A stretch of DNA of 50,162 bases from Chloroflexota bacterium (GTDB lineage Bacteria; Chloroflexota; Dehalococcoidia; DSGV01). The notes beneath the pieces were generated by a model. That model did no database searches and was not told the origin of the DNA. It saw nothing but the letters and a program-made list of their open reading frames with translations. The DNA lies in the NCBI GenBank assembly GCA_021787985.1, contig JAJYLG010000001.1, forward strand, positions 1 to 50,162. The letters are read 5' to 3'. Position 1 is the stretch's first letter. Every line of letters starts with the position of its first letter. Shown here piece after piece: positions 1 to 50,162 of this stretch. Position numbers and translations under genes: made by a program.

Positions 1-25
1 AGACACCCTAATCCTACCGGGAGCT

Positions 26-46
26 CCCCTTCCCCTTCCCCTTCCC
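26..46. repeat. Short CCCCTT tandem repeat (G-rich on the minus strand)
   Basis: Three copies of CCCCTT followed by CCC. On the minus strand this reads as four G-runs of 3-4 bases separated by AA, which is a textbook G-quadruplex pattern. It lies about 240 bases beyond the stop codon of the minus-strand ABC ATPase gene. I see no gene, RNA or clear terminator in the rest of positions 1-286. Confidence 0.5.
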
Positions 47-286
47 ACCATCCGTGAGGCCGGAAGCGATCCCAATTGCTTGCATCGCTGCTCCCTGCTC
101 TCCACTGTCTCGGACGTCTTCGGACCTGATCACAGCCTGGGCAATTCTCGCACGCCGTTACGCTGCGCGCGAAGTCGCCCGGCCCCCGGCCGTCGCGCTC
201 GGTCACCGTGGCGCGTGCCTATCGGCACCCCGACGGGACGGATTGCGTGCCCTCTCCGGCCGGCGCGTTATGTCGCGCACGCTCCC

Positions 287-1333
287 CTACGCGCGGTGGC
301 AGGCCACCCAGTGGCCTGCAGATGCCTCCCGCCACTCCGGCATCCGCATCCGGCATTCCTCGATCGCGATCGGGCAGCGGGTGTGGAACACGCAGCCGGG
401 CGGAGGCCGCAAGGGAGAGGGCACGTCACCGGCCAGGATGATGCGCTCGCGCTTCGCCTCCACCTTCGGGTCCGGGACCGGGACGGCCGAGAGCAGCGCC
501 TTCGTGTACGGGTGGAGTGGGTCAACGTACAGCTCGGTGCGATCGGCGAGCTCGCAGACATGGCCCAGGTACATCACGGCCACGCGGGTGCTGATGTGGC
601 GCACCACGCTCAGGTCATGGGCGATGAACAGGTACGTTAGTCCGAACTGTCCCTGTAGGTCCTCGAGCAGGTTGATGATCTGCGCCTGAATCGAGACGTC
701 GAGCGCCGAGACGGGCTCGTCGCAGACGATGAACTCGGGCTCGACGGCGAGGGCGCGGGCGATGCCGATGCGTTGCCGCTGGCCGCCGGAAAACTCGTGC
801 GGGTAGCGGTTGGCGAAGTACGGGTTGAGCCCCACGATCCGGAGAAGCTGCTGCACACGCTCCTTGCGGTCGCGGCCGCGCGCCAGGTTGTGGATGGCCA
901 GTGGCTCGCCGATAATCGCGCCCACGCTCATGCGCGGGTTGAGCGAAGCGTAGGGGTCCTGGAAGATCATCTGCATGCGGCGGCGGAAGCGGCGCAGATC
1001 GCCGCCCTTGAGACGGGTGAGCTCGGTGCCGCCGAACTTCACCGAGCCGGAGGTGGGGCGGTAGAGCTGCAGGATGGCGCGCCCGGTCGTGGACTTTCCG
1101 CAGCCCGACTCGCCCACCAGCCCGAGCGTCTCGCCCCTGCGGATGGTGAAGCTGACACCGTCCACCGCCTTGACATCGGCCACCTTGCGCTGGATCAGCA
1201 GGCCCGCGGTGACTGGGAAGTACATCTTGAGGTCAGCGACATCGATCAGCGCGTCGCCGCGGTTCACCTGGCCGTTGCCCTGGGGGCCGCTCGCCGTCTC
1301 CTGGCCGGCCGCCACCCGAGTCTCGCTGGTCAC
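287..1333 (-). CDS. Oligopeptide/dipeptide ABC transporter ATP-binding protein (DppF/OppF type)
   Basis: A 348-residue ATPase that would drive import by a peptide/nickel-type (PepT family) ABC transporter at the inner face of the membrane. Visible motifs are Walker [10 protein letters not shown] at 74-82, Q-loop FQDP near 124-127, signature FSGGQ at 181-185 and Walker B FIVCDEP at 201-207. The C-terminal oligo/dipeptide extension has the FHTRCPIA cysteine motif. The GTG start at 1333 overlaps the stop of the preceding ATPase gene by four bases (GTGA), so the two are translationally coupled. They form the usual paired DppD/DppF set. Permease and binding-protein genes are not in the window and may lie to the left. 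The substrate cannot be told from the ATPase; peptides are only the family default. Confidence 0.93.
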
Positions 1334-2361
1334 TGCGCACCTCCGCCCACCGACTCCACCGGACGCCCGGCGCGCACCGCATCATCGGTCAGCTCGTTCC
1401 AGAACCAGCACGCGCTCATGTGGCCCTCGCCCACCATCGCCAGGGGCGGCCCCTGCTCGAGGCAGATCTGCTGCCGCCACTTGCAGCGCGGGGCGAAGCT
1501 ACAACCCTTGGGCAGGTTCGCCAGGTCCGGCGGGACGCCCTCGATGGGCTCCAGGCGGTCCTTGCGCGCCTGGTCGAGCCGCGGAACAGAGCGCAGCAGC
1601 CCCACCGTGTACGGGTGGCGCGGGTGCCCGTAGACCTCCAGCGCGCTGGCCGACTCGACGATCTTGCCGGCGTACATCACGTTCACCCGGTCGGCGTAGC
1701 GGGCGACGACGCCCAGGTTGTGCGTGATGATGACGACCGCCGTGCCGAGCTCACGTGACAGACGAGCCATGATCTCGAGGATCTGCGCCTGAATGGTCAC
1801 ATCGAGCGCCGTGGTTGGCTCGTCGGCCAGCAGCAGCTTCGGGTTGCAGCTCAGCGCCATCGCGATCATCACGCGCTGGCGCATGCCACCCGAGAACTGG
1901 TGAGGGTAATCGTTCAGCCGCTTGGCCGCGTCGGGGATGCCGACCATATCGAGCAGCTCCGCCGCCCGCCGCCGAGCGGCGTCCTTGTCGAGCTTCAGGT
2001 GCAGCTCGAGCGCCTCGGTGATCTGGCGTCCGATCGTCAGCACGGGGTTGAGCGACGTCATCGGCTCCTGGAAGACCATCGCGATCCGATTGCCACGGAT
2101 GTGGCGGATCTCGTCCTCGTCGACCTTCAGAAGGTCTTGGCCGTCGAACCAGACCTCGCCGCCGACGATCTTGCCCGGCGGGTGTGGGATCAGCCGCAGA
2201 ATGGACAGCGCGCTGACGCTCTTGCCGCAGCCGGACTCGCCGACCAGACCGAGGGTCTCGCCCTCTTCGACGTCGTACGATACGCCGTCCACCGCTTTGA
2301 CGACGCCGTCCTCGGTGAAGAAGTAGGTCTTCAGGTCCTTGACCCGCAACAGCGGAGCCAT
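1330..2361 (-). CDS. Oligopeptide/dipeptide ABC transporter ATP-binding protein (DppD/OppD type)
   Basis: A 343-residue ATPase paired with the DppF-type gene downstream. Walker A GESGCGKS is at 41-48, followed by [10 protein letters not shown], signature FSGGMRQR, Walker [13 protein letters not shown] and the C-terminal GCSFAPRC cysteine motif of the oligopeptide subfamily. The open frame continues upstream, but I place the start at the ATG at 2361. It has a strong ribosome site (AGGGGAGGTG) just before it, the protein then begins with the usual MxPLLxVxDLKTYF, and the longer frame would run through a tRNA gene. The two ATPases are about one third identical in their motif regions and probably form the heterodimeric motor of one importer. 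Confidence 0.93.
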
Positions 2362-2440
2362 GCGCACCTCCCCTGGGCTCCCCCGCCCGGCATGCGTATG
2401 TCTGCCATCATACGTGAACCAGTGCGCAACGGCTTGGCCG

Positions 2441-2525
2441 TGGTGGGGAAGGGGAGGCTCGAACTCCCACGCCTTGCGGCACGTGGTTCTAAGCCACGCT
2501 CGTCTGCCAATTCCGACACTTCCCC
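2441..2525 (-). tRNA. tRNA-Leu, anticodon UAG
   Basis: On the minus strand the sequence folds as a complete class II tRNA. The acceptor stem is GGGGAAG/CTTCCCC, the D-arm reads TCGGAATTGGCAGACGA, and the anticodon stem CGTGG/CCACG holds loop CTTAGAA (anticodon TAG). A long variable arm (GCC-GCAA-GGC) and T-arm GGGAG-TTCGAGC-CTCCC follow. Discriminator A and an encoded CCA are present at 2444-2441. The long variable arm and the D-loop agree with leucine identity; it reads CUA and probably other CUN codons. It lies 79 bases upstream of the ABC ATPase gene on the same strand. An inverted repeat CGTATG-N8-CATACG (2395-2414) follows it but lacks a T-run. Confidence 0.96.
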
Positions 2526-2680
2526 ACGCGCCCGCGCACGAGTGGCCGCGTTGCGCGCTTGCCCTCATAGTACCCATCGATTCGCGACGGGCAACGCTCC
2601 CACGGCCCGATGATCCTGGCCATCGACACGCCTGCCGAACGCGGTTGTCCGCGCGCAATGGCGAACGTACCATATCCGCG

Positions 2681-3634
2681 ATGAAAGGCCTGCGCATCGG
2701 CCTGCATGTCGTCGCGCCGGACGCGCCCGCCGCGGTCGAGGCGATCGCCGAGGCCGAGCGGCTCGGCATCGACGCGGCGTGGCTGACCCTGGGTGGGACC
2801 GCCCCCGACTCCCTGGCGATCTTCGCCGCGGCTGCCGTGCGGACGCGGCAGATCCTGTTGGGCACATCGATCGTACCGACGTTCCCGCGCCATCCATTCG
2901 CCGTCGCGCAGGCTGCGAAGGCCGTGGCGCAGCTCGCTCCCGGCCGGTTCAGGCTGGGCGTCGGGCCAAGTCACAAGCCCACGATCGAGGGGATCTGGGG
3001 CATCCCGTTCGAGCATCCGCTCCCCCACTTGCGCGAGTACGTCCAGATCCTGTGCGCCGCGCTTCAGCAGGGCGGCCGCGTGGACCACGAGGGGCGGTTC
3101 TTTCGGGTGCACGGTGATTGGGGTGCGCCTGTGGACGTGCCCGTGCTGGCGTCGGGCCTGCGGAGGCGTGCCTTCGAGCTGATCGGCGAGGTTGCGGACG
3201 GGGCGATCACCTGGGTGGTGCCGCTGGAGCACGTTCGGCGTGTCGCCATCCCGGCGCTGGACGTGGGCGCAGCGCGCGTGGGGCGGTCGCGGCCGGCCGT
3301 GGTGATGCACTTGGGCGTCGTGGCGCATGAGGACCGGGCGGCCGTCCGCGAGGCCGGCATGAAACAGCTCGGGGCCTACGCGCGCATCCCCTTCTACCGC
3401 GCCATGTTCGTTGACGGCGGCTTCCCGGAGGCGGCCGACGGGACCACCAGCGCGCGGATGCTGGACGCAATCATCGTCTCGGGCAGCGAGAACGAGGTGG
3501 CGGGGCGGCTGCGCGAGATCGGCGCCGCCGGCGTCGACGAGGTGATCTGCACCATCGTGCAGGCGGGGTCCGACCCGCGGTCGGCCGCCCAGCGGACGCG
3601 GGAGCTGCTGGGAGCGCTCAGCCAGGCCGACTGA
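2681..3634 (+). CDS. LLM-class flavin-dependent oxidoreductase (luciferase-like, probably F420-dependent)
   Basis: A 317-residue protein of the bacterial luciferase-like TIM-barrel family, which uses F420 or FMN. N-terminal MKGLRIGLHV, the repeated barrel elements (AERLGIDAAWLT, ILLGTSIVP, GRFRLGVGPSH near 88-98) and a C-terminal region with the conserved SGSENEVAGRLREIGAAGVDE segment place it there. The ATG at 2681 is chosen because the recognisable domain starts exactly there; an upstream in-frame extension would run antisense across the tRNA. It stands alone between the tRNA and a CoA-transferase pair on the other strand. The substrate is unknown; F420 use is an inference from subfamily resemblance. 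Confidence 0.85.
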   Translation: MKGLRIGLHVVAPDAPAAVEAIAEAERLGIDAAWLTLGGTAPDSLAIFAAAAVRTRQILLGTSIVPTFPRHPFAVAQAAKAVAQLAPGRFRLGVGPSHKPTIEGIWGIPFEHPLPHLREYVQILCAALQQGGRVDHEGRFFRVHGDWGAPVDVPVLASGLRRRAFELIGEVADGAITWVVPLEHVRRVAIPALDVGAARVGRSRPAVVMHLGVVAHEDRAAVREAGMKQLGAYARIPFYRAMFVDGGFPEAADGTTSARMLDAIIVSGSENEVAGRLREIGAAGVDEVICTIVQAGSDPRSAAQRTRELLGALSQAD

Positions 3635-3653
3635 GGGCCCTCGTCGCCGCGGC

Positions 3654-4391
3654 TCAGGCGCGGGCGGCTCGTGCTCGCGCGACGAAGTCCGGGTAGGCGT
3701 CGGCGATCTCGTCGAGGACGGGACCGCGCAGGGTGGAGAGCTCCTCGGCCGTCGGTGGTGGCGTCTGGTGGACGTCCGGACGCACCGGCAGCGGGAAGCC
3801 CGTGTTCTCGAGCACTTCGTCCGCGGTGTAGCCCGGGTGGACAGACTCCAACTCCAGCGTGGCCGTGTCACGGTTGAAGCTCAGCAGCGCCAGGGGCGTG
3901 ACCACCTTGGAGGGACCGCCCGGCCTCGCCACGCCCGGCGGCGTGACCCCTGGGCTGGTGACGAAGTCGACCCGCGGCACGAACACGCGGTGGGAGTGCT
4001 CCGTGCGGAAGAGGATGACCCGCTTGGCCACGTAGTAGAGGACGCCAGAGCCGAACGCGCCGGGGAAGCGTCGCGCCGGGTGCGCATAGTCGCCCAGGAC
4101 GTGCAGGTTGATGTTCGCCCGCGCGTCGATCTGGATACCGCCGAGAAAGAACAGGTCGAGCTTGCCCCGTTGGGCGAAGTCGAAGAACTCCTTGTCTCCG
4201 TGGAAGGGGAAGTGGCGCCGGCTGCCCAGCACCATGACACGCGTGCTTGGCGCGTGTAGACGCTGCGCCAGCAGACAACCGGAGGCCGGGATGGGCGAGT
4301 TGGCGCCCGTCGCCACGGTCTCGCCGTCGCGCACCTGGCGCGCGATAACGACGGACATCATCTCGTCGGGCGTAAACACGGGGTCAGACAA
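3654..4391 (-). CDS. CoA-transferase family I, beta subunit (IpdB/GctB-like)
   Basis: A 245-residue protein matching the beta subunit of two-gene family I CoA-transferases such as glutaconate CoA-transferase and the steroid-ring hydrolase IpdAB. Supporting segments are DEMMSVVIARQV at the N-terminus, GGIQIDARANINLHVLGDY near 85-103, PGAFGSGVLYY, and the C-terminal HPGYTADEVLENTGF typical of this family. The start is most likely TTG at 4391, preceded by GGAGG and overlapping the alpha-subunit stop by eight bases; GTG at 4379 is an alternative. The usual catalytic glutamate is not obvious where transferases have it, so an IpdAB-like hydrolase role is possible. Its partner alpha gene is interrupted, so the enzyme may not be functional in this strain. 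Confidence 0.82.
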   Translation of the reverse strand: MSDPVFTPDEMMSVVIARQVRDGETVATGANSPIPASGCLLAQRLHAPSTRVMVLGSRRHFPFHGDKEFFDFAQRGKLDLFFLGGIQIDARANINLHVLGDYAHPARRFPGAFGSGVLYYVAKRVILFRTEHSHRVFVPRVDFVTSPGVTPPGVARPGGPSKVVTPLALLSFNRDTATLELESVHPGYTADEVLENTGFPLPVRPDVHQTPPPTAEELSTLRGPVLDEIADAYPDFVARARAARA

Positions 4392-5232
4392 CGGCCGCCT
4401 CCGGCAGCACGCGCTCCAGGTAGGCGGCGTGGTCCGCGGGTCCGTACACGTACGCGTCCAGATACGCGTGGAAGGACTGCGGGTCGTGTGCCGCGTCGAG
4501 ATAGCGGCGGATGTGAGCGGCGTCGGTGGGATAGTGCGACTGGCACGCCAGCGGATGCGCTCCCTGCGGTGCGGGCGCCAGCGCGTCCACGTAGACGCCC
4601 GGCACGAGCCGCTCGTCCGCCGTCAACGTGCGTGTGGCGTCCGGCGCCACCTCCTCGGCGGTCGCGATCACCGTGCGCGATGCCTGGATGAGCAAGGCGT
4701 CGTCGCCGGAGGCCGGGATGATCAGGTTGCCGTCGGGGTCGGCACGCAGGGCGTGCACCAGGGCGAAGGCCGGCGCGATCGCCGGCGCGATGGCAACCCG
4801 GCGCTCCGGGGCGAACGGGTCGTCGATGATGCGGAAGTCGTCGCGCACCGCCATGAGGTCTGAGCCGATGAGGCCGGGGACGGCCGCGAAAGGGACGCCC
4901 GACGCTCCAGCCTGGAGCGCCATCAGCAGCACCGGTCAGGTCGAGTCGAGAATGCGGACCGAGGCGTCGCAGGCGGCACGAGAGAAGTGCGGCGCGAAGC
5001 CGTGCTCGCCGAGGTGGACGCCCGAGCTCTCGAGCGAGCGGACGCAGCCCGCACCGATGAGCAGATCCACCGCCAGCCCGCCGGTCGGCACGCCGACCAG
5101 GTGCAGGTCACGCGCGTGGCGGCGCGCCAGCGCGCGAACGAGCGCCATGGGCGAGAACCCGGCGATGCCCACGGATGCGCCGTCCGGCACCATGGCCGCG
5201 GCGGCCGACAGGTCGAGCATCTGGACGGCCAT
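4384..5232 (-). pseudogene. CoA-transferase family I, alpha subunit, interrupted by an in-frame TGA
   Basis: One continuous reading frame codes for a GctA/IpdA-like alpha subunit of about 282 residues, but codon 99 is TGA (4938-4936). The part before the stop (MAVQMLDLSAAAAMVPDGASVGI, then AGFSPMALVRAL) has the family's glycine-rich N-terminal segment. The part after it (ALQAGASGVPF, GLIGSDL, then ADPDGNLI) continues the same fold without a frame change. The ATG at 5232 has a strong GGGAGGTG site and the 3' end overlaps the beta gene, so the pair was built as one operon. Possible explanations are a point mutation, a sequencing error or recoding. A 7-bp hairpin (4920-4902) lies 15 bases after the TGA; see findings. 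Confidence 0.78.
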
Positions 5233-5381
5233 CGGTCACCTCCCTCGCGAACGCAGCTTCAGCATAGCGCGTACCGGGCGCTGTGACGAAGCCTCCGGTC
5301 GGCGCGCTGGGGGTGCTATCCTCTCGCCGGAGCGGCCGTGACCGGCGCCGAAGCCGGCGCGGCGGGTGGAGGGCAGCAGCG

Positions 5382-6083
5382 ATGCCAGAGCGATGGGATA
5401 CGGTGGCCGTCGAGGGCGGCGCGATGGGTTGTTATGTGGCGGTCCCGGCCGGCGCGGGTCCGTTCCCGGCCGTGGTCGTGATCCAGCATGCCGGCGGGGT
5501 GGACGCGTTCATCCAGTCCATGACCGACCGGATCGCGGCGGCCGGCTTCGTCGGCATCGCTCCTGACCTCTACCACCGCGAAGACCCGAGCTCCGGCGAT
5601 GACGCCATGACGCGCATGGGCCGGCTGCGCGACGCGAACGTCGTCAAGGACGTGACCGCCGCGCTGGCCCACATCCAACGCCTGCCGCAGGTCCAGGCGG
5701 AGCGCGTCGGCATCACCGGATTCTGCATGGGCGGCCGTGTGACCTACCTGATGGCCGCGCAGAACCCGGCCTTCCGCGCCGCGGCGGTGTTCTACGGGGG
5801 CAACATCATGGTGCCGTGGGGCGAGGGGCCGGCTCCCTTCTCCCTGAGCGCGGGCATCCGCGGGCCGCTGCTGGGGCTGTTCGGCGAGGACGACGCGAAT
5901 CCCAGCCCGGCTGATGTGGCGAAGCTCGATGAGGAGCTGACGCGGCTCGGCAAGAAGCACGAGTTCCACCGCTACGCGGGGGCCGGCCACGCCTTCATGA
6001 GCGAGGGGCGGCCGTCGTACCGCCAGGACGCGGCCGAGGACGCGTGGCCGCGCTGCATCGCGTGGTTTCGCGAGCACGTGTAG
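5382..6083 (+). CDS. Dienelactone hydrolase family protein
   Basis: A 233-residue alpha/beta hydrolase of the dienelactone hydrolase family, normally cytoplasmic and acting on lactones or esters from aromatic breakdown. The nucleophile motif is GFCMGGR with Cys115, the acid lies in GEDDANP (Asp170/171) and the histidine in GAGHAF (His203), so the full Cys-Asp-His triad is present. Length is close to the family norm of about 235. The ATG at 5382 follows GGAGGGCAGCAGCG and gives the standard N-terminus; the longer open frame upstream has no family similarity. It is followed after 10 bases by a small unknown gene on the same strand. The true substrate is not identifiable. Confidence 0.88.
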   Translation: MPERWDTVAVEGGAMGCYVAVPAGAGPFPAVVVIQHAGGVDAFIQSMTDRIAAAGFVGIAPDLYHREDPSSGDDAMTRMGRLRDANVVKDVTAALAHIQRLPQVQAERVGITGFCMGGRVTYLMAAQNPAFRAAAVFYGGNIMVPWGEGPAPFSLSAGIRGPLLGLFGEDDANPSPADVAKLDEELTRLGKKHEFHRYAGAGHAFMSEGRPSYRQDAAEDAWPRCIAWFREHV

Positions 6084-6093
6084 CGGAGCCAGC

Positions 6094-6381
6094 ATGCGGA
6101 TCGCTCCTGGAGGCCTGAAGCTCATCGCCGCGTGGTCTGCCGTGCGCGACCTGGACGGCGCGCTGGGTGGGGTGCTGCTGGCCCACGTACGCGGCGAGGA
6201 CGTTCGTCGGCTGTTCCCGGGGACGTACCTCGTCTATACGGCCGCGACGTGTGCGGAGCTGCGGGACATGGTCGCCGGGGTGTTGTGGAACGGCGAGTCG
6301 GTCTTCGCGGTGGAGTTCGAGCGCTGGTCGAGCGGTGGGCCGACGGCCGACCGCGCGTGGCTGCTCTTCCGCGGCCACTGA
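6094..6381 (+). CDS. Small protein of unknown function (95 aa)
   Basis: I do not recognise this protein. It is 95 residues, begins at an ATG 10 bases after the hydrolase stop and so probably shares its transcript. It contains a moderately hydrophobic first half (LKLIAAWSAV, LGGVLLAHVRG) and a second half with charged and aromatic residues (VFAVEFERW), without a signal peptide or clear membrane helix. There are no metal-binding or catalytic motifs. The frame has no overlapping better candidate on the other strand and ends 10 bases before the convergent gene, which supports it being real. Confidence 0.5.
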   Translation: MRIAPGGLKLIAAWSAVRDLDGALGGVLLAHVRGEDVRRLFPGTYLVYTAATCAELRDMVAGVLWNGESVFAVEFERWSSGGPTADRAWLLFRGH

Positions 6382-6391
6382 GCGAACAACG

Positions 6392-7087
6392 TTATCGGGC
6401 GGTCTCGTTACCTTCCGCCCGCGCGACGACGTCGCGCAGGCGCTGGAGCTCCGGCAGAGCGGCCACCGGGACGTGGCCGTCGCGCGCAACGGACTCGAGC
6501 AGGCTGCGAGCGGCCGCGAGGAGCTCCAGCCCGTGCAGTGCGAGCGGGTCGCCGGACGGGTGGCCGTCCGCCGCAGGCTGTGAGGGATCAGGCGGACCTT
6601 CCACGGGAGGACGCAGCCGGCCGTCGTCGTAGGCGCGGATCAGGGCCATCCGCAGGTCGTGGTACAGCAGCCCCGGCACCTGGTCGTGCGACCAGGACTG
6701 GTTGGCGGCCATCGAAGCTACCTGCGCCACCTCGGCGGCGAAGCGGTCGAGGGTGATACGGGCGGCCGCGGCGCGCTGGGGGCTCGCGTGCAGCGCGTCG
6801 GCGAAGTCGCTGGCGGCGAGCAGCACGAGCGCGTAGTGCTGCATCCGTTCGGCGTCCGCGCAGATGGCGTCCACGTACTGGTCGCGGATGTGGCGGAGCT
6901 CCTCGAGGGCGTCGCGGAACTGGCGGTGCGCCGTGGCGGCGCGGATCGTGCCGCCGTCCTGGAGCTGGTCGCGTACCTCTGTCAGGCGTTCGAGGGCGAA
7001 CTCCTTGATCGCCTGCAGGACCGAGTCCATCTCGCACTCGGCGAGGCTGGCGGTGTCGACCTGGTGCGGGACGTGGTTCGTGGCCAT
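6392..7087 (-). CDS. Hypothetical helical protein (231 aa)
   Basis: A 231-residue protein I cannot assign. It is rich in Ala, Glu, Arg and Leu with heptad-like stretches (for example VLQAIKEFALERL, then FRDALEELRHIRDQY), suggesting an all-alpha or coiled fold, with a proline-rich hinge (PPVEGPPDPSQP) at about 161-172. There is no signal peptide, membrane segment or known motif. The start ATG at 7087 is the first in frame with a plausible site (GGAG about 10 bases upstream). It converges with the small gene ending at 6381. The downstream 189-base gap to the next gene shows nothing recognisable. Confidence 0.6.
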   Translation of the reverse strand: MATNHVPHQVDTASLAECEMDSVLQAIKEFALERLTEVRDQLQDGGTIRAATAHRQFRDALEELRHIRDQYVDAICADAERMQHYALVLLAASDFADALHASPQRAAAARITLDRFAAEVAQVASMAANQSWSHDQVPGLLYHDLRMALIRAYDDGRLRPPVEGPPDPSQPAADGHPSGDPLALHGLELLAAARSLLESVARDGHVPVAALPELQRLRDVVARAEGNETAR

Positions 7088-7276
7088 GCCCGTGGCGCTC
7101 CTCCGGCGAGGGTTCCCCCGTGATGATCGTCGGCAGGATCGGCACCGAGCAGGAGTTGGGCCGTCCCCCTATGCTGACGACCAGTCGCCTGGGTGCTTCG
7201 GCGGCAGGACACAGCGGGCGGCCAGGTGTCGCCCAACATCACACAGGTCCATGAACGGCGGATTGGCGTGGGCGGG

Positions 7277-8404
7277 TCAGCGGTCGTCGGCGCTCAACAG
7301 GGTCGCGTAGAGGTTCACTCGGCCTCCGGATACGGCGTACGACGCGTCCAGCAGCGCACGCGCTCCCCCGTAGTCGCCCGAGCCCACAAGAAGCGCCTGG
7401 AACCGCCCGCGCGTCGGCGCGATCGACGCCCGGTTCTGGCTCTCGAAGAGGAGCTGGCCGGTCCGCTGGTCGCGCAGCAGCACGATCCCGGCGCTGGTCA
7501 CGTCCATCTCGACTCCCTGGTCGAAGAGCCGCCAGCCCTGCGGGCCGGCGGCGCCCTGGAAGTGCAGCGCGCCCTGTTCGCCCTGTGTTGGGGCAGGGTC
7601 GGCGGCCACCGCGGCGGCGGAGGTCGAGGGCGGCGCCGCCGTCACGGGATGCACGACGGTCCACGACGACAGCAGGGCCGCTGCTCCGACGACGCCCACG
7701 GCGGCCGTCGCGCGGAAGGCCGCGGTCGCGTCGTCCGCGAGGTCCCAGAGCCACTGTGGCCGCGGGCCGGCGCCACGCAGCAGCCGGTAGGCGAGCAGCC
7801 CGCCCACGACAAGCGTTCCGGCGGCGTATACCAGCCGCGCCCAGAGCGTGTCGCTGTCGGTGCCGGCGAACAGCCCGTGGAGTGTGGCGAGGATGAAAAC
7901 GAGGAACGTGCCGTAGTGCAGCGCGCGCCACGCCCGATAGCCGATGCGGTCGCGGACGTAGAAGCTGAGGTACACGGCGATCGCCAGGTAGGCGGCGATC
8001 ACGCCGACGCCCGTCCAAGCGCGCCGATACCAGGATGCGAACGGCACCAGCAGGTCCAGCGGGCCCAGGCGCGCGTACTGGTCGAGCGCGAGGGCCAAGA
8101 GGTGGGCGCCCAGCGCCACCATGGTCAGCAACGCGAGGGCGCGATGAATGTCGTAGATCGCGCCCGCGCCGAACGGACGGCGCCCTGACCAGGTCGATAT
8201 GGCCAGCCCGAACGCTACCGAAGCCGTGGCAAGGCCGTACGCCACCAGCCCGGCGGCGCGGGCAGCGAACCAGGCGGTGTGGTTGACGTTCGTGCTTCCG
8301 CCCGCCGCGAGGGCGACGCCAAGCGGCAGGCTCGCGGCCGTTACCGCCACCAGCGCGATCCAGATGAGTCGCATTCTGCTAGGGGCGAGAGAGCGGACAC
8401 TCAT
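7277..8404 (-). CDS. Ferric-reductase-like transmembrane protein (heme b membrane oxidoreductase domain)
   Basis: A 375-residue integral membrane protein with about six hydrophobic helices in the first 245 residues (for example LIWIALVAVTAASLPLGVAL and YLAIAVYLSFYV). Paired histidines sit in the helices (IYDIHRALALL, GAHLLALALD, ALHYGTFLVFILATLHGLF), the pattern that binds two b-type hemes in the ferric reductase/MsrQ/YedZ family. After a last helix near 232-250 there is an Ala/Ser/Pro linker and a C-terminal domain of roughly 110 residues that I do not recognise, probably outside the membrane. No flavin or NAD domain follows, so it would take electrons from another protein or from quinones. 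A small secreted-protein gene lies just upstream on the same strand. Confidence 0.75.
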   Translation of the reverse strand: MSVRSLAPSRMRLIWIALVAVTAASLPLGVALAAGGSTNVNHTAWFAARAAGLVAYGLATASVAFGLAISTWSGRRPFGAGAIYDIHRALALLTMVALGAHLLALALDQYARLGPLDLLVPFASWYRRAWTGVGVIAAYLAIAVYLSFYVRDRIGYRAWRALHYGTFLVFILATLHGLFAGTDSDTLWARLVYAAGTLVVGGLLAYRLLRGAGPRPQWLWDLADDATAAFRATAAVGVVGAAALLSSWTVVHPVTAAPPSTSAAAVAADPAPTQGEQGALHFQGAAGPQGWRLFDQGVEMDVTSAGIVLLRDQRTGQLLFESQNRASIAPTRGRFQALLVGSGDYGGARALLDASYAVSGGRVNLYATLLSADDR

Positions 8405-8425
8405 CGATGCGACCCGACACGTTCG

Positions 8426-8635
8426 TCAGGACGCACGCGTGCGCCCGTGGACGACGGGCGGCGCGAACGCCGACGGCACATTTCCGTCGTCCTCTGACTC
8501 CCGAGCCGTCTGGACAGCCGTCTGCGCTGGAGGTCGCGCGGGGACGCCGCGGCTTGCCACAGCAGCGTACGTGCCGCCGAACGCGGCGGCGGTGATCACG
8601 CCCAGGCTGACGACGATGCGTGTGCGACGTCGCAT
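8426..8635 (-). CDS. Small membrane-anchored or secreted protein (69 aa)
   Basis: A 69-residue protein beginning MRRRTRIVVSLGVITAAAFG: a positively charged start followed by one hydrophobic helix, then a short Pro/Ala/Thr-rich tail. This looks like a signal anchor with a small periplasmic or surface tail. The ATG at 8635 has a good ribosome site (GAGGGG seven bases before). It lies 21 bases upstream of the heme membrane protein gene on the same strand, so it is probably the first gene of that two-gene unit. No known family is visible. Confidence 0.5.
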   Translation of the reverse strand: MRRRTRIVVSLGVITAAAFGGTYAAVASRGVPARPPAQTAVQTARESEDDGNVPSAFAPPVVHGRTRAS

Positions 8636-8838
8636 GGTCCCCTCTCTTGCAGCCTACCCGTGGGAGCAGGGCCAGACGTTAAACTGCTGCAATCTGGACG
8701 TTAGGATCAGGCAAAGGCCGTTCTTGCCAGGTTGGTAGGGCCGCCGCACGGGAACGCGCGCTGCGCGGCCGACGTTGCAGGATCGAGACCCGCGGCGGCG
8801 CCTGCCGGATGCCGACCCGCGAGGCCCGGAGGAAGTCC

Positions 8839-9387
8839 ATGCAACACCCACGAAAACGCGCCGGTAGGCTCGCCCTTGGCCTGGCGCTCGCGCTGGCGGC
8901 GGGCATCGCCGCCGCCTGCTCCGCCTCTGGGGGCGGCGTGCCGAGCGGGGCGCAGCCGGCCGCGTCCGCAAGCGTGCAGCCTGCCGCTGCCGAAAGCGCC
9001 ACCGCGTTCCCGGCTGTCGTCAGTGCGACGGCGGTGCGCACCAGCCCGGGGATGTCAGCCACGCCCGCGCCCACGAGCTCGGCCGGCGCGCCTGCCGTTC
9101 GCATCATCACGCTCGCCGACGACGGGACGACGCTCCGCCTGGGCATCGGGATGACGTTCCTTCTCCGCCTCGGCTCGGACTTCGACTGGACCGTCCGGGT
9201 CGCCGACCCGACGATCGTGGCCCGCGAGGTGAACGTGCTCGTTGTGCGCGGCGCTCAGGGCATCTACCGCGCGCTGAAGCCGGGAACCACCGCGCTGACC
9301 GCCCAGGGCGACCCGCCCTGCCGCAAGGCGCAGCCGCCGTGCGGCGCGCCGTCCCGGCTCTTCCACATCACGATCGCGGTGCAGTAG
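8839..9387 (+). CDS. Secreted lipoprotein with a small C-terminal beta domain
   Basis: A 182-residue protein with a classic lipoprotein signal: a basic start (MQHPRKRAGR), a hydrophobic Ala/Leu stretch and lipobox AAAC at Cys27. A 60-residue Ala/Ser/Pro/Thr linker follows, then a compact domain from about residue 85 with segments TTLRLGIGMTFLLRLGSDFDW, VVRGAQGIYRALKPG and GDPPCRKAQPPC. The latter resembles the chagasin-like/Ig-like beta domains common in secreted proteins of Chloroflexota; that link is from memory of such sequences. ATG 8839 is chosen over ATG 8809 because GGAGGA lies seven bases before it. It stands alone, about 260 bases before the dehydrogenase operon. Confidence 0.72.
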   Translation: MQHPRKRAGRLALGLALALAAGIAAACSASGGGVPSGAQPAASASVQPAAAESATAFPAVVSATAVRTSPGMSATPAPTSSAGAPAVRIITLADDGTTLRLGIGMTFLLRLGSDFDWTVRVADPTIVAREVNVLVVRGAQGIYRALKPGTTALTAQGDPPCRKAQPPCGAPSRLFHITIAVQ

Positions 9388-9650
9388 ACCCGCAGCCGCG
9401 GGCGCTGGCCGGCCTCTCGGTTCGGCGGAACCTGAAGCCGTATCGCCGGCTGCTGGCGGAATTGTGCCGGGCGCGCGCAGACTGGAAGCAGCCGGGTGCG
9501 GAGCGACGGCCGGGAGGCCGTTACCATGCCCACGGCGCGCCCGGCGCAGCGGCAGTCCTCTCTGAACGGCGGCCGAAGTACACTGTGGCCGTCCGGGCCG
9601 ACGTGGGGCGTGCCGGATCAGCGGATTCACGGAACGCAGGGGGTGTGGCG

Positions 9651-10643
9651 ATGGCGGTCCCGCCTGAGGTGTTGCTTGACCTGCTCGTGCGGATGGTGCG
9701 CATCCGCGAGTTCGAGGAGGCGGGTGGCCGCTTGATGGAGCAAGGGAAGATCCCCGGCGCGCTCCATCTGTACGTGGGCGAAGAGGCGGTGGCGGCCGGG
9801 GTGTGCGCCAGCTTGAACCGCGACGACTACCTCACCTCGACCCACCGCGGGCACGGGCACCTGATCGCCAAGGGCGGCGATTTCAAGCCGATGTATGCCG
9901 AGCTGTTCGGCAAGGCGGCGGGCTACTGTCGCGGTAAGGGCGGCTCGATGCATATCGCCGACCTGGACCTCGGCATGTTGGGCGCCAACGGCATCGTGGG
10001 CGGTGGGCCGCCGATCGCTGTCGGAGCGGCATGGACGGCGAAGCGCCGTGGCCGCGGTCAGGTAGCCGCTTGCTTCTTCGGCGACGGCGCGTCGAACCAG
10101 GGCACGGTGCACGAGGCGATGAACATGGCGGCGCTGTGGGAGCTGCCGGTCGTCTTCGTCTGTGAGAACAACCTGTACGGCGAGTACACCCGCCAGGACC
10201 GGCACCAGACGGTCGCCGACGTGGCGGAGCGCGCGGCGTCGTACGGCATGCCGGGCGTGGTAGTCGACGGGATGGACGTCATGGCCGTCCACGAGGCGAC
10301 GCACGAAGCGGTGGCGCGGGCCCGTTCGGGCGGCGGCCCGAGCCTGCTGGAGGCCAAGACGTACCGGTACTTCAATCACATCGGCATCAGCCCCACGTCC
10401 AGCTACCGCAGCGAAGACGAGGTCGCCCAGTGGCGGGCGCGCGATCCCATCGAGACCTTCCGCCAGGTCCTGGCCAAGGACGGCGTCCTGTCGTTGGAGC
10501 AGTCCGACGCGCTGCGCGCGCGGGTGCGCAGTGAGGTGGAGGAAGCGATCCACTACGCCGAGGAGAGCCCATTGCCCGACCCGGACACCCTTCTCCAGGA
10601 CGTGTACAGCGAACCGGCAGCAAGCGCGACAGGAGGGGCTTGA
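9651..10643 (+). CDS. 2-oxoacid (acetoin/pyruvate-type) dehydrogenase E1 component, alpha subunit
   Basis: A 330-residue thiamine-diphosphate subunit that decarboxylates a 2-oxo acid or acetoin and passes the acyl group to E2. The ThDP motif GDGASNQGTVHEAMNMAA and its ending ENN lie at about 143-172, and the phosphorylation-loop-like segment THRGHGHLIAKGG and YCRGKGGSMH are conserved as in AcoA/PdhA. The ATG at 9651 gives the normal N-terminus (LLDLLVRMVRIREFEE); the frame upstream has no similarity. It is the first gene of a four-gene complex on the plus strand, each gene close to or overlapping the next. Small, separate alpha and beta chains and AcoC-like E2 favour an acetoin or branched/2-oxo acid enzyme over the housekeeping pyruvate complex. 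Confidence 0.92.
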   Translation: MAVPPEVLLDLLVRMVRIREFEEAGGRLMEQGKIPGALHLYVGEEAVAAGVCASLNRDDYLTSTHRGHGHLIAKGGDFKPMYAELFGKAAGYCRGKGGSMHIADLDLGMLGANGIVGGGPPIAVGAAWTAKRRGRGQVAACFFGDGASNQGTVHEAMNMAALWELPVVFVCENNLYGEYTRQDRHQTVADVAERAASYGMPGVVVDGMDVMAVHEATHEAVARARSGGGPSLLEAKTYRYFNHIGISPTSSYRSEDEVAQWRARDPIETFRQVLAKDGVLSLEQSDALRARVRSEVEEAIHYAEESPLPDPDTLLQDVYSEPAASATGGA

Positions 10644-10645
10644 GG

Positions 10646-11650
10646 ATGACGACGGCGGCAGTGCGACAGGCCAACTACCGCGAAGCGATCAACGAGGCGT
10701 TGCGGGGGGAGATCGAGCGGGATCCAGACGTGTTCCTCGCTGGCGAGGATGTGGCCGGGCACGAGGGGTCGTTCGGGGCGAGCGCAGGACTGCTGGCGGC
10801 GTTCGGTCCAGAGCGGGTGGTGGATACGCCGATCTCCGAGTCCGGAATCATCGGCATGGCCGTTGGCGCCGCCGCGACGGGCCTGCGGCCGGTGGTCGAG
10901 GTGATGTTCATCGACTTCATCGGTGTGTGCATGGACCAGGTGCTCAACCAGCTCGCCAAGATGAAGTACATGTTCGGCGGCAAGGCGCGGCTGCCGGTCG
11001 TGGTGCGCACCACTTGCGGGGCCGGCGTCCGTGTGGCTGCCCAGCACTCCCAGAGCCTGGAGGCGATGCTCTGCCATATCCCGGGACTCAAGGTGGTGAT
11101 GCCGGCCACACCGTACGACGCCAAGGGGCTGCTCATCTCGGCGATCCGCGACGACAACCCGGTGGTCTTCATCGAGCACAAGCTCCTCTACCGGATCCAG
11201 GGTGAGGTACCGGAAGAGCCCTACACCCTGCCGCTGGGCGTGGCGGAGGTCCGGCGGCCCGGGACGGACCTGACGATCGTCTCGTGGTCGGCCATGGTCC
11301 ACGAAGCGCTGGCGGCGGCTGACGAGCTTGCGCAGCGCGGCATCCACGCCGAGGTGATCGACCTGCGCACGCTGTCGCCGCTGGACGCGCATACGGTGCT
11401 CACGTCCGTCCACAAGACGCATCGCGTCGTGGTCGCGCATGAGGCCGTGAAGTTCGGCGGGTTCGGCGGCGAGGTGGCCGCGTTGATCGCCGAGGAAGCG
11501 ATCGACTACTTGGACGCGCCCGTCGTGCGGGTAGGCGCTCCATTCTCCCCCGTGCCGTTCAGCCCGGTGCTGGAGGACGCCTGGTTGCCGAACCGTCGGC
11601 AGATCGTGGAGGCGGCCCTGCGCACGATGCCGGCGCGCACGGGCGCATGA
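10646..11650 (+). CDS. 2-oxoacid (acetoin/pyruvate-type) dehydrogenase E1 component, beta subunit
   Basis: A 334-residue partner of the E1 alpha chain. Conserved segments include ANYREAINEALRGEIERD, FLAGEDVAGHEG, DTPISESGIIGMAVGAA and EVMFIDFIG, then the transketolase C-terminal domain (GTDLTIVSWSAMVHEAL, EVIDLRTLSPLD, VVAHEAVKFGGFGGEV). I use ATG 10646, seven bases after AGGAGGGG; TTG 10640 would overlap the alpha stop but sits too close to the ribosome site. Only two bases separate it from the alpha gene, as expected for subunits made in equal amounts. Confidence 0.93.
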   Translation: MTTAAVRQANYREAINEALRGEIERDPDVFLAGEDVAGHEGSFGASAGLLAAFGPERVVDTPISESGIIGMAVGAAATGLRPVVEVMFIDFIGVCMDQVLNQLAKMKYMFGGKARLPVVVRTTCGAGVRVAAQHSQSLEAMLCHIPGLKVVMPATPYDAKGLLISAIRDDNPVVFIEHKLLYRIQGEVPEEPYTLPLGVAEVRRPGTDLTIVSWSAMVHEALAAADELAQRGIHAEVIDLRTLSPLDAHTVLTSVHKTHRVVVAHEAVKFGGFGGEVAALIAEEAIDYLDAPVVRVGAPFSPVPFSPVLEDAWLPNRRQIVEAALRTMPARTGA

Positions 11651-11711
11651 CGGTGGCGGCCGGCATCGTGCGCTGCACAGCGCCGAAGGCGACCGAGGGG
11701 GGGATGGGCAG

Positions 11712-13100
11712 ATGCCGACCGAGGTGGTGATGCCGAAGCTCGGCATGACGATGACCGAGGGCACACTAGCCGAGTGGCTGGCGCCGGACGGCGTGGAGGT
11801 GCGCGCCGGCGATCAGATCTTCCGCCTGAAGACCGAGAAGATCGACTTCGTCGCCGAAGCGCAGACGGACGGCGTGCTGCGTCACATGGTGACTCCCGGC
11901 GCGGTGGTGCCCACCGGGCGCGTGCTGGCCTACCTGCTGGCGCCGGGCGAGTCGCTGCCCGCGAGTGCGGCGCCCATGACGGCGGCGGCCAAGGCGGCGG
12001 CAGCCCCCGCGCAGCCTGGCCCCACGCAGGCGGGGGGGGATGGCGGCTGGGTACGCGCGTCGCCCGCCGCCCGCAAGCTGGCGCGGGAGCTGGGGGTCGA
12101 CCTCCGTCTCATACGCGCGGCGGGCGACGGCGTGGCGTATGAGGCGAACGTCCGCGCGTTCGCCGAGTCGGGAGCGGCCGCGGTGACGGCCGCGGCACCC
12201 CGAGTCGACGGCAAGGTCTCGCCGCTGGCCCGCAAGCTGGCCGCGCAGCACGGCGTCGATCTGGCCGGACCGCCCCTGTTCGGGCGGGGCTCTGGCCCCG
12301 GCGGGCGCATCGTCCAAGAGGACGTCGAACGCCTGATCGCGGCCCCAGGAGCGACTACCTCGCCGGTGCAGCCTCCCGTCACGGCTCCCGCGCCGGCCGC
12401 GGCGGCGGGAACCACCATCCCCTTCACCGGCATGCGCCGCACGATCGCCGAACGCATGCACGCCTCGCTTCAGCAGATGGCCCAGCTCACCATCACCAGC
12501 GAGGCGGACGTCACGGAGCTGGCGCGGCTGCGGTCGCAACTGGTGGAGGAGTGGGGGCCGGACGGCGTGCGACCGACCTACACCGACCTGGTGCTGCGGG
12601 CCGTGGCGCGGGCGCTGGGCGAACACCCGCGAGTGAACGCCTCGCTGGAAGGCGAGGTCATCCAGCTCCACGCGCGGGTCAACGTTGGGGTGGCCGTGGC
12701 GCTGGACGAAGGACTGATCGTCCCGGTGGTGCACGACGCCGACCGGCTGCCGTTGAAGGCGCTCGCGCGCGCCACTGCCGAGCTCGCGGACCGCGCTCGT
12801 CGTGGTGCGCTCACCTACGACGAGGTGACCGGCGGCACGTTCTCGGTCACCTCGCTGGGGATGTACGACGTGGACACGTTCACGCCGATCGTCAATCCGC
12901 CCCAGGCCGCGATCCTGGGCATCGGCCGGGTGCGCGATGCGCTCGCCCTGGAAGGGCGCGAGGTCGTGGCGCGCAAGACGCTGCCGCTCTCCCTCTCCTT
13001 CGACCACCGGGTGCTGGACGGCGCGCCGGCGGCCGAGTTCCTGCGGCGCGTGCGGACCATGCTCGAGCGGCCCTACCTGCTGCTGGTCGCGGACGCTTGA
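11712..13100 (+). CDS. Dihydrolipoamide acyltransferase (E2) with two peripheral-subunit-binding domains
   Basis: A 462-residue E2 core protein. Domains in order: a lipoyl domain at 1-80 (MPKLGMTMTEG, lipoylated Lys in LKTEKIDF near 39-43), an Ala/Pro linker, a first E3/E1-binding-like segment (ASPAARKLARELGVDL, about 115-150), a second canonical one (VSPLARKLAAQHGVDL ending GRIVQEDVERLI, about 172-215), another linker and the acyltransferase domain (FTGMRRTIAERMHASL to the catalytic FDHRVLDGAPAAEF, near 434-446). The His and Asp of HRxxDG are present. The first linker contains a GC-rich inverted sequence also seen in iorA. The ATG at 11712 follows a G-rich site. It overlaps the E3 start by one base. 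Confidence 0.93.
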   Translation: MPTEVVMPKLGMTMTEGTLAEWLAPDGVEVRAGDQIFRLKTEKIDFVAEAQTDGVLRHMVTPGAVVPTGRVLAYLLAPGESLPASAAPMTAAAKAAAAPAQPGPTQAGGDGGWVRASPAARKLARELGVDLRLIRAAGDGVAYEANVRAFAESGAAAVTAAAPRVDGKVSPLARKLAAQHGVDLAGPPLFGRGSGPGGRIVQEDVERLIAAPGATTSPVQPPVTAPAPAAAAGTTIPFTGMRRTIAERMHASLQQMAQLTITSEADVTELARLRSQLVEEWGPDGVRPTYTDLVLRAVARALGEHPRVNASLEGEVIQLHARVNVGVAVALDEGLIVPVVHDADRLPLKALARATAELADRARRGALTYDEVTGGTFSVTSLGMYDVDTFTPIVNPPQAAILGIGRVRDALALEGREVVARKTLPLSLSFDHRVLDGAPAAEFLRRVRTMLERPYLLLVADA

Positions 13101-14488
13101 TGGCGGGCTACGACGTCGTGGTCGTCGGCGGTGGTCCGGCGGGACACGCGGCCGCCTTGCGCGCCCGGGAGCTCGAGGCGGACGTCGCCCTGGTCGAGGA
13201 CCAACAGCCCGGCGGCAACTGCGTCCACCACACCTGCATCCCGACGACCGTGCTGCTCGACACGCTCGATACGGTGACGCGCGCCCGCGAGCTCGGGATC
13301 GCCGGCGTCCTCGAGGTGGGCGAGACGCTGTTCTGGGGTCGAGCGGTGGCGCGAAAGCAGCAGCTCGTGGCCGCGCTGGCGGCCGGCATCACGCAGCAGC
13401 TCCGCAACCGTGAGGTGGAGCTGCTGCGCGGGCGGGCGCGGCTGGTCGGGCCGCGGACCGTGCACGTTGCGCTGGCCGATGGCGGCGAGCGGACGCTCGA
13501 GGCCGGGTCCGGCGTGGTGCTGGCGACCGGCGCGCGGCCGCGACCCCCGGCCGTGGCGGGCGTGCCGCCGGCGGACGTGCTCTGGGCCGATACGGCCCTG
13601 CGCTTGCCGGCGTTGCCGTCGAGCGCGGCAGTGCTGGGTGGCGGCGCGGTGGGCGCGACGTTCGTGCTGGAGACGGCACAGATCTTCGCCGGCGCGGGGG
13701 CTCGGGTGAGCGTGATCGAGCCGGGGCCGCGGCTGTTGCCGAACGACGAGCCGCAGGTCGAAGAGATCCTGGTCGAGATGCTGCGCGCGCAGGGGATGAT
13801 GGTCCTGGTGGGCGCACGCATCGTGGGCGCGCACGCGGCGGAAGGCGGCCGAGTGCTGGAGGTCGAGGCGCAGGGCGCCTCCCACCTGGTGGCGGCCGAG
13901 GCGGTGATCGCGCCGGACTGCCGGGTCCCGTACGCGGAGGACCTGGGGTTGGAGGCCGCCGGGGCGCGCGTGGACGCCGAGGGCGTCGTGGCAGACTCAT
14001 CCGGCGCCACCACGGCGGAGGGGCTCTTCGCTGCCGGCGACATGACCGGTGCGCCGATGTACTCGCATGTGGCCGCTTACCAGGGGCGCGTGGCGGCCGA
14101 GTCAGCGCTCGGCGAGCGCACGCTCGCCGACCTACGATTCGTGCCGCGCGTCGTCTCGACGCAGCCCGAGCTGGCCGCTGTCGGTCTCACGGAGGAGGCC
14201 GCGCGTGCTGCCGGGTTCCGGGTCGTGACGGGCGTCGGGAGCCTGCTGACGAACGCGCGTGCCGTCGCCATGGGCCAGCGCGACGGGCTGGTGAAGCTGG
14301 TCGCGGATGCGCGGCTGGGGCAGGTGCTCGGCGTGCACGTGCTCGGCCCGGGCGCAGGCGAGCTGATCGGCCTGGCGGTGTTGGCGATGCGGTTGGAGGC
14401 GACGGTCGAGGACCTGGCCGGCGCGGTCTACTGGCACCCGAGCCTGGCGGAAGCGCTGACCGAGGCGGCTCGACGGGCCGCGACCTGA
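13100..14488 (+). CDS. Dihydrolipoamide dehydrogenase-like flavoprotein (E3)
   Basis: A 462-residue FAD/NAD pyridine-nucleotide disulfide oxidoreductase that would reoxidise E2 lipoyl groups. It begins with the FAD fold VVVVGGGPAGHAAALRA, has the redox-disulfide stretch GGNCVHHTCIPT with the correct four-residue spacing between cysteines, a second Rossmann motif VLGGGAVGATFVLE, the ATG-type segment LATGARPRPP, AAGDMTGAP, and the C-terminal dimer domain with YWHPSLAEAL providing the His-Glu pair. The lysine that normally follows the second cysteine (CIPSK) is Thr here, and the disulfide loop is otherwise divergent. The ATG at 13100 shares a base with the E2 stop (TGATG), so E2 and E3 are coupled. 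Confidence 0.9.
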   Translation: MAGYDVVVVGGGPAGHAAALRARELEADVALVEDQQPGGNCVHHTCIPTTVLLDTLDTVTRARELGIAGVLEVGETLFWGRAVARKQQLVAALAAGITQQLRNREVELLRGRARLVGPRTVHVALADGGERTLEAGSGVVLATGARPRPPAVAGVPPADVLWADTALRLPALPSSAAVLGGGAVGATFVLETAQIFAGAGARVSVIEPGPRLLPNDEPQVEEILVEMLRAQGMMVLVGARIVGAHAAEGGRVLEVEAQGASHLVAAEAVIAPDCRVPYAEDLGLEAAGARVDAEGVVADSSGATTAEGLFAAGDMTGAPMYSHVAAYQGRVAAESALGERTLADLRFVPRVVSTQPELAAVGLTEEAARAAGFRVVTGVGSLLTNARAVAMGQRDGLVKLVADARLGQVLGVHVLGPGAGELIGLAVLAMRLEATVEDLAGAVYWHPSLAEALTEAARRAAT

Positions 14489-14588
14489 CGTATCCCGCTG
14501 TTCTGCCCGTTCCGTGGACAAGGCCGTCGCGGTACGGTGGTTCACGAGCTGCCGCGCCGCGTGGGCGCGGCGAGGGTGGAGGCGTGCC

Positions 14589-16241
14589 ATGGCACAGGTC
14601 ACCGGGGCCCAGGTCGTCGCGCGGGCGCTGAAGCGGCAGGGTGTGGACGCCGTGTTTGGCGTGGTCGGCATTCCGGTCGTCGGGATCGCCGTCGAGTGCC
14701 AACGCGCGGGCATCCACTACTACGGCATGCGACACGAACAGGCGGCCGCCTACGCGGCGCAAGCCTACTCGTATCTCACCGGACGGGTCGGCGTGGCGCT
14801 GGTGGTGTCTGGGCCGGGCATGACCAACGCGATCACGGCTCTCGCCAACGCCCAGCTCAACTGCTGGCCGATGCTGTTGCTGGGCGGCTCGTCGAACCTC
14901 TCGCTCAAGGCGCGCGGCGACTTCCAGGAGGCGGGGCAGGTGCTGGCCGCCGCGTCCTGGTGCAAGTGGGCGCAGCAGGCGGACCGCGTCGACCAGGTGC
15001 CGCGCTTCGTCGAAGCGGCGGTGCGGGCGGCGCTGTACGGCCGGCCCGGCCCCGCCTACCTCGACCTTCCGGGCGACGTGATCGACGCGTCGGTGGAGGA
15101 CGAGTCGCTCCCGATGCCGCCGCCGCTCGCTCCACCCCCGCGCACGCTCGCCGACCCTGACGCTGTCGAGCGCGCGCTGGACGCGCTCGCCTCGGCCGAG
15201 CGGCCGCTGGTGATCGTCGGCAAGGGGGCGGCCTGGGCGCGCGCCGAGGCCGAGGTCCGCGCCTTCATCGAACAGACGGGCCTCCCCTTCATCCCTGCGC
15301 CGATGGCCAAGGGGATGCTGCCGGACGACCACCCCCAGAACGCGATCGCTGCGCGTTCGTACACCCTCAAGAACGCGGACCTGGTGCTGCTGCTTGGCTC
15401 ACGACTGAACTGGATCATGCACTTCGGGCTGCCGCCGCGCTTCTCGCCTGGCGTGCGCGTGATCCAGGCGGACATCGCCGCCGAGGAGATCGGGAGCAAC
15501 GTGCCTACCGAGGTGGCGCTCGTCGGCGACCTGAAGGCGGTCGCCGGCCAGCTCGTGAGCGCGCTGGACGTGCGGCCGTGGCGGCTGGGCGAGACTCCGT
15601 GGTTGCGCACGCTCGAGGATGAGAAGGCGCGCAACCGTGCCGCCGTCGAAGCGATGGCCGCGGACGACTCCGTGCCGATGAACTACTACCGGGTGCTGCG
15701 CGAGATCAACGACGCGCTGCCGCGCGATGGCGTGATCGTCAACGAGGGGTCGAACGCCATGGACATCGGCCGGGTGATGCTCGACAACTACCTCCCGCGC
15801 CACCGCCTCGACGCGGGGACGTTTGGCACGATGGGCGTCGGGCCGGGGTTCGCCATCGCCGCACAGGTCGCATATCCCGACCGCCGGGTGGTAGCGATCG
15901 AGGGCGACGCTGGCTTCGGCTTCGATGGGATGGAGGTCGAGGTGGCGGCCCGCTACCGGATGCCGATCACCTTCATCGTGCTGAACAACAACGGCATCGG
16001 CCAGGGAGTGACCGACCTGGATCCGGAGCGGCCAGTGCCGCCTTTCGCCCTGCTGCCCGGCGCCCGCTACGAGCGGGTGATGGAGGCGTTCGGCGGGCTC
16101 GGGTTCCACGCGGAACGGCCGGACGAGCTGCGCGACGCGCTGGCGCGGGCGCTGGCCGCCGACCGGCCGTCGCTCATCAACGTGGTGATCGATCCGCGCG
16201 CGCAGCGCAAGCCACAGCCGTTCGCGTGGCTCACGCGCTGA
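14589..16241 (+). CDS. Thiamine-diphosphate enzyme of the 2-hydroxyacyl-CoA lyase / oxalyl-CoA decarboxylase family
   Basis: A 550-residue three-domain ThDP enzyme. The N-terminal half has FGVVGIPVVGIA, YYGMRHEQAAAYAA (activating glutamate Glu50), VVSGPGMTNAI and NCWPMLLLGGSS, all close to human and bacterial 2-hydroxyacyl-CoA lyases. The C-terminal half has EGSNAMDIGRVML, LDAGTFGTMGVGPGFAIAA and the ThDP/Mg motif GDAGFGF at about 439 to LNNN at 465-468. This family cleaves 2-hydroxyacyl-CoA to formyl-CoA plus an aldehyde, or decarboxylates oxalyl-CoA. The match to lyases around NCWP and RHRLDAGTFG is better than to decarboxylases, but I cannot separate the two securely. It lies 100 bases behind the dehydrogenase operon with its own GGAGG site. 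Confidence 0.82.
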   Translation: MAQVTGAQVVARALKRQGVDAVFGVVGIPVVGIAVECQRAGIHYYGMRHEQAAAYAAQAYSYLTGRVGVALVVSGPGMTNAITALANAQLNCWPMLLLGGSSNLSLKARGDFQEAGQVLAAASWCKWAQQADRVDQVPRFVEAAVRAALYGRPGPAYLDLPGDVIDASVEDESLPMPPPLAPPPRTLADPDAVERALDALASAERPLVIVGKGAAWARAEAEVRAFIEQTGLPFIPAPMAKGMLPDDHPQNAIAARSYTLKNADLVLLLGSRLNWIMHFGLPPRFSPGVRVIQADIAAEEIGSNVPTEVALVGDLKAVAGQLVSALDVRPWRLGETPWLRTLEDEKARNRAAVEAMAADDSVPMNYYRVLREINDALPRDGVIVNEGSNAMDIGRVMLDNYLPRHRLDAGTFGTMGVGPGFAIAAQVAYPDRRVVAIEGDAGFGFDGMEVEVAARYRMPITFIVLNNNGIGQGVTDLDPERPVPPFALLPGARYERVMEAFGGLGFHAERPDELRDALARALAADRPSLINVVIDPRAQRKPQPFAWLTR

Positions 16242-16292
16242 GCGCCGGAGGACCGGGAAGCGACGCGCGAAACCTGCCGATAACCTGCCTGC

Positions 16293-16418
16293 GCGAGGAT
16301 GGAGGTGCTCGCGGCGGTTCCAGCAGATGGGTACAGCGGGAACCGCCGCCGGGTGTCCTCTCGCCGGGCATCGGCCCCAGAAGGGCATCCCGTCGTGTGG
16401 CGGGGTGGGGGCCGATGC
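16293..16418. terminator. Two long perfect hairpins between convergent genes
   Basis: The 292-base gap between two converging genes holds two strong inverted repeats. The first has an 11-bp perfect stem, 16311-16321 with 16339-16349, nested in a weaker outer pairing (16293-16299 with 16356-16364). The second has an 11-bp perfect stem, 16368-16378 with 16408-16418. They would fold on either strand, which fits a bidirectional terminator or barrier. Neither has a T-run, so they could instead be dispersed repeat hairpins or a structured RNA. Confidence 0.45.
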
Positions 16419-16533
16419 TCCTCCTCTCCCTCGCTCGAGCTTGGTGAGGTCCTGAAGAACCCGTTCCGACCATCCCGCTGGCGGATCGTGGGCGAGTGGA
16501 TACCTTCCCGCGGCTGGCGCGGCGACGGGCCGG

Positions 16534-18255
16534 CTAGCGGGTGGGCCGGGCGAGCAGGATAGCTCGCGCGGCACGCCGCCCCTGTGCCATCGATTCCACC
16601 ACCGTCGACGGTCCGACCAGCGCGTCGCCTGCGGCCCACAGGCGGGGCCCGAAGGGAACGGTTGCCGCCGTGAGGCCGACCTCCCGGCCGAGGGCGAGCC
16701 TGCCGACCGGGTTGTGCTGAGCGAACTCCGATGCCGGGTTGGCGAGGATGCCGCTCGCCATCCAGCGCCGGTCTGCAAGCCCCTTCGCCTGCCGGCGTAG
16801 CGGGGCGCCGGGCAGCGCGGGGGAAAACGCGGGGTCGATGCGGTAGCCCATGGCCATCACCACCAGGTCGACCGGCAGCCACTCGGCCCCCCGCGAAAGC
16901 ACCTTCGGCCGCTTGCCCGCCTGGTGCTGGTGGGTGCGGGCAAGCCGAGCCCGCCGGATATGCCCGTCCTCGCCTTCCAGGCGCAGGACCGTGGTCGAGA
17001 AGCGCACGTCGACGCCCTCGGCGCGCGCTTCCGCGAGCTCGTCAGGGCGCACGAGGGCGAAGCGGCGGTCGAACCAGTCGACGCAGACTGCCTCGGCGCC
17101 CAGGCGGCGGGCGGTGCGGGCCACGTCCATGCCGGTGTTGCCCGCGCCGAGCACGATCACCCGTGGCGCATGCGCATTGGTGACGCGCGCCGGCTCGATG
17201 CCGAGCTCGATCAGGCTGGCCACGCTGCCGCCGCGCTCCAAGGCGAGCCGGGCGCGCTGCAGGAAGGTCGTGGCGTCGGTCACTCCGGTGAGGTCGGCGC
17301 CCGGCACGGGAAGCCGCAGCGGAAGGCCCGCCCCGTGGGCGAGAACCACGGCGTCGTGGCTGTCGAGCAGCCGGTCGAGGTCCTCCGCGCGCACTTCGGA
17401 CCCGCAGCGCAGCTCCACGCCGGCGGCCAGAAGCTGTTCCCAGGGCCGCCCGGCCACGGCCTGCGGCAGCGTGAAGTCCGGGATGCCCCACACGAGCAGC
17501 CCTCCGGGCTGAGCGTCCTTCTCGTACACGGTCACGGAGGCGCCCGCTTCGACGAGCTCCCAGGCCGCTCCGATCGCCGCCGGCCCCGAGCCGACGATGC
17601 CCACCGAAAGACCACCACCGTCCTGCGAGCGCCGCGCGGGCGCCGGTACCGCCGCGTTGTCGCAGATGAAGCGTTCGAGTGCTCCGATGGCGACCGGCTT
17701 GCCGCCGGCGAGCGACCAGGTGCACGCGCCCTCACACTGAGCGGACTGGTCGCAGACGCGGGAGCAGACATCGGGCAGGACCGATGTGCGCCTCAAGACG
17801 GCGTGAGCCGCGTCCAGGTCCCGACCCTTGATCGCCTGGATGAAGCCGGGGATGTCGTTGTGGGCCGGACAACCGCGGACGCAGGTCGGGTCCGGGCAGT
17901 TGAGGCAGCGGTCGGCCTCCGCAAGCGCGGCCGCCCAGTCGGGGAGGCCAGGGCGGATCTCCCCGATGTCGCCGAGCAGCGCCGCGGGATGGCTTGGCGA
18001 GCGCTCCACGCGCTCGGTCACGACCAACGGCCCGTCGACGTCGATCGCGCTGAAGGGGCAGGTGCGCACGCACTGGCGGCAGCCCACACAGAGCGCGTCG
18101 TCGGCCTCGGCCACCCAGCGGCGCGTGTCCATCGCAAGCGCGGCCGTGGGACAGCGGATCACGCACTCCTGGCAGCCGGCGCAGCGATCGGTGAGGACGG
18201 TCACGTGCAGGCGAGTCGCGGTCGTCGTCTTCTCGGGCGCCTCGAGCAGCGTCAT
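16534..18255 (-). CDS. GltD-like NAD(P)/FAD oxidoreductase with N-terminal ferredoxin domain
   Basis: A 573-residue cytoplasmic electron-transfer flavoprotein. A 2x[4Fe-4S] ferredoxin domain comes first (Cys25/28/31/35 and Cys56/59/62/66). It is followed by the glutamate-synthase-small-subunit Fe-S domain (CLNCPDPTCVRGCPAHNDIP, then CSRVCDQSAQCEGAC), the FAD fold VGIVGSGPAAIGAA, the NAD(P) fold VIVLGAGNTGMDVA and the closing AAGDALVGPSTVVESMAQG. No glutamate synthase large subunit is nearby, so it is more likely an NAD(P)H:acceptor module. ATG 18255 is preferred over GTG 18264 because of GAGGTG six bases before it. It lies 28 bases after the NapH-like membrane Fe-S gene; together they could link NAD(P)H to the membrane pool. 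Confidence 0.85.
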   Translation of the reverse strand: MTLLEAPEKTTTATRLHVTVLTDRCAGCQECVIRCPTAALAMDTRRWVAEADDALCVGCRQCVRTCPFSAIDVDGPLVVTERVERSPSHPAALLGDIGEIRPGLPDWAAALAEADRCLNCPDPTCVRGCPAHNDIPGFIQAIKGRDLDAAHAVLRRTSVLPDVCSRVCDQSAQCEGACTWSLAGGKPVAIGALERFICDNAAVPAPARRSQDGGGLSVGIVGSGPAAIGAAWELVEAGASVTVYEKDAQPGGLLVWGIPDFTLPQAVAGRPWEQLLAAGVELRCGSEVRAEDLDRLLDSHDAVVLAHGAGLPLRLPVPGADLTGVTDATTFLQRARLALERGGSVASLIELGIEPARVTNAHAPRVIVLGAGNTGMDVARTARRLGAEAVCVDWFDRRFALVRPDELAEARAEGVDVRFSTTVLRLEGEDGHIRRARLARTHQHQAGKRPKVLSRGAEWLPVDLVVMAMGYRIDPAFSPALPGAPLRRQAKGLADRRWMASGILANPASEFAQHNPVGRLALGREVGLTAATVPFGPRLWAAGDALVGPSTVVESMAQGRRAARAILLARPTR

Positions 18256-18283
18256 TGTGTCCACCTCTTCTCCCAGTCTTCGG

Positions 18284-19834
18284 TCACGACGCGGCGTGGA
18301 TCATCGCGTACAGGACGCTGGCCGCGACCCCGCAGACGAGGACGAAGCCGATCGTGGCCGTGCGCACCGCCACGGCATTGCGGCTGACGGGGACGAGATC
18401 ACGGTTGGCGATGCGCCAGGTCACCCAGAGGGAGGCGAGCGTGCCGAGCGCCATCACCACGACCTGGACGACGACGATCTGGGGGTTGGAGAGCAGCCGC
18501 AGGCTGTACAGGCTGGAGTGGGTCCCCGAGAAGCCGAAGACATGCTCGACCGCCGGCACGACGCGGGTCGCATGCTTGAAGAACTTGGGGAGCTGGCGGG
18601 CGAAGTAGTCGGCGCCCACCACCGGGATCAGCCCGTAGGCGACCGGAGCGAAGAAGGTCCGGAAGCGAGACGTTCGGTCAAGAAACGAGCCGGAGCCACG
18701 GAACGGCAGATCCCGCCGAGCGAAGAGCTGGCCGATCACCCAGGCAGCGGCCGCGGTCGCGAGCACGACCAGGCCGGTGATGCCGAGGTAGTCGACCGGG
18801 TTCGGGTAATGCGGGAAGTGGAGACGGCCGTTCAGCCAGTCGTCGAGCTTGCCGAAGGCAGTCGTCGCGTTGATCTGCTGGTAGACAACGAGGCCCCAGA
18901 GCGCCGCGATCGCCCAGGCGAGGTCGATGCGTCGGCGTTGCGGCGCCGCTACCGAGGTGAGGGGCTTCTGGACATAGAGCCCGACGTTGTCATGGGGGCA
19001 GGCCTTGTAGCACTCCGAGCAGAGGCCACACGCCATGTTGGAGTCGGCGCTCCCTGGCCAGGTGTACCATGGGCAGCCGAAGCCGTCGCTGCCGCCGCGC
19101 ATGCAGTCCTTGGTTGGGCAGGTGAGACACGCCTCGCGGTCCTTGGTGCGGAAGCCAGCCACGCCGCCCATCGAGCCCACCGAACCGATCAGCGCCGTGA
19201 GCGGACAGAGGTAGCGGCAGAAGGTGCGCCGCTCGAACACCAGGAAGGCGGTCGTCGCCGAGAGAACGATGCCGAGCACCATCCAGCTCGTGTACCACGG
19301 CGCGCCCGGTCCGGCGATGTTGAAGTACTCCTCGAGGTAGGTCAAGACGAGGAAGGTCCCGGCCGACAGGAGGAAGCCGTACTGGGCCCACGAGGGAGGC
19401 ATCTTCAGCCCCAGGCCGAGCGCTTTCTGCGTCCTCTTCCAGAGCGTGCGCCGCTGCAGCCACTCGCCGAACCCGCCGAACGGGCATATGGCGCACCAGC
19501 CCCGCCCGATGACCACCATCAAGACGAAGACCGCGCAGAACCAGACGTACCAGGTGATGGCCGTGGCGAAGTTGAGGCCGGCCACGGCTGTCCCCAGCAG
19601 CCCGATGAAGATCACCGACCAGAAGATGATCTGGTTCGGCAGGATGAGGGAGAACTGGAACCACCGCTTGCGCACCAGGCTCGCGACCTTCGGGTTTGCG
19701 GTCAGATCCCACTCCCGGCGTGGGTCCGAGTCGTAGAAGCGCACGGCGACGCCCTCGCGGACGGGCGGCCGGAGCCGCACCGCCTGGGAGACCGGATCGC
19801 GTTCAGCGGTCGCGGGTGCCTCGGCGATGGTCAT
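18284..19834 (-). CDS. NapH/NosR/CcoG-like membrane-bound 4Fe-4S protein
   Basis: A 516-residue integral membrane protein. Hydrophobic helices lie at roughly 66-87, 92-110, 150-170, 183-200, 310-330, 355-375, 450-470 and 490-512. Between them are the CxxxCP motifs typical of NapH/NosR (GRGWCAICPFGGFGEW and FCRYLCPLTALIG) and ferredoxin-like cysteines (CLTCPTKDC, then ACGLCSECYKACPHDN). Such proteins carry electrons across or along the inner membrane between quinols and periplasmic or cytoplasmic partners. The ATG at 19834 has GGGGAGGAA upstream. It is the first gene of a pair with the GltD-like protein. No nitrate, nitrite or N2O reductase gene is in the window, so the partner is unknown. Confidence 0.82.
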   Translation of the reverse strand: MTIAEAPATAERDPVSQAVRLRPPVREGVAVRFYDSDPRREWDLTANPKVASLVRKRWFQFSLILPNQIIFWSVIFIGLLGTAVAGLNFATAITWYVWFCAVFVLMVVIGRGWCAICPFGGFGEWLQRRTLWKRTQKALGLGLKMPPSWAQYGFLLSAGTFLVLTYLEEYFNIAGPGAPWYTSWMVLGIVLSATTAFLVFERRTFCRYLCPLTALIGSVGSMGGVAGFRTKDREACLTCPTKDCMRGGSDGFGCPWYTWPGSADSNMACGLCSECYKACPHDNVGLYVQKPLTSVAAPQRRRIDLAWAIAALWGLVVYQQINATTAFGKLDDWLNGRLHFPHYPNPVDYLGITGLVVLATAAAAWVIGQLFARRDLPFRGSGSFLDRTSRFRTFFAPVAYGLIPVVGADYFARQLPKFFKHATRVVPAVEHVFGFSGTHSSLYSLRLLSNPQIVVVQVVVMALGTLASLWVTWRIANRDLVPVSRNAVAVRTATIGFVLVCGVAASVLYAMIHAAS

Positions 19835-20200
19835 TCTATTTCCTCCCCGGGTGGTTCGAACGGGATGCAGGGATCAGCGTGAGTGAGCGTGCCGTCGTCG
19901 CGGGCCCGAGCGCGCGGCATGCGGCCGCTGCCCTCACCGGGGCGACGGTGACAGCAAGAAGCCAGCGCTCAGCCTCGATCGGAGCGGTGAAAGCCGCGCG
20001 GACGCCAAGCCGAATCCTCATTCACGGAGGTGCCGTCGCGTGTTGAACGCGCCTCCCGACCTCCCTGAGACCGACGCTAGCGGGAGTCGGCGGCCGACTG
20101 CGTCCCAGATACAGGTGAGTCGAAAACCGACAAGGTTCCCGACCGCACTAGTGTCCTCTGGTGACGCGGCGGCGGGTCGCCGGCGTTCGGCGGTGGAGGG
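19835..20200. other. Intergenic region, probable promoter of the membrane Fe-S/GltD-like unit
   Basis: This 366-base gap lies upstream of the NapH-like gene and downstream of the response regulator gene, both on the minus strand. It contains a short perfect hairpin AGTCGG-CGG-CCGACT near 20085-20100 that may end the two-component transcript. I see no open frame worth calling, no RNA gene and no clear FNR-type or NarL-type site. Confidence 0.4.
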
Positions 20201-20860
20201 CTAGTCGTTACTGGTGAGAAGCCCGAGACGGACGGCGTATTTCATGAGCTGCGCTCGGCTGTGCAGCCCGAGCTTGTTCATGATGTGTGTACGGTGCGTC
20301 TGCACGGTGTTGATGCTCAGGCAGAGGGTCTCGGCGATCTCCTGGTTCGAGTGACCCTGGCCGATGAGTCCAAGCACCTGCTTCTCTCGCCCGGACAAGC
20401 CGTCGTACGCGGCGCGTTCCTCTCCTGAGCCGGCCCTGCGCAGGGACTCCTGCGCCAGGCGCGTGGCCAATGAAGGGTAGAAGAACATGTCACCCGCGGC
20501 GACGCAGCGGACCGCGGAGAGCAGGTCGGTGGGGGCGGCCTCTTTGAGCAGATAGCCGCTGGCTCCTGCTTCCAGGACCCGGAAGAAGTACTCGTCGTCC
20601 CCATGCATGCTCAGCACGAGGATGCGAACGTCCGGCGCTTGCGCGCGGATCAAGCGGGTCGCCTCGAGGCCGTTCATGTCCGGCATGCTGATATCCATCA
20701 GCACAAGGTGAGGGCGCAGTCGACACGCCAGCTCCAGCGCGTGTCGGCCGTCCGGCGCTTCGCCGACGACCTCGATGTCATTCTGCCCTGCCAGGAGCAG
20801 GCGAATGCCCTCGCGGAACAGCGTGTGGTCGTCAGCCAGCACTACGCGTATCTTGCCCAT
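20201..20860 (-). CDS. NarL/FixJ-family response regulator
   Basis: A 219-residue two-domain DNA-binding regulator. The receiver domain (1-120) has the acidic pair Asp10/Asp11, the phosphoacceptor Asp56 in VLMDISMPDMNG, a Ser/Thr in VLSMHGDDEYF and the lysine in GYLLKEA. A LuxR-type helix-turn-helix follows (LSGREKQVLGLIGQGHSNQE, then TVQTHRTHIMNKLGL). The ATG at 20860 lies inside the end of the sensor kinase gene (29-base overlap), so the two are coupled; a longer upstream extension reads in frame but lies within the kinase coding sequence. It is the partner of that kinase. Its targets may include the adjacent membrane Fe-S/flavoprotein genes, which is an inference from position. Confidence 0.92.
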   Translation of the reverse strand: MGKIRVVLADDHTLFREGIRLLLAGQNDIEVVGEAPDGRHALELACRLRPHLVLMDISMPDMNGLEATRLIRAQAPDVRILVLSMHGDDEYFFRVLEAGASGYLLKEAAPTDLLSAVRCVAAGDMFFYPSLATRLAQESLRRAGSGEERAAYDGLSGREKQVLGLIGQGHSNQEIAETLCLSINTVQTHRTHIMNKLGLHSRAQLMKYAVRLGLLTSND

Positions 20861-22670
20861 GCTCCAGCGGCACCTCGATGCGGACGCGCGTGCCGCGCCC
20901 GATCCTCGTGGCGATGTGGACCTCGCCGCCAAACAGTGCGGCCCGCTCCTTCATGCCCAGAAGCCCCAACCCTCGCGTGCTGTCGGCGGCGGCGACCACT
21001 GCTTGCTGGTCGAATCCGTCGCCGTCGTCTTGGATGTCCATCACGATCTTCGCATCACCAAACGAGACCTGGAGTCGAGTCTTCTTCGCGTGTGCGTGTC
21101 GTGCAACATTGTTGATCGCTTCCTGGGCCATCCGGAACAAGGCCGTCTCCAGCGGCGTGGAGAGGCGTCTCTGGTCTCCGTTGTCTCTGCACGACACCGC
21201 CACGCCCGCGGGCTCGAGCGTGCTCTCCGCGTACCAGCGTATGGCCGACATGAGGCCGAGGTCATCGAGGGCGGTCGGGCGCAGGTCGAGGATCATCTTG
21301 CGTATCTCCTGCAGCGCCCGGTTCGCTTGCGGCTTGGCGCGGGCGAGCGCCGCCTTGGCCAGCTCGGGCGAGTCCGGCAGGGCATCGTCGGCCCCCTGGA
21401 TAGCCAGGAGGAGCGTAGCGAACACCTGGGCTGACTCGTCGTGCAGCTCGCGGGCGATTCGCTTGCGCTCTTCCTCTTGCGCTACCATGACATGCTCGAG
21501 CAGCTTCCCACGCAGCTCCTCTCTTCTCTGCAGCTCGATGTTCAGTGACTGCACCTCGCGCGTGCGCTCCTCGACTCGCTGCTCGAGCTCTCTGTCGCGG
21601 CGCTCGATGTCCTCGAGCGACCGCTTCAGCCGGGCCCGCATCGTCTCGAAGGCCCTGGCCAGGGTCCCGATCTCGTCCTGACGTTCCGACGAGATCGGGG
21701 TGGTCAGGTCGCCGCCGGCCATCTTCTGCGCACGCGAAGTGAGGCCCCGCAGCGGGTTCACCACCTGACGCACATCGAACCATGCGAGCCCACCGGCCAG
21801 GACCAGCGCCAGGGCGCCGAAGAGCAGGAACTCGCGCTCGAGGTTTCGTGCCGCGGCCAGCGCCACGTCCGTGTGCTGCTGCACCACGACACCCCAGCCC
21901 GGCATCAGGCTCAGCGGAGCATAGGCGACGATGTGCTGCGGGTAGCCCGCCGGGTGGTGAACGCGGACGCCGGCCTGGCGCTCGGCGATGAGGCCGGCCA
22001 ACACCGAGGCGTGCATCGTGCTTCCGATATCCTGCGGGTTGGTGGCGGCCAGCGCCTCCCCGTTCTGGTCCAGGAGCTCCGCCTGGCCCGTGGAGCCGAG
22101 ATCCACACCGAGCAGCAGGTTGAGAGCCGGGTCGCTCAGGTCGAGGCGCCGCACCAGCACCCCCACGGTCTCGTCTTGGGCCGAGCGGACCGGGGCCGCG
22201 ACGCAGACGGTGGGCGTGCTCCGCGGTCCGCACTGGCCCAGCACGGCCTTCGTCTCGCGAAGCGCCTCCGCTGTCTGGGGCTCCTGGTAGAGAGAGGCGG
22301 CCTCGGCCGCGCTGGACGGGACGTCCGTCCACACCAACTGTCCGTTGAGCTTGAACAACGCGACCGCCGAGCCGGCGAAGGAGTTGACGTATGGGCCGAG
22401 AACGCTGCCAAGCTCGAACCCGGGCTCGTTCCAGTCCTCCGAGAGCTGACTCGCAACCGCTGACGTCTGCTCGGTGGTGCGACGCAACGAGTAGTCGGCG
22501 TGCCCAGCGATCGCCTTGGCCCAGATCAGCCTCTCCGTCATGGCGTCGTTGCGGCTCTGATCCACGGCGGATACCGCCACGTAACCCAGGACACTGACGA
22601 TCACCGCCAGCCCGATGACCACGCCAGCGGTGATGCGGAACTGCATGCTGAGTCGGCTGAGGACGGCCAT
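20832..22670 (-). CDS. NarX/DegS-type sensor histidine kinase
   Basis: A 612-residue membrane sensor. A first helix at about 11-34 is followed by a large external sensing domain to about 275 resembling a dCache/PAS-like fold (AELLDQNGEALAATN, HIVAYAPLSLMPGWGVVVQQ). Then come a second helix at about 276-297, a HAMP domain ending near 352 (NPLRGLTSRAQKMAGGDL), a coiled coil (about 353-395) and a HisKA_3 dimerisation segment with His410 in RIARELHDESAQ. The ATPase domain follows, with QEAINNVARHA, DDGDGFD and GLGLLGMKERA. The ligand is unknown. The start at 22670 has no strong ribosome site. The gene overlaps its response regulator by 29 bases. Confidence 0.92.
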   Translation of the reverse strand: MAVLSRLSMQFRITAGVVIGLAVIVSVLGYVAVSAVDQSRNDAMTERLIWAKAIAGHADYSLRRTTEQTSAVASQLSEDWNEPGFELGSVLGPYVNSFAGSAVALFKLNGQLVWTDVPSSAAEAASLYQEPQTAEALRETKAVLGQCGPRSTPTVCVAAPVRSAQDETVGVLVRRLDLSDPALNLLLGVDLGSTGQAELLDQNGEALAATNPQDIGSTMHASVLAGLIAERQAGVRVHHPAGYPQHIVAYAPLSLMPGWGVVVQQHTDVALAAARNLEREFLLFGALALVLAGGLAWFDVRQVVNPLRGLTSRAQKMAGGDLTTPISSERQDEIGTLARAFETMRARLKRSLEDIERRDRELEQRVEERTREVQSLNIELQRREELRGKLLEHVMVAQEEERKRIARELHDESAQVFATLLLAIQGADDALPDSPELAKAALARAKPQANRALQEIRKMILDLRPTALDDLGLMSAIRWYAESTLEPAGVAVSCRDNGDQRRLSTPLETALFRMAQEAINNVARHAHAKKTRLQVSFGDAKIVMDIQDDGDGFDQQAVVAAADSTRGLGLLGMKERAALFGGEVHIATRIGRGTRVRIEVPLEHGQDTRSAG

Positions 22671-23039
22671 AGTGCGTTTGCCTGTGGTGCTCGGTGCGCC
22701 GCGCTACCGTGCAGCGGTACCGGTGTACGACACTGAGAGCCAAAGGCTAGTGCCAGTATCGTGGTGTGCGTTCACAACGAGGTACCAACGAGAACCATCA
22801 ACACGAGCCTATTCGTTACGGCGACGCTCTGTGATGGGTGGGCGCAAACCCAACGCGGCGGCAGGCAATGCCTTTCGATCCCCTCGCGATCCATGTCTCC
22901 CCCTGCTCACGCACCAATGTTACCTCACGGTCGGGCCTTCGACATTGCCGCATGTCACTTCCGATTCCCGTTGGCTGCCAGCCGTTGGGAGTAGCTTTGA
23001 GTGCGGTCGCCATGCCTCCTGGAGCGGCCCTCGGACTGG
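22671..23039. other. Intergenic region without a recognisable gene
   Basis: A 369-base gap between the deacetylase stop (minus strand) and the kinase start (minus strand). It must hold the kinase promoter, but I cannot point to a convincing -35/-10 pair or operator. Open frames crossing it are short or lack any family resemblance. No RNA structure stands out. Confidence 0.4.
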
Positions 23040-24125
23040 TCAGCGCGCCGAGGGCCCTACCGTGGACACCGGCGGGCTGGTGAGCCGTGGCGCGGGCATA
23101 GGGGTGCTCGTCGCCACCGGCGGGGCCGGCGTGGCGGTGCGGGTGGTTGGAGAGCCGGTCGGAGAAGGGGCAGGCGCGGAGCTGCTCGTGGGCGTCGGGG
23201 ACGCGGTCTGGCTCGCGCCCGGGGTGGGCGTGCTGCTCGGCGAGGGCAACGGAGTGCCGGCGGGCGTGGGCGAGGCGTTCGGTGCCGCGGCCGTTGGGGA
23301 TGGCGGGGCCGGAAGCGGAACGAACCCACCGTTGGAGAGCACGTAGCCGGCGGACTGCAGCCCGAGGATGATCGCCGGCAGCGCTTCCAGGGTGTGCGCC
23401 CCGTGCATGTGCATGAGGATGATGCCACCGGGACGGATGTGGGTCATGACGGTGGCAACGATGGTGGCGGCGCCGGCGCCGGTCCAGTCGCGGGTGTCCA
23501 CCGTCCACAGTACCGTCCGGTAGCCAAGCTCGGCGGCGACGCGGTCGACCGTCGCGTTGCGCGCGCCATAGGGCGGGCGGAAGAGCGTGCTGCGGTAGCC
23601 GTGGACGATCTCCGCGCGGATCTGCGCGGCGCTCAGCGCCGGCAGATAGGCGTGGTCGTACGTGTGGTTGCCGACCAGGTGGCCGTCTCTCAGCATTCGT
23701 TGGATCAGCCCAGGCTGAGCCCCCGCCCACGAGCCGATGGGGAAAAAGATCGCCCGGACGTGATACCGCGCAAGGACGTCGAGGATAGCGCTCACCCGTG
23801 CGGGAGTGCCAAAGTCGTCGAATGTGAGGGTAACCTGGCTGCCGTTGCCCCAGACGACCGGACTGAGGGGCAACGGCGGGGGGGCAGGCGAGCCGCGCGG
23901 TGCGCTCGCCGCCTGCGATACGGTGGCCGCTGGCGAGGCCGAAGACGCCGCGGCGCCGGCGCTGGGTCCGTCAGACGGCCATGCAGCCGTCAATGCCCAG
24001 CCGACCGACGGCAGATCGCTCAGCCATGCGCCGGGAGAGCCGGCGCGGACCGTGCCCGCTAGCCAGATGAGCGCGGCGGCCGTCACCGCGACGGCGTAGC
24101 GCACGACGATCCACAGGATCCGCAT
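23040..24125 (-). CDS. Secreted polysaccharide deacetylase (NodB domain) with a Ser/Thr/Pro-rich tail
   Basis: A 361-residue exported enzyme of carbohydrate esterase family 4, which removes acetyl groups from peptidoglycan, chitin-like or other surface polymers. It begins with a hydrophobic signal or anchor (LWIVVRYAVAVTAAALIWLA). An Ala/Ser/Pro linker leads to the NodB domain from about 95: TLTFDDFG (catalytic and metal Asp), GNHTYDH (metal histidines), FRPPYGARN, LWTVDTRDW and ILMHMHGAH. The last 85 residues are almost only Pro, Ser, Thr and Ala, a likely wall-spanning or glycosylated tail at an unusual C-terminal position. ATG 24125 has GGAG upstream. The gene stands alone. Confidence 0.88.
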   Translation of the reverse strand: MRILWIVVRYAVAVTAAALIWLAGTVRAGSPGAWLSDLPSVGWALTAAWPSDGPSAGAAASSASPAATVSQAASAPRGSPAPPPLPLSPVVWGNGSQVTLTFDDFGTPARVSAILDVLARYHVRAIFFPIGSWAGAQPGLIQRMLRDGHLVGNHTYDHAYLPALSAAQIRAEIVHGYRSTLFRPPYGARNATVDRVAAELGYRTVLWTVDTRDWTGAGAATIVATVMTHIRPGGIILMHMHGAHTLEALPAIILGLQSAGYVLSNGGFVPLPAPPSPTAAAPNASPTPAGTPLPSPSSTPTPGASQTASPTPTSSSAPAPSPTGSPTTRTATPAPPVATSTPMPAPRLTSPPVSTVGPSAR

Positions 24126-24384
24126 CGCCCGACTCCGGTCGGCCGGCCGCTCGCTGCCCGCCAGTGGAACCCGTCGGCCCGTGGCTCGGCCTCCACGAGA
24201 GTAGCATCGCGCGCCAAGCGCAGGCCGTAGTCGCGGCGCTCGCCCGCTGTCACACCGCCGGAAGATGCGCCGGGAGGTACCCCTCGGCTCGCCTGATGCA
24301 CGGTGCGCGTCGTCGGCCGCGGGTCATACGCGCGGCGGACGCGTGGCGCGATGCGCCCGGGCGGACTGAAGTGTGCCGCCGTTT

Positions 24385-25626
24385 TCAGCTCGGCGTCGTC
24401 GCGCAGACCGCCTCACCGATGTAGTGGAATCGGCCGCTCTCGTACTTCGTGAGGCGCTCGCAGCGGGCAGCCGCGTGGTCGCTGGTGCTTATCGACACCG
24501 GCACCAGCAGCAACGTCTGCACGCTACGCAGGTTCTCCAGCGCCTTCAGCAGCGATGCTCGCGTCGGATTCCGGCCCGCCTGCTTCAGCGCATCCACGAA
24601 CAACTGCCCGACCGTAAACCCCCACTCGGTGTAAATGGACGGTTCAACTCCAGGCGCGTACTTCGCGAGCGCCTCTTTGAAGGGCGTCACCTGCGGCGCC
24701 GACGCGTCGTCGAGCAGATACACAACCGTGGAGGTAACCGTCCCTTCCAGGGTTTGCGGACCGACGATCTTGACCACGGCGGGGTCCACGTTGACGGAGC
24801 TCATGACGTTCGCCACTTTCCAGCCCGAGTTCTGGATGAACTTCAGCGCCAGGATGGCGAACTTGGGCGTGACGAACTGCACCAGGACGTCGGCGCCCGA
24901 TTGCTTCAGCGAGGTCATCTGGCTCGAGATGTCGGTGGCGGCCGTCTCGTACCCGGCCTGCGCCACCACGGCGCCGCCGGCAAGCTCGTCGAACCGCTTC
25001 AAGAAGCTCTTGCCGAAGTCGTCGTTCTGATAGAGGACCGCGACCCGTTTGCCCGGAAGGTTCGATTGGATGTACTTCCAGAACAGCTCGGCCTCCTGCG
25101 GGTAGCTCGGGAAGAAGCGCGAGACGTACGGGTACTGCTTCGGGTCGTTGAACCGTGGGTCACCGCTGATGAGGAAAACGTCGGGTACCTGCTGCTCGTT
25201 GTAATACTGGTAAGTGGCGACGTTGGGTGGGGTGCCGAGCTGGCCAATGACCGCGAACACCTTGTCCTGGGTCACCATCTCCCGGGCGACGGCCACCGCC
25301 TTCGCGGGGTCGTAGGCGTTGTCCTTGACCACCAGGCGCAGCTTGCGTCCGTGCACGCCACCGTTGGCGTTCACGTACTCGAAGTAGGCTCGGATGCCGT
25401 CGGCGGTGCTCTTCGTGAGGGCGGCGGGGCCGGTCAGCGCCTGGGATGTCCCCACCAGCACCTCGCTCGGGGTGATCCCCACGTCGCTCGCCGTCAAAGC
25501 CTCCCCGGTGGCGGTCGGCTGCGCGGTGGCAGGCGTTGACCCACTCCTACACGACACGGCAATCAGCCCCAGAAGGCCGACGACCAGCCCGACAAGATAC
25601 GGCCAACGAACGAGTCGATGAGACAC
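24385..25626 (-). CDS. Branched-chain amino acid-type ABC transporter substrate-binding lipoprotein
   Basis: A 413-residue type I periplasmic-binding protein (LivJ/HAAT family). The lipobox AVSC places the lipidated cysteine at residue 26, followed by a Thr/Ala-rich linker. The binding fold starts with ITPSEVLVGTSQALTGPAA and contains GIRAYFEYVNANGGVHGRKL, VFAVIGQLGTP, VAVLYQNDDFGKSFLKRF and ADVLVQFVTPKFA. The start is GTG 25626 with GGGAGGGG before it; the longer frame adds no signal peptide. Members bind amino acids, aromatic acids or urea. No permease or ATPase gene of the Liv type is in the window. It lies behind the aromatic CoA-ligase genes and carries a palindromic site upstream that is shared with the second binding-protein gene at 44793. 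Confidence 0.9.
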   Translation of the reverse strand: MSHRLVRWPYLVGLVVGLLGLIAVSCRSGSTPATAQPTATGEALTASDVGITPSEVLVGTSQALTGPAALTKSTADGIRAYFEYVNANGGVHGRKLRLVVKDNAYDPAKAVAVAREMVTQDKVFAVIGQLGTPPNVATYQYYNEQQVPDVFLISGDPRFNDPKQYPYVSRFFPSYPQEAELFWKYIQSNLPGKRVAVLYQNDDFGKSFLKRFDELAGGAVVAQAGYETAATDISSQMTSLKQSGADVLVQFVTPKFAILALKFIQNSGWKVANVMSSVNVDPAVVKIVGPQTLEGTVTSTVVYLLDDASAPQVTPFKEALAKYAPGVEPSIYTEWGFTVGQLFVDALKQAGRNPTRASLLKALENLRSVQTLLLVPVSISTSDHAAARCERLTKYESGRFHYIGEAVCATTPS

Positions 25627-25768
25627 ATTCCCCTCCCTGCGCGTTCGGAAGCCCCTGGTGCTATGGCGGCATGGCATCCGTGCGGCGCTCCCCAATCGCA
25701 CGGATCCGTTGCGGGCGTGCGAGAACCGCACGTTGACCTAAAGTCTAGAGGCAAAGTGTGATCGCAGG

Positions 25769-25788
25769 AATGATGCGTGAGCATCATT
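25769..25788. promoter_or_regulatory. Palindromic operator candidate, core TGATGC-N4-GCATCA (perfect 8-bp arms)
   Basis: The sequence AATGATGC-GTGA-GCATCATT is a perfect 8+4+8 inverted repeat 143 bases upstream of the GTG of the solute-binding gene. Half-site centres are 10 bp apart, one helical turn, as expected for a dimeric helix-turn-helix repressor. The same 12 fixed bases recur at 44644-44659 upstream of the paralogous binding-protein gene. It could in principle be a weak terminator of the ligase operon, but the copy at 44644 is not downstream of any gene. Confidence 0.6.
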
Positions 25789-25882
25789 GTGTCGTAGCGG
25801 GAAAAGCTTACCCGGGAGCACCGTTCAGGACGGCGCCTGTCGGGTCCGGTCCGGCGATCGCCCGAAATGAGTCCTGCGGCGG

Positions 25883-27517
25883 CTACACAGCCCGAGTCCG
25901 CCCCGCCATGCCCGCGATGGCTTCGGCGAGGGCGCGCAGCTTGTGGCGCTGGATCTTGCCGGTGGCCGTCTTCGGTAGCTCGGGGACGAACTCCAGCCAA
26001 CGCGGCCGCTTGTACTCGGCGATACGCGTGCGCGCGAGCTCCCGCAGCTCGCCGCTCAGGGCGTCCGACGGACGATGGCCGTCCTGAAGCACGACGAACG
26101 CCATCGGCTTCGTCAGGCCATCCCGATCCTGGCGGCCCACGACCGCCACCTCGAGCACGGCCGGGTGCTCCAGCAGCGCGCTCTCGACCTCGGCCGGGCT
26201 GACCCAGATGCCGCCCACCTTCAGCATGTCGTCCGAGCGGCCCGCGTACCAGAAGTAGCCGTCCGCGTCCTGCCGGAACTTGTCGCCGGTGCGGAGCCAG
26301 TGCCCCACGATCGTTTCCTTGGTGCGCTCGTGCTTATTCCAGTAGTACGCGCAGGTGCTGTCGGCCCGCACCCACAGGTCGCCGACCTCACCGCGCGGCA
26401 CCTCGCGGCCGTGCTCGTCCACGACCTTCGCCTCGTAGCCAGGCACCACCAGCCCGCTGGAGCCGGGCCGCACATGGCCCGGACGGTTCGAGATGAACGT
26501 CTGCAGGGCCTCGGTGCTGCCGATGCCGTCGAGGAGCTCGACGCCGAAGCGCTCCTGGAAGCGCTCGTACAGGGCCTTCGGCAGCGCTTCGCCCGCCGAC
26601 ACGGCCAGCCGCACGCTCGACAGATCGAAATCGCGTCCGTCCTCGCGGCGATGCGCCAGCATCATGGCGTATCCCGTTGGCACCCAGAAGAAAATGGTCG
26701 GCCGGTAGCGCCCGATCTGCGCGTAGATATCGGCCGCTCCGGGCCGCTCCGGATACAGGATGGTCGTCGCGCCAACGGAGAACGGAAACGTCAGCGCGTT
26801 GCCGAGGCCGTAGGCGAAGAACAGCTTGGCAACGGAAAACGTTCGGTCGTCCTCCGTGATGCCGAGCACCCCCGCGCCGAAGAGACGCGACGTCACCACG
26901 GCGTCGTGATGCAGGTGCACCGTCCCCTTGGGGAAGCCGGTCGTGCCCGACGAGTACAGCCAGAAGGCGACGTCGTCCCGGCTCGTCGGCTCGATCTCCA
27001 ACTCCGGCGACCCGCCCGCGAGCAAGGCGTCGAAGCTGCGCGTCCCCATCGGGGCGCCATCGTCCGTGACCACGACCTCGCGCAGGTAGCGCAGCTCGTC
27101 GCTCGGGATGGCCCGCAGCAGCGGCAGCAGCGGCGCGCTGACGACAGCCACGGCCGCGCGGGAGTCGTTGAGCATGTAGGCGTAGTCGGGAGGCCTCAGC
27201 AGCGTGTTGAACGGGACCGGCACCGCGCCGATCTTGATCGCGCCGATGAAGCTGTAGACGAACGCAGGGCTGTCCAGCAGCAGGAGCGCCACCCGCTGCT
27301 CGCGCTGGACGCCGAGCGCTCGGAGCGCGCTGCCGAGGCGGTTCGATCGCTCCGCGACCTGGGCGTAAGTCACCGCCTCGTCGCCGCACAGGATGGCGAC
27401 CCGAGAGCCACGGCCCTCGGCCAGGTGCCGGTCCACCAGGTACGCCGCCAGATTGAACGCCTCGGGAATCCCCAGCTCCGCGGCAGTGACGGCGCGCTCC
27501 GGCGGACGTGTCACCAC
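25883..27517 (-). CDS. Benzoate-CoA ligase family protein (aryl/acyl-CoA synthetase)
   Basis: A 544-residue adenylate-forming enzyme that activates an aromatic or related acid with ATP and CoA. Motifs: the AMP-binding P-loop LYSSGTTGFPKGTVH at about 195-209, AYGLGNALTFPFSVGATTIL, SAGEALPKALYERF and DGIGSTEALQTFISN, which are typical of the benzoate-CoA ligase branch. The hinge (LRTGDKF, GRSDDMLKVGGIWVSP) and the catalytic lysine in LPKTATGKIQRHKLR near the C-terminus follow. The start is GTG 27517 (or GTG 27514), six bases after the phenylacetate-CoA ligase stop. It closes the 18-gene operon. Benzoyl-CoA or hydroxybenzoyl-CoA as product would feed the same pool as the Bbs-like thiolase and the hydroxybenzoyl-CoA reductase. 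Confidence 0.88.
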   Translation of the reverse strand: MVTRPPERAVTAAELGIPEAFNLAAYLVDRHLAEGRGSRVAILCGDEAVTYAQVAERSNRLGSALRALGVQREQRVALLLLDSPAFVYSFIGAIKIGAVPVPFNTLLRPPDYAYMLNDSRAAVAVVSAPLLPLLRAIPSDELRYLREVVVTDDGAPMGTRSFDALLAGGSPELEIEPTSRDDVAFWLYSSGTTGFPKGTVHLHHDAVVTSRLFGAGVLGITEDDRTFSVAKLFFAYGLGNALTFPFSVGATTILYPERPGAADIYAQIGRYRPTIFFWVPTGYAMMLAHRREDGRDFDLSSVRLAVSAGEALPKALYERFQERFGVELLDGIGSTEALQTFISNRPGHVRPGSSGLVVPGYEAKVVDEHGREVPRGEVGDLWVRADSTCAYYWNKHERTKETIVGHWLRTGDKFRQDADGYFWYAGRSDDMLKVGGIWVSPAEVESALLEHPAVLEVAVVGRQDRDGLTKPMAFVVLQDGHRPSDALSGELRELARTRIAEYKRPRWLEFVPELPKTATGKIQRHKLRALAEAIAGMAGRTRAV

Positions 27518-27523
27518 GAGCCA

Positions 27524-28900
27524 TTACCCTCCCTGAATGGCGGGGACCCCGGAGCCGCGGGCGAGGTCCCGCAGATCTTGCACGCGCAGCAGCTTACCAC
27601 CTTCGGACCGGGGAAGGCTTCCGGGCGTTGCCAGCGTCACCCGCGCGCCGACGCCGAGGGCTTCCCTCAGCGCGTGGCCGGCCCGCCCGCGCAGGGACTG
27701 AGCGAGCTGGTTGCGCTCCACGAACTCCTCGGAAAGCGTCTCGGTCCCCACGATACGGAGGAACTCGTCCGTGACCTCGACCTGGATCTCCATCTCGTCC
27801 AAGGTCCTTTCGCGCGTGACGACGACCCGGTAGTGGGGGCTGAGCTCAGGCAGGCGCCCGAGCGCCATGCCCACCTCACTTGGATAGACGTTGACGCCCC
27901 GGATGATGAGCATGTCGTCGGTGCGACCCTTCACCAGACCCATGCGCGCCAGAGTGCGCCCGCAGCGGCATGGCTCGTAGGACAGCCGGGTGATGTCTCC
28001 CGTCCAGTAGCGGACCAGCGGCAGCGCCTGTTTGGTGAGCGTTGTTATGACGAGGACGCCCTCGTTGCCCTCCGGGAGCGGCTCTCCGGTCGCCGGGTCG
28101 ACGATCTCCGGCAGGAAGTGGTCCTCGCACACGTGGGAGCCGTCGCGCGCCTCGATGCACTCGCAGGCCACGCCCGGCCCGACGATCTCCGAGAGGCCGT
28201 AGAGGTTGCAGCTACGTACTCCGAGGCAGGCGTCGACCTCCGCCCGCATGGCCGGCGTCCACGGCTCGGCGCCCAGCAGCGCGAACCGCAGGCTGATCTC
28301 GCCCGGTCGCACGCCCCGTCGCTGGAGCTCCTGCCCGAGGGTCAGCGCGTAGCTGGGCGTGCTGGCCACGACCTCGGGGCGGAAGTCGGTGATGAGGGTG
28401 ATCTGGCGTTCCGTCATGCCGCCCGATACGGGCACCACGGCCATGCCCAGCCGCTCACCGCCGTAGTGCAGACCGAGCCCGCCGGTGAAGAGGCCATAGC
28501 CGTAGGCGTTGTGCAGGATCATGCCCGGTTCTGCCCCGGCCATCGCCAGCGACCTCGCGTTGACGCGGGCGAACAAGTCGATGTCGGCGCAGGTGTAGCC
28601 CACCACGGTGGGCTTGCCTGTCGTCCCGGAGGAGGCGTGGATGCGCGTGATCTGGTTCATCGGAACGGCGAACAGACCGAAGGGGTAGTTGTCGCGCAGA
28701 TCGGACTTCCTGGTGAGCGGGAGTCGAGGGAGGTCTCTGACGCAGGACACCGACTCCGGCCGGATGCCCGCCTCGTCGAGCTTGCGACGGTAGAACGGAA
28801 CCCGGTCGTATACGTAGGACATCAGGTCGCGCAGACGCCGCGATTGGAGCGCCTGGAGCTGGTCGCGCGGCATGCTCTCGAACTCGGGCTCATAGATCAT
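27524..28900 (-). CDS. paaK: Phenylacetate-CoA ligase
   Basis: A 458-residue PaaK-family ligase that converts phenylacetate (or a hydroxylated relative) to the CoA thioester. Typical features: N-terminal LQSRRLRDLMSYVYDRVPFY, the P-loop IHASSGTTGKPTVVGYT at about 87-103, HNAYGYGLFTGGLG, NLYGLSEIVGPGVA, TGDITRLSYEPCRCGRT and GRTDDMLIIRGVNVYPSEV, with the C-terminal lysine in SEGGKLLRV. Length agrees with the family (about 430-460). The ATG at 28900 has GGAGGAG upstream. In the operon it follows the enoyl-CoA hydratase gene by 54 bases. Together with the arylpyruvate oxidoreductase (ior) genes it indicates handling of arylacetates made from aromatic amino acids. Confidence 0.93.
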   Translation of the reverse strand: MIYEPEFESMPRDQLQALQSRRLRDLMSYVYDRVPFYRRKLDEAGIRPESVSCVRDLPRLPLTRKSDLRDNYPFGLFAVPMNQITRIHASSGTTGKPTVVGYTCADIDLFARVNARSLAMAGAEPGMILHNAYGYGLFTGGLGLHYGGERLGMAVVPVSGGMTERQITLITDFRPEVVASTPSYALTLGQELQRRGVRPGEISLRFALLGAEPWTPAMRAEVDACLGVRSCNLYGLSEIVGPGVACECIEARDGSHVCEDHFLPEIVDPATGEPLPEGNEGVLVITTLTKQALPLVRYWTGDITRLSYEPCRCGRTLARMGLVKGRTDDMLIIRGVNVYPSEVGMALGRLPELSPHYRVVVTRERTLDEMEIQVEVTDEFLRIVGTETLSEEFVERNQLAQSLRGRAGHALREALGVGARVTLATPGSLPRSEGGKLLRVQDLRDLARGSGVPAIQGG

Positions 28901-28954
28901 CGCTTCTCCTCCTCCGGGACTCGGCGTTGGCCAGGGCGGCGGCCGTGACGCGCG

Positions 28955-29737
28955 CTAGCGACCGCGGTAGTTGGGCGGCCGCTTCTCCCCGAACGCCTTG
29001 CGCCCTTCGATACGGTCTTCCGTGTCGCGCAAGATGCCCCACAACTGGCTCTCCAGCAGCAAGCCGGAGCGCAGCGGCACGTTCAGACCCTCGAGCGCCG
29101 CCATCTTGGCCGCGCGGACCGCCAGCGGCCCGTTCTCGCAGATCGCCCGGGCTAGCCCACGCGCGCTCTCGATCAACTGGTCCGGCGGGCACAGGTCGCT
29201 CACCAAACCGACTCGCCAGGCCTCCCGCGCGTCGATACGTTGGCCGGTTAGCAGCATCTTCATCGCCACCGCCATCGGGACGGCGCGCGTCAGGCGCTGC
29301 GTCCCGCCTTGTCCGGGGATGCTGGCGACGCGGACCTCGCCGAAGCCGAACTGTGCCGTCTCCGACGCGATCCGCAAGTCGCACGCGAGCGCGATCTCGA
29401 GGCCACCACCGATCGCCATGCCGTTGATGGCCGCGATGGTCGGCTTCCACAGGTCAGGAGGCGGCGCGATGCGCGGGCCGCCGTCGCGGCTGAACAGCCC
29501 GACGGCGAAGCTCTCCGGCGGCGGCGGCGTCTTCTTCAGGTCGGCCCCGGCGCAGAAGAAGCGGTCGCCCGCGCCGGTGATGATCGCCACCCAGACCTCG
29601 TCGTCGCGTGCGAAGTCCTCCCAGGCCGCCGCCAGCGCATCCATCGTCTCTGGGTCAAGCGCGTTGGCCGCGTCCGGGCGGTTGAGGACCAGGGTGGCGA
29701 CGCGACCTTCCTTCTCATAGAGCAGAGAAGCGGACAT
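28955..29737 (-). CDS. Enoyl-CoA hydratase/isomerase (BbsH-like role proposed)
   Basis: A 260-residue crotonase-fold protein. The oxyanion-hole segments are ITGAGDRFFCAGADLK (about 55-70) and AAINGMAIGGGLEIALACD (about 101-119), and the catalytic region FGFGEVRVASIPGQGGTQRL keeps the glutamate and GGTQRL. The C-terminus has the expected EGRKAFGEKRPPNYRGR. It would add water across a 2-enoyl-CoA double bond. In the Bbs-like set it would hydrate a phenylitaconyl-CoA-type substrate. ATG 29737 has GGAGG upstream and lies nine bases after the thiolase stop. The family as such is certain; the specific substrate is inferred only from neighbours. Confidence 0.88.
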   Translation of the reverse strand: MSASLLYEKEGRVATLVLNRPDAANALDPETMDALAAAWEDFARDDEVWVAIITGAGDRFFCAGADLKKTPPPPESFAVGLFSRDGGPRIAPPPDLWKPTIAAINGMAIGGGLEIALACDLRIASETAQFGFGEVRVASIPGQGGTQRLTRAVPMAVAMKMLLTGQRIDAREAWRVGLVSDLCPPDQLIESARGLARAICENGPLAVRAAKMAALEGLNVPLRSGLLLESQLWGILRDTEDRIEGRKAFGEKRPPNYRGR

Positions 29738-29746
29738 CTCGGCCTC

Positions 29747-30940
29747 CTATGCCGTCAGGATCGCGATCGTGCAGGCGGCGCCTTCGATACCTGCTGCCTT
29801 GCCGCCGCGACAGTGGGCGAGCCCCGCTTTCGCCCCGTCGATCTGCCGTGGTCCGGCCTCGCCACGTAGCTGCCGCACCAGCTCCACCACCTGGGCGACC
29901 CCGGTGGCGCCGAGCGGATGCCCTTTGCCCAGCAGCCCGCCGCTCGGGTTGATCGGCAGCTTCCCGCCGATGTCGGCGTGGCCCGCTTCGACGAAACGGG
30001 GGTACTCGCCCCGCGGTACCAGGCCAAGTCCTTCCACCCGCAGCACTTCGGCGGAGCTGAAGCAGTCGTGCACCTCTGCGAAGCCGATGTCTTCCGGGCC
30101 AACGCCGGCACGCGCGTAGGCGACCTGAGCAGTGCGCCACGTCAGCGGCTCGAAGGCCATGTCCGTGAGCCCTGGCTCATAGGTGCCGCTCAGCAGCGCC
30201 ACGGCCGCCAGGCGGGTCGGCTTGCGCGCCGCCAGCGCGCGCACGGCTCGTTCGCTCATGAGCACCACGGCGGCGGCGCCGTCGCTGACAGGGCTGCACT
30301 CCATCAGCTTCAGCGGCTCAGCGATCGGTCGTGACGCCATGACCTCTTCGAGCGTCACGGCCTTCTTGAACTGCGCATAGGGGTTCAGCGATGCGTTGCG
30401 CTTGTTCTTCACGGAGACGCGCGCGAGCTGCTCGGCCGTGGTGCCGTACGTCTCCATGTGCCGCCGCGCCCGCATCGCGTAGATCGAGGGCATCGTCATG
30501 CCCTGCAGCGCCTCGAAGTCGCCTTCCTCGGGGGCGAGGGCGCCGCGGAACCGGCCCGTCAGGCACTCCACTCCCAGCGCCAGGACCACGTCGCACTCAC
30601 CCGCTCGAATGGCCAGGTAGCCCCCATGGATCGCGGTGGCGCCGCTCGAGCAGACGTTCTCGACATTGGTCACCGGGATGCCCGCCAACCCGACCTGCGC
30701 CATTACCCGCTGCCCGACGGCCATGCCCTGGTAGACGTGGCCGCAGTACGCGGCCTCGATCTTGCGTGGGTCGATCGCGGCGTCCTGCAGCGCCGCCCAT
30801 ACCGCCTCTCGCCCCAGGTCCTCTGGGGTGCGGTCGGGTTGCTTGCCGAATTGAGTCATTCCCACACCGACCACGTACACCGCCGGCGCCCCGCCCCGAT
30901 CCGCCTGCTCCGCCATCACGAACTGCTCCTGGTCGCTCAT
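29747..30940 (-). CDS. Thiolase family protein (SCP-x/BbsB type)
   Basis: A 397-residue thiolase of the type that works with a DUF35 partner. Nucleophile Cys97 sits in NVENVCSSGATAIHGG, then ALGVECLTG, FAEVHDCFSSAEVLR, and the closing GGLLGKGHPLGATGVAQ with the catalytic histidine. Such proteins include BbsB, which with BbsA cleaves benzoylsuccinyl-CoA to benzoyl-CoA and succinyl-CoA in toluene degraders. The ATG at 30940 overlaps the DUF35 stop by four bases (ATGA), strong evidence that the two proteins form a complex. Position between the DUF35/SDR genes and the hydratase gives the last step of a beta-oxidation-like chain. Substrate is not directly shown. Confidence 0.88.
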   Translation of the reverse strand: MSDQEQFVMAEQADRGGAPAVYVVGVGMTQFGKQPDRTPEDLGREAVWAALQDAAIDPRKIEAAYCGHVYQGMAVGQRVMAQVGLAGIPVTNVENVCSSGATAIHGGYLAIRAGECDVVLALGVECLTGRFRGALAPEEGDFEALQGMTMPSIYAMRARRHMETYGTTAEQLARVSVKNKRNASLNPYAQFKKAVTLEEVMASRPIAEPLKLMECSPVSDGAAAVVLMSERAVRALAARKPTRLAAVALLSGTYEPGLTDMAFEPLTWRTAQVAYARAGVGPEDIGFAEVHDCFSSAEVLRVEGLGLVPRGEYPRFVEAGHADIGGKLPINPSGGLLGKGHPLGATGVAQVVELVRQLRGEAGPRQIDGAKAGLAHCRGGKAAGIEGAACTIAILTA

Positions 30941-31374
30941 GATCCCTTTCCTGTCACGCACCGAAATCGGAATCCCAACACCTCTGGCTGGTCCGCATCC
31001 CCTTTGCGGGTAATGGCGCCGACCAGCTCCACCTCCATCCCGATGTGGGCGGCCTCCGGCGATACGTCCGCGAGCTGCGACAGCACTCGGACTCCCTCGG
31101 GCAGGTCCACGTAGGCGAGCACGTACGGAGTGGGGAACTCGGGCAGTGACTGACGCACGACCGAGAAGGTGTACACGGTCCCGCGGCGGCTGAGCGGGGC
31201 AGACAGCATCCGCTCGGGCGACAGGCAGCGCACGCAGATCTTCATCGCCGGGAAGTACGTCGTGCCGCAGCCCTCGCAGCGGCTCCCGAGCAGCGTGACG
31301 CTGCCGTCGTCCTCTTGTCGCAACAGGCCAGGAAGGAGTGGCACCCAGGTGCTCGACTCCGCGTTGACGACCAT
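30937..31374 (-). CDS. DUF35 zinc-ribbon/OB-fold protein, thiolase partner (BbsA-like)
   Basis: A 145-residue protein with an N-terminal zinc ribbon (Cys33, Cys36, Cys47, Cys50 in CEGC and CVRC) and a C-terminal OB fold (GTVYTFSVVRQSLPEF, YVLAYVDLPEGVRVLSQL). DUF35 proteins bind the thiolase and help position the CoA substrate, as described for BbsA with BbsB. ATG 31374 is chosen over TTG 31380 because GAGGTAG lies eight bases before it. Its stop overlaps the thiolase start by four bases. A near-perfect 22-base palindrome (31394-31415) lies in the 42-base gap before it. Confidence 0.9.
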   Translation of the reverse strand: MVVNAESSTWVPLLPGLLRQEDDGSVTLLGSRCEGCGTTYFPAMKICVRCLSPERMLSAPLSRRGTVYTFSVVRQSLPEFPTPYVLAYVDLPEGVRVLSQLADVSPEAAHIGMEVELVGAITRKGDADQPEVLGFRFRCVTGKGS

Positions 31375-31393
31375 CCTCAACTACCTCTTTCCG

Positions 31394-31415
31394 CCCTGCC
31401 TGCCGGCAGGCTGGG
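31394..31415. repeat. Near-perfect GC-rich palindrome
   Basis: A 22-base palindrome with one mismatched pair and a perfect 14-base core GCCTGCCGGCAGGC at 31398-31411. It sits in the only gap of notable size (42 bases) inside the first half of the dehydrogenase/thiolase gene block. It may be a dispersed short palindrome, or a hairpin that tunes expression between the SDR pair and the thiolase pair. Confidence 0.5.
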
Positions 31416-31416
31416 C

Positions 31417-32172
31417 TCAGACCGCGGGGGTGGCGTACAGGCTCTTGCCGCCGCACACGTACAGGAGCTGGCCGGTGACGAACGCCGCCTCGTCGCTGGC
31501 GAAGAACAGCGCCGCCCAGGCGACGTCCTCCGGCTTACCGACGGATCCGCCCGGTTGCGCCTGCATCAGGCGCGCCTTGGTCTCCTCCGGTAGCGCCTGG
31601 AACAGCGGCGTGTCGATGAGACCGGGGGCGATGGCGTTGACGGTGATGCCGTACCTGCCCAGCTCGAGGGCAAGCGTGCGCGTCAGGCTTACGATGCCGC
31701 CCTTCGACGCCCCGTAGTTGCCCTGCCCCCACCAGCCCAGCCAGGCGCGCGACGCGATGTTCACGATGCGCCCGTGTCCCTGGTCGCGCATGTGCTTGGC
31801 CGCCTCCTGGGAGCACAGGAACTGGCTTTTCAGGTTCACCGTCAGCACGCTGTCCCAGTCGTTCTCGCTCATCTTGAACAGCGAGCGGTCCTTGGCGATG
31901 CCGACGTTGTTCACCAGGATGTCGATCCGCCCGAACGTCTCGACGGTCCTCGCGACCAGCGCCTGCACCTGCTCCGATCGCGACACGTCGGCCGCCAGGC
32001 CGTCGGCGGCGCCGCCGGCGGCGCGGATGTCCGATGCCACGCCCTCGACTCGCGCGGCGTCGATGTCGTTGATCATCACGGAGGCGCCTTCGGCGGCGAG
32101 GCGGCGCGCAATGCCTTCGCCCAGGCCACCTCCCGAGCCGGTCACCAGCGCGACGCGTCCGCGCACATTCAT
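31417..32172 (-). CDS. Short-chain dehydrogenase/reductase, catalytically complete (BbsD-like)
   Basis: A 251-residue NAD(P)-dependent SDR. The nucleotide motif TGSGGGLG is at 11-18, NNVG at 88-91, and the full catalytic set Asn113, Ser141, Tyr153, Lys157 is present (SRAWLGWWGQGNYGASK). The C-terminus ends GQLLYVCGGKSLYATPAV. It would oxidise a 3-hydroxyacyl-CoA to the 3-oxoacyl-CoA. The gene directly upstream encodes a homologous but dead SDR with a matching C-terminus, an arrangement known from BbsC/BbsD, where the two form a mixed tetramer. ATG 32172 follows GGAGCAAGCG. The unusual Trp-rich active-site loop (AWLGWWGQG) may point to a bulky substrate. Confidence 0.9.
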   Translation of the reverse strand: MNVRGRVALVTGSGGGLGEGIARRLAAEGASVMINDIDAARVEGVASDIRAAGGAADGLAADVSRSEQVQALVARTVETFGRIDILVNNVGIAKDRSLFKMSENDWDSVLTVNLKSQFLCSQEAAKHMRDQGHGRIVNIASRAWLGWWGQGNYGASKGGIVSLTRTLALELGRYGITVNAIAPGLIDTPLFQALPEETKARLMQAQPGGSVGKPEDVAWAALFFASDEAAFVTGQLLYVCGGKSLYATPAV

Positions 32173-32181
32173 CGCTTGCTC

Positions 32182-32847
32182 CTAGACCGAGAGTGATGAG
32201 TAGATGCTGACCCCACCACACACGAACAGCGTCTGGCCCGTGATGTAGGCGGACTCATCCGAAAGGAAGAACATCGCAGCATTTGCAACATCCTCCGGTG
32301 AGCCGAGGCGGCCCACGGGGTGGAGCTTCCTCAGACGTTCCCGCTCTTCCTCCGTCAACGCGGCGATCTGGCCGACGTCGACCGTGCCGGCCACCACGCA
32401 GTTCACCGTGATGCCGTCTTTGATCGCGTCCAGGGCCAGCGCCCGTGTGAGGCTAACCACGCCACCCGCCGCGGCGCCGAAGGCGACATTGCCGGGCGCC
32501 GCCAGGTACTGCCGGTCTGACAGGTTGACGATCCGCCCGAAGCGTTGCTGACGCATCGCGGGGAGGGCCGCCCGACAGGCCAGCCCTGTGCTCGTCACCA
32601 CGGCGGTCAGCGCGTCCGCCCAGTCCGCGTCGGTCAGCTCCTCTGCCCGTCCCGAGCTGCCGATGCCCGGGCAGTTGACCAGCACTCCCAGCGGCCCAAC
32701 GCTCGCGGCGCGTGCCACGACGGCCTCAGCGGTCTCCTCCGGCAGCGGTCGCACCACGGTCGCCCCGGAATGTCCCAACGTGCCGGCGATCGCCGTCGCG
32801 ACGGGACCGTGGCCGATCACCGCCGCCACGTACGTGCGCAGAGTCAT
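32182..32847 (-). CDS. Catalytically dead SDR-family protein (BbsC-like pseudo-dehydrogenase)
   Basis: A 221-residue SDR homologue that has lost the catalytic residues. Aligned with the downstream SDR, Ser141 is Asp111, Tyr153 is Phe123, Lys157 is Ala127 and Asn113 is Val. The nucleotide motif TGxxxGxG is replaced by IGHGPVAT. The rest of the fold is well kept (FGRIVNLSDRQYL, GGVVSLTRALALD, GSPEDVANAAMFFLSDESA, YITGQTLFVCGGVSIYSSLSV), so it is under selection and not a decaying gene. The ATG at 32847 has AGGAGGAG upstream; an earlier ATG at 32865 precedes that site. The likely role is as structural partner of the active SDR, as BbsC is for BbsD in benzylsuccinate oxidation. Confidence 0.85.
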   Translation of the reverse strand: MTLRTYVAAVIGHGPVATAIAGTLGHSGATVVRPLPEETAEAVVARAASVGPLGVLVNCPGIGSSGRAEELTDADWADALTAVVTSTGLACRAALPAMRQQRFGRIVNLSDRQYLAAPGNVAFGAAAGGVVSLTRALALDAIKDGITVNCVVAGTVDVGQIAALTEEERERLRKLHPVGRLGSPEDVANAAMFFLSDESAYITGQTLFVCGGVSIYSSLSV

Positions 32848-32865
32848 GGAACTCCTCCTCTGCAT

Positions 32866-34053
32866 TCATGAAGCTCGTGCCGCACCCGCCGCGGCTCGCG
32901 GCCGCGCCAGGGCAGCACGGCGGATGAAGGCCTCGCCCTCCATGAGCCGGCGAGCGGTGCGCGAGTACGCGGCGCGGTCAACCTGGAAATCGCCCTCGTC
33001 CTCGACGACGCGGCTCCGTACGGGGAAGACCCCGCTCGGGTGCCCGATCCGCACGGCTTCCTGGCCCGTCTCTGGGCGCACGACCGCATGGACCACGGTT
33101 CCGCGGATGCGGGCGGCCACGCCCGTGCACACCCCCGCCGTGCCGGGAAACGCCTTGTGCAGCATGGGCGGTCGGCCTCCGACCACGCGGGCCACGAGAT
33201 CGATCGCGCTCTCGGGTACGACCTCGCCGTCCGCGAAACGTGGGTACGGGGTGGGGGGCGCGACGGCCACGGGAATAGGTGTCAGCCCATCGGTTCGCAG
33301 ACCCAGCCACGCGGCGGTTCGTGCGCGGACGGCGTCGACCTGAGCCACGTGTTCGGCGCTCAGGCTGGCGGGGCCCTCCGCGCCGGTCAGTCCCGCCGCG
33401 GCAGCGGCGAAGAACACGCACAGGTTCCCGACGTCGACTACGCTTATGTCTAGCTCTTTCCCGAGCTCAGGAATCTCGAGCTTGTCGCGCACTCGGCCCG
33501 TCGGCAGCAGCCGCCCGGTGGCGCCGCCGGCCGTCTGCCGGTAGTCGAGCAGGATCTCGGCCCCGCTTCCCGGCACGCCTTCCACCACGCAGTCACCTTC
33601 GACCCGCGGACCGCCGGCTTCGACGGGCACGTGGGCCAGCAGCACCTTTCGCGTGTTGGTGTTGTGGATGCGCACGGTCGTCAGCGGCTGCCGCGCGGGC
33701 ACGAATCCTTCCTGGACCGCGTAGGCGCCCACAGCGGCCGAGATGTTGCCGCAGTTCATGTCGTACGAGACCACCGGCTCGCTGACGCTCACCTGGGCGA
33801 ACGTGTAGTCGACGTCGGCGTCCGGCCGGCTGGAGGGGGCGATGATCGCCAGCTTGCTGGTGAGGATGTCCGCACCGCCGAGGCCGTCGATCTGCCGGGG
33901 GTCGGGGCTGCCGAACAGCGCAAGGATCTGTTGGTCGCGCAGCGCCGGGTCCGACAGGAGATCGGCCGACCGCAGAAAGAGCGCCTTGGAGGTCCCGCCG
34001 CGCATGATGACGCAGCGGATTCGGACCTGCTCGTCATGTCCGCCGGCATTCAT
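32866..34053 (-). CDS. PrpF-family isomerase (2-methylaconitate/methylitaconate isomerase type)
   Basis: A 395-residue protein of the PrpF/DUF453 family, with a diaminopimelate-epimerase-like double fold. The family start CVIMRGGTSKALFLRSADL, DGLGGADILTSKLAII (Lys67) and SYDMNCGNISAAVGAYA (Cys101) are clear; these correspond to the lysine and cysteine implicated in PrpF. Later MLHKAFPGTAGVCTGVAA is also typical. Known members move the double bond or change geometry in substituted maleate/itaconate/aconitate acids; Mii interconverts methylitaconate and dimethylmaleate. No methylcitrate-cycle genes are nearby, so a role on another itaconate-like acid is likely. The start ATG overlaps the CoA-transferase stop by four bases (ATGA). 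Confidence 0.9.
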   Translation of the reverse strand: MNAGGHDEQVRIRCVIMRGGTSKALFLRSADLLSDPALRDQQILALFGSPDPRQIDGLGGADILTSKLAIIAPSSRPDADVDYTFAQVSVSEPVVSYDMNCGNISAAVGAYAVQEGFVPARQPLTTVRIHNTNTRKVLLAHVPVEAGGPRVEGDCVVEGVPGSGAEILLDYRQTAGGATGRLLPTGRVRDKLEIPELGKELDISVVDVGNLCVFFAAAAAGLTGAEGPASLSAEHVAQVDAVRARTAAWLGLRTDGLTPIPVAVAPPTPYPRFADGEVVPESAIDLVARVVGGRPPMLHKAFPGTAGVCTGVAARIRGTVVHAVVRPETGQEAVRIGHPSGVFPVRSRVVEDEGDFQVDRAAYSRTARRLMEGEAFIRRAALARPRAAAGAARAS

Positions 34054-35291
34054 GATGTACCTCCTCTGTTGGCGACGCCGCTCCCGGTAGTGCGCCTGGC
34101 GTCCAGGGCCACGACGGTCCCTTCGCCTATCAGGGCTTCGATCTCGGCGTTGGAGTAGCCAAGCTCCGCCAGGACGGCGGCGGAGTGCTCCCCCACCTGC
34201 GGGGCCGGCTCACGAACGGATCCGGGCGTACGCTCCAGCTTGACGGGGATGCCGGCCGTCGTGGCCGCGCCGAGCGTCGGGTGTCGCAGCTCGATGACCA
34301 TCTGGTTCTCGGCGAGCTGTGGCTCGGCCACGAGCTGCTCGTAGGTCAGCAGCGGGCCGCAGATGATGTCCGCAGCCGCCAGTGCCTGGAGCCAGACGGC
34401 CGAATCCCGCTGCCGCAACGAGCGCTCCATCTCCTCGCGCAACGCTGGCCGGTTCCGCACCCGGTCCGCGTTGCTACGGAAGCGTGGGTCGTCCTCCAAT
34501 TCGGGCCGCTCGACCACGCGGCAGAGGGCGGACCAGCGCTCCGGCGTGTACGCGGCCAGCATGATGGCGCCGTCGCGGGTGCGAAACACCTCGTTGGGGG
34601 CGGAATACGGCGCCGCGCTGCCGAGCTTCTGCGGGATCTCCCCGCCGGCGAGGTACATCGCCAGCGGCACCGCCTGGAACGCCAGCAGCGCGTCGAGCAG
34701 CGCCACGCCGACGTGCTGTCCCTGTCCCGTGCGCGCGCGGGCGTGCAGGGCGAGCAAGATCCCCTGCACGGAGAGAAACGCGGCCGTCATGTCGGCGGCC
34801 GGGACGCCGACTTTGACGGGGTCCCCGTCGGCCGTCCCCGTCACGCTCATCAGGCCGCTCATTGCCTGGACGACGCCGTCGACGCCGGGCCGGTCACGCC
34901 ACGGTCCTGAGGGGCCGAAGGCCGTGATGGAGCAGTAGACCAGCCCGGGATTCTCCGCGCGCAGGGCCGCATGGCCGAGCTCCAGCCGGTCGAGGACGCC
35001 GGGCCGGAAGCTTTCCACGAGGACGTCCGCGCGGGCGGCCAGCTTGCGGACGATACGACGGCCAGCCGGGCGCTTGAGGTCGAGGGCGATGCTGCGCTTG
35101 TTCCGGTTCATGCCCAGGTAGGCGGCCGCGACGCCGTGCCAGAACGGGGGCCCGAGCCCGCGGCCCCACTCGCCCGAGCAGGGCTCCACCTTGATCACCT
35201 CCGCGCCGTGATCGCCGAGGATCATGGCGCAGGTCGGTCCTGCCGCTCCCTGCGACAGGTCCAGCACACGGACGCCGTCCAGCGCGCCCAT
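34050..35291 (-). CDS. CaiB/BaiF family (class III) CoA-transferase
   Basis: A 413-residue class III CoA-transferase that moves CoA between acids, commonly from succinyl-CoA. It has the family start LDGVRVLDLSQGAAGPTCAM, then EVIKVEP, GMNRNKRSIALDLK and SITAFGPSGPWRDRPGVDG with the catalytic Asp138, QAMSGLMSVTG, and SAPNEVFRTRDGAIMLA. In benzylsuccinate breakdown the equivalent enzyme is BbsEF (two genes); here one gene is present, so a homodimer is expected. Between tetR and prpF in one transcript, it would activate an itaconate-type acid and could be recharged with succinyl-CoA released by the thiolase. ATG 35291 is three bases from the tetR stop. Confidence 0.9.
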   Translation of the reverse strand: MGALDGVRVLDLSQGAAGPTCAMILGDHGAEVIKVEPCSGEWGRGLGPPFWHGVAAAYLGMNRNKRSIALDLKRPAGRRIVRKLAARADVLVESFRPGVLDRLELGHAALRAENPGLVYCSITAFGPSGPWRDRPGVDGVVQAMSGLMSVTGTADGDPVKVGVPAADMTAAFLSVQGILLALHARARTGQGQHVGVALLDALLAFQAVPLAMYLAGGEIPQKLGSAAPYSAPNEVFRTRDGAIMLAAYTPERWSALCRVVERPELEDDPRFRSNADRVRNRPALREEMERSLRQRDSAVWLQALAAADIICGPLLTYEQLVAEPQLAENQMVIELRHPTLGAATTAGIPVKLERTPGSVREPAPQVGEHSAAVLAELGYSNAEIEALIGEGTVVALDARRTTGSGVANRGGTS

Positions 35292-35294
35292 GGG

Positions 35295-35903
35295 TTACCC
35301 GCCCTCCTGACCCGTGACCAGACCGCGGACGGCGAACTCGGCGAAGTCGTCCGCGATCTTCTCGGGCGGAAAGCCGCCGTCCGGGCGGTACCAGCGCACG
35401 ACCCAGTGGCACATGCCCAAGATCGCGAAGACCGCCAGCTTCACGTCGGTCGGACGGAACTCGCCCTTGGCGATGCCATCCGCCACCAGCTCGCGGAACC
35501 ACCCCTCGTAGCGGTCGCGGTGGGCGAAGAACGCGCCCCGCTGGTCGCCCGTGAGCGCGCGACCCTCCTGGATGAAGCAGGCGACGCTATCCCGGTGCTC
35601 GATGTAGGTCAGAACGTGGGTCCGAACGGCCAGCCTGAGCCGTTCGGTTGTCGGGAGATCGGCGGTTGCCACGCGCTGGAGGGCGCTGGTCAACTGGTCC
35701 ATCCCATGGTCCACCAGCTCGCCGAGCATCTGCTGCTTGCTCGGTACGTGGTGGTAGAGGCTGCTCTTGCCCAGCCCCGCGAGCTGGGCGATCTCCCGCA
35801 TGCTGGTCGCGTCAAACCCCTTCGTGCGAAACAGGTACGCCGCGGCCCGCAGCACGCGCTCCCGGCTGGTCACCTCGGCGTCGACCGCCGCGTTCCCAGT
35901 CAC
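35295..35903 (-). CDS. TetR-family transcriptional regulator
   Basis: A 202-residue repressor-type protein. The N-terminal helix-turn-helix covers about 33-52 (TSMREIAQLAGLGKSSLYHH) within a standard TetR domain starting SRERVLRAAAYLFRTKGFD; the remaining helices form the ligand pocket and resemble FadR/KstR-like C-terminal domains (VRTHVLTYIEHRDSVACF). The start is GTG 35903, overlapping the korC stop by four bases (GTGA) with AAAGGA before it; the longer frame upstream reads out of phase with korC. It is embedded in the operon and is the best candidate to bind the TGATGC-N4-GCATCA palindromes and to sense a CoA thioester, but this is inference. Confidence 0.88.
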   Translation of the reverse strand: MTGNAAVDAEVTSRERVLRAAAYLFRTKGFDATSMREIAQLAGLGKSSLYHHVPSKQQMLGELVDHGMDQLTSALQRVATADLPTTERLRLAVRTHVLTYIEHRDSVACFIQEGRALTGDQRGAFFAHRDRYEGWFRELVADGIAKGEFRPTDVKLAVFAILGMCHWVVRWYRPDGGFPPEKIADDFAEFAVRGLVTGQEGG

Positions 35904-36472
35904 CTCCGTGGTCCTTTGCCAACGGCCGTCTCGACCAAGTCGAGACCCGCCCGAAACGCCCGCAGCGAGGGTTCCGCGCTCCCACCGGGCCGGCGGGCGG
36001 CGATGGCCTGCTCGGCCGCTTCGACCGGCACTACGTGCGACAGGGCCACGAGGACCCCCAGCGCGACGACGTTGGCGCCCACGGCGGTGCCCAGCCGCTG
36101 CTTGGCGATTGCCGTGATCGGGAACGCGCACTGTTCGACATCCACGCCGCCGGGGCACGCGACGTTCTCGCTATCCACCACCACGAGTCCGCCGTGTCTG
36201 ACCTGGCGGGAGTTCCGGTCCCAGCCCTCCTGGCTGAGGGCGACCAGCGCGTCGAGCTCGCTCGGCCAGAGATAGTCGATCGGGCCGTCGCTGATGATGA
36301 CGTCCGCCTTGCTGGCCCCACCGCGTGACTCCGGGCCATAGGTCTGCGCGTGAGTCGCGTGCTTCCCTGCCAGGATGGCCGCTTCGGCGAGCAGCAGCCC
36401 GGCGAGCACGATCCCCTGCCCTCCCTTGCCGGCAAGTCTCAGCTCGTAGCGACCCGTGGCTGCCGTGCTCAT
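35900..36472 (-). CDS. korC: 2-oxoacid:ferredoxin oxidoreductase, gamma subunit (KorC-like)
   Basis: A 190-residue gamma subunit (POR_N-gamma fold) of a 2-oxoglutarate-type ferredoxin oxidoreductase. The start LRLAGKGGQGIVLAGLLLAEAA and the segment THAQTYGPESRGGASKADVIIS are diagnostic. It helps form the CoA and interdomain sites of the complex. The ATG at 36472 overlaps the korB stop by four bases. Gene order korA-korB-korC and the separate small gamma chain agree with archaeal and bacterial KorABC enzymes, which convert 2-oxoglutarate to succinyl-CoA and reduce ferredoxin. In Thauera this type of enzyme supplies electrons for benzoyl-CoA reduction; no benzoyl-CoA reductase is in this window. 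Confidence 0.88.
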   Translation of the reverse strand: MSTAATGRYELRLAGKGGQGIVLAGLLLAEAAILAGKHATHAQTYGPESRGGASKADVIISDGPIDYLWPSELDALVALSQEGWDRNSRQVRHGGLVVVDSENVACPGGVDVEQCAFPITAIAKQRLGTAVGANVVALGVLVALSHVVPVEAAEQAIAARRPGGSAEPSLRAFRAGLDLVETAVGKGPRR

Positions 36473-37332
36473 GTGGGACCCTCACCGACGGAAGCCGCGA
36501 TCAGCCGGTGCACCTGCTCGCTCAGCTCCGGCCGCGTCTCCCGATGGAGCACGCCGTACTGAAGCGCGACATCGGCAACGGCGGCGGTGTCAGCGAAACC
36601 GGGCACGAACGCCTTGTCGGCCAGCGGCGCCGCCACCCAGTCCACGTGACGCCGCTGCGCCTGCAGCATCTCGGGCCCCTCGCCCAAGCGGTTGTAGCGA
36701 CCGTAGTAGGTCGGGCAATCGCTGAGGACCTCGAGGAACGAGAAGCCCTGGTGCTGGATGCCCTGGACGATAAGCGCTTCCAGGTCGATGGGGGCGGAGC
36801 TCAGACCACGCGCGACGAAGCTGGCGCCTGCCGCTTCCAGTAGCTTGCAGGAGTCGAAGCTCGGCTCCAGGGCGCCGCCGGGGGTCGTGGCGCTGACCAT
36901 CTCGGTGGGCGTCGTCGGCGCCACCTGACCGCCCGTCATGCCGTAGATAGCGTTGTTCAGCAGCAGGCAGGTGACGTCGATGTTGCGTCGCGCGGCATGG
37001 ATGAGGTGATTGCCGCCGATGGCCAGTCCGTCGCCATCGCCCACGATCGCCAGCACCGTCAGCTCCGGCCGCGCGAGCTTGAGGCCGGTGGCGAACGGCA
37101 GCGCGCGACCGTGCGTCGTATGCAGCGTGCAGAAGTCCACGTACCCGACCATGCGGCTCGAGCACCCGATCCCACCGACCACGGCCACCTGGTCCTGCGG
37201 AAGGCCGAGGCGCCAGATGGCGCGCAGCATCGCCTGCAGCACGATGCCGTGCCCGCAGCCCGGGCAGAGGATGTGCGGCATCATGTCCAGGCGCAGATAG
37301 CGGCGATAGTCCGCGCGTGCGGCCGTATTCAT
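36469..37332 (-). CDS. korB: 2-oxoacid:ferredoxin oxidoreductase, beta subunit (KorB-like, ThDP)
   Basis: A 287-residue thiamine-diphosphate subunit. CPGCGHGIVLQAML near 20-33 and the ThDP motif GDGDGLAIGGNHLIHAARR to LLNNAIYGMTGGQ (about 97-132) are typical of KorB; GIGCSSRMVGYVDFCTLHTTHG is also conserved. There is no Fe-S cluster motif of its own beyond the CxxC that begins the protein. Start and stop overlap korA and korC by four bases each, so the three chains are coupled. The substrate could be 2-oxoglutarate or an aromatic 2-oxo acid such as phenylglyoxylate; sequence motifs favour the KorB type. Confidence 0.9.
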   Translation of the reverse strand: MNTAARADYRRYLRLDMMPHILCPGCGHGIVLQAMLRAIWRLGLPQDQVAVVGGIGCSSRMVGYVDFCTLHTTHGRALPFATGLKLARPELTVLAIVGDGDGLAIGGNHLIHAARRNIDVTCLLLNNAIYGMTGGQVAPTTPTEMVSATTPGGALEPSFDSCKLLEAAGASFVARGLSSAPIDLEALIVQGIQHQGFSFLEVLSDCPTYYGRYNRLGEGPEMLQAQRRHVDWVAAPLADKAFVPGFADTAAVADVALQYGVLHRETRPELSEQVHRLIAASVGEGPT

Positions 37333-38480
37333 CGGGAGACCTCCGCCTCGCCCGCCCTCACCTCAACGAGGCGAGCGAGGATCTCGTCGGGCGTCAGCGG
37401 CTGACCGTCGGCGCGCAGGCAGCCGAAGACGGGAGCCTGTCCGCGGGCGCAGCGCTCGACCTCGTAGACGATCTGGCCCATGTTCATCTCCGCCACGACC
37501 AGCGCTCGCGCGCTCCGTGCCAGCACGTTCACCTCGGCGTCGGGGAACGGCCAGAGGGTCCGCGGGCGGAAGAGGCCGGCGCGCAGCCCTTGCCGGCGGG
37601 CCTCGCTGACCGCGCGGCGCGCGGCGCGTGCGCTGACCCCGTAGGCCACGATCACCACCTCGGCGTCGTCAAGCTCCTCGCCCTCGTACGAGACGATCTC
37701 AGCCCGCCCGTCCTGGAGCTTGGCGTGGAGCCGTTCGTGCAGCCGGGCGATGACCCGCGGGTCCTGGGTGGGATAGCCGCGTTCGTCGTGGGCCAGCCCG
37801 GTGACGTGGTAGCGGTAGCCCGAGCCGAAATCGGCGAGTGGTGCCACTCGCTGCGCCCCGTCGCCGTAGGGCCGATACGCCTCCGTAGGGCAGTTCGGTT
37901 GCGGACGCTCGACCACGCCCAGTGACTCCAGGCTCGGCAGCTCGGCGCGCTCCCGAACGTGGCCGATGACCTCGTCGTACAGCAGGATCACCGGCGTCCG
38001 GTAGCGCTCGGACAGGTTGAACGCGCGGACCGTGAGCTCGTACACCTCGGCCACGGATGCCGGCGCCAGCACGATGATCGGGTGGTCGCCGTGCGTCCCC
38101 CAACGGGCCTGCATCACGTCCCCCTGGGATGGGCTGGTGGGCAGCCCGGTGCTCGGCCCGCCGCGCATCACGTCCACGATCACGCAAGGGATCTCCGCAA
38201 ACGCGCCGTAGCCGATATGCTCCTGCATGAGGGAGAAGCCGGGCCCGCTGGTCGCCGTCATCCCCTTCCTGCCGGCGAGCGAAGCGCCCATCACCGCCGC
38301 CAGCGAGGCCATCTCATCCTCCATCTGGATGAAGACGCCGCCGACGCGCGGGAGCATCGTGGCCATGCCCTCCATGATCTCCGAGGAGGGAGTGATCGGG
38401 TAGCCGGCGAAGAAGCGGCAGCCCGCGTCGATCGCTCCGCGCACGCAGGCTTGGTTCCCCTGGAGCAGCGTTGCCGTCAT
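37329..38480 (-). CDS. korA: 2-oxoacid:ferredoxin oxidoreductase, alpha subunit (KorA-like)
   Basis: A 383-residue alpha subunit carrying the pyrimidine-binding and CoA-side domains. It begins LLQGNQACVRGAIDAGCRFF and has the signature FAGYPITPSSEIMEGMA. EDEMASLAAVMGASLAGRKG, TATSGPGFSLMQEHIGY and GGPSTGLPTSPSQGDVMQARWGTHGD follow, all typical of KorA. The start is ATG 38480, overlapping the stop of the iorB-ferredoxin fusion gene by four bases (ATGA). A longer open frame upstream belongs to that fusion's coding region read out of phase. The usual separate KorD ferredoxin gene is missing; its equivalent is fused to IorB just upstream. Confidence 0.9.
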   Translation of the reverse strand: MTATLLQGNQACVRGAIDAGCRFFAGYPITPSSEIMEGMATMLPRVGGVFIQMEDEMASLAAVMGASLAGRKGMTATSGPGFSLMQEHIGYGAFAEIPCVIVDVMRGGPSTGLPTSPSQGDVMQARWGTHGDHPIIVLAPASVAEVYELTVRAFNLSERYRTPVILLYDEVIGHVRERAELPSLESLGVVERPQPNCPTEAYRPYGDGAQRVAPLADFGSGYRYHVTGLAHDERGYPTQDPRVIARLHERLHAKLQDGRAEIVSYEGEELDDAEVVIVAYGVSARAARRAVSEARRQGLRAGLFRPRTLWPFPDAEVNVLARSARALVVAEMNMGQIVYEVERCARGQAPVFGCLRADGQPLTPDEILARLVEVRAGEAEVSR

Positions 38481-39385
38481 CCTCGCGCCTCGCTTCCCGA
38501 GTGGTTGGCGGCGGTCAGATCGGCGGCTCGCTCTTCCGCGTCGTGCACCACGATGGCGAAATCCGGGCAGAGCAGCTCGCAGAGCCGACAGCCGGTGCAC
38601 GCGTCGGGACGCACGACCGCCACCTTGTCTGCCGCGTTGAGGGCCAGCACATGCGTGGGACAGGCGCGCACGCAGATGTCGCAGCCCTTGCACCACACCG
38701 CGATGACCTCCAGCCGCGGCGGCGCGGATTCATCTCGCCCGTGGAAGCCGTTGGCGGAGAACCTCGTGGCACCGGCATGTCGCCGAGTCTCCTCAGGGAA
38801 CGGAAGCGAGCGCCCCGCCGCAAACGCCCGCTCGTTGATGGTGACTGTCGCCGGCGGCACGTGCGACCGCAGCGCGTCCAGCCAGACCGACTCGGGGAAC
38901 GGCAGCAGCGGCGCCAGCACTCCGAGGAGCGCGCTGTTAGCGGCCTTCGGCGATCCGGCCTGGCCGGCGATCGCGAGCGCGTCGCAGACGCGCAGGTCGC
39001 CCACCTGTCGGGCCAGGGCGTCCAGCGCGACCGCCGGATAGCCGGAACGCCACGACTTGCGATCCCGGCACGCCCCGGGCGGGACCTGCCGCTGCAGATT
39101 GACGATCATGGGCGCTCCCGGCCGCAACTGCGGAAGCCATCGCAACGCCTCGTTCCACTCGAACGCGACCAGCACGTCAACCTGGCCCCGCTCGATCAGC
39201 GGCGAGTGCACCTGTCCCCCGAAACGTAAGTGCGATGTGACCACACCGCCGCGCTGTGACATGCCGTGCACTTCGCTCTGCTTCACGTCGAAACCGCAGC
39301 GCAATGCGATATCGGCCACGATGGCGCTGGCGAGCACCACTCCCTGTCCGCCGACTCCGACCAGAAGGATGCTGCCTTGCTCCAT
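38477..39385 (-). CDS. Fusion of indolepyruvate oxidoreductase beta subunit (IorB) with a 2x[4Fe-4S] ferredoxin domain
   Basis: A 302-residue two-part protein. Residues 1-190 are an IorB/gamma-type domain (ILLVGVGGQGVVLASAIVAD, SEVHGMSQRGGVVTSHLRFG, EWNEALRWLPQL). After a linker, residues 225-285 form a bacterial ferredoxin with two clusters (CKGCDICVRACP from Cys232, and CTGCRLCELLCP). In many genomes a stand-alone KorD ferredoxin precedes korA; here that ferredoxin is fused to the end of IorB, exactly at the ior/kor border. The reading frame is continuous with no stop. ATG 39385 shares a base with the iorA stop (TGATG). Confidence 0.85.
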   Translation of the reverse strand: MEQGSILLVGVGGQGVVLASAIVADIALRCGFDVKQSEVHGMSQRGGVVTSHLRFGGQVHSPLIERGQVDVLVAFEWNEALRWLPQLRPGAPMIVNLQRQVPPGACRDRKSWRSGYPAVALDALARQVGDLRVCDALAIAGQAGSPKAANSALLGVLAPLLPFPESVWLDALRSHVPPATVTINERAFAAGRSLPFPEETRRHAGATRFSANGFHGRDESAPPRLEVIAVWCKGCDICVRACPTHVLALNAADKVAVVRPDACTGCRLCELLCPDFAIVVHDAEERAADLTAANHSGSEARG

Positions 39386-41256
39386 CACCGTGCCCTGCTC
39401 CACTCCCGCACTGGCACGATCGCGTTGGCGGGGCAAACCTGCGCGCAGATGGTGCAGCCCGTGCAGCCCACCACGTCGATCTCGACCTTCGGCGCGCCCT
39501 CATAGCGCTCCTCGCTCCACGTGATCGACGGACAGCCGAGATTCATGCAGAGCTGGCAGGCGATGCATTGGTCCGCCAGCACGTGGAACGGTCGGTCGCG
39601 CACCTTGACCGGCGCCTCGACGCACGGCCGGTTGGTGATCACCACGGCAACGCCGGGGGCCGCGATCGCCCGTTCGATGGCGAGGTAGGTCGCGGCCACG
39701 TCGTACGGGTCGACGACCTGCACGAACTGCGCTCCCAGCGCCCTGCAGAGCTGCGCCAGGTCGATCTGCGGGGCCGGCTCGCCGCGGATCGTCGTGCCCG
39801 CGGCCGGGTGCGCCTGCCCGCCCGTCATCGCCGTAGTGCCGTTGTCGAGGACGAGCACCGTGATCTTCGTGTTGTGGTACGCGGCGTCGGCGAGCGCCGG
39901 CAGGCCCGCGTGGAGAAACGTCGAGTCGCCGATGGTGGCGACCACGGGGCCGGGTGCGCCGCCCGAACGGGCAAGGCCGATCGCCATGCCGATGCTCGAT
40001 CCCATGGCCACACAGGTGTCCATCGCGGACAGCGGCTCCGTCGCGGCCAGGGTGTAGCAGCCGATATCACCCGCCACGACGGCGCCGAGATGGCGCAGGG
40101 CGAGGAACGGCGTGACGTGCGGGCATCCCGGACAGAGCAGCGGTGGACGGCCGGCCACCGGCACGGAGGTCGGCGTGCCCGCCCCCGCGCAGGCGGGGGT
40201 CGCCGCTTCCGCGGGCAGAACGCCGGCCCGCTGGAAGCCGGCCCTTACCAGGTCGGGGCTCAGCTCGCCCGCCCGCGGGAAATAGGCCTTGCCCTCGACG
40301 GTCAGCCCGGCCGCGCGTAGCTCGTTCTCCAGCAGCGGCTCGAGCTCCTCGACGACCAGCAGGCGCTCGACGCCGGCGGCGAACTCGCGCAGCCGCTCCA
40401 GCGGCAGGGGGTGTGTCAGGCCGAGCTTGAGCACGCTGGCGCTCGGCAGCGCCTCTCGCACGTAGTGGTACGCGATGCCGCTCGTCACCACCCCCACCTT
40501 GCGATCGCGCCACTCCATCCGATTGAGGGCGCAGCGCTCCGCGTACGGGGTGAGCATCTCGAGCCGTTGGAGCAGCACTTCGTGACGGACGCGCGCGGCC
40601 GCCGGCAGCATCACGAACTTGTCGGGATCGCGTTCGAAGGCCGGTGTGGCGCTGGCCCGCACCGGGTCGAGCCTCACCACGCCACGCGCGTGGCAGACGC
40701 GGGTAGTGGAGCGCAGCAGCACGGGCAGATCGAAGCGCTCGCTCAGCTCAAACGCGAGGACGGTGAGCTCGCGGCACTCCTCGCTGTCAGACGGTTCGAG
40801 CAGCGGCACGCCGGCGAAGCGGGCGAACAGGCGGTTGTCCTGCTCGTTCTGCGAGCTGTGCATCCCCGGGTCGTCGGCGCTAACGACGACGAGTCCCGCC
40901 CGCGCGCCGGTATAGGCGGCGGTCATGAAGGTGTCCGAGGCCACGTTCAGTCCGACGTGCTTCATCGTGGCCAGCGCACGGGACCCGGCCAGCGCCGCGC
41001 CCAGGGCGATATCCAGCGCGACCTTCTCGTTGGTCGCCCATTCCACGTAGGTCTCGGCGCCGGGATCCATGCGCACCAGCGATTCGAGGATCTCCGTGCT
41101 GGGCGTGCCCGGGTACCCCGCCGCGACACGCACTCCCGCTTCGCGGGCGCCGCGCGCGATCGCCTCGTTGCCGGAGAGCAACGCGGTCGTGACCGGACTC
41201 TCATGCGCTGGAGCGCGAGTCGGTCGTTTCTCCACCTCTGGCCGCGACTTCGGCAT
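39385..41256 (-). CDS. iorA: Indolepyruvate/arylpyruvate:ferredoxin oxidoreductase, alpha subunit
   Basis: A 623-residue IorA, the large subunit that oxidatively decarboxylates arylpyruvates (indole-, phenyl-, 4-hydroxyphenylpyruvate) to arylacetyl-CoA with ferredoxin. Features in order: LLSGNEAIARGAREAG, VAAGYPGTPSTEILE, ATMKHVGLNVASD and DDPGMHSSQNEQDNR. The ThDP domain follows with LCPGCPHVTPFLAL and GDSTFLHAGLPALADA to LDNGTTAMTGGQAHP. The C-terminal 2x[4Fe-4S] domain has CIACQLCMNLGCP and CTGCTICAQVCP. An Ala/Thr/Pro-rich linker near residues 350-365 is encoded by a GC-rich hairpin (40182-40199). ATG 41256 overlaps the upstream LeuA-like gene by one base. Confidence 0.92.
   Translation of the reverse strand: MPKSRPEVEKRPTRAPAHESPVTTALLSGNEAIARGAREAGVRVAAGYPGTPSTEILESLVRMDPGAETYVEWATNEKVALDIALGAALAGSRALATMKHVGLNVASDTFMTAAYTGARAGLVVVSADDPGMHSSQNEQDNRLFARFAGVPLLEPSDSEECRELTVLAFELSERFDLPVLLRSTTRVCHARGVVRLDPVRASATPAFERDPDKFVMLPAAARVRHEVLLQRLEMLTPYAERCALNRMEWRDRKVGVVTSGIAYHYVREALPSASVLKLGLTHPLPLERLREFAAGVERLLVVEELEPLLENELRAAGLTVEGKAYFPRAGELSPDLVRAGFQRAGVLPAEAATPACAGAGTPTSVPVAGRPPLLCPGCPHVTPFLALRHLGAVVAGDIGCYTLAATEPLSAMDTCVAMGSSIGMAIGLARSGGAPGPVVATIGDSTFLHAGLPALADAAYHNTKITVLVLDNGTTAMTGGQAHPAAGTTIRGEPAPQIDLAQLCRALGAQFVQVVDPYDVAATYLAIERAIAAPGVAVVITNRPCVEAPVKVRDRPFHVLADQCIACQLCMNLGCPSITWSEERYEGAPKVEIDVVGCTGCTICAQVCPANAIVPVREWSRAR
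40182..40199. repeat. GC-rich inverted repeat inside the iorA linker
   Basis: CCCCCGC-GCAG-GCGGGGG: a perfect 7-bp stem with a four-base loop, lying in codons of a low-complexity linker between the two halves of IorA. Both arms with their flanks (GCCCCCGCGCAG and GCAGGCGGGGG) recur, spread by about 10 bases, in the linker of the E2 gene at roughly 12003-12035. This suggests a small dispersed palindrome that tolerates insertion in protein linkers. Confidence 0.45.
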
Positions 41257-42554
41257 CACGCTGGCTCCTTCGGCGTCGTTCCCGTCGTTTCTTCGACGAT
41301 TCCACGGACTTCGTCGTCCGTGAGCACTCTGCCGGCCGACTTCGCGTAGCGCAAGACCTTCCGGACGCGCTCCGGCGTCGCTTCGAGCTGATGGTCGGCG
41401 AGCCAGCAGGCGACGTTCGACTGGCCGCTCATGGGCCCGACGGAGATCACCTGTCGCCGGCCGACCATCGCGGCGGGCACGCTGCTGTAAACCCGGTCCG
41501 CCAGCCAGGTGTCTCCTCGCTGGCGGGCCTTGGCGATGGCCGCGGCGTGCACGCCGGTGCTCGTCTCGAACGCATCCTTGCCGATGACCGGGTAGTTGCA
41601 TGGGATCGGCGTGCCGGTAGCTTCCGACGCGACGCGCACGTAGTCGGGCAGCCGGCTGAGGTCACGGTTGATCCATCCCAGCAGTTGCAGGTTGACCAGC
41701 AGCAGGTCCATGGAGGTGTTGCCGGCGCGTTCTCCGATGCCCAACGCGCAGCCGTGCACCCGGTCGGCGCCGGCCTGGAGCGCGGCCAATGAGTTGATGA
41801 CGTCCAGGCCGCGGTCGCGATGGCCGTGGTAGTCGAGCTTGACCGGCACGCCCGTCCGGTCGATGACCCGCCGGATGAAGCGCACCGTGCGCTGGGCGCC
41901 CCACGGCGTCGCGTGGCCAACGGTGTCCGCGACGCAAACCCGGGTCGCTCCGCTCTCGATGGCCGTGCGATACAGGCGTTCCAGGTGCTCCGGCCGCGCG
42001 CGGGTGGTGTCCTCCGTGACGTACATCACCTCCAACCCGAGGCGCACCGCGAGCGTGACCGCCTGCTCCGTGGTGCACAGCAGACGGTGCAGGTCCCACC
42101 CCTCCACCAGTTGGCGGATGGGGCTCGAGCCCAGGAACACCGACGCCGTGATCGCTACGCCGGAACGCTGCTGCGCTTCGGCGATCGGGCGAATATCGGC
42201 CTCATGCGTGCGGGCGGCGCAGTTCGGCCGGAGGCGCAGCCGGGCGCGGTCGATCTCCCGCGCCAGCGCGACCACATCGGCCATCGCCTGGGCGCTGGCC
42301 CCCGGATACCCGATGTTGGCGCCGTTGATCCCGAGGGTCTCCATCAAGTGCAGCAGCTCGATCTTCTGCTCGACCGTGGGGTTCTGCACGGACGGGCTCT
42401 GAAGGCCGTCTCGCAGCGTCTCATCGTTGAGCTCGACGCCGCGGCACGCGGGCTGCCATGCCCGCGCGCCCTGGTTCCAGTCGTAGATTAGGCGGTGGAT
42501 CGCTTCTCCGCTCTGGCTATCGGGGACTATCGCCGATGTAGCTCGTCTTCCCAT
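41256..42554 (-). CDS. 2-Isopropylmalate synthase/HMG-CoA lyase superfamily enzyme (LeuA-like)
   Basis: A 432-residue HMGL-like TIM-barrel enzyme. The metal and catalytic stretch NDETLRDGLQSPSV lies at 43-56, with HGHRDRGLDVINSLAA as the HxH metal site, GCALGIGERAGNTSMDLLL, and a second domain with KDAFETSTGVHAAAIAKA and VGRRQVISVGPMSGQSN. This superfamily joins acetyl-CoA to a 2-oxo acid (LeuA, citramalate and homocitrate synthases) or cleaves 3-hydroxy-3-methyl acyl-CoAs. It lacks the long LeuA regulatory domain, so it is probably not feedback-inhibited leucine synthesis. I choose ATG 42554 (GGGGAG upstream); GTG 42581, overlapping the leuD-like stop by four bases, is an alternative. It precedes the ior genes and I propose an arylpyruvate as substrate. 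Confidence 0.85.
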   Translation of the reverse strand: MGRRATSAIVPDSQSGEAIHRLIYDWNQGARAWQPACRGVELNDETLRDGLQSPSVQNPTVEQKIELLHLMETLGINGANIGYPGASAQAMADVVALAREIDRARLRLRPNCAARTHEADIRPIAEAQQRSGVAITASVFLGSSPIRQLVEGWDLHRLLCTTEQAVTLAVRLGLEVMYVTEDTTRARPEHLERLYRTAIESGATRVCVADTVGHATPWGAQRTVRFIRRVIDRTGVPVKLDYHGHRDRGLDVINSLAALQAGADRVHGCALGIGERAGNTSMDLLLVNLQLLGWINRDLSRLPDYVRVASEATGTPIPCNYPVIGKDAFETSTGVHAAAIAKARQRGDTWLADRVYSSVPAAMVGRRQVISVGPMSGQSNVACWLADHQLEATPERVRKVLRYAKSAGRVLTDDEVRGIVEETTGTTPKEPA

Positions 42555-42577
42555 TCCCGCTTCTCCCCGACTTGCGC

Positions 42578-43123
42578 TCACCGGCCGGGCCGCGGATCAG
42601 GGATCGGGCCGGCGTTCGCATCGGCTGCCAGCTCGCGCAAGAGCGGCAGGATGCCGCCGCGAGCCAGGACTTGGAGCATGTCGGGCGCTAGGCGCTCGGC
42701 TTGTAGGACCTGCCCGGTGCGCAGGTTGCGCACGGTCGCCTCATCCAGTGCGAGCTCGATCTCGTCGCCCGGCGCGAAGGCCGCGACCACGCCAGGACAG
42801 GCGACCACGGGCAGCCCGATCGCCACGGCGTTGCGGAAGAAGATGCGAGCGAACGATTCGGCAACCACGCCGCCGAGCCCGACGAGCTTCAGGTTCTCCG
42901 GGGCCGACTCGCGGCTGGACCCGCACCCGAAGTTCCGTCCGGCCACGATGACGTCGCCGGGTTGGACCTCCCGCGCGAAGCGTGGGTCGGCCGCCTCCAG
43001 CACGTGCTGGCGCCGCACTTGCTCTGTTGCGAAAACGCACGCGCCCGGCGACAGCAGGTCGGTGCTGATGTCGTCACCGAAGAGCCAGACCTTCCCCTTG
43101 AATGGTTGCAGCTCGGTGCTCAC
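42578..43123 (-). CDS. Aconitase-family small subunit (LeuD/DmdB-like)
   Basis: A 181-residue swivel domain of a two-subunit isomerase/hydro-lyase. It begins FKGKVWLFGDDISTDLLSPG and contains the signature RNFGCGSSRESAPENLKLVGLG and ARIFFRNAVAIGLPV. It closes the active site of the large subunit and binds the substrate side chain. The start GTG 43123 overlaps the large-subunit stop by four bases (GTGA), so the two are made together. The substrate-recognition loop after the first strand differs from textbook LeuD as far as I can judge. Substrates of this family are 2- or 3-substituted malates and maleates. Confidence 0.88.
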   Translation of the reverse strand: MSTELQPFKGKVWLFGDDISTDLLSPGACVFATEQVRRQHVLEAADPRFAREVQPGDVIVAGRNFGCGSSRESAPENLKLVGLGGVVAESFARIFFRNAVAIGLPVVACPGVVAAFAPGDEIELALDEATVRNLRTGQVLQAERLAPDMLQVLARGGILPLLRELAADANAGPIPDPRPGR

Positions 43124-44397
43124 GCGTATTCCCTCGGGTCGGCGATCGCTCCGGCGACGGCGGAAGCCGCCACCACCGCCGGCGACGCCAGGCAGATCTC
43201 TGCCGCCGAGCTCCCCATGCGTCCACAGAAGTTGCGGTTGTGCGAGCCGATGCAGCGCTCGCCGGGCGCCAGCAGCCCCTGGTGCCCGCCGAAGCATGGG
43301 CCGCAGCCCGGGTTGAGCACGACAGCCCCAGCCTGCGAGAAGATCTCCAGCAATCCCTGACGGGCCGCCTGGCGGTATACCTCCTGCGACGCGGGCGCCA
43401 CAACCATGCGCACGTCCGGATGGACCGTCCGCGCTCGCAAGATCGCGGCGGCGGCAGCCAGGTCCTCCAAGCGTCCATTGGTGCAGGAGCCGAGGAACGC
43501 CTGGTCGACGCGCAGCCCGCGGACCGTGCTCAGCGGTCGCACGTTGTCCACGTTGTGCGGCAAGGCGACCTGCGGCTCGAGGTCGCTCACGTCGATCGAG
43601 TATGCGGCGAGGTAACGGGCGCCGTCATCCGGCCCAAAGGGCTCCAGGGGTTCGCGAGTGCGTCCGGTCAGGAACGCCAGCGCCGCCTCGTCCGCTTCGA
43701 AGAAGCCGAACTTCGCGCCCAGCTCGACCGCCATGTTGCTGATCGTGAGCCGGCCGGCGACGCTCAGCCTGGACGCGGCCGGGCCGCCCATCTCGATCGC
43801 GCGGTAGCGAGCGACGTCCGCGCCGAAACGACCGGCGATGAACAGGACGATGTCCTTGGCCGTCACCCACTCGGGCAGCTCGCCAACCAGCTCGAACCGA
43901 ATGGTCTCCGGGACCTTGAACCACAAGCGGCCCGTCGCCAGGACGTAGGCCATCTCCGTGCTGCCGATGCCGCTGCCGGCGGCGCCCAGCGCGCCGTGCG
44001 TGGTGGTGTGGGAGTCCGTGGCCACGACCAGCCTGCCGGGAAGGACGTGGCCCTTCTCGACGAGGACCTGGTGACAGATGCCGGCGCGCTCGGCGTAGAA
44101 GTGCCGGATTCCGAAGTCCGCCGCGTGCTGGCGTGCCCGCCGCTGGGCTTCGGCGGCCTCGATGGTCGGCGGGGGGACGAGATGGTCGAACACGACGACC
44201 ACGCGGTCCGCATCCCAGACGCGGCGGATGCCGGCGTCGGCAAGCATGCCGAAGACGTCGGCGGCAAAGATGTCGTGCGTCATCGCCAGGTCGACGGACG
44301 CGGTGACGAACTCGCCCGCCGCGACCTGCGAGCGGCCGGCCGCGCGGGCCAGGGCCTTCTCGGCCATCGTCATGGGTGTCGGTGCGGCTGCGGTCAT
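43120..44397 (-). CDS. Aconitase-family large subunit (LeuC/HacA/DmdA-like)
   Basis: A 425-residue [4Fe-4S] hydro-lyase large subunit of the short archaeal-type LeuC2/HacA group. Motifs: FDHLVPPPTIEAAE, VATDSHTTTHGALGAAGSG, the cluster cysteines in LGSCTNGRLEDL and NPGCGPCFGGHQG, and NRNFCGRMGS. It removes and re-adds water on substituted malates through a maleate intermediate. No leuB or ilv genes are nearby, so leucine synthesis is unlikely. Dimethylmalate dehydratase of nicotinate fermentation belongs to the same family and works next to a PrpF-type isomerase, a useful precedent for this cluster. ATG 44397 is chosen; ATG 44373 is possible. It is the first gene of the long minus-strand operon. 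Confidence 0.87.
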   Translation of the reverse strand: MTAAAPTPMTMAEKALARAAGRSQVAAGEFVTASVDLAMTHDIFAADVFGMLADAGIRRVWDADRVVVVFDHLVPPPTIEAAEAQRRARQHAADFGIRHFYAERAGICHQVLVEKGHVLPGRLVVATDSHTTTHGALGAAGSGIGSTEMAYVLATGRLWFKVPETIRFELVGELPEWVTAKDIVLFIAGRFGADVARYRAIEMGGPAASRLSVAGRLTISNMAVELGAKFGFFEADEAALAFLTGRTREPLEPFGPDDGARYLAAYSIDVSDLEPQVALPHNVDNVRPLSTVRGLRVDQAFLGSCTNGRLEDLAAAAAILRARTVHPDVRMVVAPASQEVYRQAARQGLLEIFSQAGAVVLNPGCGPCFGGHQGLLAPGERCIGSHNRNFCGRMGSSAAEICLASPAVVAASAVAGAIADPREYA

Positions 44398-44490
44398 GAG
44401 CGCCCCTGGTGTTGCTTGCGGCGCCCGACGGACCGGTCGGTCGGGCGCCGCGCCACACCCACACGATGGTCGCCGCCGTGCCGCCACGCA

Positions 44491-44506
44491 CGATGCATCT
44501 GCATCA
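44491..44506. promoter_or_regulatory. Operator candidate, CGATGC-ATCT-GCATCA (11 of 12 bases)
   Basis: A copy of the palindrome with one mismatch in the left arm. It lies 94 bases upstream of the leuC-like ATG on the minus-strand side and 286 bases from the binding-protein GTG on the plus side, so it is better placed to control the leuC operon. Confidence 0.5.
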
Positions 44507-44643
44507 TTTCCGGGCGTGCGACGGTGCTACCTCAGCGGTCTGGGGGGCGAGGCGGCGCCGGCGGAGGCGCCCAACGGCTCGAGCAGCAGGGGGCGGTCGC
44601 TGGCACAGGCGGGTGAGGGTGCCGCGCTGGCGTGGGCCCAGTT

Positions 44644-44659
44644 TGATGCGCTCGCATCA
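44644..44659. promoter_or_regulatory. Operator candidate, TGATGC-GCTC-GCATCA (perfect)
   Basis: A perfect 6+4+6 palindrome 133 bases upstream of the GTG of the second solute-binding gene. The same twelve fixed bases occur 143 bases upstream of the paralogous gene at 25626. The matching distance and the two related target genes make chance unlikely: one perfect 12-base match is expected less than 0.01 times in 50 kb. Confidence 0.62.
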
Positions 44660-44792
44660 TGCGCCTTGGGCATGCCGGGGTTCGTATGAGGTCAGGCGCA
44701 CGAAATAGGATCGGTCGAAATCGAAACGTACGCACGCAGCGCGCCGCCGGTACCAGCGGCCGATCGAGACCCCGAGAGAGGACGGAAGTGCG

Positions 44793-46007
44793 GTGCAGGC
44801 TCGCAGTAGATTCGCTTCAGCCGGACTGGTTCTGGTCACACTGGCCCTGCTGGCGGCCGTATCGTGTCGCAGCAGCAAACCGACTTCGGCGGCCCAGGCG
44901 ACGCCTGCCGTGCCTGGTGTTGCTGCGACCGAGGTCACCATCGGTGCGCACTTCCCGAGGACGGGCAACTCGTCCACGTACGCACCCATCGCCCAGGCGA
45001 TGCAGGCGTACTTCGACTATGTCAACCACGAGCAGGGAGGCGTGAACGGCCGCGCGATCAAGTTCGTCGTGCGCGATGACCAGTCCAACCCCGCGGTGGC
45101 GCTGGCGGTGACGAAGCAGCTCGTGCAGTCCGACGATGTGTTCGCGTTCGACGGCAGCCTCGGCACGCCGACGCACGCCGCCGCCGTCGGCTATCTCAAC
45201 GACCTCCACGTGCCCGACATGTTCGTCTTCAGTGGGGCGAGCCTGTTCAACGACTCGTCGAAGTACCCCTACACCTTCCCGTTCACGCCCAGCTACCGGC
45301 GAGAAGCGCGCATCCTCGCGGAATATGCCGACCAGCACTGGGCGGGCATGAAGGTCGGGGTCTTGTATCAGAACGATGACTTCGGGAAAGACTACCTGAA
45401 CGCGTTCGTCTCGGGGCTCCAGGGCAAGCTTCAGGTCGTGGCACAGCAGTCGTACGAGCTGACGACGTCGGACGTCGCTTCTCAGATGACGGCGCTCAAG
45501 AGCTCGGGAGCGCAGGTGCTGGCGGTGTTCGCGATCCCGAAGTTCGCGGCGCTCGCCTTCCGCTTCCTGGGCGACTCGGGCTGGAAGCCCCACACGTTGA
45601 TGACCTCAATCCTGGCCGACCCGTCCGTGATCAAGGCCGCCGGCGCGTCGAACATGGAGGGCGTCGTCACCGCCAACTACCTGCCGCTGATCTCGGACCG
45701 AAGCGACCCCAACGTGCAGCTCGCCGAGCGAATCATGACGAAGTACGCGCCGGGCGCGCAGGTGTCGCAGTACACGCTGATGGGGATGGCGAACGCTCAG
45801 CTCATGGTCGCCACGCTGAAGCGGGCGGGCAAGGACCTGACGCGTAAGGGTTTGATCAAGGCGGCGGACTCGTTGCGCGACTTCAAGTTCATGGCTCTGT
45901 CGGCGGCGACGATCACCGCCAGCGATCACTCGCCCCTGCACTGTGAACGGCCGATGCAGCTCGCGAACGGCGGGTTCGTCTACGTTGGTGATACGATCTG
46001 TGCCTGA
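44793..46007 (+). CDS. Branched-chain amino acid-type ABC transporter substrate-binding lipoprotein (second copy)
   Basis: A 404-residue LivJ/HAAT-type binding protein, clearly paralogous to the one at 24385-25626. Lipobox AVSC gives a lipidated Cys25 followed by a Ser/Thr/Ala linker. The fold shows VTIGAHFPRTGNSSTYAP, QAYFDYVNHEQGGVNGRAI, VLYQNDDFGKDYLNAF and the same C-terminal pattern (ASDHSPLHCERPMQL, VYVGDTICA) with two cysteines that may form a disulfide. The start is GTG, with GGAAG upstream. Again no permease or ATPase is nearby. It opens the operon of the hydroxybenzoyl-CoA reductase-like genes, 89 bases before the Fe-S subunit, suggesting uptake of an aromatic amino acid or aromatic acid; that is inferred from context. 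Confidence 0.9.
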   Translation: MQARSRFASAGLVLVTLALLAAVSCRSSKPTSAAQATPAVPGVAATEVTIGAHFPRTGNSSTYAPIAQAMQAYFDYVNHEQGGVNGRAIKFVVRDDQSNPAVALAVTKQLVQSDDVFAFDGSLGTPTHAAAVGYLNDLHVPDMFVFSGASLFNDSSKYPYTFPFTPSYRREARILAEYADQHWAGMKVGVLYQNDDFGKDYLNAFVSGLQGKLQVVAQQSYELTTSDVASQMTALKSSGAQVLAVFAIPKFAALAFRFLGDSGWKPHTLMTSILADPSVIKAAGASNMEGVVTANYLPLISDRSDPNVQLAERIMTKYAPGAQVSQYTLMGMANAQLMVATLKRAGKDLTRKGLIKAADSLRDFKFMALSAATITASDHSPLHCERPMQLANGGFVYVGDTICA

Positions 46008-46096
46008 TGGAGCTTGGGGAGGACCGCGGCGGTGCCGAGGGCCGCGGAGATGCAGCTCGTCTCCCCAGGCCGGACGAGACGCGAGGGGGATTCAGC

Positions 46097-46594
46097 ATGA
46101 AGCAGCTCGTCCGACTGCGGGTCAACGGTGACCCTCGCGAGCTCTACCTTGCGCCCAACAAGACCTTGCTCGAAGCGCTGCGTGAAGACCTGTGGCTGAC
46201 AGGCACGAAGCATGGGTGTGAGCTCGGCGAGTGCGGTGCATGCACGGTCCTTCTGGACGGCCGGCCGGCGCTCTCCTGTCTGACGTTGGCCGTAGAGCTG
46301 GATGGCCGAGAGGTCACCACCGTCGAAGGGCTCGGCACACCGACATCGCTGCATCCGCTGCAAGAAGCATTCGTCGAGCTGGGCGCGGCACAGTGCGGCT
46401 ACTGCACCTCGGGGATGCTGATGAGCGCCAAGGCGCTCCTTGACTCGAACCCCGCGCCCGGCCGCGATGCGGTCCGCAACGCGCTCGCGGGGAACCTCTG
46501 CCGCTGCACCGGCTACCAGAGCATCCTGGACGCCGTCGAGCTGGCCGCGACGCGCATGGCCGTGGCTGGCAGTCCGGCAGAGGTGCCGGCGTGA
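46097..46594 (+). CDS. 4-Hydroxybenzoyl-CoA reductase-like, [2Fe-2S] subunit (HcrC type)
   Basis: A 165-residue xanthine-oxidase-family iron-sulfur subunit. The N-terminal plant-type ferredoxin cluster uses Cys41, Cys46, Cys49 and Cys61 (HGCELGECGACTVLLDG). The C-terminal helical cluster uses Cys100, Cys103, Cys135 and Cys137 (QCGYCTSGM, LCRCTGY). Length agrees with HcrC (about 160). ATG 46097 is preceded by GAGGGGGA. Its stop overlaps the molybdenum subunit start by four bases (GTGA). It passes electrons between the Mo cofactor and the flavin subunit. CO dehydrogenase or xanthine dehydrogenase small subunits look similar, but the flavin subunit decides in favour of Hcr. Confidence 0.9.
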   Translation: MKQLVRLRVNGDPRELYLAPNKTLLEALREDLWLTGTKHGCELGECGACTVLLDGRPALSCLTLAVELDGREVTTVEGLGTPTSLHPLQEAFVELGAAQCGYCTSGMLMSAKALLDSNPAPGRDAVRNALAGNLCRCTGYQSILDAVELAATRMAVAGSPAEVPA

Positions 46595-49017
46595 GTCAAG
46601 ATCTTTCCGTAGTCGGCCGGCCGGGGCCGCGGGTCGAAGGCATCGCCAAGGTCACCGGTCAGTTCACGTTCGTTGACGACCTCGCCGTCCCCGGGATGCT
46701 CACGGCCAAGATCCTGCGTAGCACCGCGGCGCACGCAAGGATCCGCTCTCTGGACACGAGCCGAGCGCTCACGCACCCGGGTGTGAAGGCGGTCATCACG
46801 GGCAAGGACCTGCCCACCTGCTACGGCATCATGCCGACCGGCGAGGACGAGCACGCGCTTGCGCAGGAGAAGGCCCGCTACGTCGGGGACGCGGTCGCCG
46901 CCGTCGCCGCGGTGGACGAGGAGACGGCGGACGAGGCGCTCAAGCTCATCGGCATCGAGTATGAGCCGCTGCCGATCCACATGGACGTCGCCTCCGCCCT
47001 GCTCGGCCCTGGCGAGCCGATTCACGAGACGAGGCGGGCTGCGAACGTTCACAAGGCCGTCGCCCTGGAGTTCGGCGACGTGGACGCCGGCTTCGCGGCA
47101 GCGGACTACACGCGCGAGGACCTGTTCTTCTACGAGGGCAGCACTCATCTGCCGCTCGAGGAGCACGGCGCGCTGGCCGTGCCGGAGGGGCCCGACCGCG
47201 TCACCCTGCACAGCAGCACACAGAACCCGCACTACGTCCACCGGGCCGTGGCCAAGGTCCTCGGTCTGCCGGAGGGGCACGTGCGTCTGGTGGCTGTCCC
47301 GGTTGGCGGCGGATTCGGCGGCAAGTGCGACCCGTTCCCGCACGAGATCGTCGCGTGCAAGCTCGCGCTCATCACGGGCCGGCCGGTGAAGATCACGCTG
47401 ACGCGCGAGGAGGTGTTCTACGCGCATCGCGGCCGGCATCCCGTGCTGATGTGGCTGCGCGGCGGCTATCGGCGCGATGGGAGCATGACGGCGCTTCACT
47501 TCAAGACGATGCTCGACGGCGGCGCGCACGCCAGCTATGGCCCGGCCGCGATCTACTACACCGGGGCGCTGCAGACCGTCACCTACCGCATCCCCGCCTA
47601 CCGCTTCCAAGGGCTGCGAGTCTTCACGAACAAGCCGCCATGCGGGCCCAAGCGCGGCCACGCCACGCCGCAGCCCCGCTTCGCCCTGGAGGTCCACCTC
47701 GACAAGGTCGCGCACGACCTGAACATGGACCCGGCGAAGCTGCGGCTGCAGAATCTCTCGCGCCCGTTCACGATGACCGTGAACCATCTTCGTATCACAT
47801 CGAACGGGCTGCGCGAGTGTCTCGAGACGGTGCTGCGCGCTTCGAACTACGCGGCGAAGCGCGGCCGTCTGCCGTACGGGCGGGGGGTCGGGCTCGCCGT
47901 GAGCAGCTACATGTCCGGCGCGGGCCTGCCCATCTACTGGAACGACATGGACCACTCCCAGGTGTTCGTCAAGGCCGACCGAGGCGGCGGAGTGACGGTG
48001 TACACCGGCGCCACCGAGATCGGACAGGGCGCGCACACGGTGCACGCCGCCATCGTGGCCGAGGTGCTCGGTCTGCAGACGGGCGACATCACGCTGGTCA
48101 CCGCCGACACGGCCGCCGCGCCCGTGGACCTCGGCAGCTACTCCAGCCGCGTCACCTTCATGTCAGGCAACGCGGCGCTGGCAGCGGCCCGGCGGCTGCG
48201 CGCGATGATCGCCGAGGCGAGCGCGGAACGGCTGGAAGCCGCGCCTGAGGAGCTGGAGTTCCGCGAAGGGCGCGTGTACGCCAGGTCGCGGCCGGACCAC
48301 GGCCTGACGTTCCGCGAGGCGTGCGGCCTCGCCGAGGCGCGCCACGGCAACGTGCTCGCTTCCGGGAGCTACCGTCCTCCCCAGTTGGGCGGTCCCTACA
48401 AGGGTTCCGGCGTCGGGCCGTCGCCCGCCTATTCCTTCTCGGCTGCCGTCATCGAGCTCCGGGTGGACAGCGAGACGGGGCAGATCCACGTCGAGCGCGT
48501 CTGGCTCGCGCACGATATCGGCAAGGCGATCAACCCGGTGCTGGCCCGCGGCCAGGTCGAAGGCTCGGTGTACATGGGGCTCGGCGAAGCGCTGATGGAG
48601 GAGTCGGCGTATCGCAAGCAGCTACTGAAGGCGCCGTCCATGCTGGACTACAAGAGTCCCACGATGATGGAGATGCCGGACGTCGAGACCTTCCTGATCG
48701 AATCGACCGACCCCGAGGGGCCTTTTGGCGCGAAAGAGGTGGGGCAAGGACCGCTGCTGCCGATCGCCCCGGCGCTCGCCAACGCCGTGTACGACGCCGT
48801 GGGCGTGCGGGTGGACGAAGTCCCGATCACCCCCGCCAAGCTGGTCAAGGCACTCCAGTCGCTGGCGGCAGGGAAAGGTGGCCGTGTCGGTCCGGAGCGG
48901 CTGCCCGGCTTCTCATACCCCGAGCCCACCCGGGTGGAGCCTCCTCCGGAGTCCTATGGACACCCGGCGGCTGCCGACGGAACGGACGGCGGTGTGGCGG
49001 CGCATGCCGGACAGTAG
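46591..49017 (+). CDS. 4-Hydroxybenzoyl-CoA reductase-like, molybdopterin subunit (HcrA type)
   Basis: An 808-residue molybdenum cofactor subunit. It opens with GPRVEGIAKVTGQFTFVDD, has the MoCo-binding GGGFGGKCDPFPHE (about 244-257), then YTGATEIGQGAHTVHAAI, GSYSSRVTFMSGNA and the catalytic glutamate Glu716 in GPFGAKEVGQGPLLP. In this family the enzyme removes the para-hydroxyl group of 4-hydroxybenzoyl-CoA with ferredoxin electrons, giving benzoyl-CoA. The start is GTG 46591, coupled to the Fe-S subunit. The C-terminal 40 residues (PEPTRVEPPPESY onward) are an unstructured extension, making it somewhat longer than Thauera HcrA (about 770). Exact substrate remains inferred from the flavin subunit and from the neighbouring aroyl-CoA genes. 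Confidence 0.87.
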   Translation: MSQDLSVVGRPGPRVEGIAKVTGQFTFVDDLAVPGMLTAKILRSTAAHARIRSLDTSRALTHPGVKAVITGKDLPTCYGIMPTGEDEHALAQEKARYVGDAVAAVAAVDEETADEALKLIGIEYEPLPIHMDVASALLGPGEPIHETRRAANVHKAVALEFGDVDAGFAAADYTREDLFFYEGSTHLPLEEHGALAVPEGPDRVTLHSSTQNPHYVHRAVAKVLGLPEGHVRLVAVPVGGGFGGKCDPFPHEIVACKLALITGRPVKITLTREEVFYAHRGRHPVLMWLRGGYRRDGSMTALHFKTMLDGGAHASYGPAAIYYTGALQTVTYRIPAYRFQGLRVFTNKPPCGPKRGHATPQPRFALEVHLDKVAHDLNMDPAKLRLQNLSRPFTMTVNHLRITSNGLRECLETVLRASNYAAKRGRLPYGRGVGLAVSSYMSGAGLPIYWNDMDHSQVFVKADRGGGVTVYTGATEIGQGAHTVHAAIVAEVLGLQTGDITLVTADTAAAPVDLGSYSSRVTFMSGNAALAAARRLRAMIAEASAERLEAAPEELEFREGRVYARSRPDHGLTFREACGLAEARHGNVLASGSYRPPQLGGPYKGSGVGPSPAYSFSAAVIELRVDSETGQIHVERVWLAHDIGKAINPVLARGQVEGSVYMGLGEALMEESAYRKQLLKAPSMLDYKSPTMMEMPDVETFLIESTDPEGPFGAKEVGQGPLLPIAPALANAVYDAVGVRVDEVPITPAKLVKALQSLAAGKGGRVGPERLPGFSYPEPTRVEPPPESYGHPAAADGTDGGVAAHAGQ

Positions 49018-49033
49018 CGGAAGGTAGAACGCC

Positions 49034-50011
49034 ATGCTGCGGTTGCCCAAGTTCGATTACGTGGCGCCGCCGGATCTCGCGGGCGTCCTCGGCGTCCTCT
49101 CCGACCGCGGCGAAGGGGCACGGGTCATCGCGGGTGGCACGGACCTGGTGCCGAACCTCAAGCGCAGGCAGTTCGAGGCAGCGGTGCTCGTCAGCCTGCA
49201 CAGGGTGGACTCACTGCGCGGCGTCCACGGCACGCACGGGTCCGGGCTGGTCATCGGCGCGCTGACGCCGCTGGACGTGATCGCGAACCATCCGCATGTT
49301 CAGGAGCATTTCCGGGCGCTCTCAGAGGCCGCGGGCCTGGTCGCGACGCCGGCGATCCGCACGCGGGCGACGCTGGCGGGCAACCTGCTGGCCGACACGC
49401 GCTGCAACTACTACGACCAGACGGAGCCGTGGCGCGAATCGCTCGGCTGGTGCATGAAGGCACAGGGCACGATCTGCCGGGTCGCCCCTTCCAGCCCTCG
49501 CTGCTTGGCCGTCTCGTCCTGCGATACCGCTCCCGCGCTGATCGCGCTCGACGCGCGTGCCCGGCTGGCCAGCCCGACTGGCGTGCGGGAGATCGCGCTC
49601 CGCGAGCTGTACCGTGACGATGGCATCCACTACCTCGACATGGCACGGGACGAGGTCCTCACCGAGATCGCGCTGCCGCCACTTGGCCCGACGCGGAGCA
49701 CGTACCTGAAGCTCCGCCGCCGCGGGTCGTTCGACTTCCCCGTGCTCGGTGTGGCCGCGCGCGTCTCGCGGGCGGCGGATGGAGCCGTGGCGGACGCGCG
49801 CGTGGTTCTGACCGGCATCGCATCGCGCCCGGTCGAGATCCCCGAGGCGGCGAAGCTCGTGGGGGCACTACCTTCCGACGACGCCATCGCGGAGGTCGCG
49901 CGGGCGGCCGAGCAGCGCGCGAAGCCGCTGGACAACACGGACCTCACCATCGTGTACCGCAAGCGGATGGCGCGCGTGTACGTCGCACGGGCCCTGCGCC
50001 GCTGTCTCTGA
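49034..50011 (+). CDS. 4-Hydroxybenzoyl-CoA reductase-like, FAD subunit with extra [4Fe-4S] loop (HcrB type)
   Basis: A 325-residue FAD-binding subunit of the CoxM/HcrB family. FAD segments are RVIAGGTDLVPNLKRRQ and TPAIRTRATLAGNLLADTRC. Between the two FAD lobes is an inserted loop with Cys124, Cys140, Cys148 and Cys157. In the characterised HcrB of Thauera the cluster ligands are Cys122, 138, 146 and 155, the identical spacing. This additional [4Fe-4S] loop is the hallmark of 4-hydroxybenzoyl-CoA reductases and is absent from CO dehydrogenases and xanthine dehydrogenases. The cluster lets electrons enter from low-potential ferredoxin. ATG 49034 lies 16 bases after the molybdenum subunit stop. 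Confidence 0.9.
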   Translation: MLRLPKFDYVAPPDLAGVLGVLSDRGEGARVIAGGTDLVPNLKRRQFEAAVLVSLHRVDSLRGVHGTHGSGLVIGALTPLDVIANHPHVQEHFRALSEAAGLVATPAIRTRATLAGNLLADTRCNYYDQTEPWRESLGWCMKAQGTICRVAPSSPRCLAVSSCDTAPALIALDARARLASPTGVREIALRELYRDDGIHYLDMARDEVLTEIALPPLGPTRSTYLKLRRRGSFDFPVLGVAARVSRAADGAVADARVVLTGIASRPVEIPEAAKLVGALPSDDAIAEVARAAEQRAKPLDNTDLTIVYRKRMARVYVARALRRCL

Positions 50012-50075
50012 GGTCCCCTGCGGCCGCCGCCTCGCCCTGGTCGAGCAGGCCGGCGCAAGAGCCGCGGGCGCAGGG

Positions 50076-50162
50076 TCACGATTCGGCCGGTCGGCCGTGG
50101 ACCATCCGCTTGGCAACGTAGGTCATCACCTCTTCGCCACGCTGGTTCAGGACATGGTTGCG
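50076..50162 (-). CDS. Partial CDS: C-terminus of a probable MaoC-like dehydratase
   Basis: The last 28 codons of a minus-strand gene that begins outside the window; the TGA stop is at 50078-50076. The visible peptide runs RNHVLNQRGEEVMTYVAKRM and ends VHGRPAES. The NQRGEEV pattern followed by a short beta strand is how many MaoC/hot-dog-fold hydratases end. With so few residues this is a tentative call. It converges with the reductase FAD subunit gene, 64 bases away. Confidence 0.5.
   Translation of the reverse strand, partial: RNHVLNQRGEEVMTYVAKRMVHGRPAES

Follow-up and report, generated by a model that had tools for sequence, protein, structure and literature searches.

The window analyzed here, the whole 50,162-nucleotide stretch at the start of contig JAJYLG010000001.1 from a Chloroflexota bacterium, carries a minus-strand operon that begins at 44.4 kb and ends at 25.9 kb. 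Its genes are as follows, in the order in which they are read.

43120 to 44397, minus strand: dehydratase large subunit, LeuC/homoaconitase family (TIGR01343, 558 bits, over the cut-off)
42578 to 43123, minus strand: dehydratase small subunit, LeuD/DmdB family (TIGR02087, 161.9 bits, over the cut-off)
41256 to 42581, minus strand: isopropylmalate/homocitrate-synthase-like enzyme, distinct from the genome's LeuA (contig C46, 730 bits)
38477 to 41250, minus strand: indolepyruvate ferredoxin oxidoreductase, beta-like and alpha subunits (IOR_alpha, 707.6 bits, above the cut-off of 650.9)
35900 to 38480, minus strand: second 2-oxoacid:acceptor oxidoreductase, gamma, beta, and alpha subunits (profile matches)
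35295 to 35960, minus strand: TetR-family regulator, start approximate (profile match)
34050 to 35291, minus strand: family III CoA-transferase (PF02515, 1.8e-135; best NCBIfam model succinate--glutarate CoA-transferase, below its cut-off)
32866 to 34053, minus strand: PrpF-fold isomerase nearest 3-methylitaconate Delta-isomerase (3g7k, 9.6e-108, versus 5.4e-65 for PrpF)
32182 to 32847, minus strand: catalytically dead SDR, assigned as a BbsC-type chain of 221 amino acids (active-site alignment, PDB matches, tail, tree, and a model with pLDDT 89)
31417 to 32172, minus strand: live SDR, BbsD type, with Ser-Tyr-Lys-Asn and TGxxxGxG intact (best PDB match BbsD, 7pcs_B, 9.5e-81)
30937 to 31380, minus strand: Zn-ribbon/OB-fold protein, BbsA-like (NF053627, 77 bits, curated cut-off 250; Pfam OB_ChsH2_C and zf-ChsH2)
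29747 to 30943, minus strand: thiolase, BbsB-like (best PDB match benzoylsuccinyl-CoA thiolase, 7pxp, 1.2e-81; NF053628, 303 bits, cut-off 750)
28955 to 29737, minus strand: enoyl-CoA hydratase family, candidate for the BbsH role (PF00378, 5.6e-59; 52 to 56% identity to the hydratase of bbs operons)
27524 to 28900, minus strand: phenylacetate-CoA-ligase-like (PaaK-like) enzyme (TIGR02155, 589.6 bits, cut-off 646.3)
25883 to 27517, minus strand: benzoate-CoA ligase family protein (TIGR02262, 627 bits, over the cut-off)

Next to the operon, and divergent from it, three plus-strand genes at 46097 to 50011 are nearest the alpha, beta, and gamma subunits of 4-hydroxybenzoyl-CoA reductase, below the cut-offs (alpha 841 of 995 bits, beta 271 of 405 bits). 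Similar-looking molybdoenzyme genes lie on the same contig as the related cluster of a phylum-mate, genome G412, which is discussed below. An oxalyl-CoA-decarboxylase-like gene at 14514 to 16241 on the plus strand (576 bits) exceeds one curated cut-off. The genome also holds further leuA- and leuC-like genes outside the operon, boxB and boxC above cut-off (the box genes serve benzoyl-CoA), and benzoyl-CoA-reductase-like genes below cut-off.

The gene of main concern here, the dead SDR, runs on the minus strand from an ATG at 32847 to a TAG at 32182 to 32184 (221 codons plus the stop), and the live SDR starts 9 nucleotides past that stop. Alignment with this live neighbor and with 74 unrelated SDRs that the same search had returned bears out the earlier note's reading of the active site: Ser is replaced by Asp, Tyr by Phe, Lys by Ala, and Asn by Val. 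Because the unrelated SDRs nearly always keep these residues (Ser in 71 of 74, Tyr in 71 of 74, and Lys in 73 of 74), their joint loss is not chance variation. The cofactor motif TGxxxGxG, which the note had called gone, is better described as degenerate, since two of its three glycines are lost and one is kept.

Loss of the catalytic residues and of the cofactor motif is what one would expect of a decaying duplicate without function, but the other properties of the gene make this extremely improbable. The sequence AGGAGGAG lies a few bases upstream of the ATG, a good ribosome site, as had been proposed. Against its closest relative the gene has a dN of 0.235 and a dS of 0.99, for a dN/dS of about 0.24 (Nei-Gojobori), close to the 0.21 of its live partner by the same method, and is therefore evidently maintained by purifying selection. 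The predicted structure has the usual SDR fold with confidence (mean pLDDT 89, pTM 0.89), and its core and conserved C-terminal tail are intact, again in line with the note; this model fits hundreds of SDRs equally well, so the fold comparison cannot say which SDR it is. Conservation of the tail, and of the pair itself in a second Chloroflexi sequence (contig L017, described below), likewise speaks against decay.

Kinship is better addressed by sequence. In the PDB the dead SDR has its two best matches in BbsCD, one in each chain (7pcs; 1.3e-35 and 3.4e-35), with scores so nearly tied that the ranking alone cannot tell C from D. The C-terminal tail is more discriminating: S-[LM]-[ST]-[VIA], at the chain end nine residues past the last Gly-Gly, occurs in 13 of 13 C-type chains compared, drawn from bbs operons and other contexts and including that of the window, although these chains are related to one another and so do not count as independent cases. 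Where the chain end is complete, D-type and single chains all lack it. Two trees place C, D, and single chains apart from other SDRs at 88/80 and 92/76, values that are not starred and do not settle the matter. The tree for which the note had called, with BbsC and BbsD sequences and with the active-site columns left out, places the dead chain of the window, together with its relative from the Chloroflexi, with BbsC at 93/85, likewise not starred; this placement is suggestive but not conclusive, and a grouping with the C chains of two other pairs (L022 and G042, below) is not rejected (AU p 0.31).

Taken together, the PDB matches of both SDRs, the shared C-chain tail, and the tree placement uphold the proposal that the pair mirrors BbsC/BbsD. 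The dead SDR appears to be a BbsC-type pseudoenzyme subunit that acts with the adjacent live BbsD-type chain, a reading to which we give a probability of about 0.7 and which is also favored by BbsB being the top PDB match of the thiolase encoded nearby. At the protein level, the dead SDR adds a new member to the BbsC kind, which was already known.

A point against this subunit reading is that related clusters exist without a dead chain, so that the dead chain may be dispensable. In G412 and in the clusters of Cupriavidus necator N-1 and Variovorax a live BbsD-type SDR stands singly, without a dead partner, which is how matters would look if the live SDR formed a working homotetramer by itself, with the dead SDR as a regulatory or dispensable companion. 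We consider this rather unlikely for the window: the two genes adjoin one another both here and in L017, selection on both chains is purifying, all paired C chains keep the C-type tail, and BbsCD itself, the (alpha-hydroxybenzyl)succinyl-CoA dehydrogenase, was solved as a heterotetramer (title of PDB 7pcs). The same clusters undo the further claim that the dead SDR is the strongest single marker of a Bbs-like cluster, as those most similar to that of the window lack it. Conversely, the Chloroflexi metagenome contig L017 has an adjacent C/D pair (67% identity to the dead and 80% to the live chain) with no other gene of the window cluster beside it.

Comparison among C chains suggests how such a subunit may have arisen. 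The extent of catalytic loss differs widely: the Aromatoleum C chain has lost nearly all catalytic residues, that of Desulfosarcina widdelii is changed only at Ser and one glycine, that of NaphS2 has an intact tetrad and one changed glycine, and a Bacillota C chain (L019_C) has all catalytic residues intact. The tree built without the active-site columns calls for at least three changes of Ser to Asp and at least three losses of Tyr/Lys among C chains; Ser to Asp probably arose more than once or reverted. Given these repeated losses and the one fully intact C chain, the pairing of the chains and the tail probably came before the loss of catalysis.

Two other BbsCD-type SDR pairs turned up in different surroundings. 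One, in genome G042 (L104, 11686 to 13217), lies beside amidohydrolase and B12-mutase-like genes, and its partner chain has lost Tyr/Lys; the other (L022, 9057 to 10606) lies beside amidohydrolase, acyl-CoA dehydrogenase, and reductase-like genes, and its partner chain has lost Ser. Both probably belong to a different pathway that uses the same type of dehydrogenase.

The presence of BbsA-, BbsB-, BbsC-, and BbsD-like genes together with a hydratase justifies calling the cluster Bbs-like in part, and might suggest, as the note implied, a true bbs operon that handles benzylsuccinate formed from toluene or a hydrocarbon like it. Gene content makes that very improbable, and we rejected it. A search for the PFL-like (glycyl radical) family PF02901 gave no match in the window's own genome, which is 95.6% complete, and hence points to no benzylsuccinate synthase. 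Profile searches found no BbsG-type acyl-CoA dehydrogenase in the operon (25.9 to 44.4 kb), and a single CoA-transferase gene stands where bbs operons have BbsEF. Our search, with one genome per species, did find toluene-type bbs operons (Aromatoleum, D. widdelii, NaphS2, and others), and each has two CoA-transferase genes; the isomerase and synthase of the window, used as queries, had no match in them, while in the window the isomerase and the synthase/dehydratase set are in place. The thiolase genes fall short of the BbsAB equivalog level (77/250 and 303/750 bits), even though BbsB is the top PDB match. Since defining features were looked for and not found, the operon is not of the bbs (benzylsuccinate) kind, although its function may resemble that of the lower half of the benzylsuccinate pathway.

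Two further assignments were considered and dropped. In the auxin (iaa) pathway, IaaF acts as a dehydrogenase that converts benzylmalonyl-CoA to cinnamoyl-CoA (PMC8360864), and the operon is without an acyl-CoA dehydrogenase. An ordinary PrpF of the 2-methylcitrate cycle was set aside because the isomerase is far closer to 3-methylitaconate Delta-isomerase (Mii; 364 bits over 376 residues) than to PrpF (223 bits); oxalomesaconate isomerase scores 196.

These considerations lead us to propose the following scheme, in which the Bbs reactions are as described in PMC10818641. By analogy with BbsCD, the dead and live SDRs would most likely assemble into a heteromer in which the live chain alone binds NAD and oxidizes an alpha-(hydroxy-aryl/alkyl)succinyl-CoA, while the dead chain would provide tetramer interfaces and the conserved C-terminal tail. 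Thiolysis by the BbsA/BbsB-like proteins would then yield succinyl-CoA and an acyl-CoA, the latter probably benzoyl-CoA or a derivative substituted on the ring. The unsaturated succinate that feeds these steps probably comes not from benzylsuccinate synthase and an acyl-CoA dehydrogenase but from a substituted maleate by way of the methylitaconate-isomerase-like enzyme. Known 3-methylitaconate Delta-isomerase interconverts 3-methylitaconate and dimethylmaleate; here the double bond would be shifted to turn an aryl-maleate into an arylidene-succinate, such as benzylidenesuccinate, which would then receive CoA from the CoA-transferase and be hydrated. The maleate in turn could arise from an aryl 2-oxo acid (an aryl pyruvate), which the isopropylmalate-synthase-like enzyme would condense with acetyl-CoA to 2-benzylmalate for dehydration by the LeuCD-like enzymes. 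We infer this entry route from gene content and from the carbon balance (C9 + C2 = C11 = C7 + C4), and regard amino-acid-derived aryl keto acids as a tentative source of the Bbs-type intermediate, at somewhat less than even odds. The part from isomerase to thiolase may serve more generally, as a module that handles substituted itaconates and maleates.

Related clusters bear on this entry route in both directions. The operon of G412 is almost the same but has a single SDR, a live one (identities to the window: synthase 60%, IOR alpha 60%, POR 57 to 59%, CoA-transferase 57%, hydratase 42%, live SDR 60%, BbsA 48%, BbsB 68%, isomerase 58%, and PaaK 69%); LeuCD-like genes are absent from the part of G412 that was read. 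Plasmids of C. necator N-1, Variovorax (including V. paradoxus and Variovorax SRS16), and Roseomonas cluster the isomerase, CoA-transferase, hydratase, SDR, OB-fold, and thiolase genes, and several of these clusters have tricarboxylate-transporter binding proteins and no synthase. Homologues of the isomerase at 46 to 51% identity occur in eleven other Chloroflexota genomes, with no BbsA/BbsB-like or BbsD-like genes beside them in the neighborhoods read. A search of 400 Chloroflexota genomes found relatives of the synthase, at E values of 1e-75 or better, in 28, one of which is the window's own; these relatives often have LeuC, LeuD, and LeuB-like genes as neighbors, and in some Chloroflexota such a relative is the only clear LeuA homologue. 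Because the family is found in these settings, an aryl substrate for the synthase is not established, and this is the chief doubt about the route.

An alternative, competing with the entry route only and leaving the subunit reading untouched, is that the synthase and LeuCD homologues lengthen keto acids apart from the Bbs genes, while alkyl-/aryl-itaconates or maleates are imported and broken down by the products of the isomerase, CoA-transferase, and Bbs genes. The company that the synthase family keeps in other Chloroflexota and in a Streptomyces natural-product cluster fits this view, as do the proteobacterial clusters with their transporter binding proteins. We nonetheless think it somewhat unlikely, as the synthase and the Bbs genes share an operon in two genomes of different families (the window and G412), and no LeuB-like gene was seen in the stretch read in either of them.

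The Streptomyces case is the plasmid of Streptomyces sp. KN37 (L170). An NRPS/PKS cluster there, which includes two crotonyl-CoA carboxylase/reductase genes, contains a 46% homologue of the synthase along with aconitase-like and isopropylmalate-dehydrogenase-like genes; these are likely a cassette that lengthens a keto acid for a natural product. At three loci in other Chloroflexota (L161, L162, and L167) the same synthase family occurs with indolepyruvate oxidoreductase genes, and the first two of these also have genes resembling benzoyl-CoA reductase or its activase.

What is novel here is the proposed entry route, the subunit family being already known; a literature search, with most subscription papers outside its reach, found no description of the route. 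If true, the route would be a new entry to the benzoyl-CoA pathway. Degradation of alkyl-/aryl-itaconates, compounds that some fungi make, would then be a candidate role for the isomerase-CoA-transferase-hydratase-SDR-thiolase module. The results also extend the family of BbsCD pseudoenzymes to settings other than toluene degradation, and they suggest that the dead chain is defined by its conserved tail and its pairing, the catalytic residues having been lost several times. A chain marked in this way has a role that is directly testable.

Several known systems resemble parts of the proposed scheme. Its first two reactions are the same as those of Phe/Tyr homologation, where HphA is the 2-benzylmalate synthase, with Ala73 in place of Leu/His as a selectivity residue (on a strand that aligned ambiguously with the window's enzyme), and HphCD is the dehydratase, both reactions being known (PMC12961565). 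The window likewise has isopropylmalate-synthase-like and LeuCD-like enzymes but no LeuB-like (HphB) gene in the operon, and its maleate would go to the isomerase instead. That isomerase has 3-methylitaconate Delta-isomerase (3g7k) as its best PDB match by 140 bits, although the substrate proposed for it is bulkier. As in BbsAB (7pxp), an OB-fold/Zn-ribbon gene is followed by a thiolase gene, and BbsB is the top PDB match of the thiolase, while the window pair scores far below the NCBIfam equivalog cut-offs. The differences from BbsCD (7pcs) are that the window's dead chain is 42% identical to that of BbsCD over the aligned part, that Tyr/Lys are replaced by Phe/Ala rather than by Val/Arg, and that the gene order is C, D, A, B without a benzylsuccinate synthase. 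In both systems, however, a dead SDR stands beside a live one, the dead chain has exchanged Ser for Asp and ends in the same C-terminal tail, and BbsCD is the top PDB match of both window chains.
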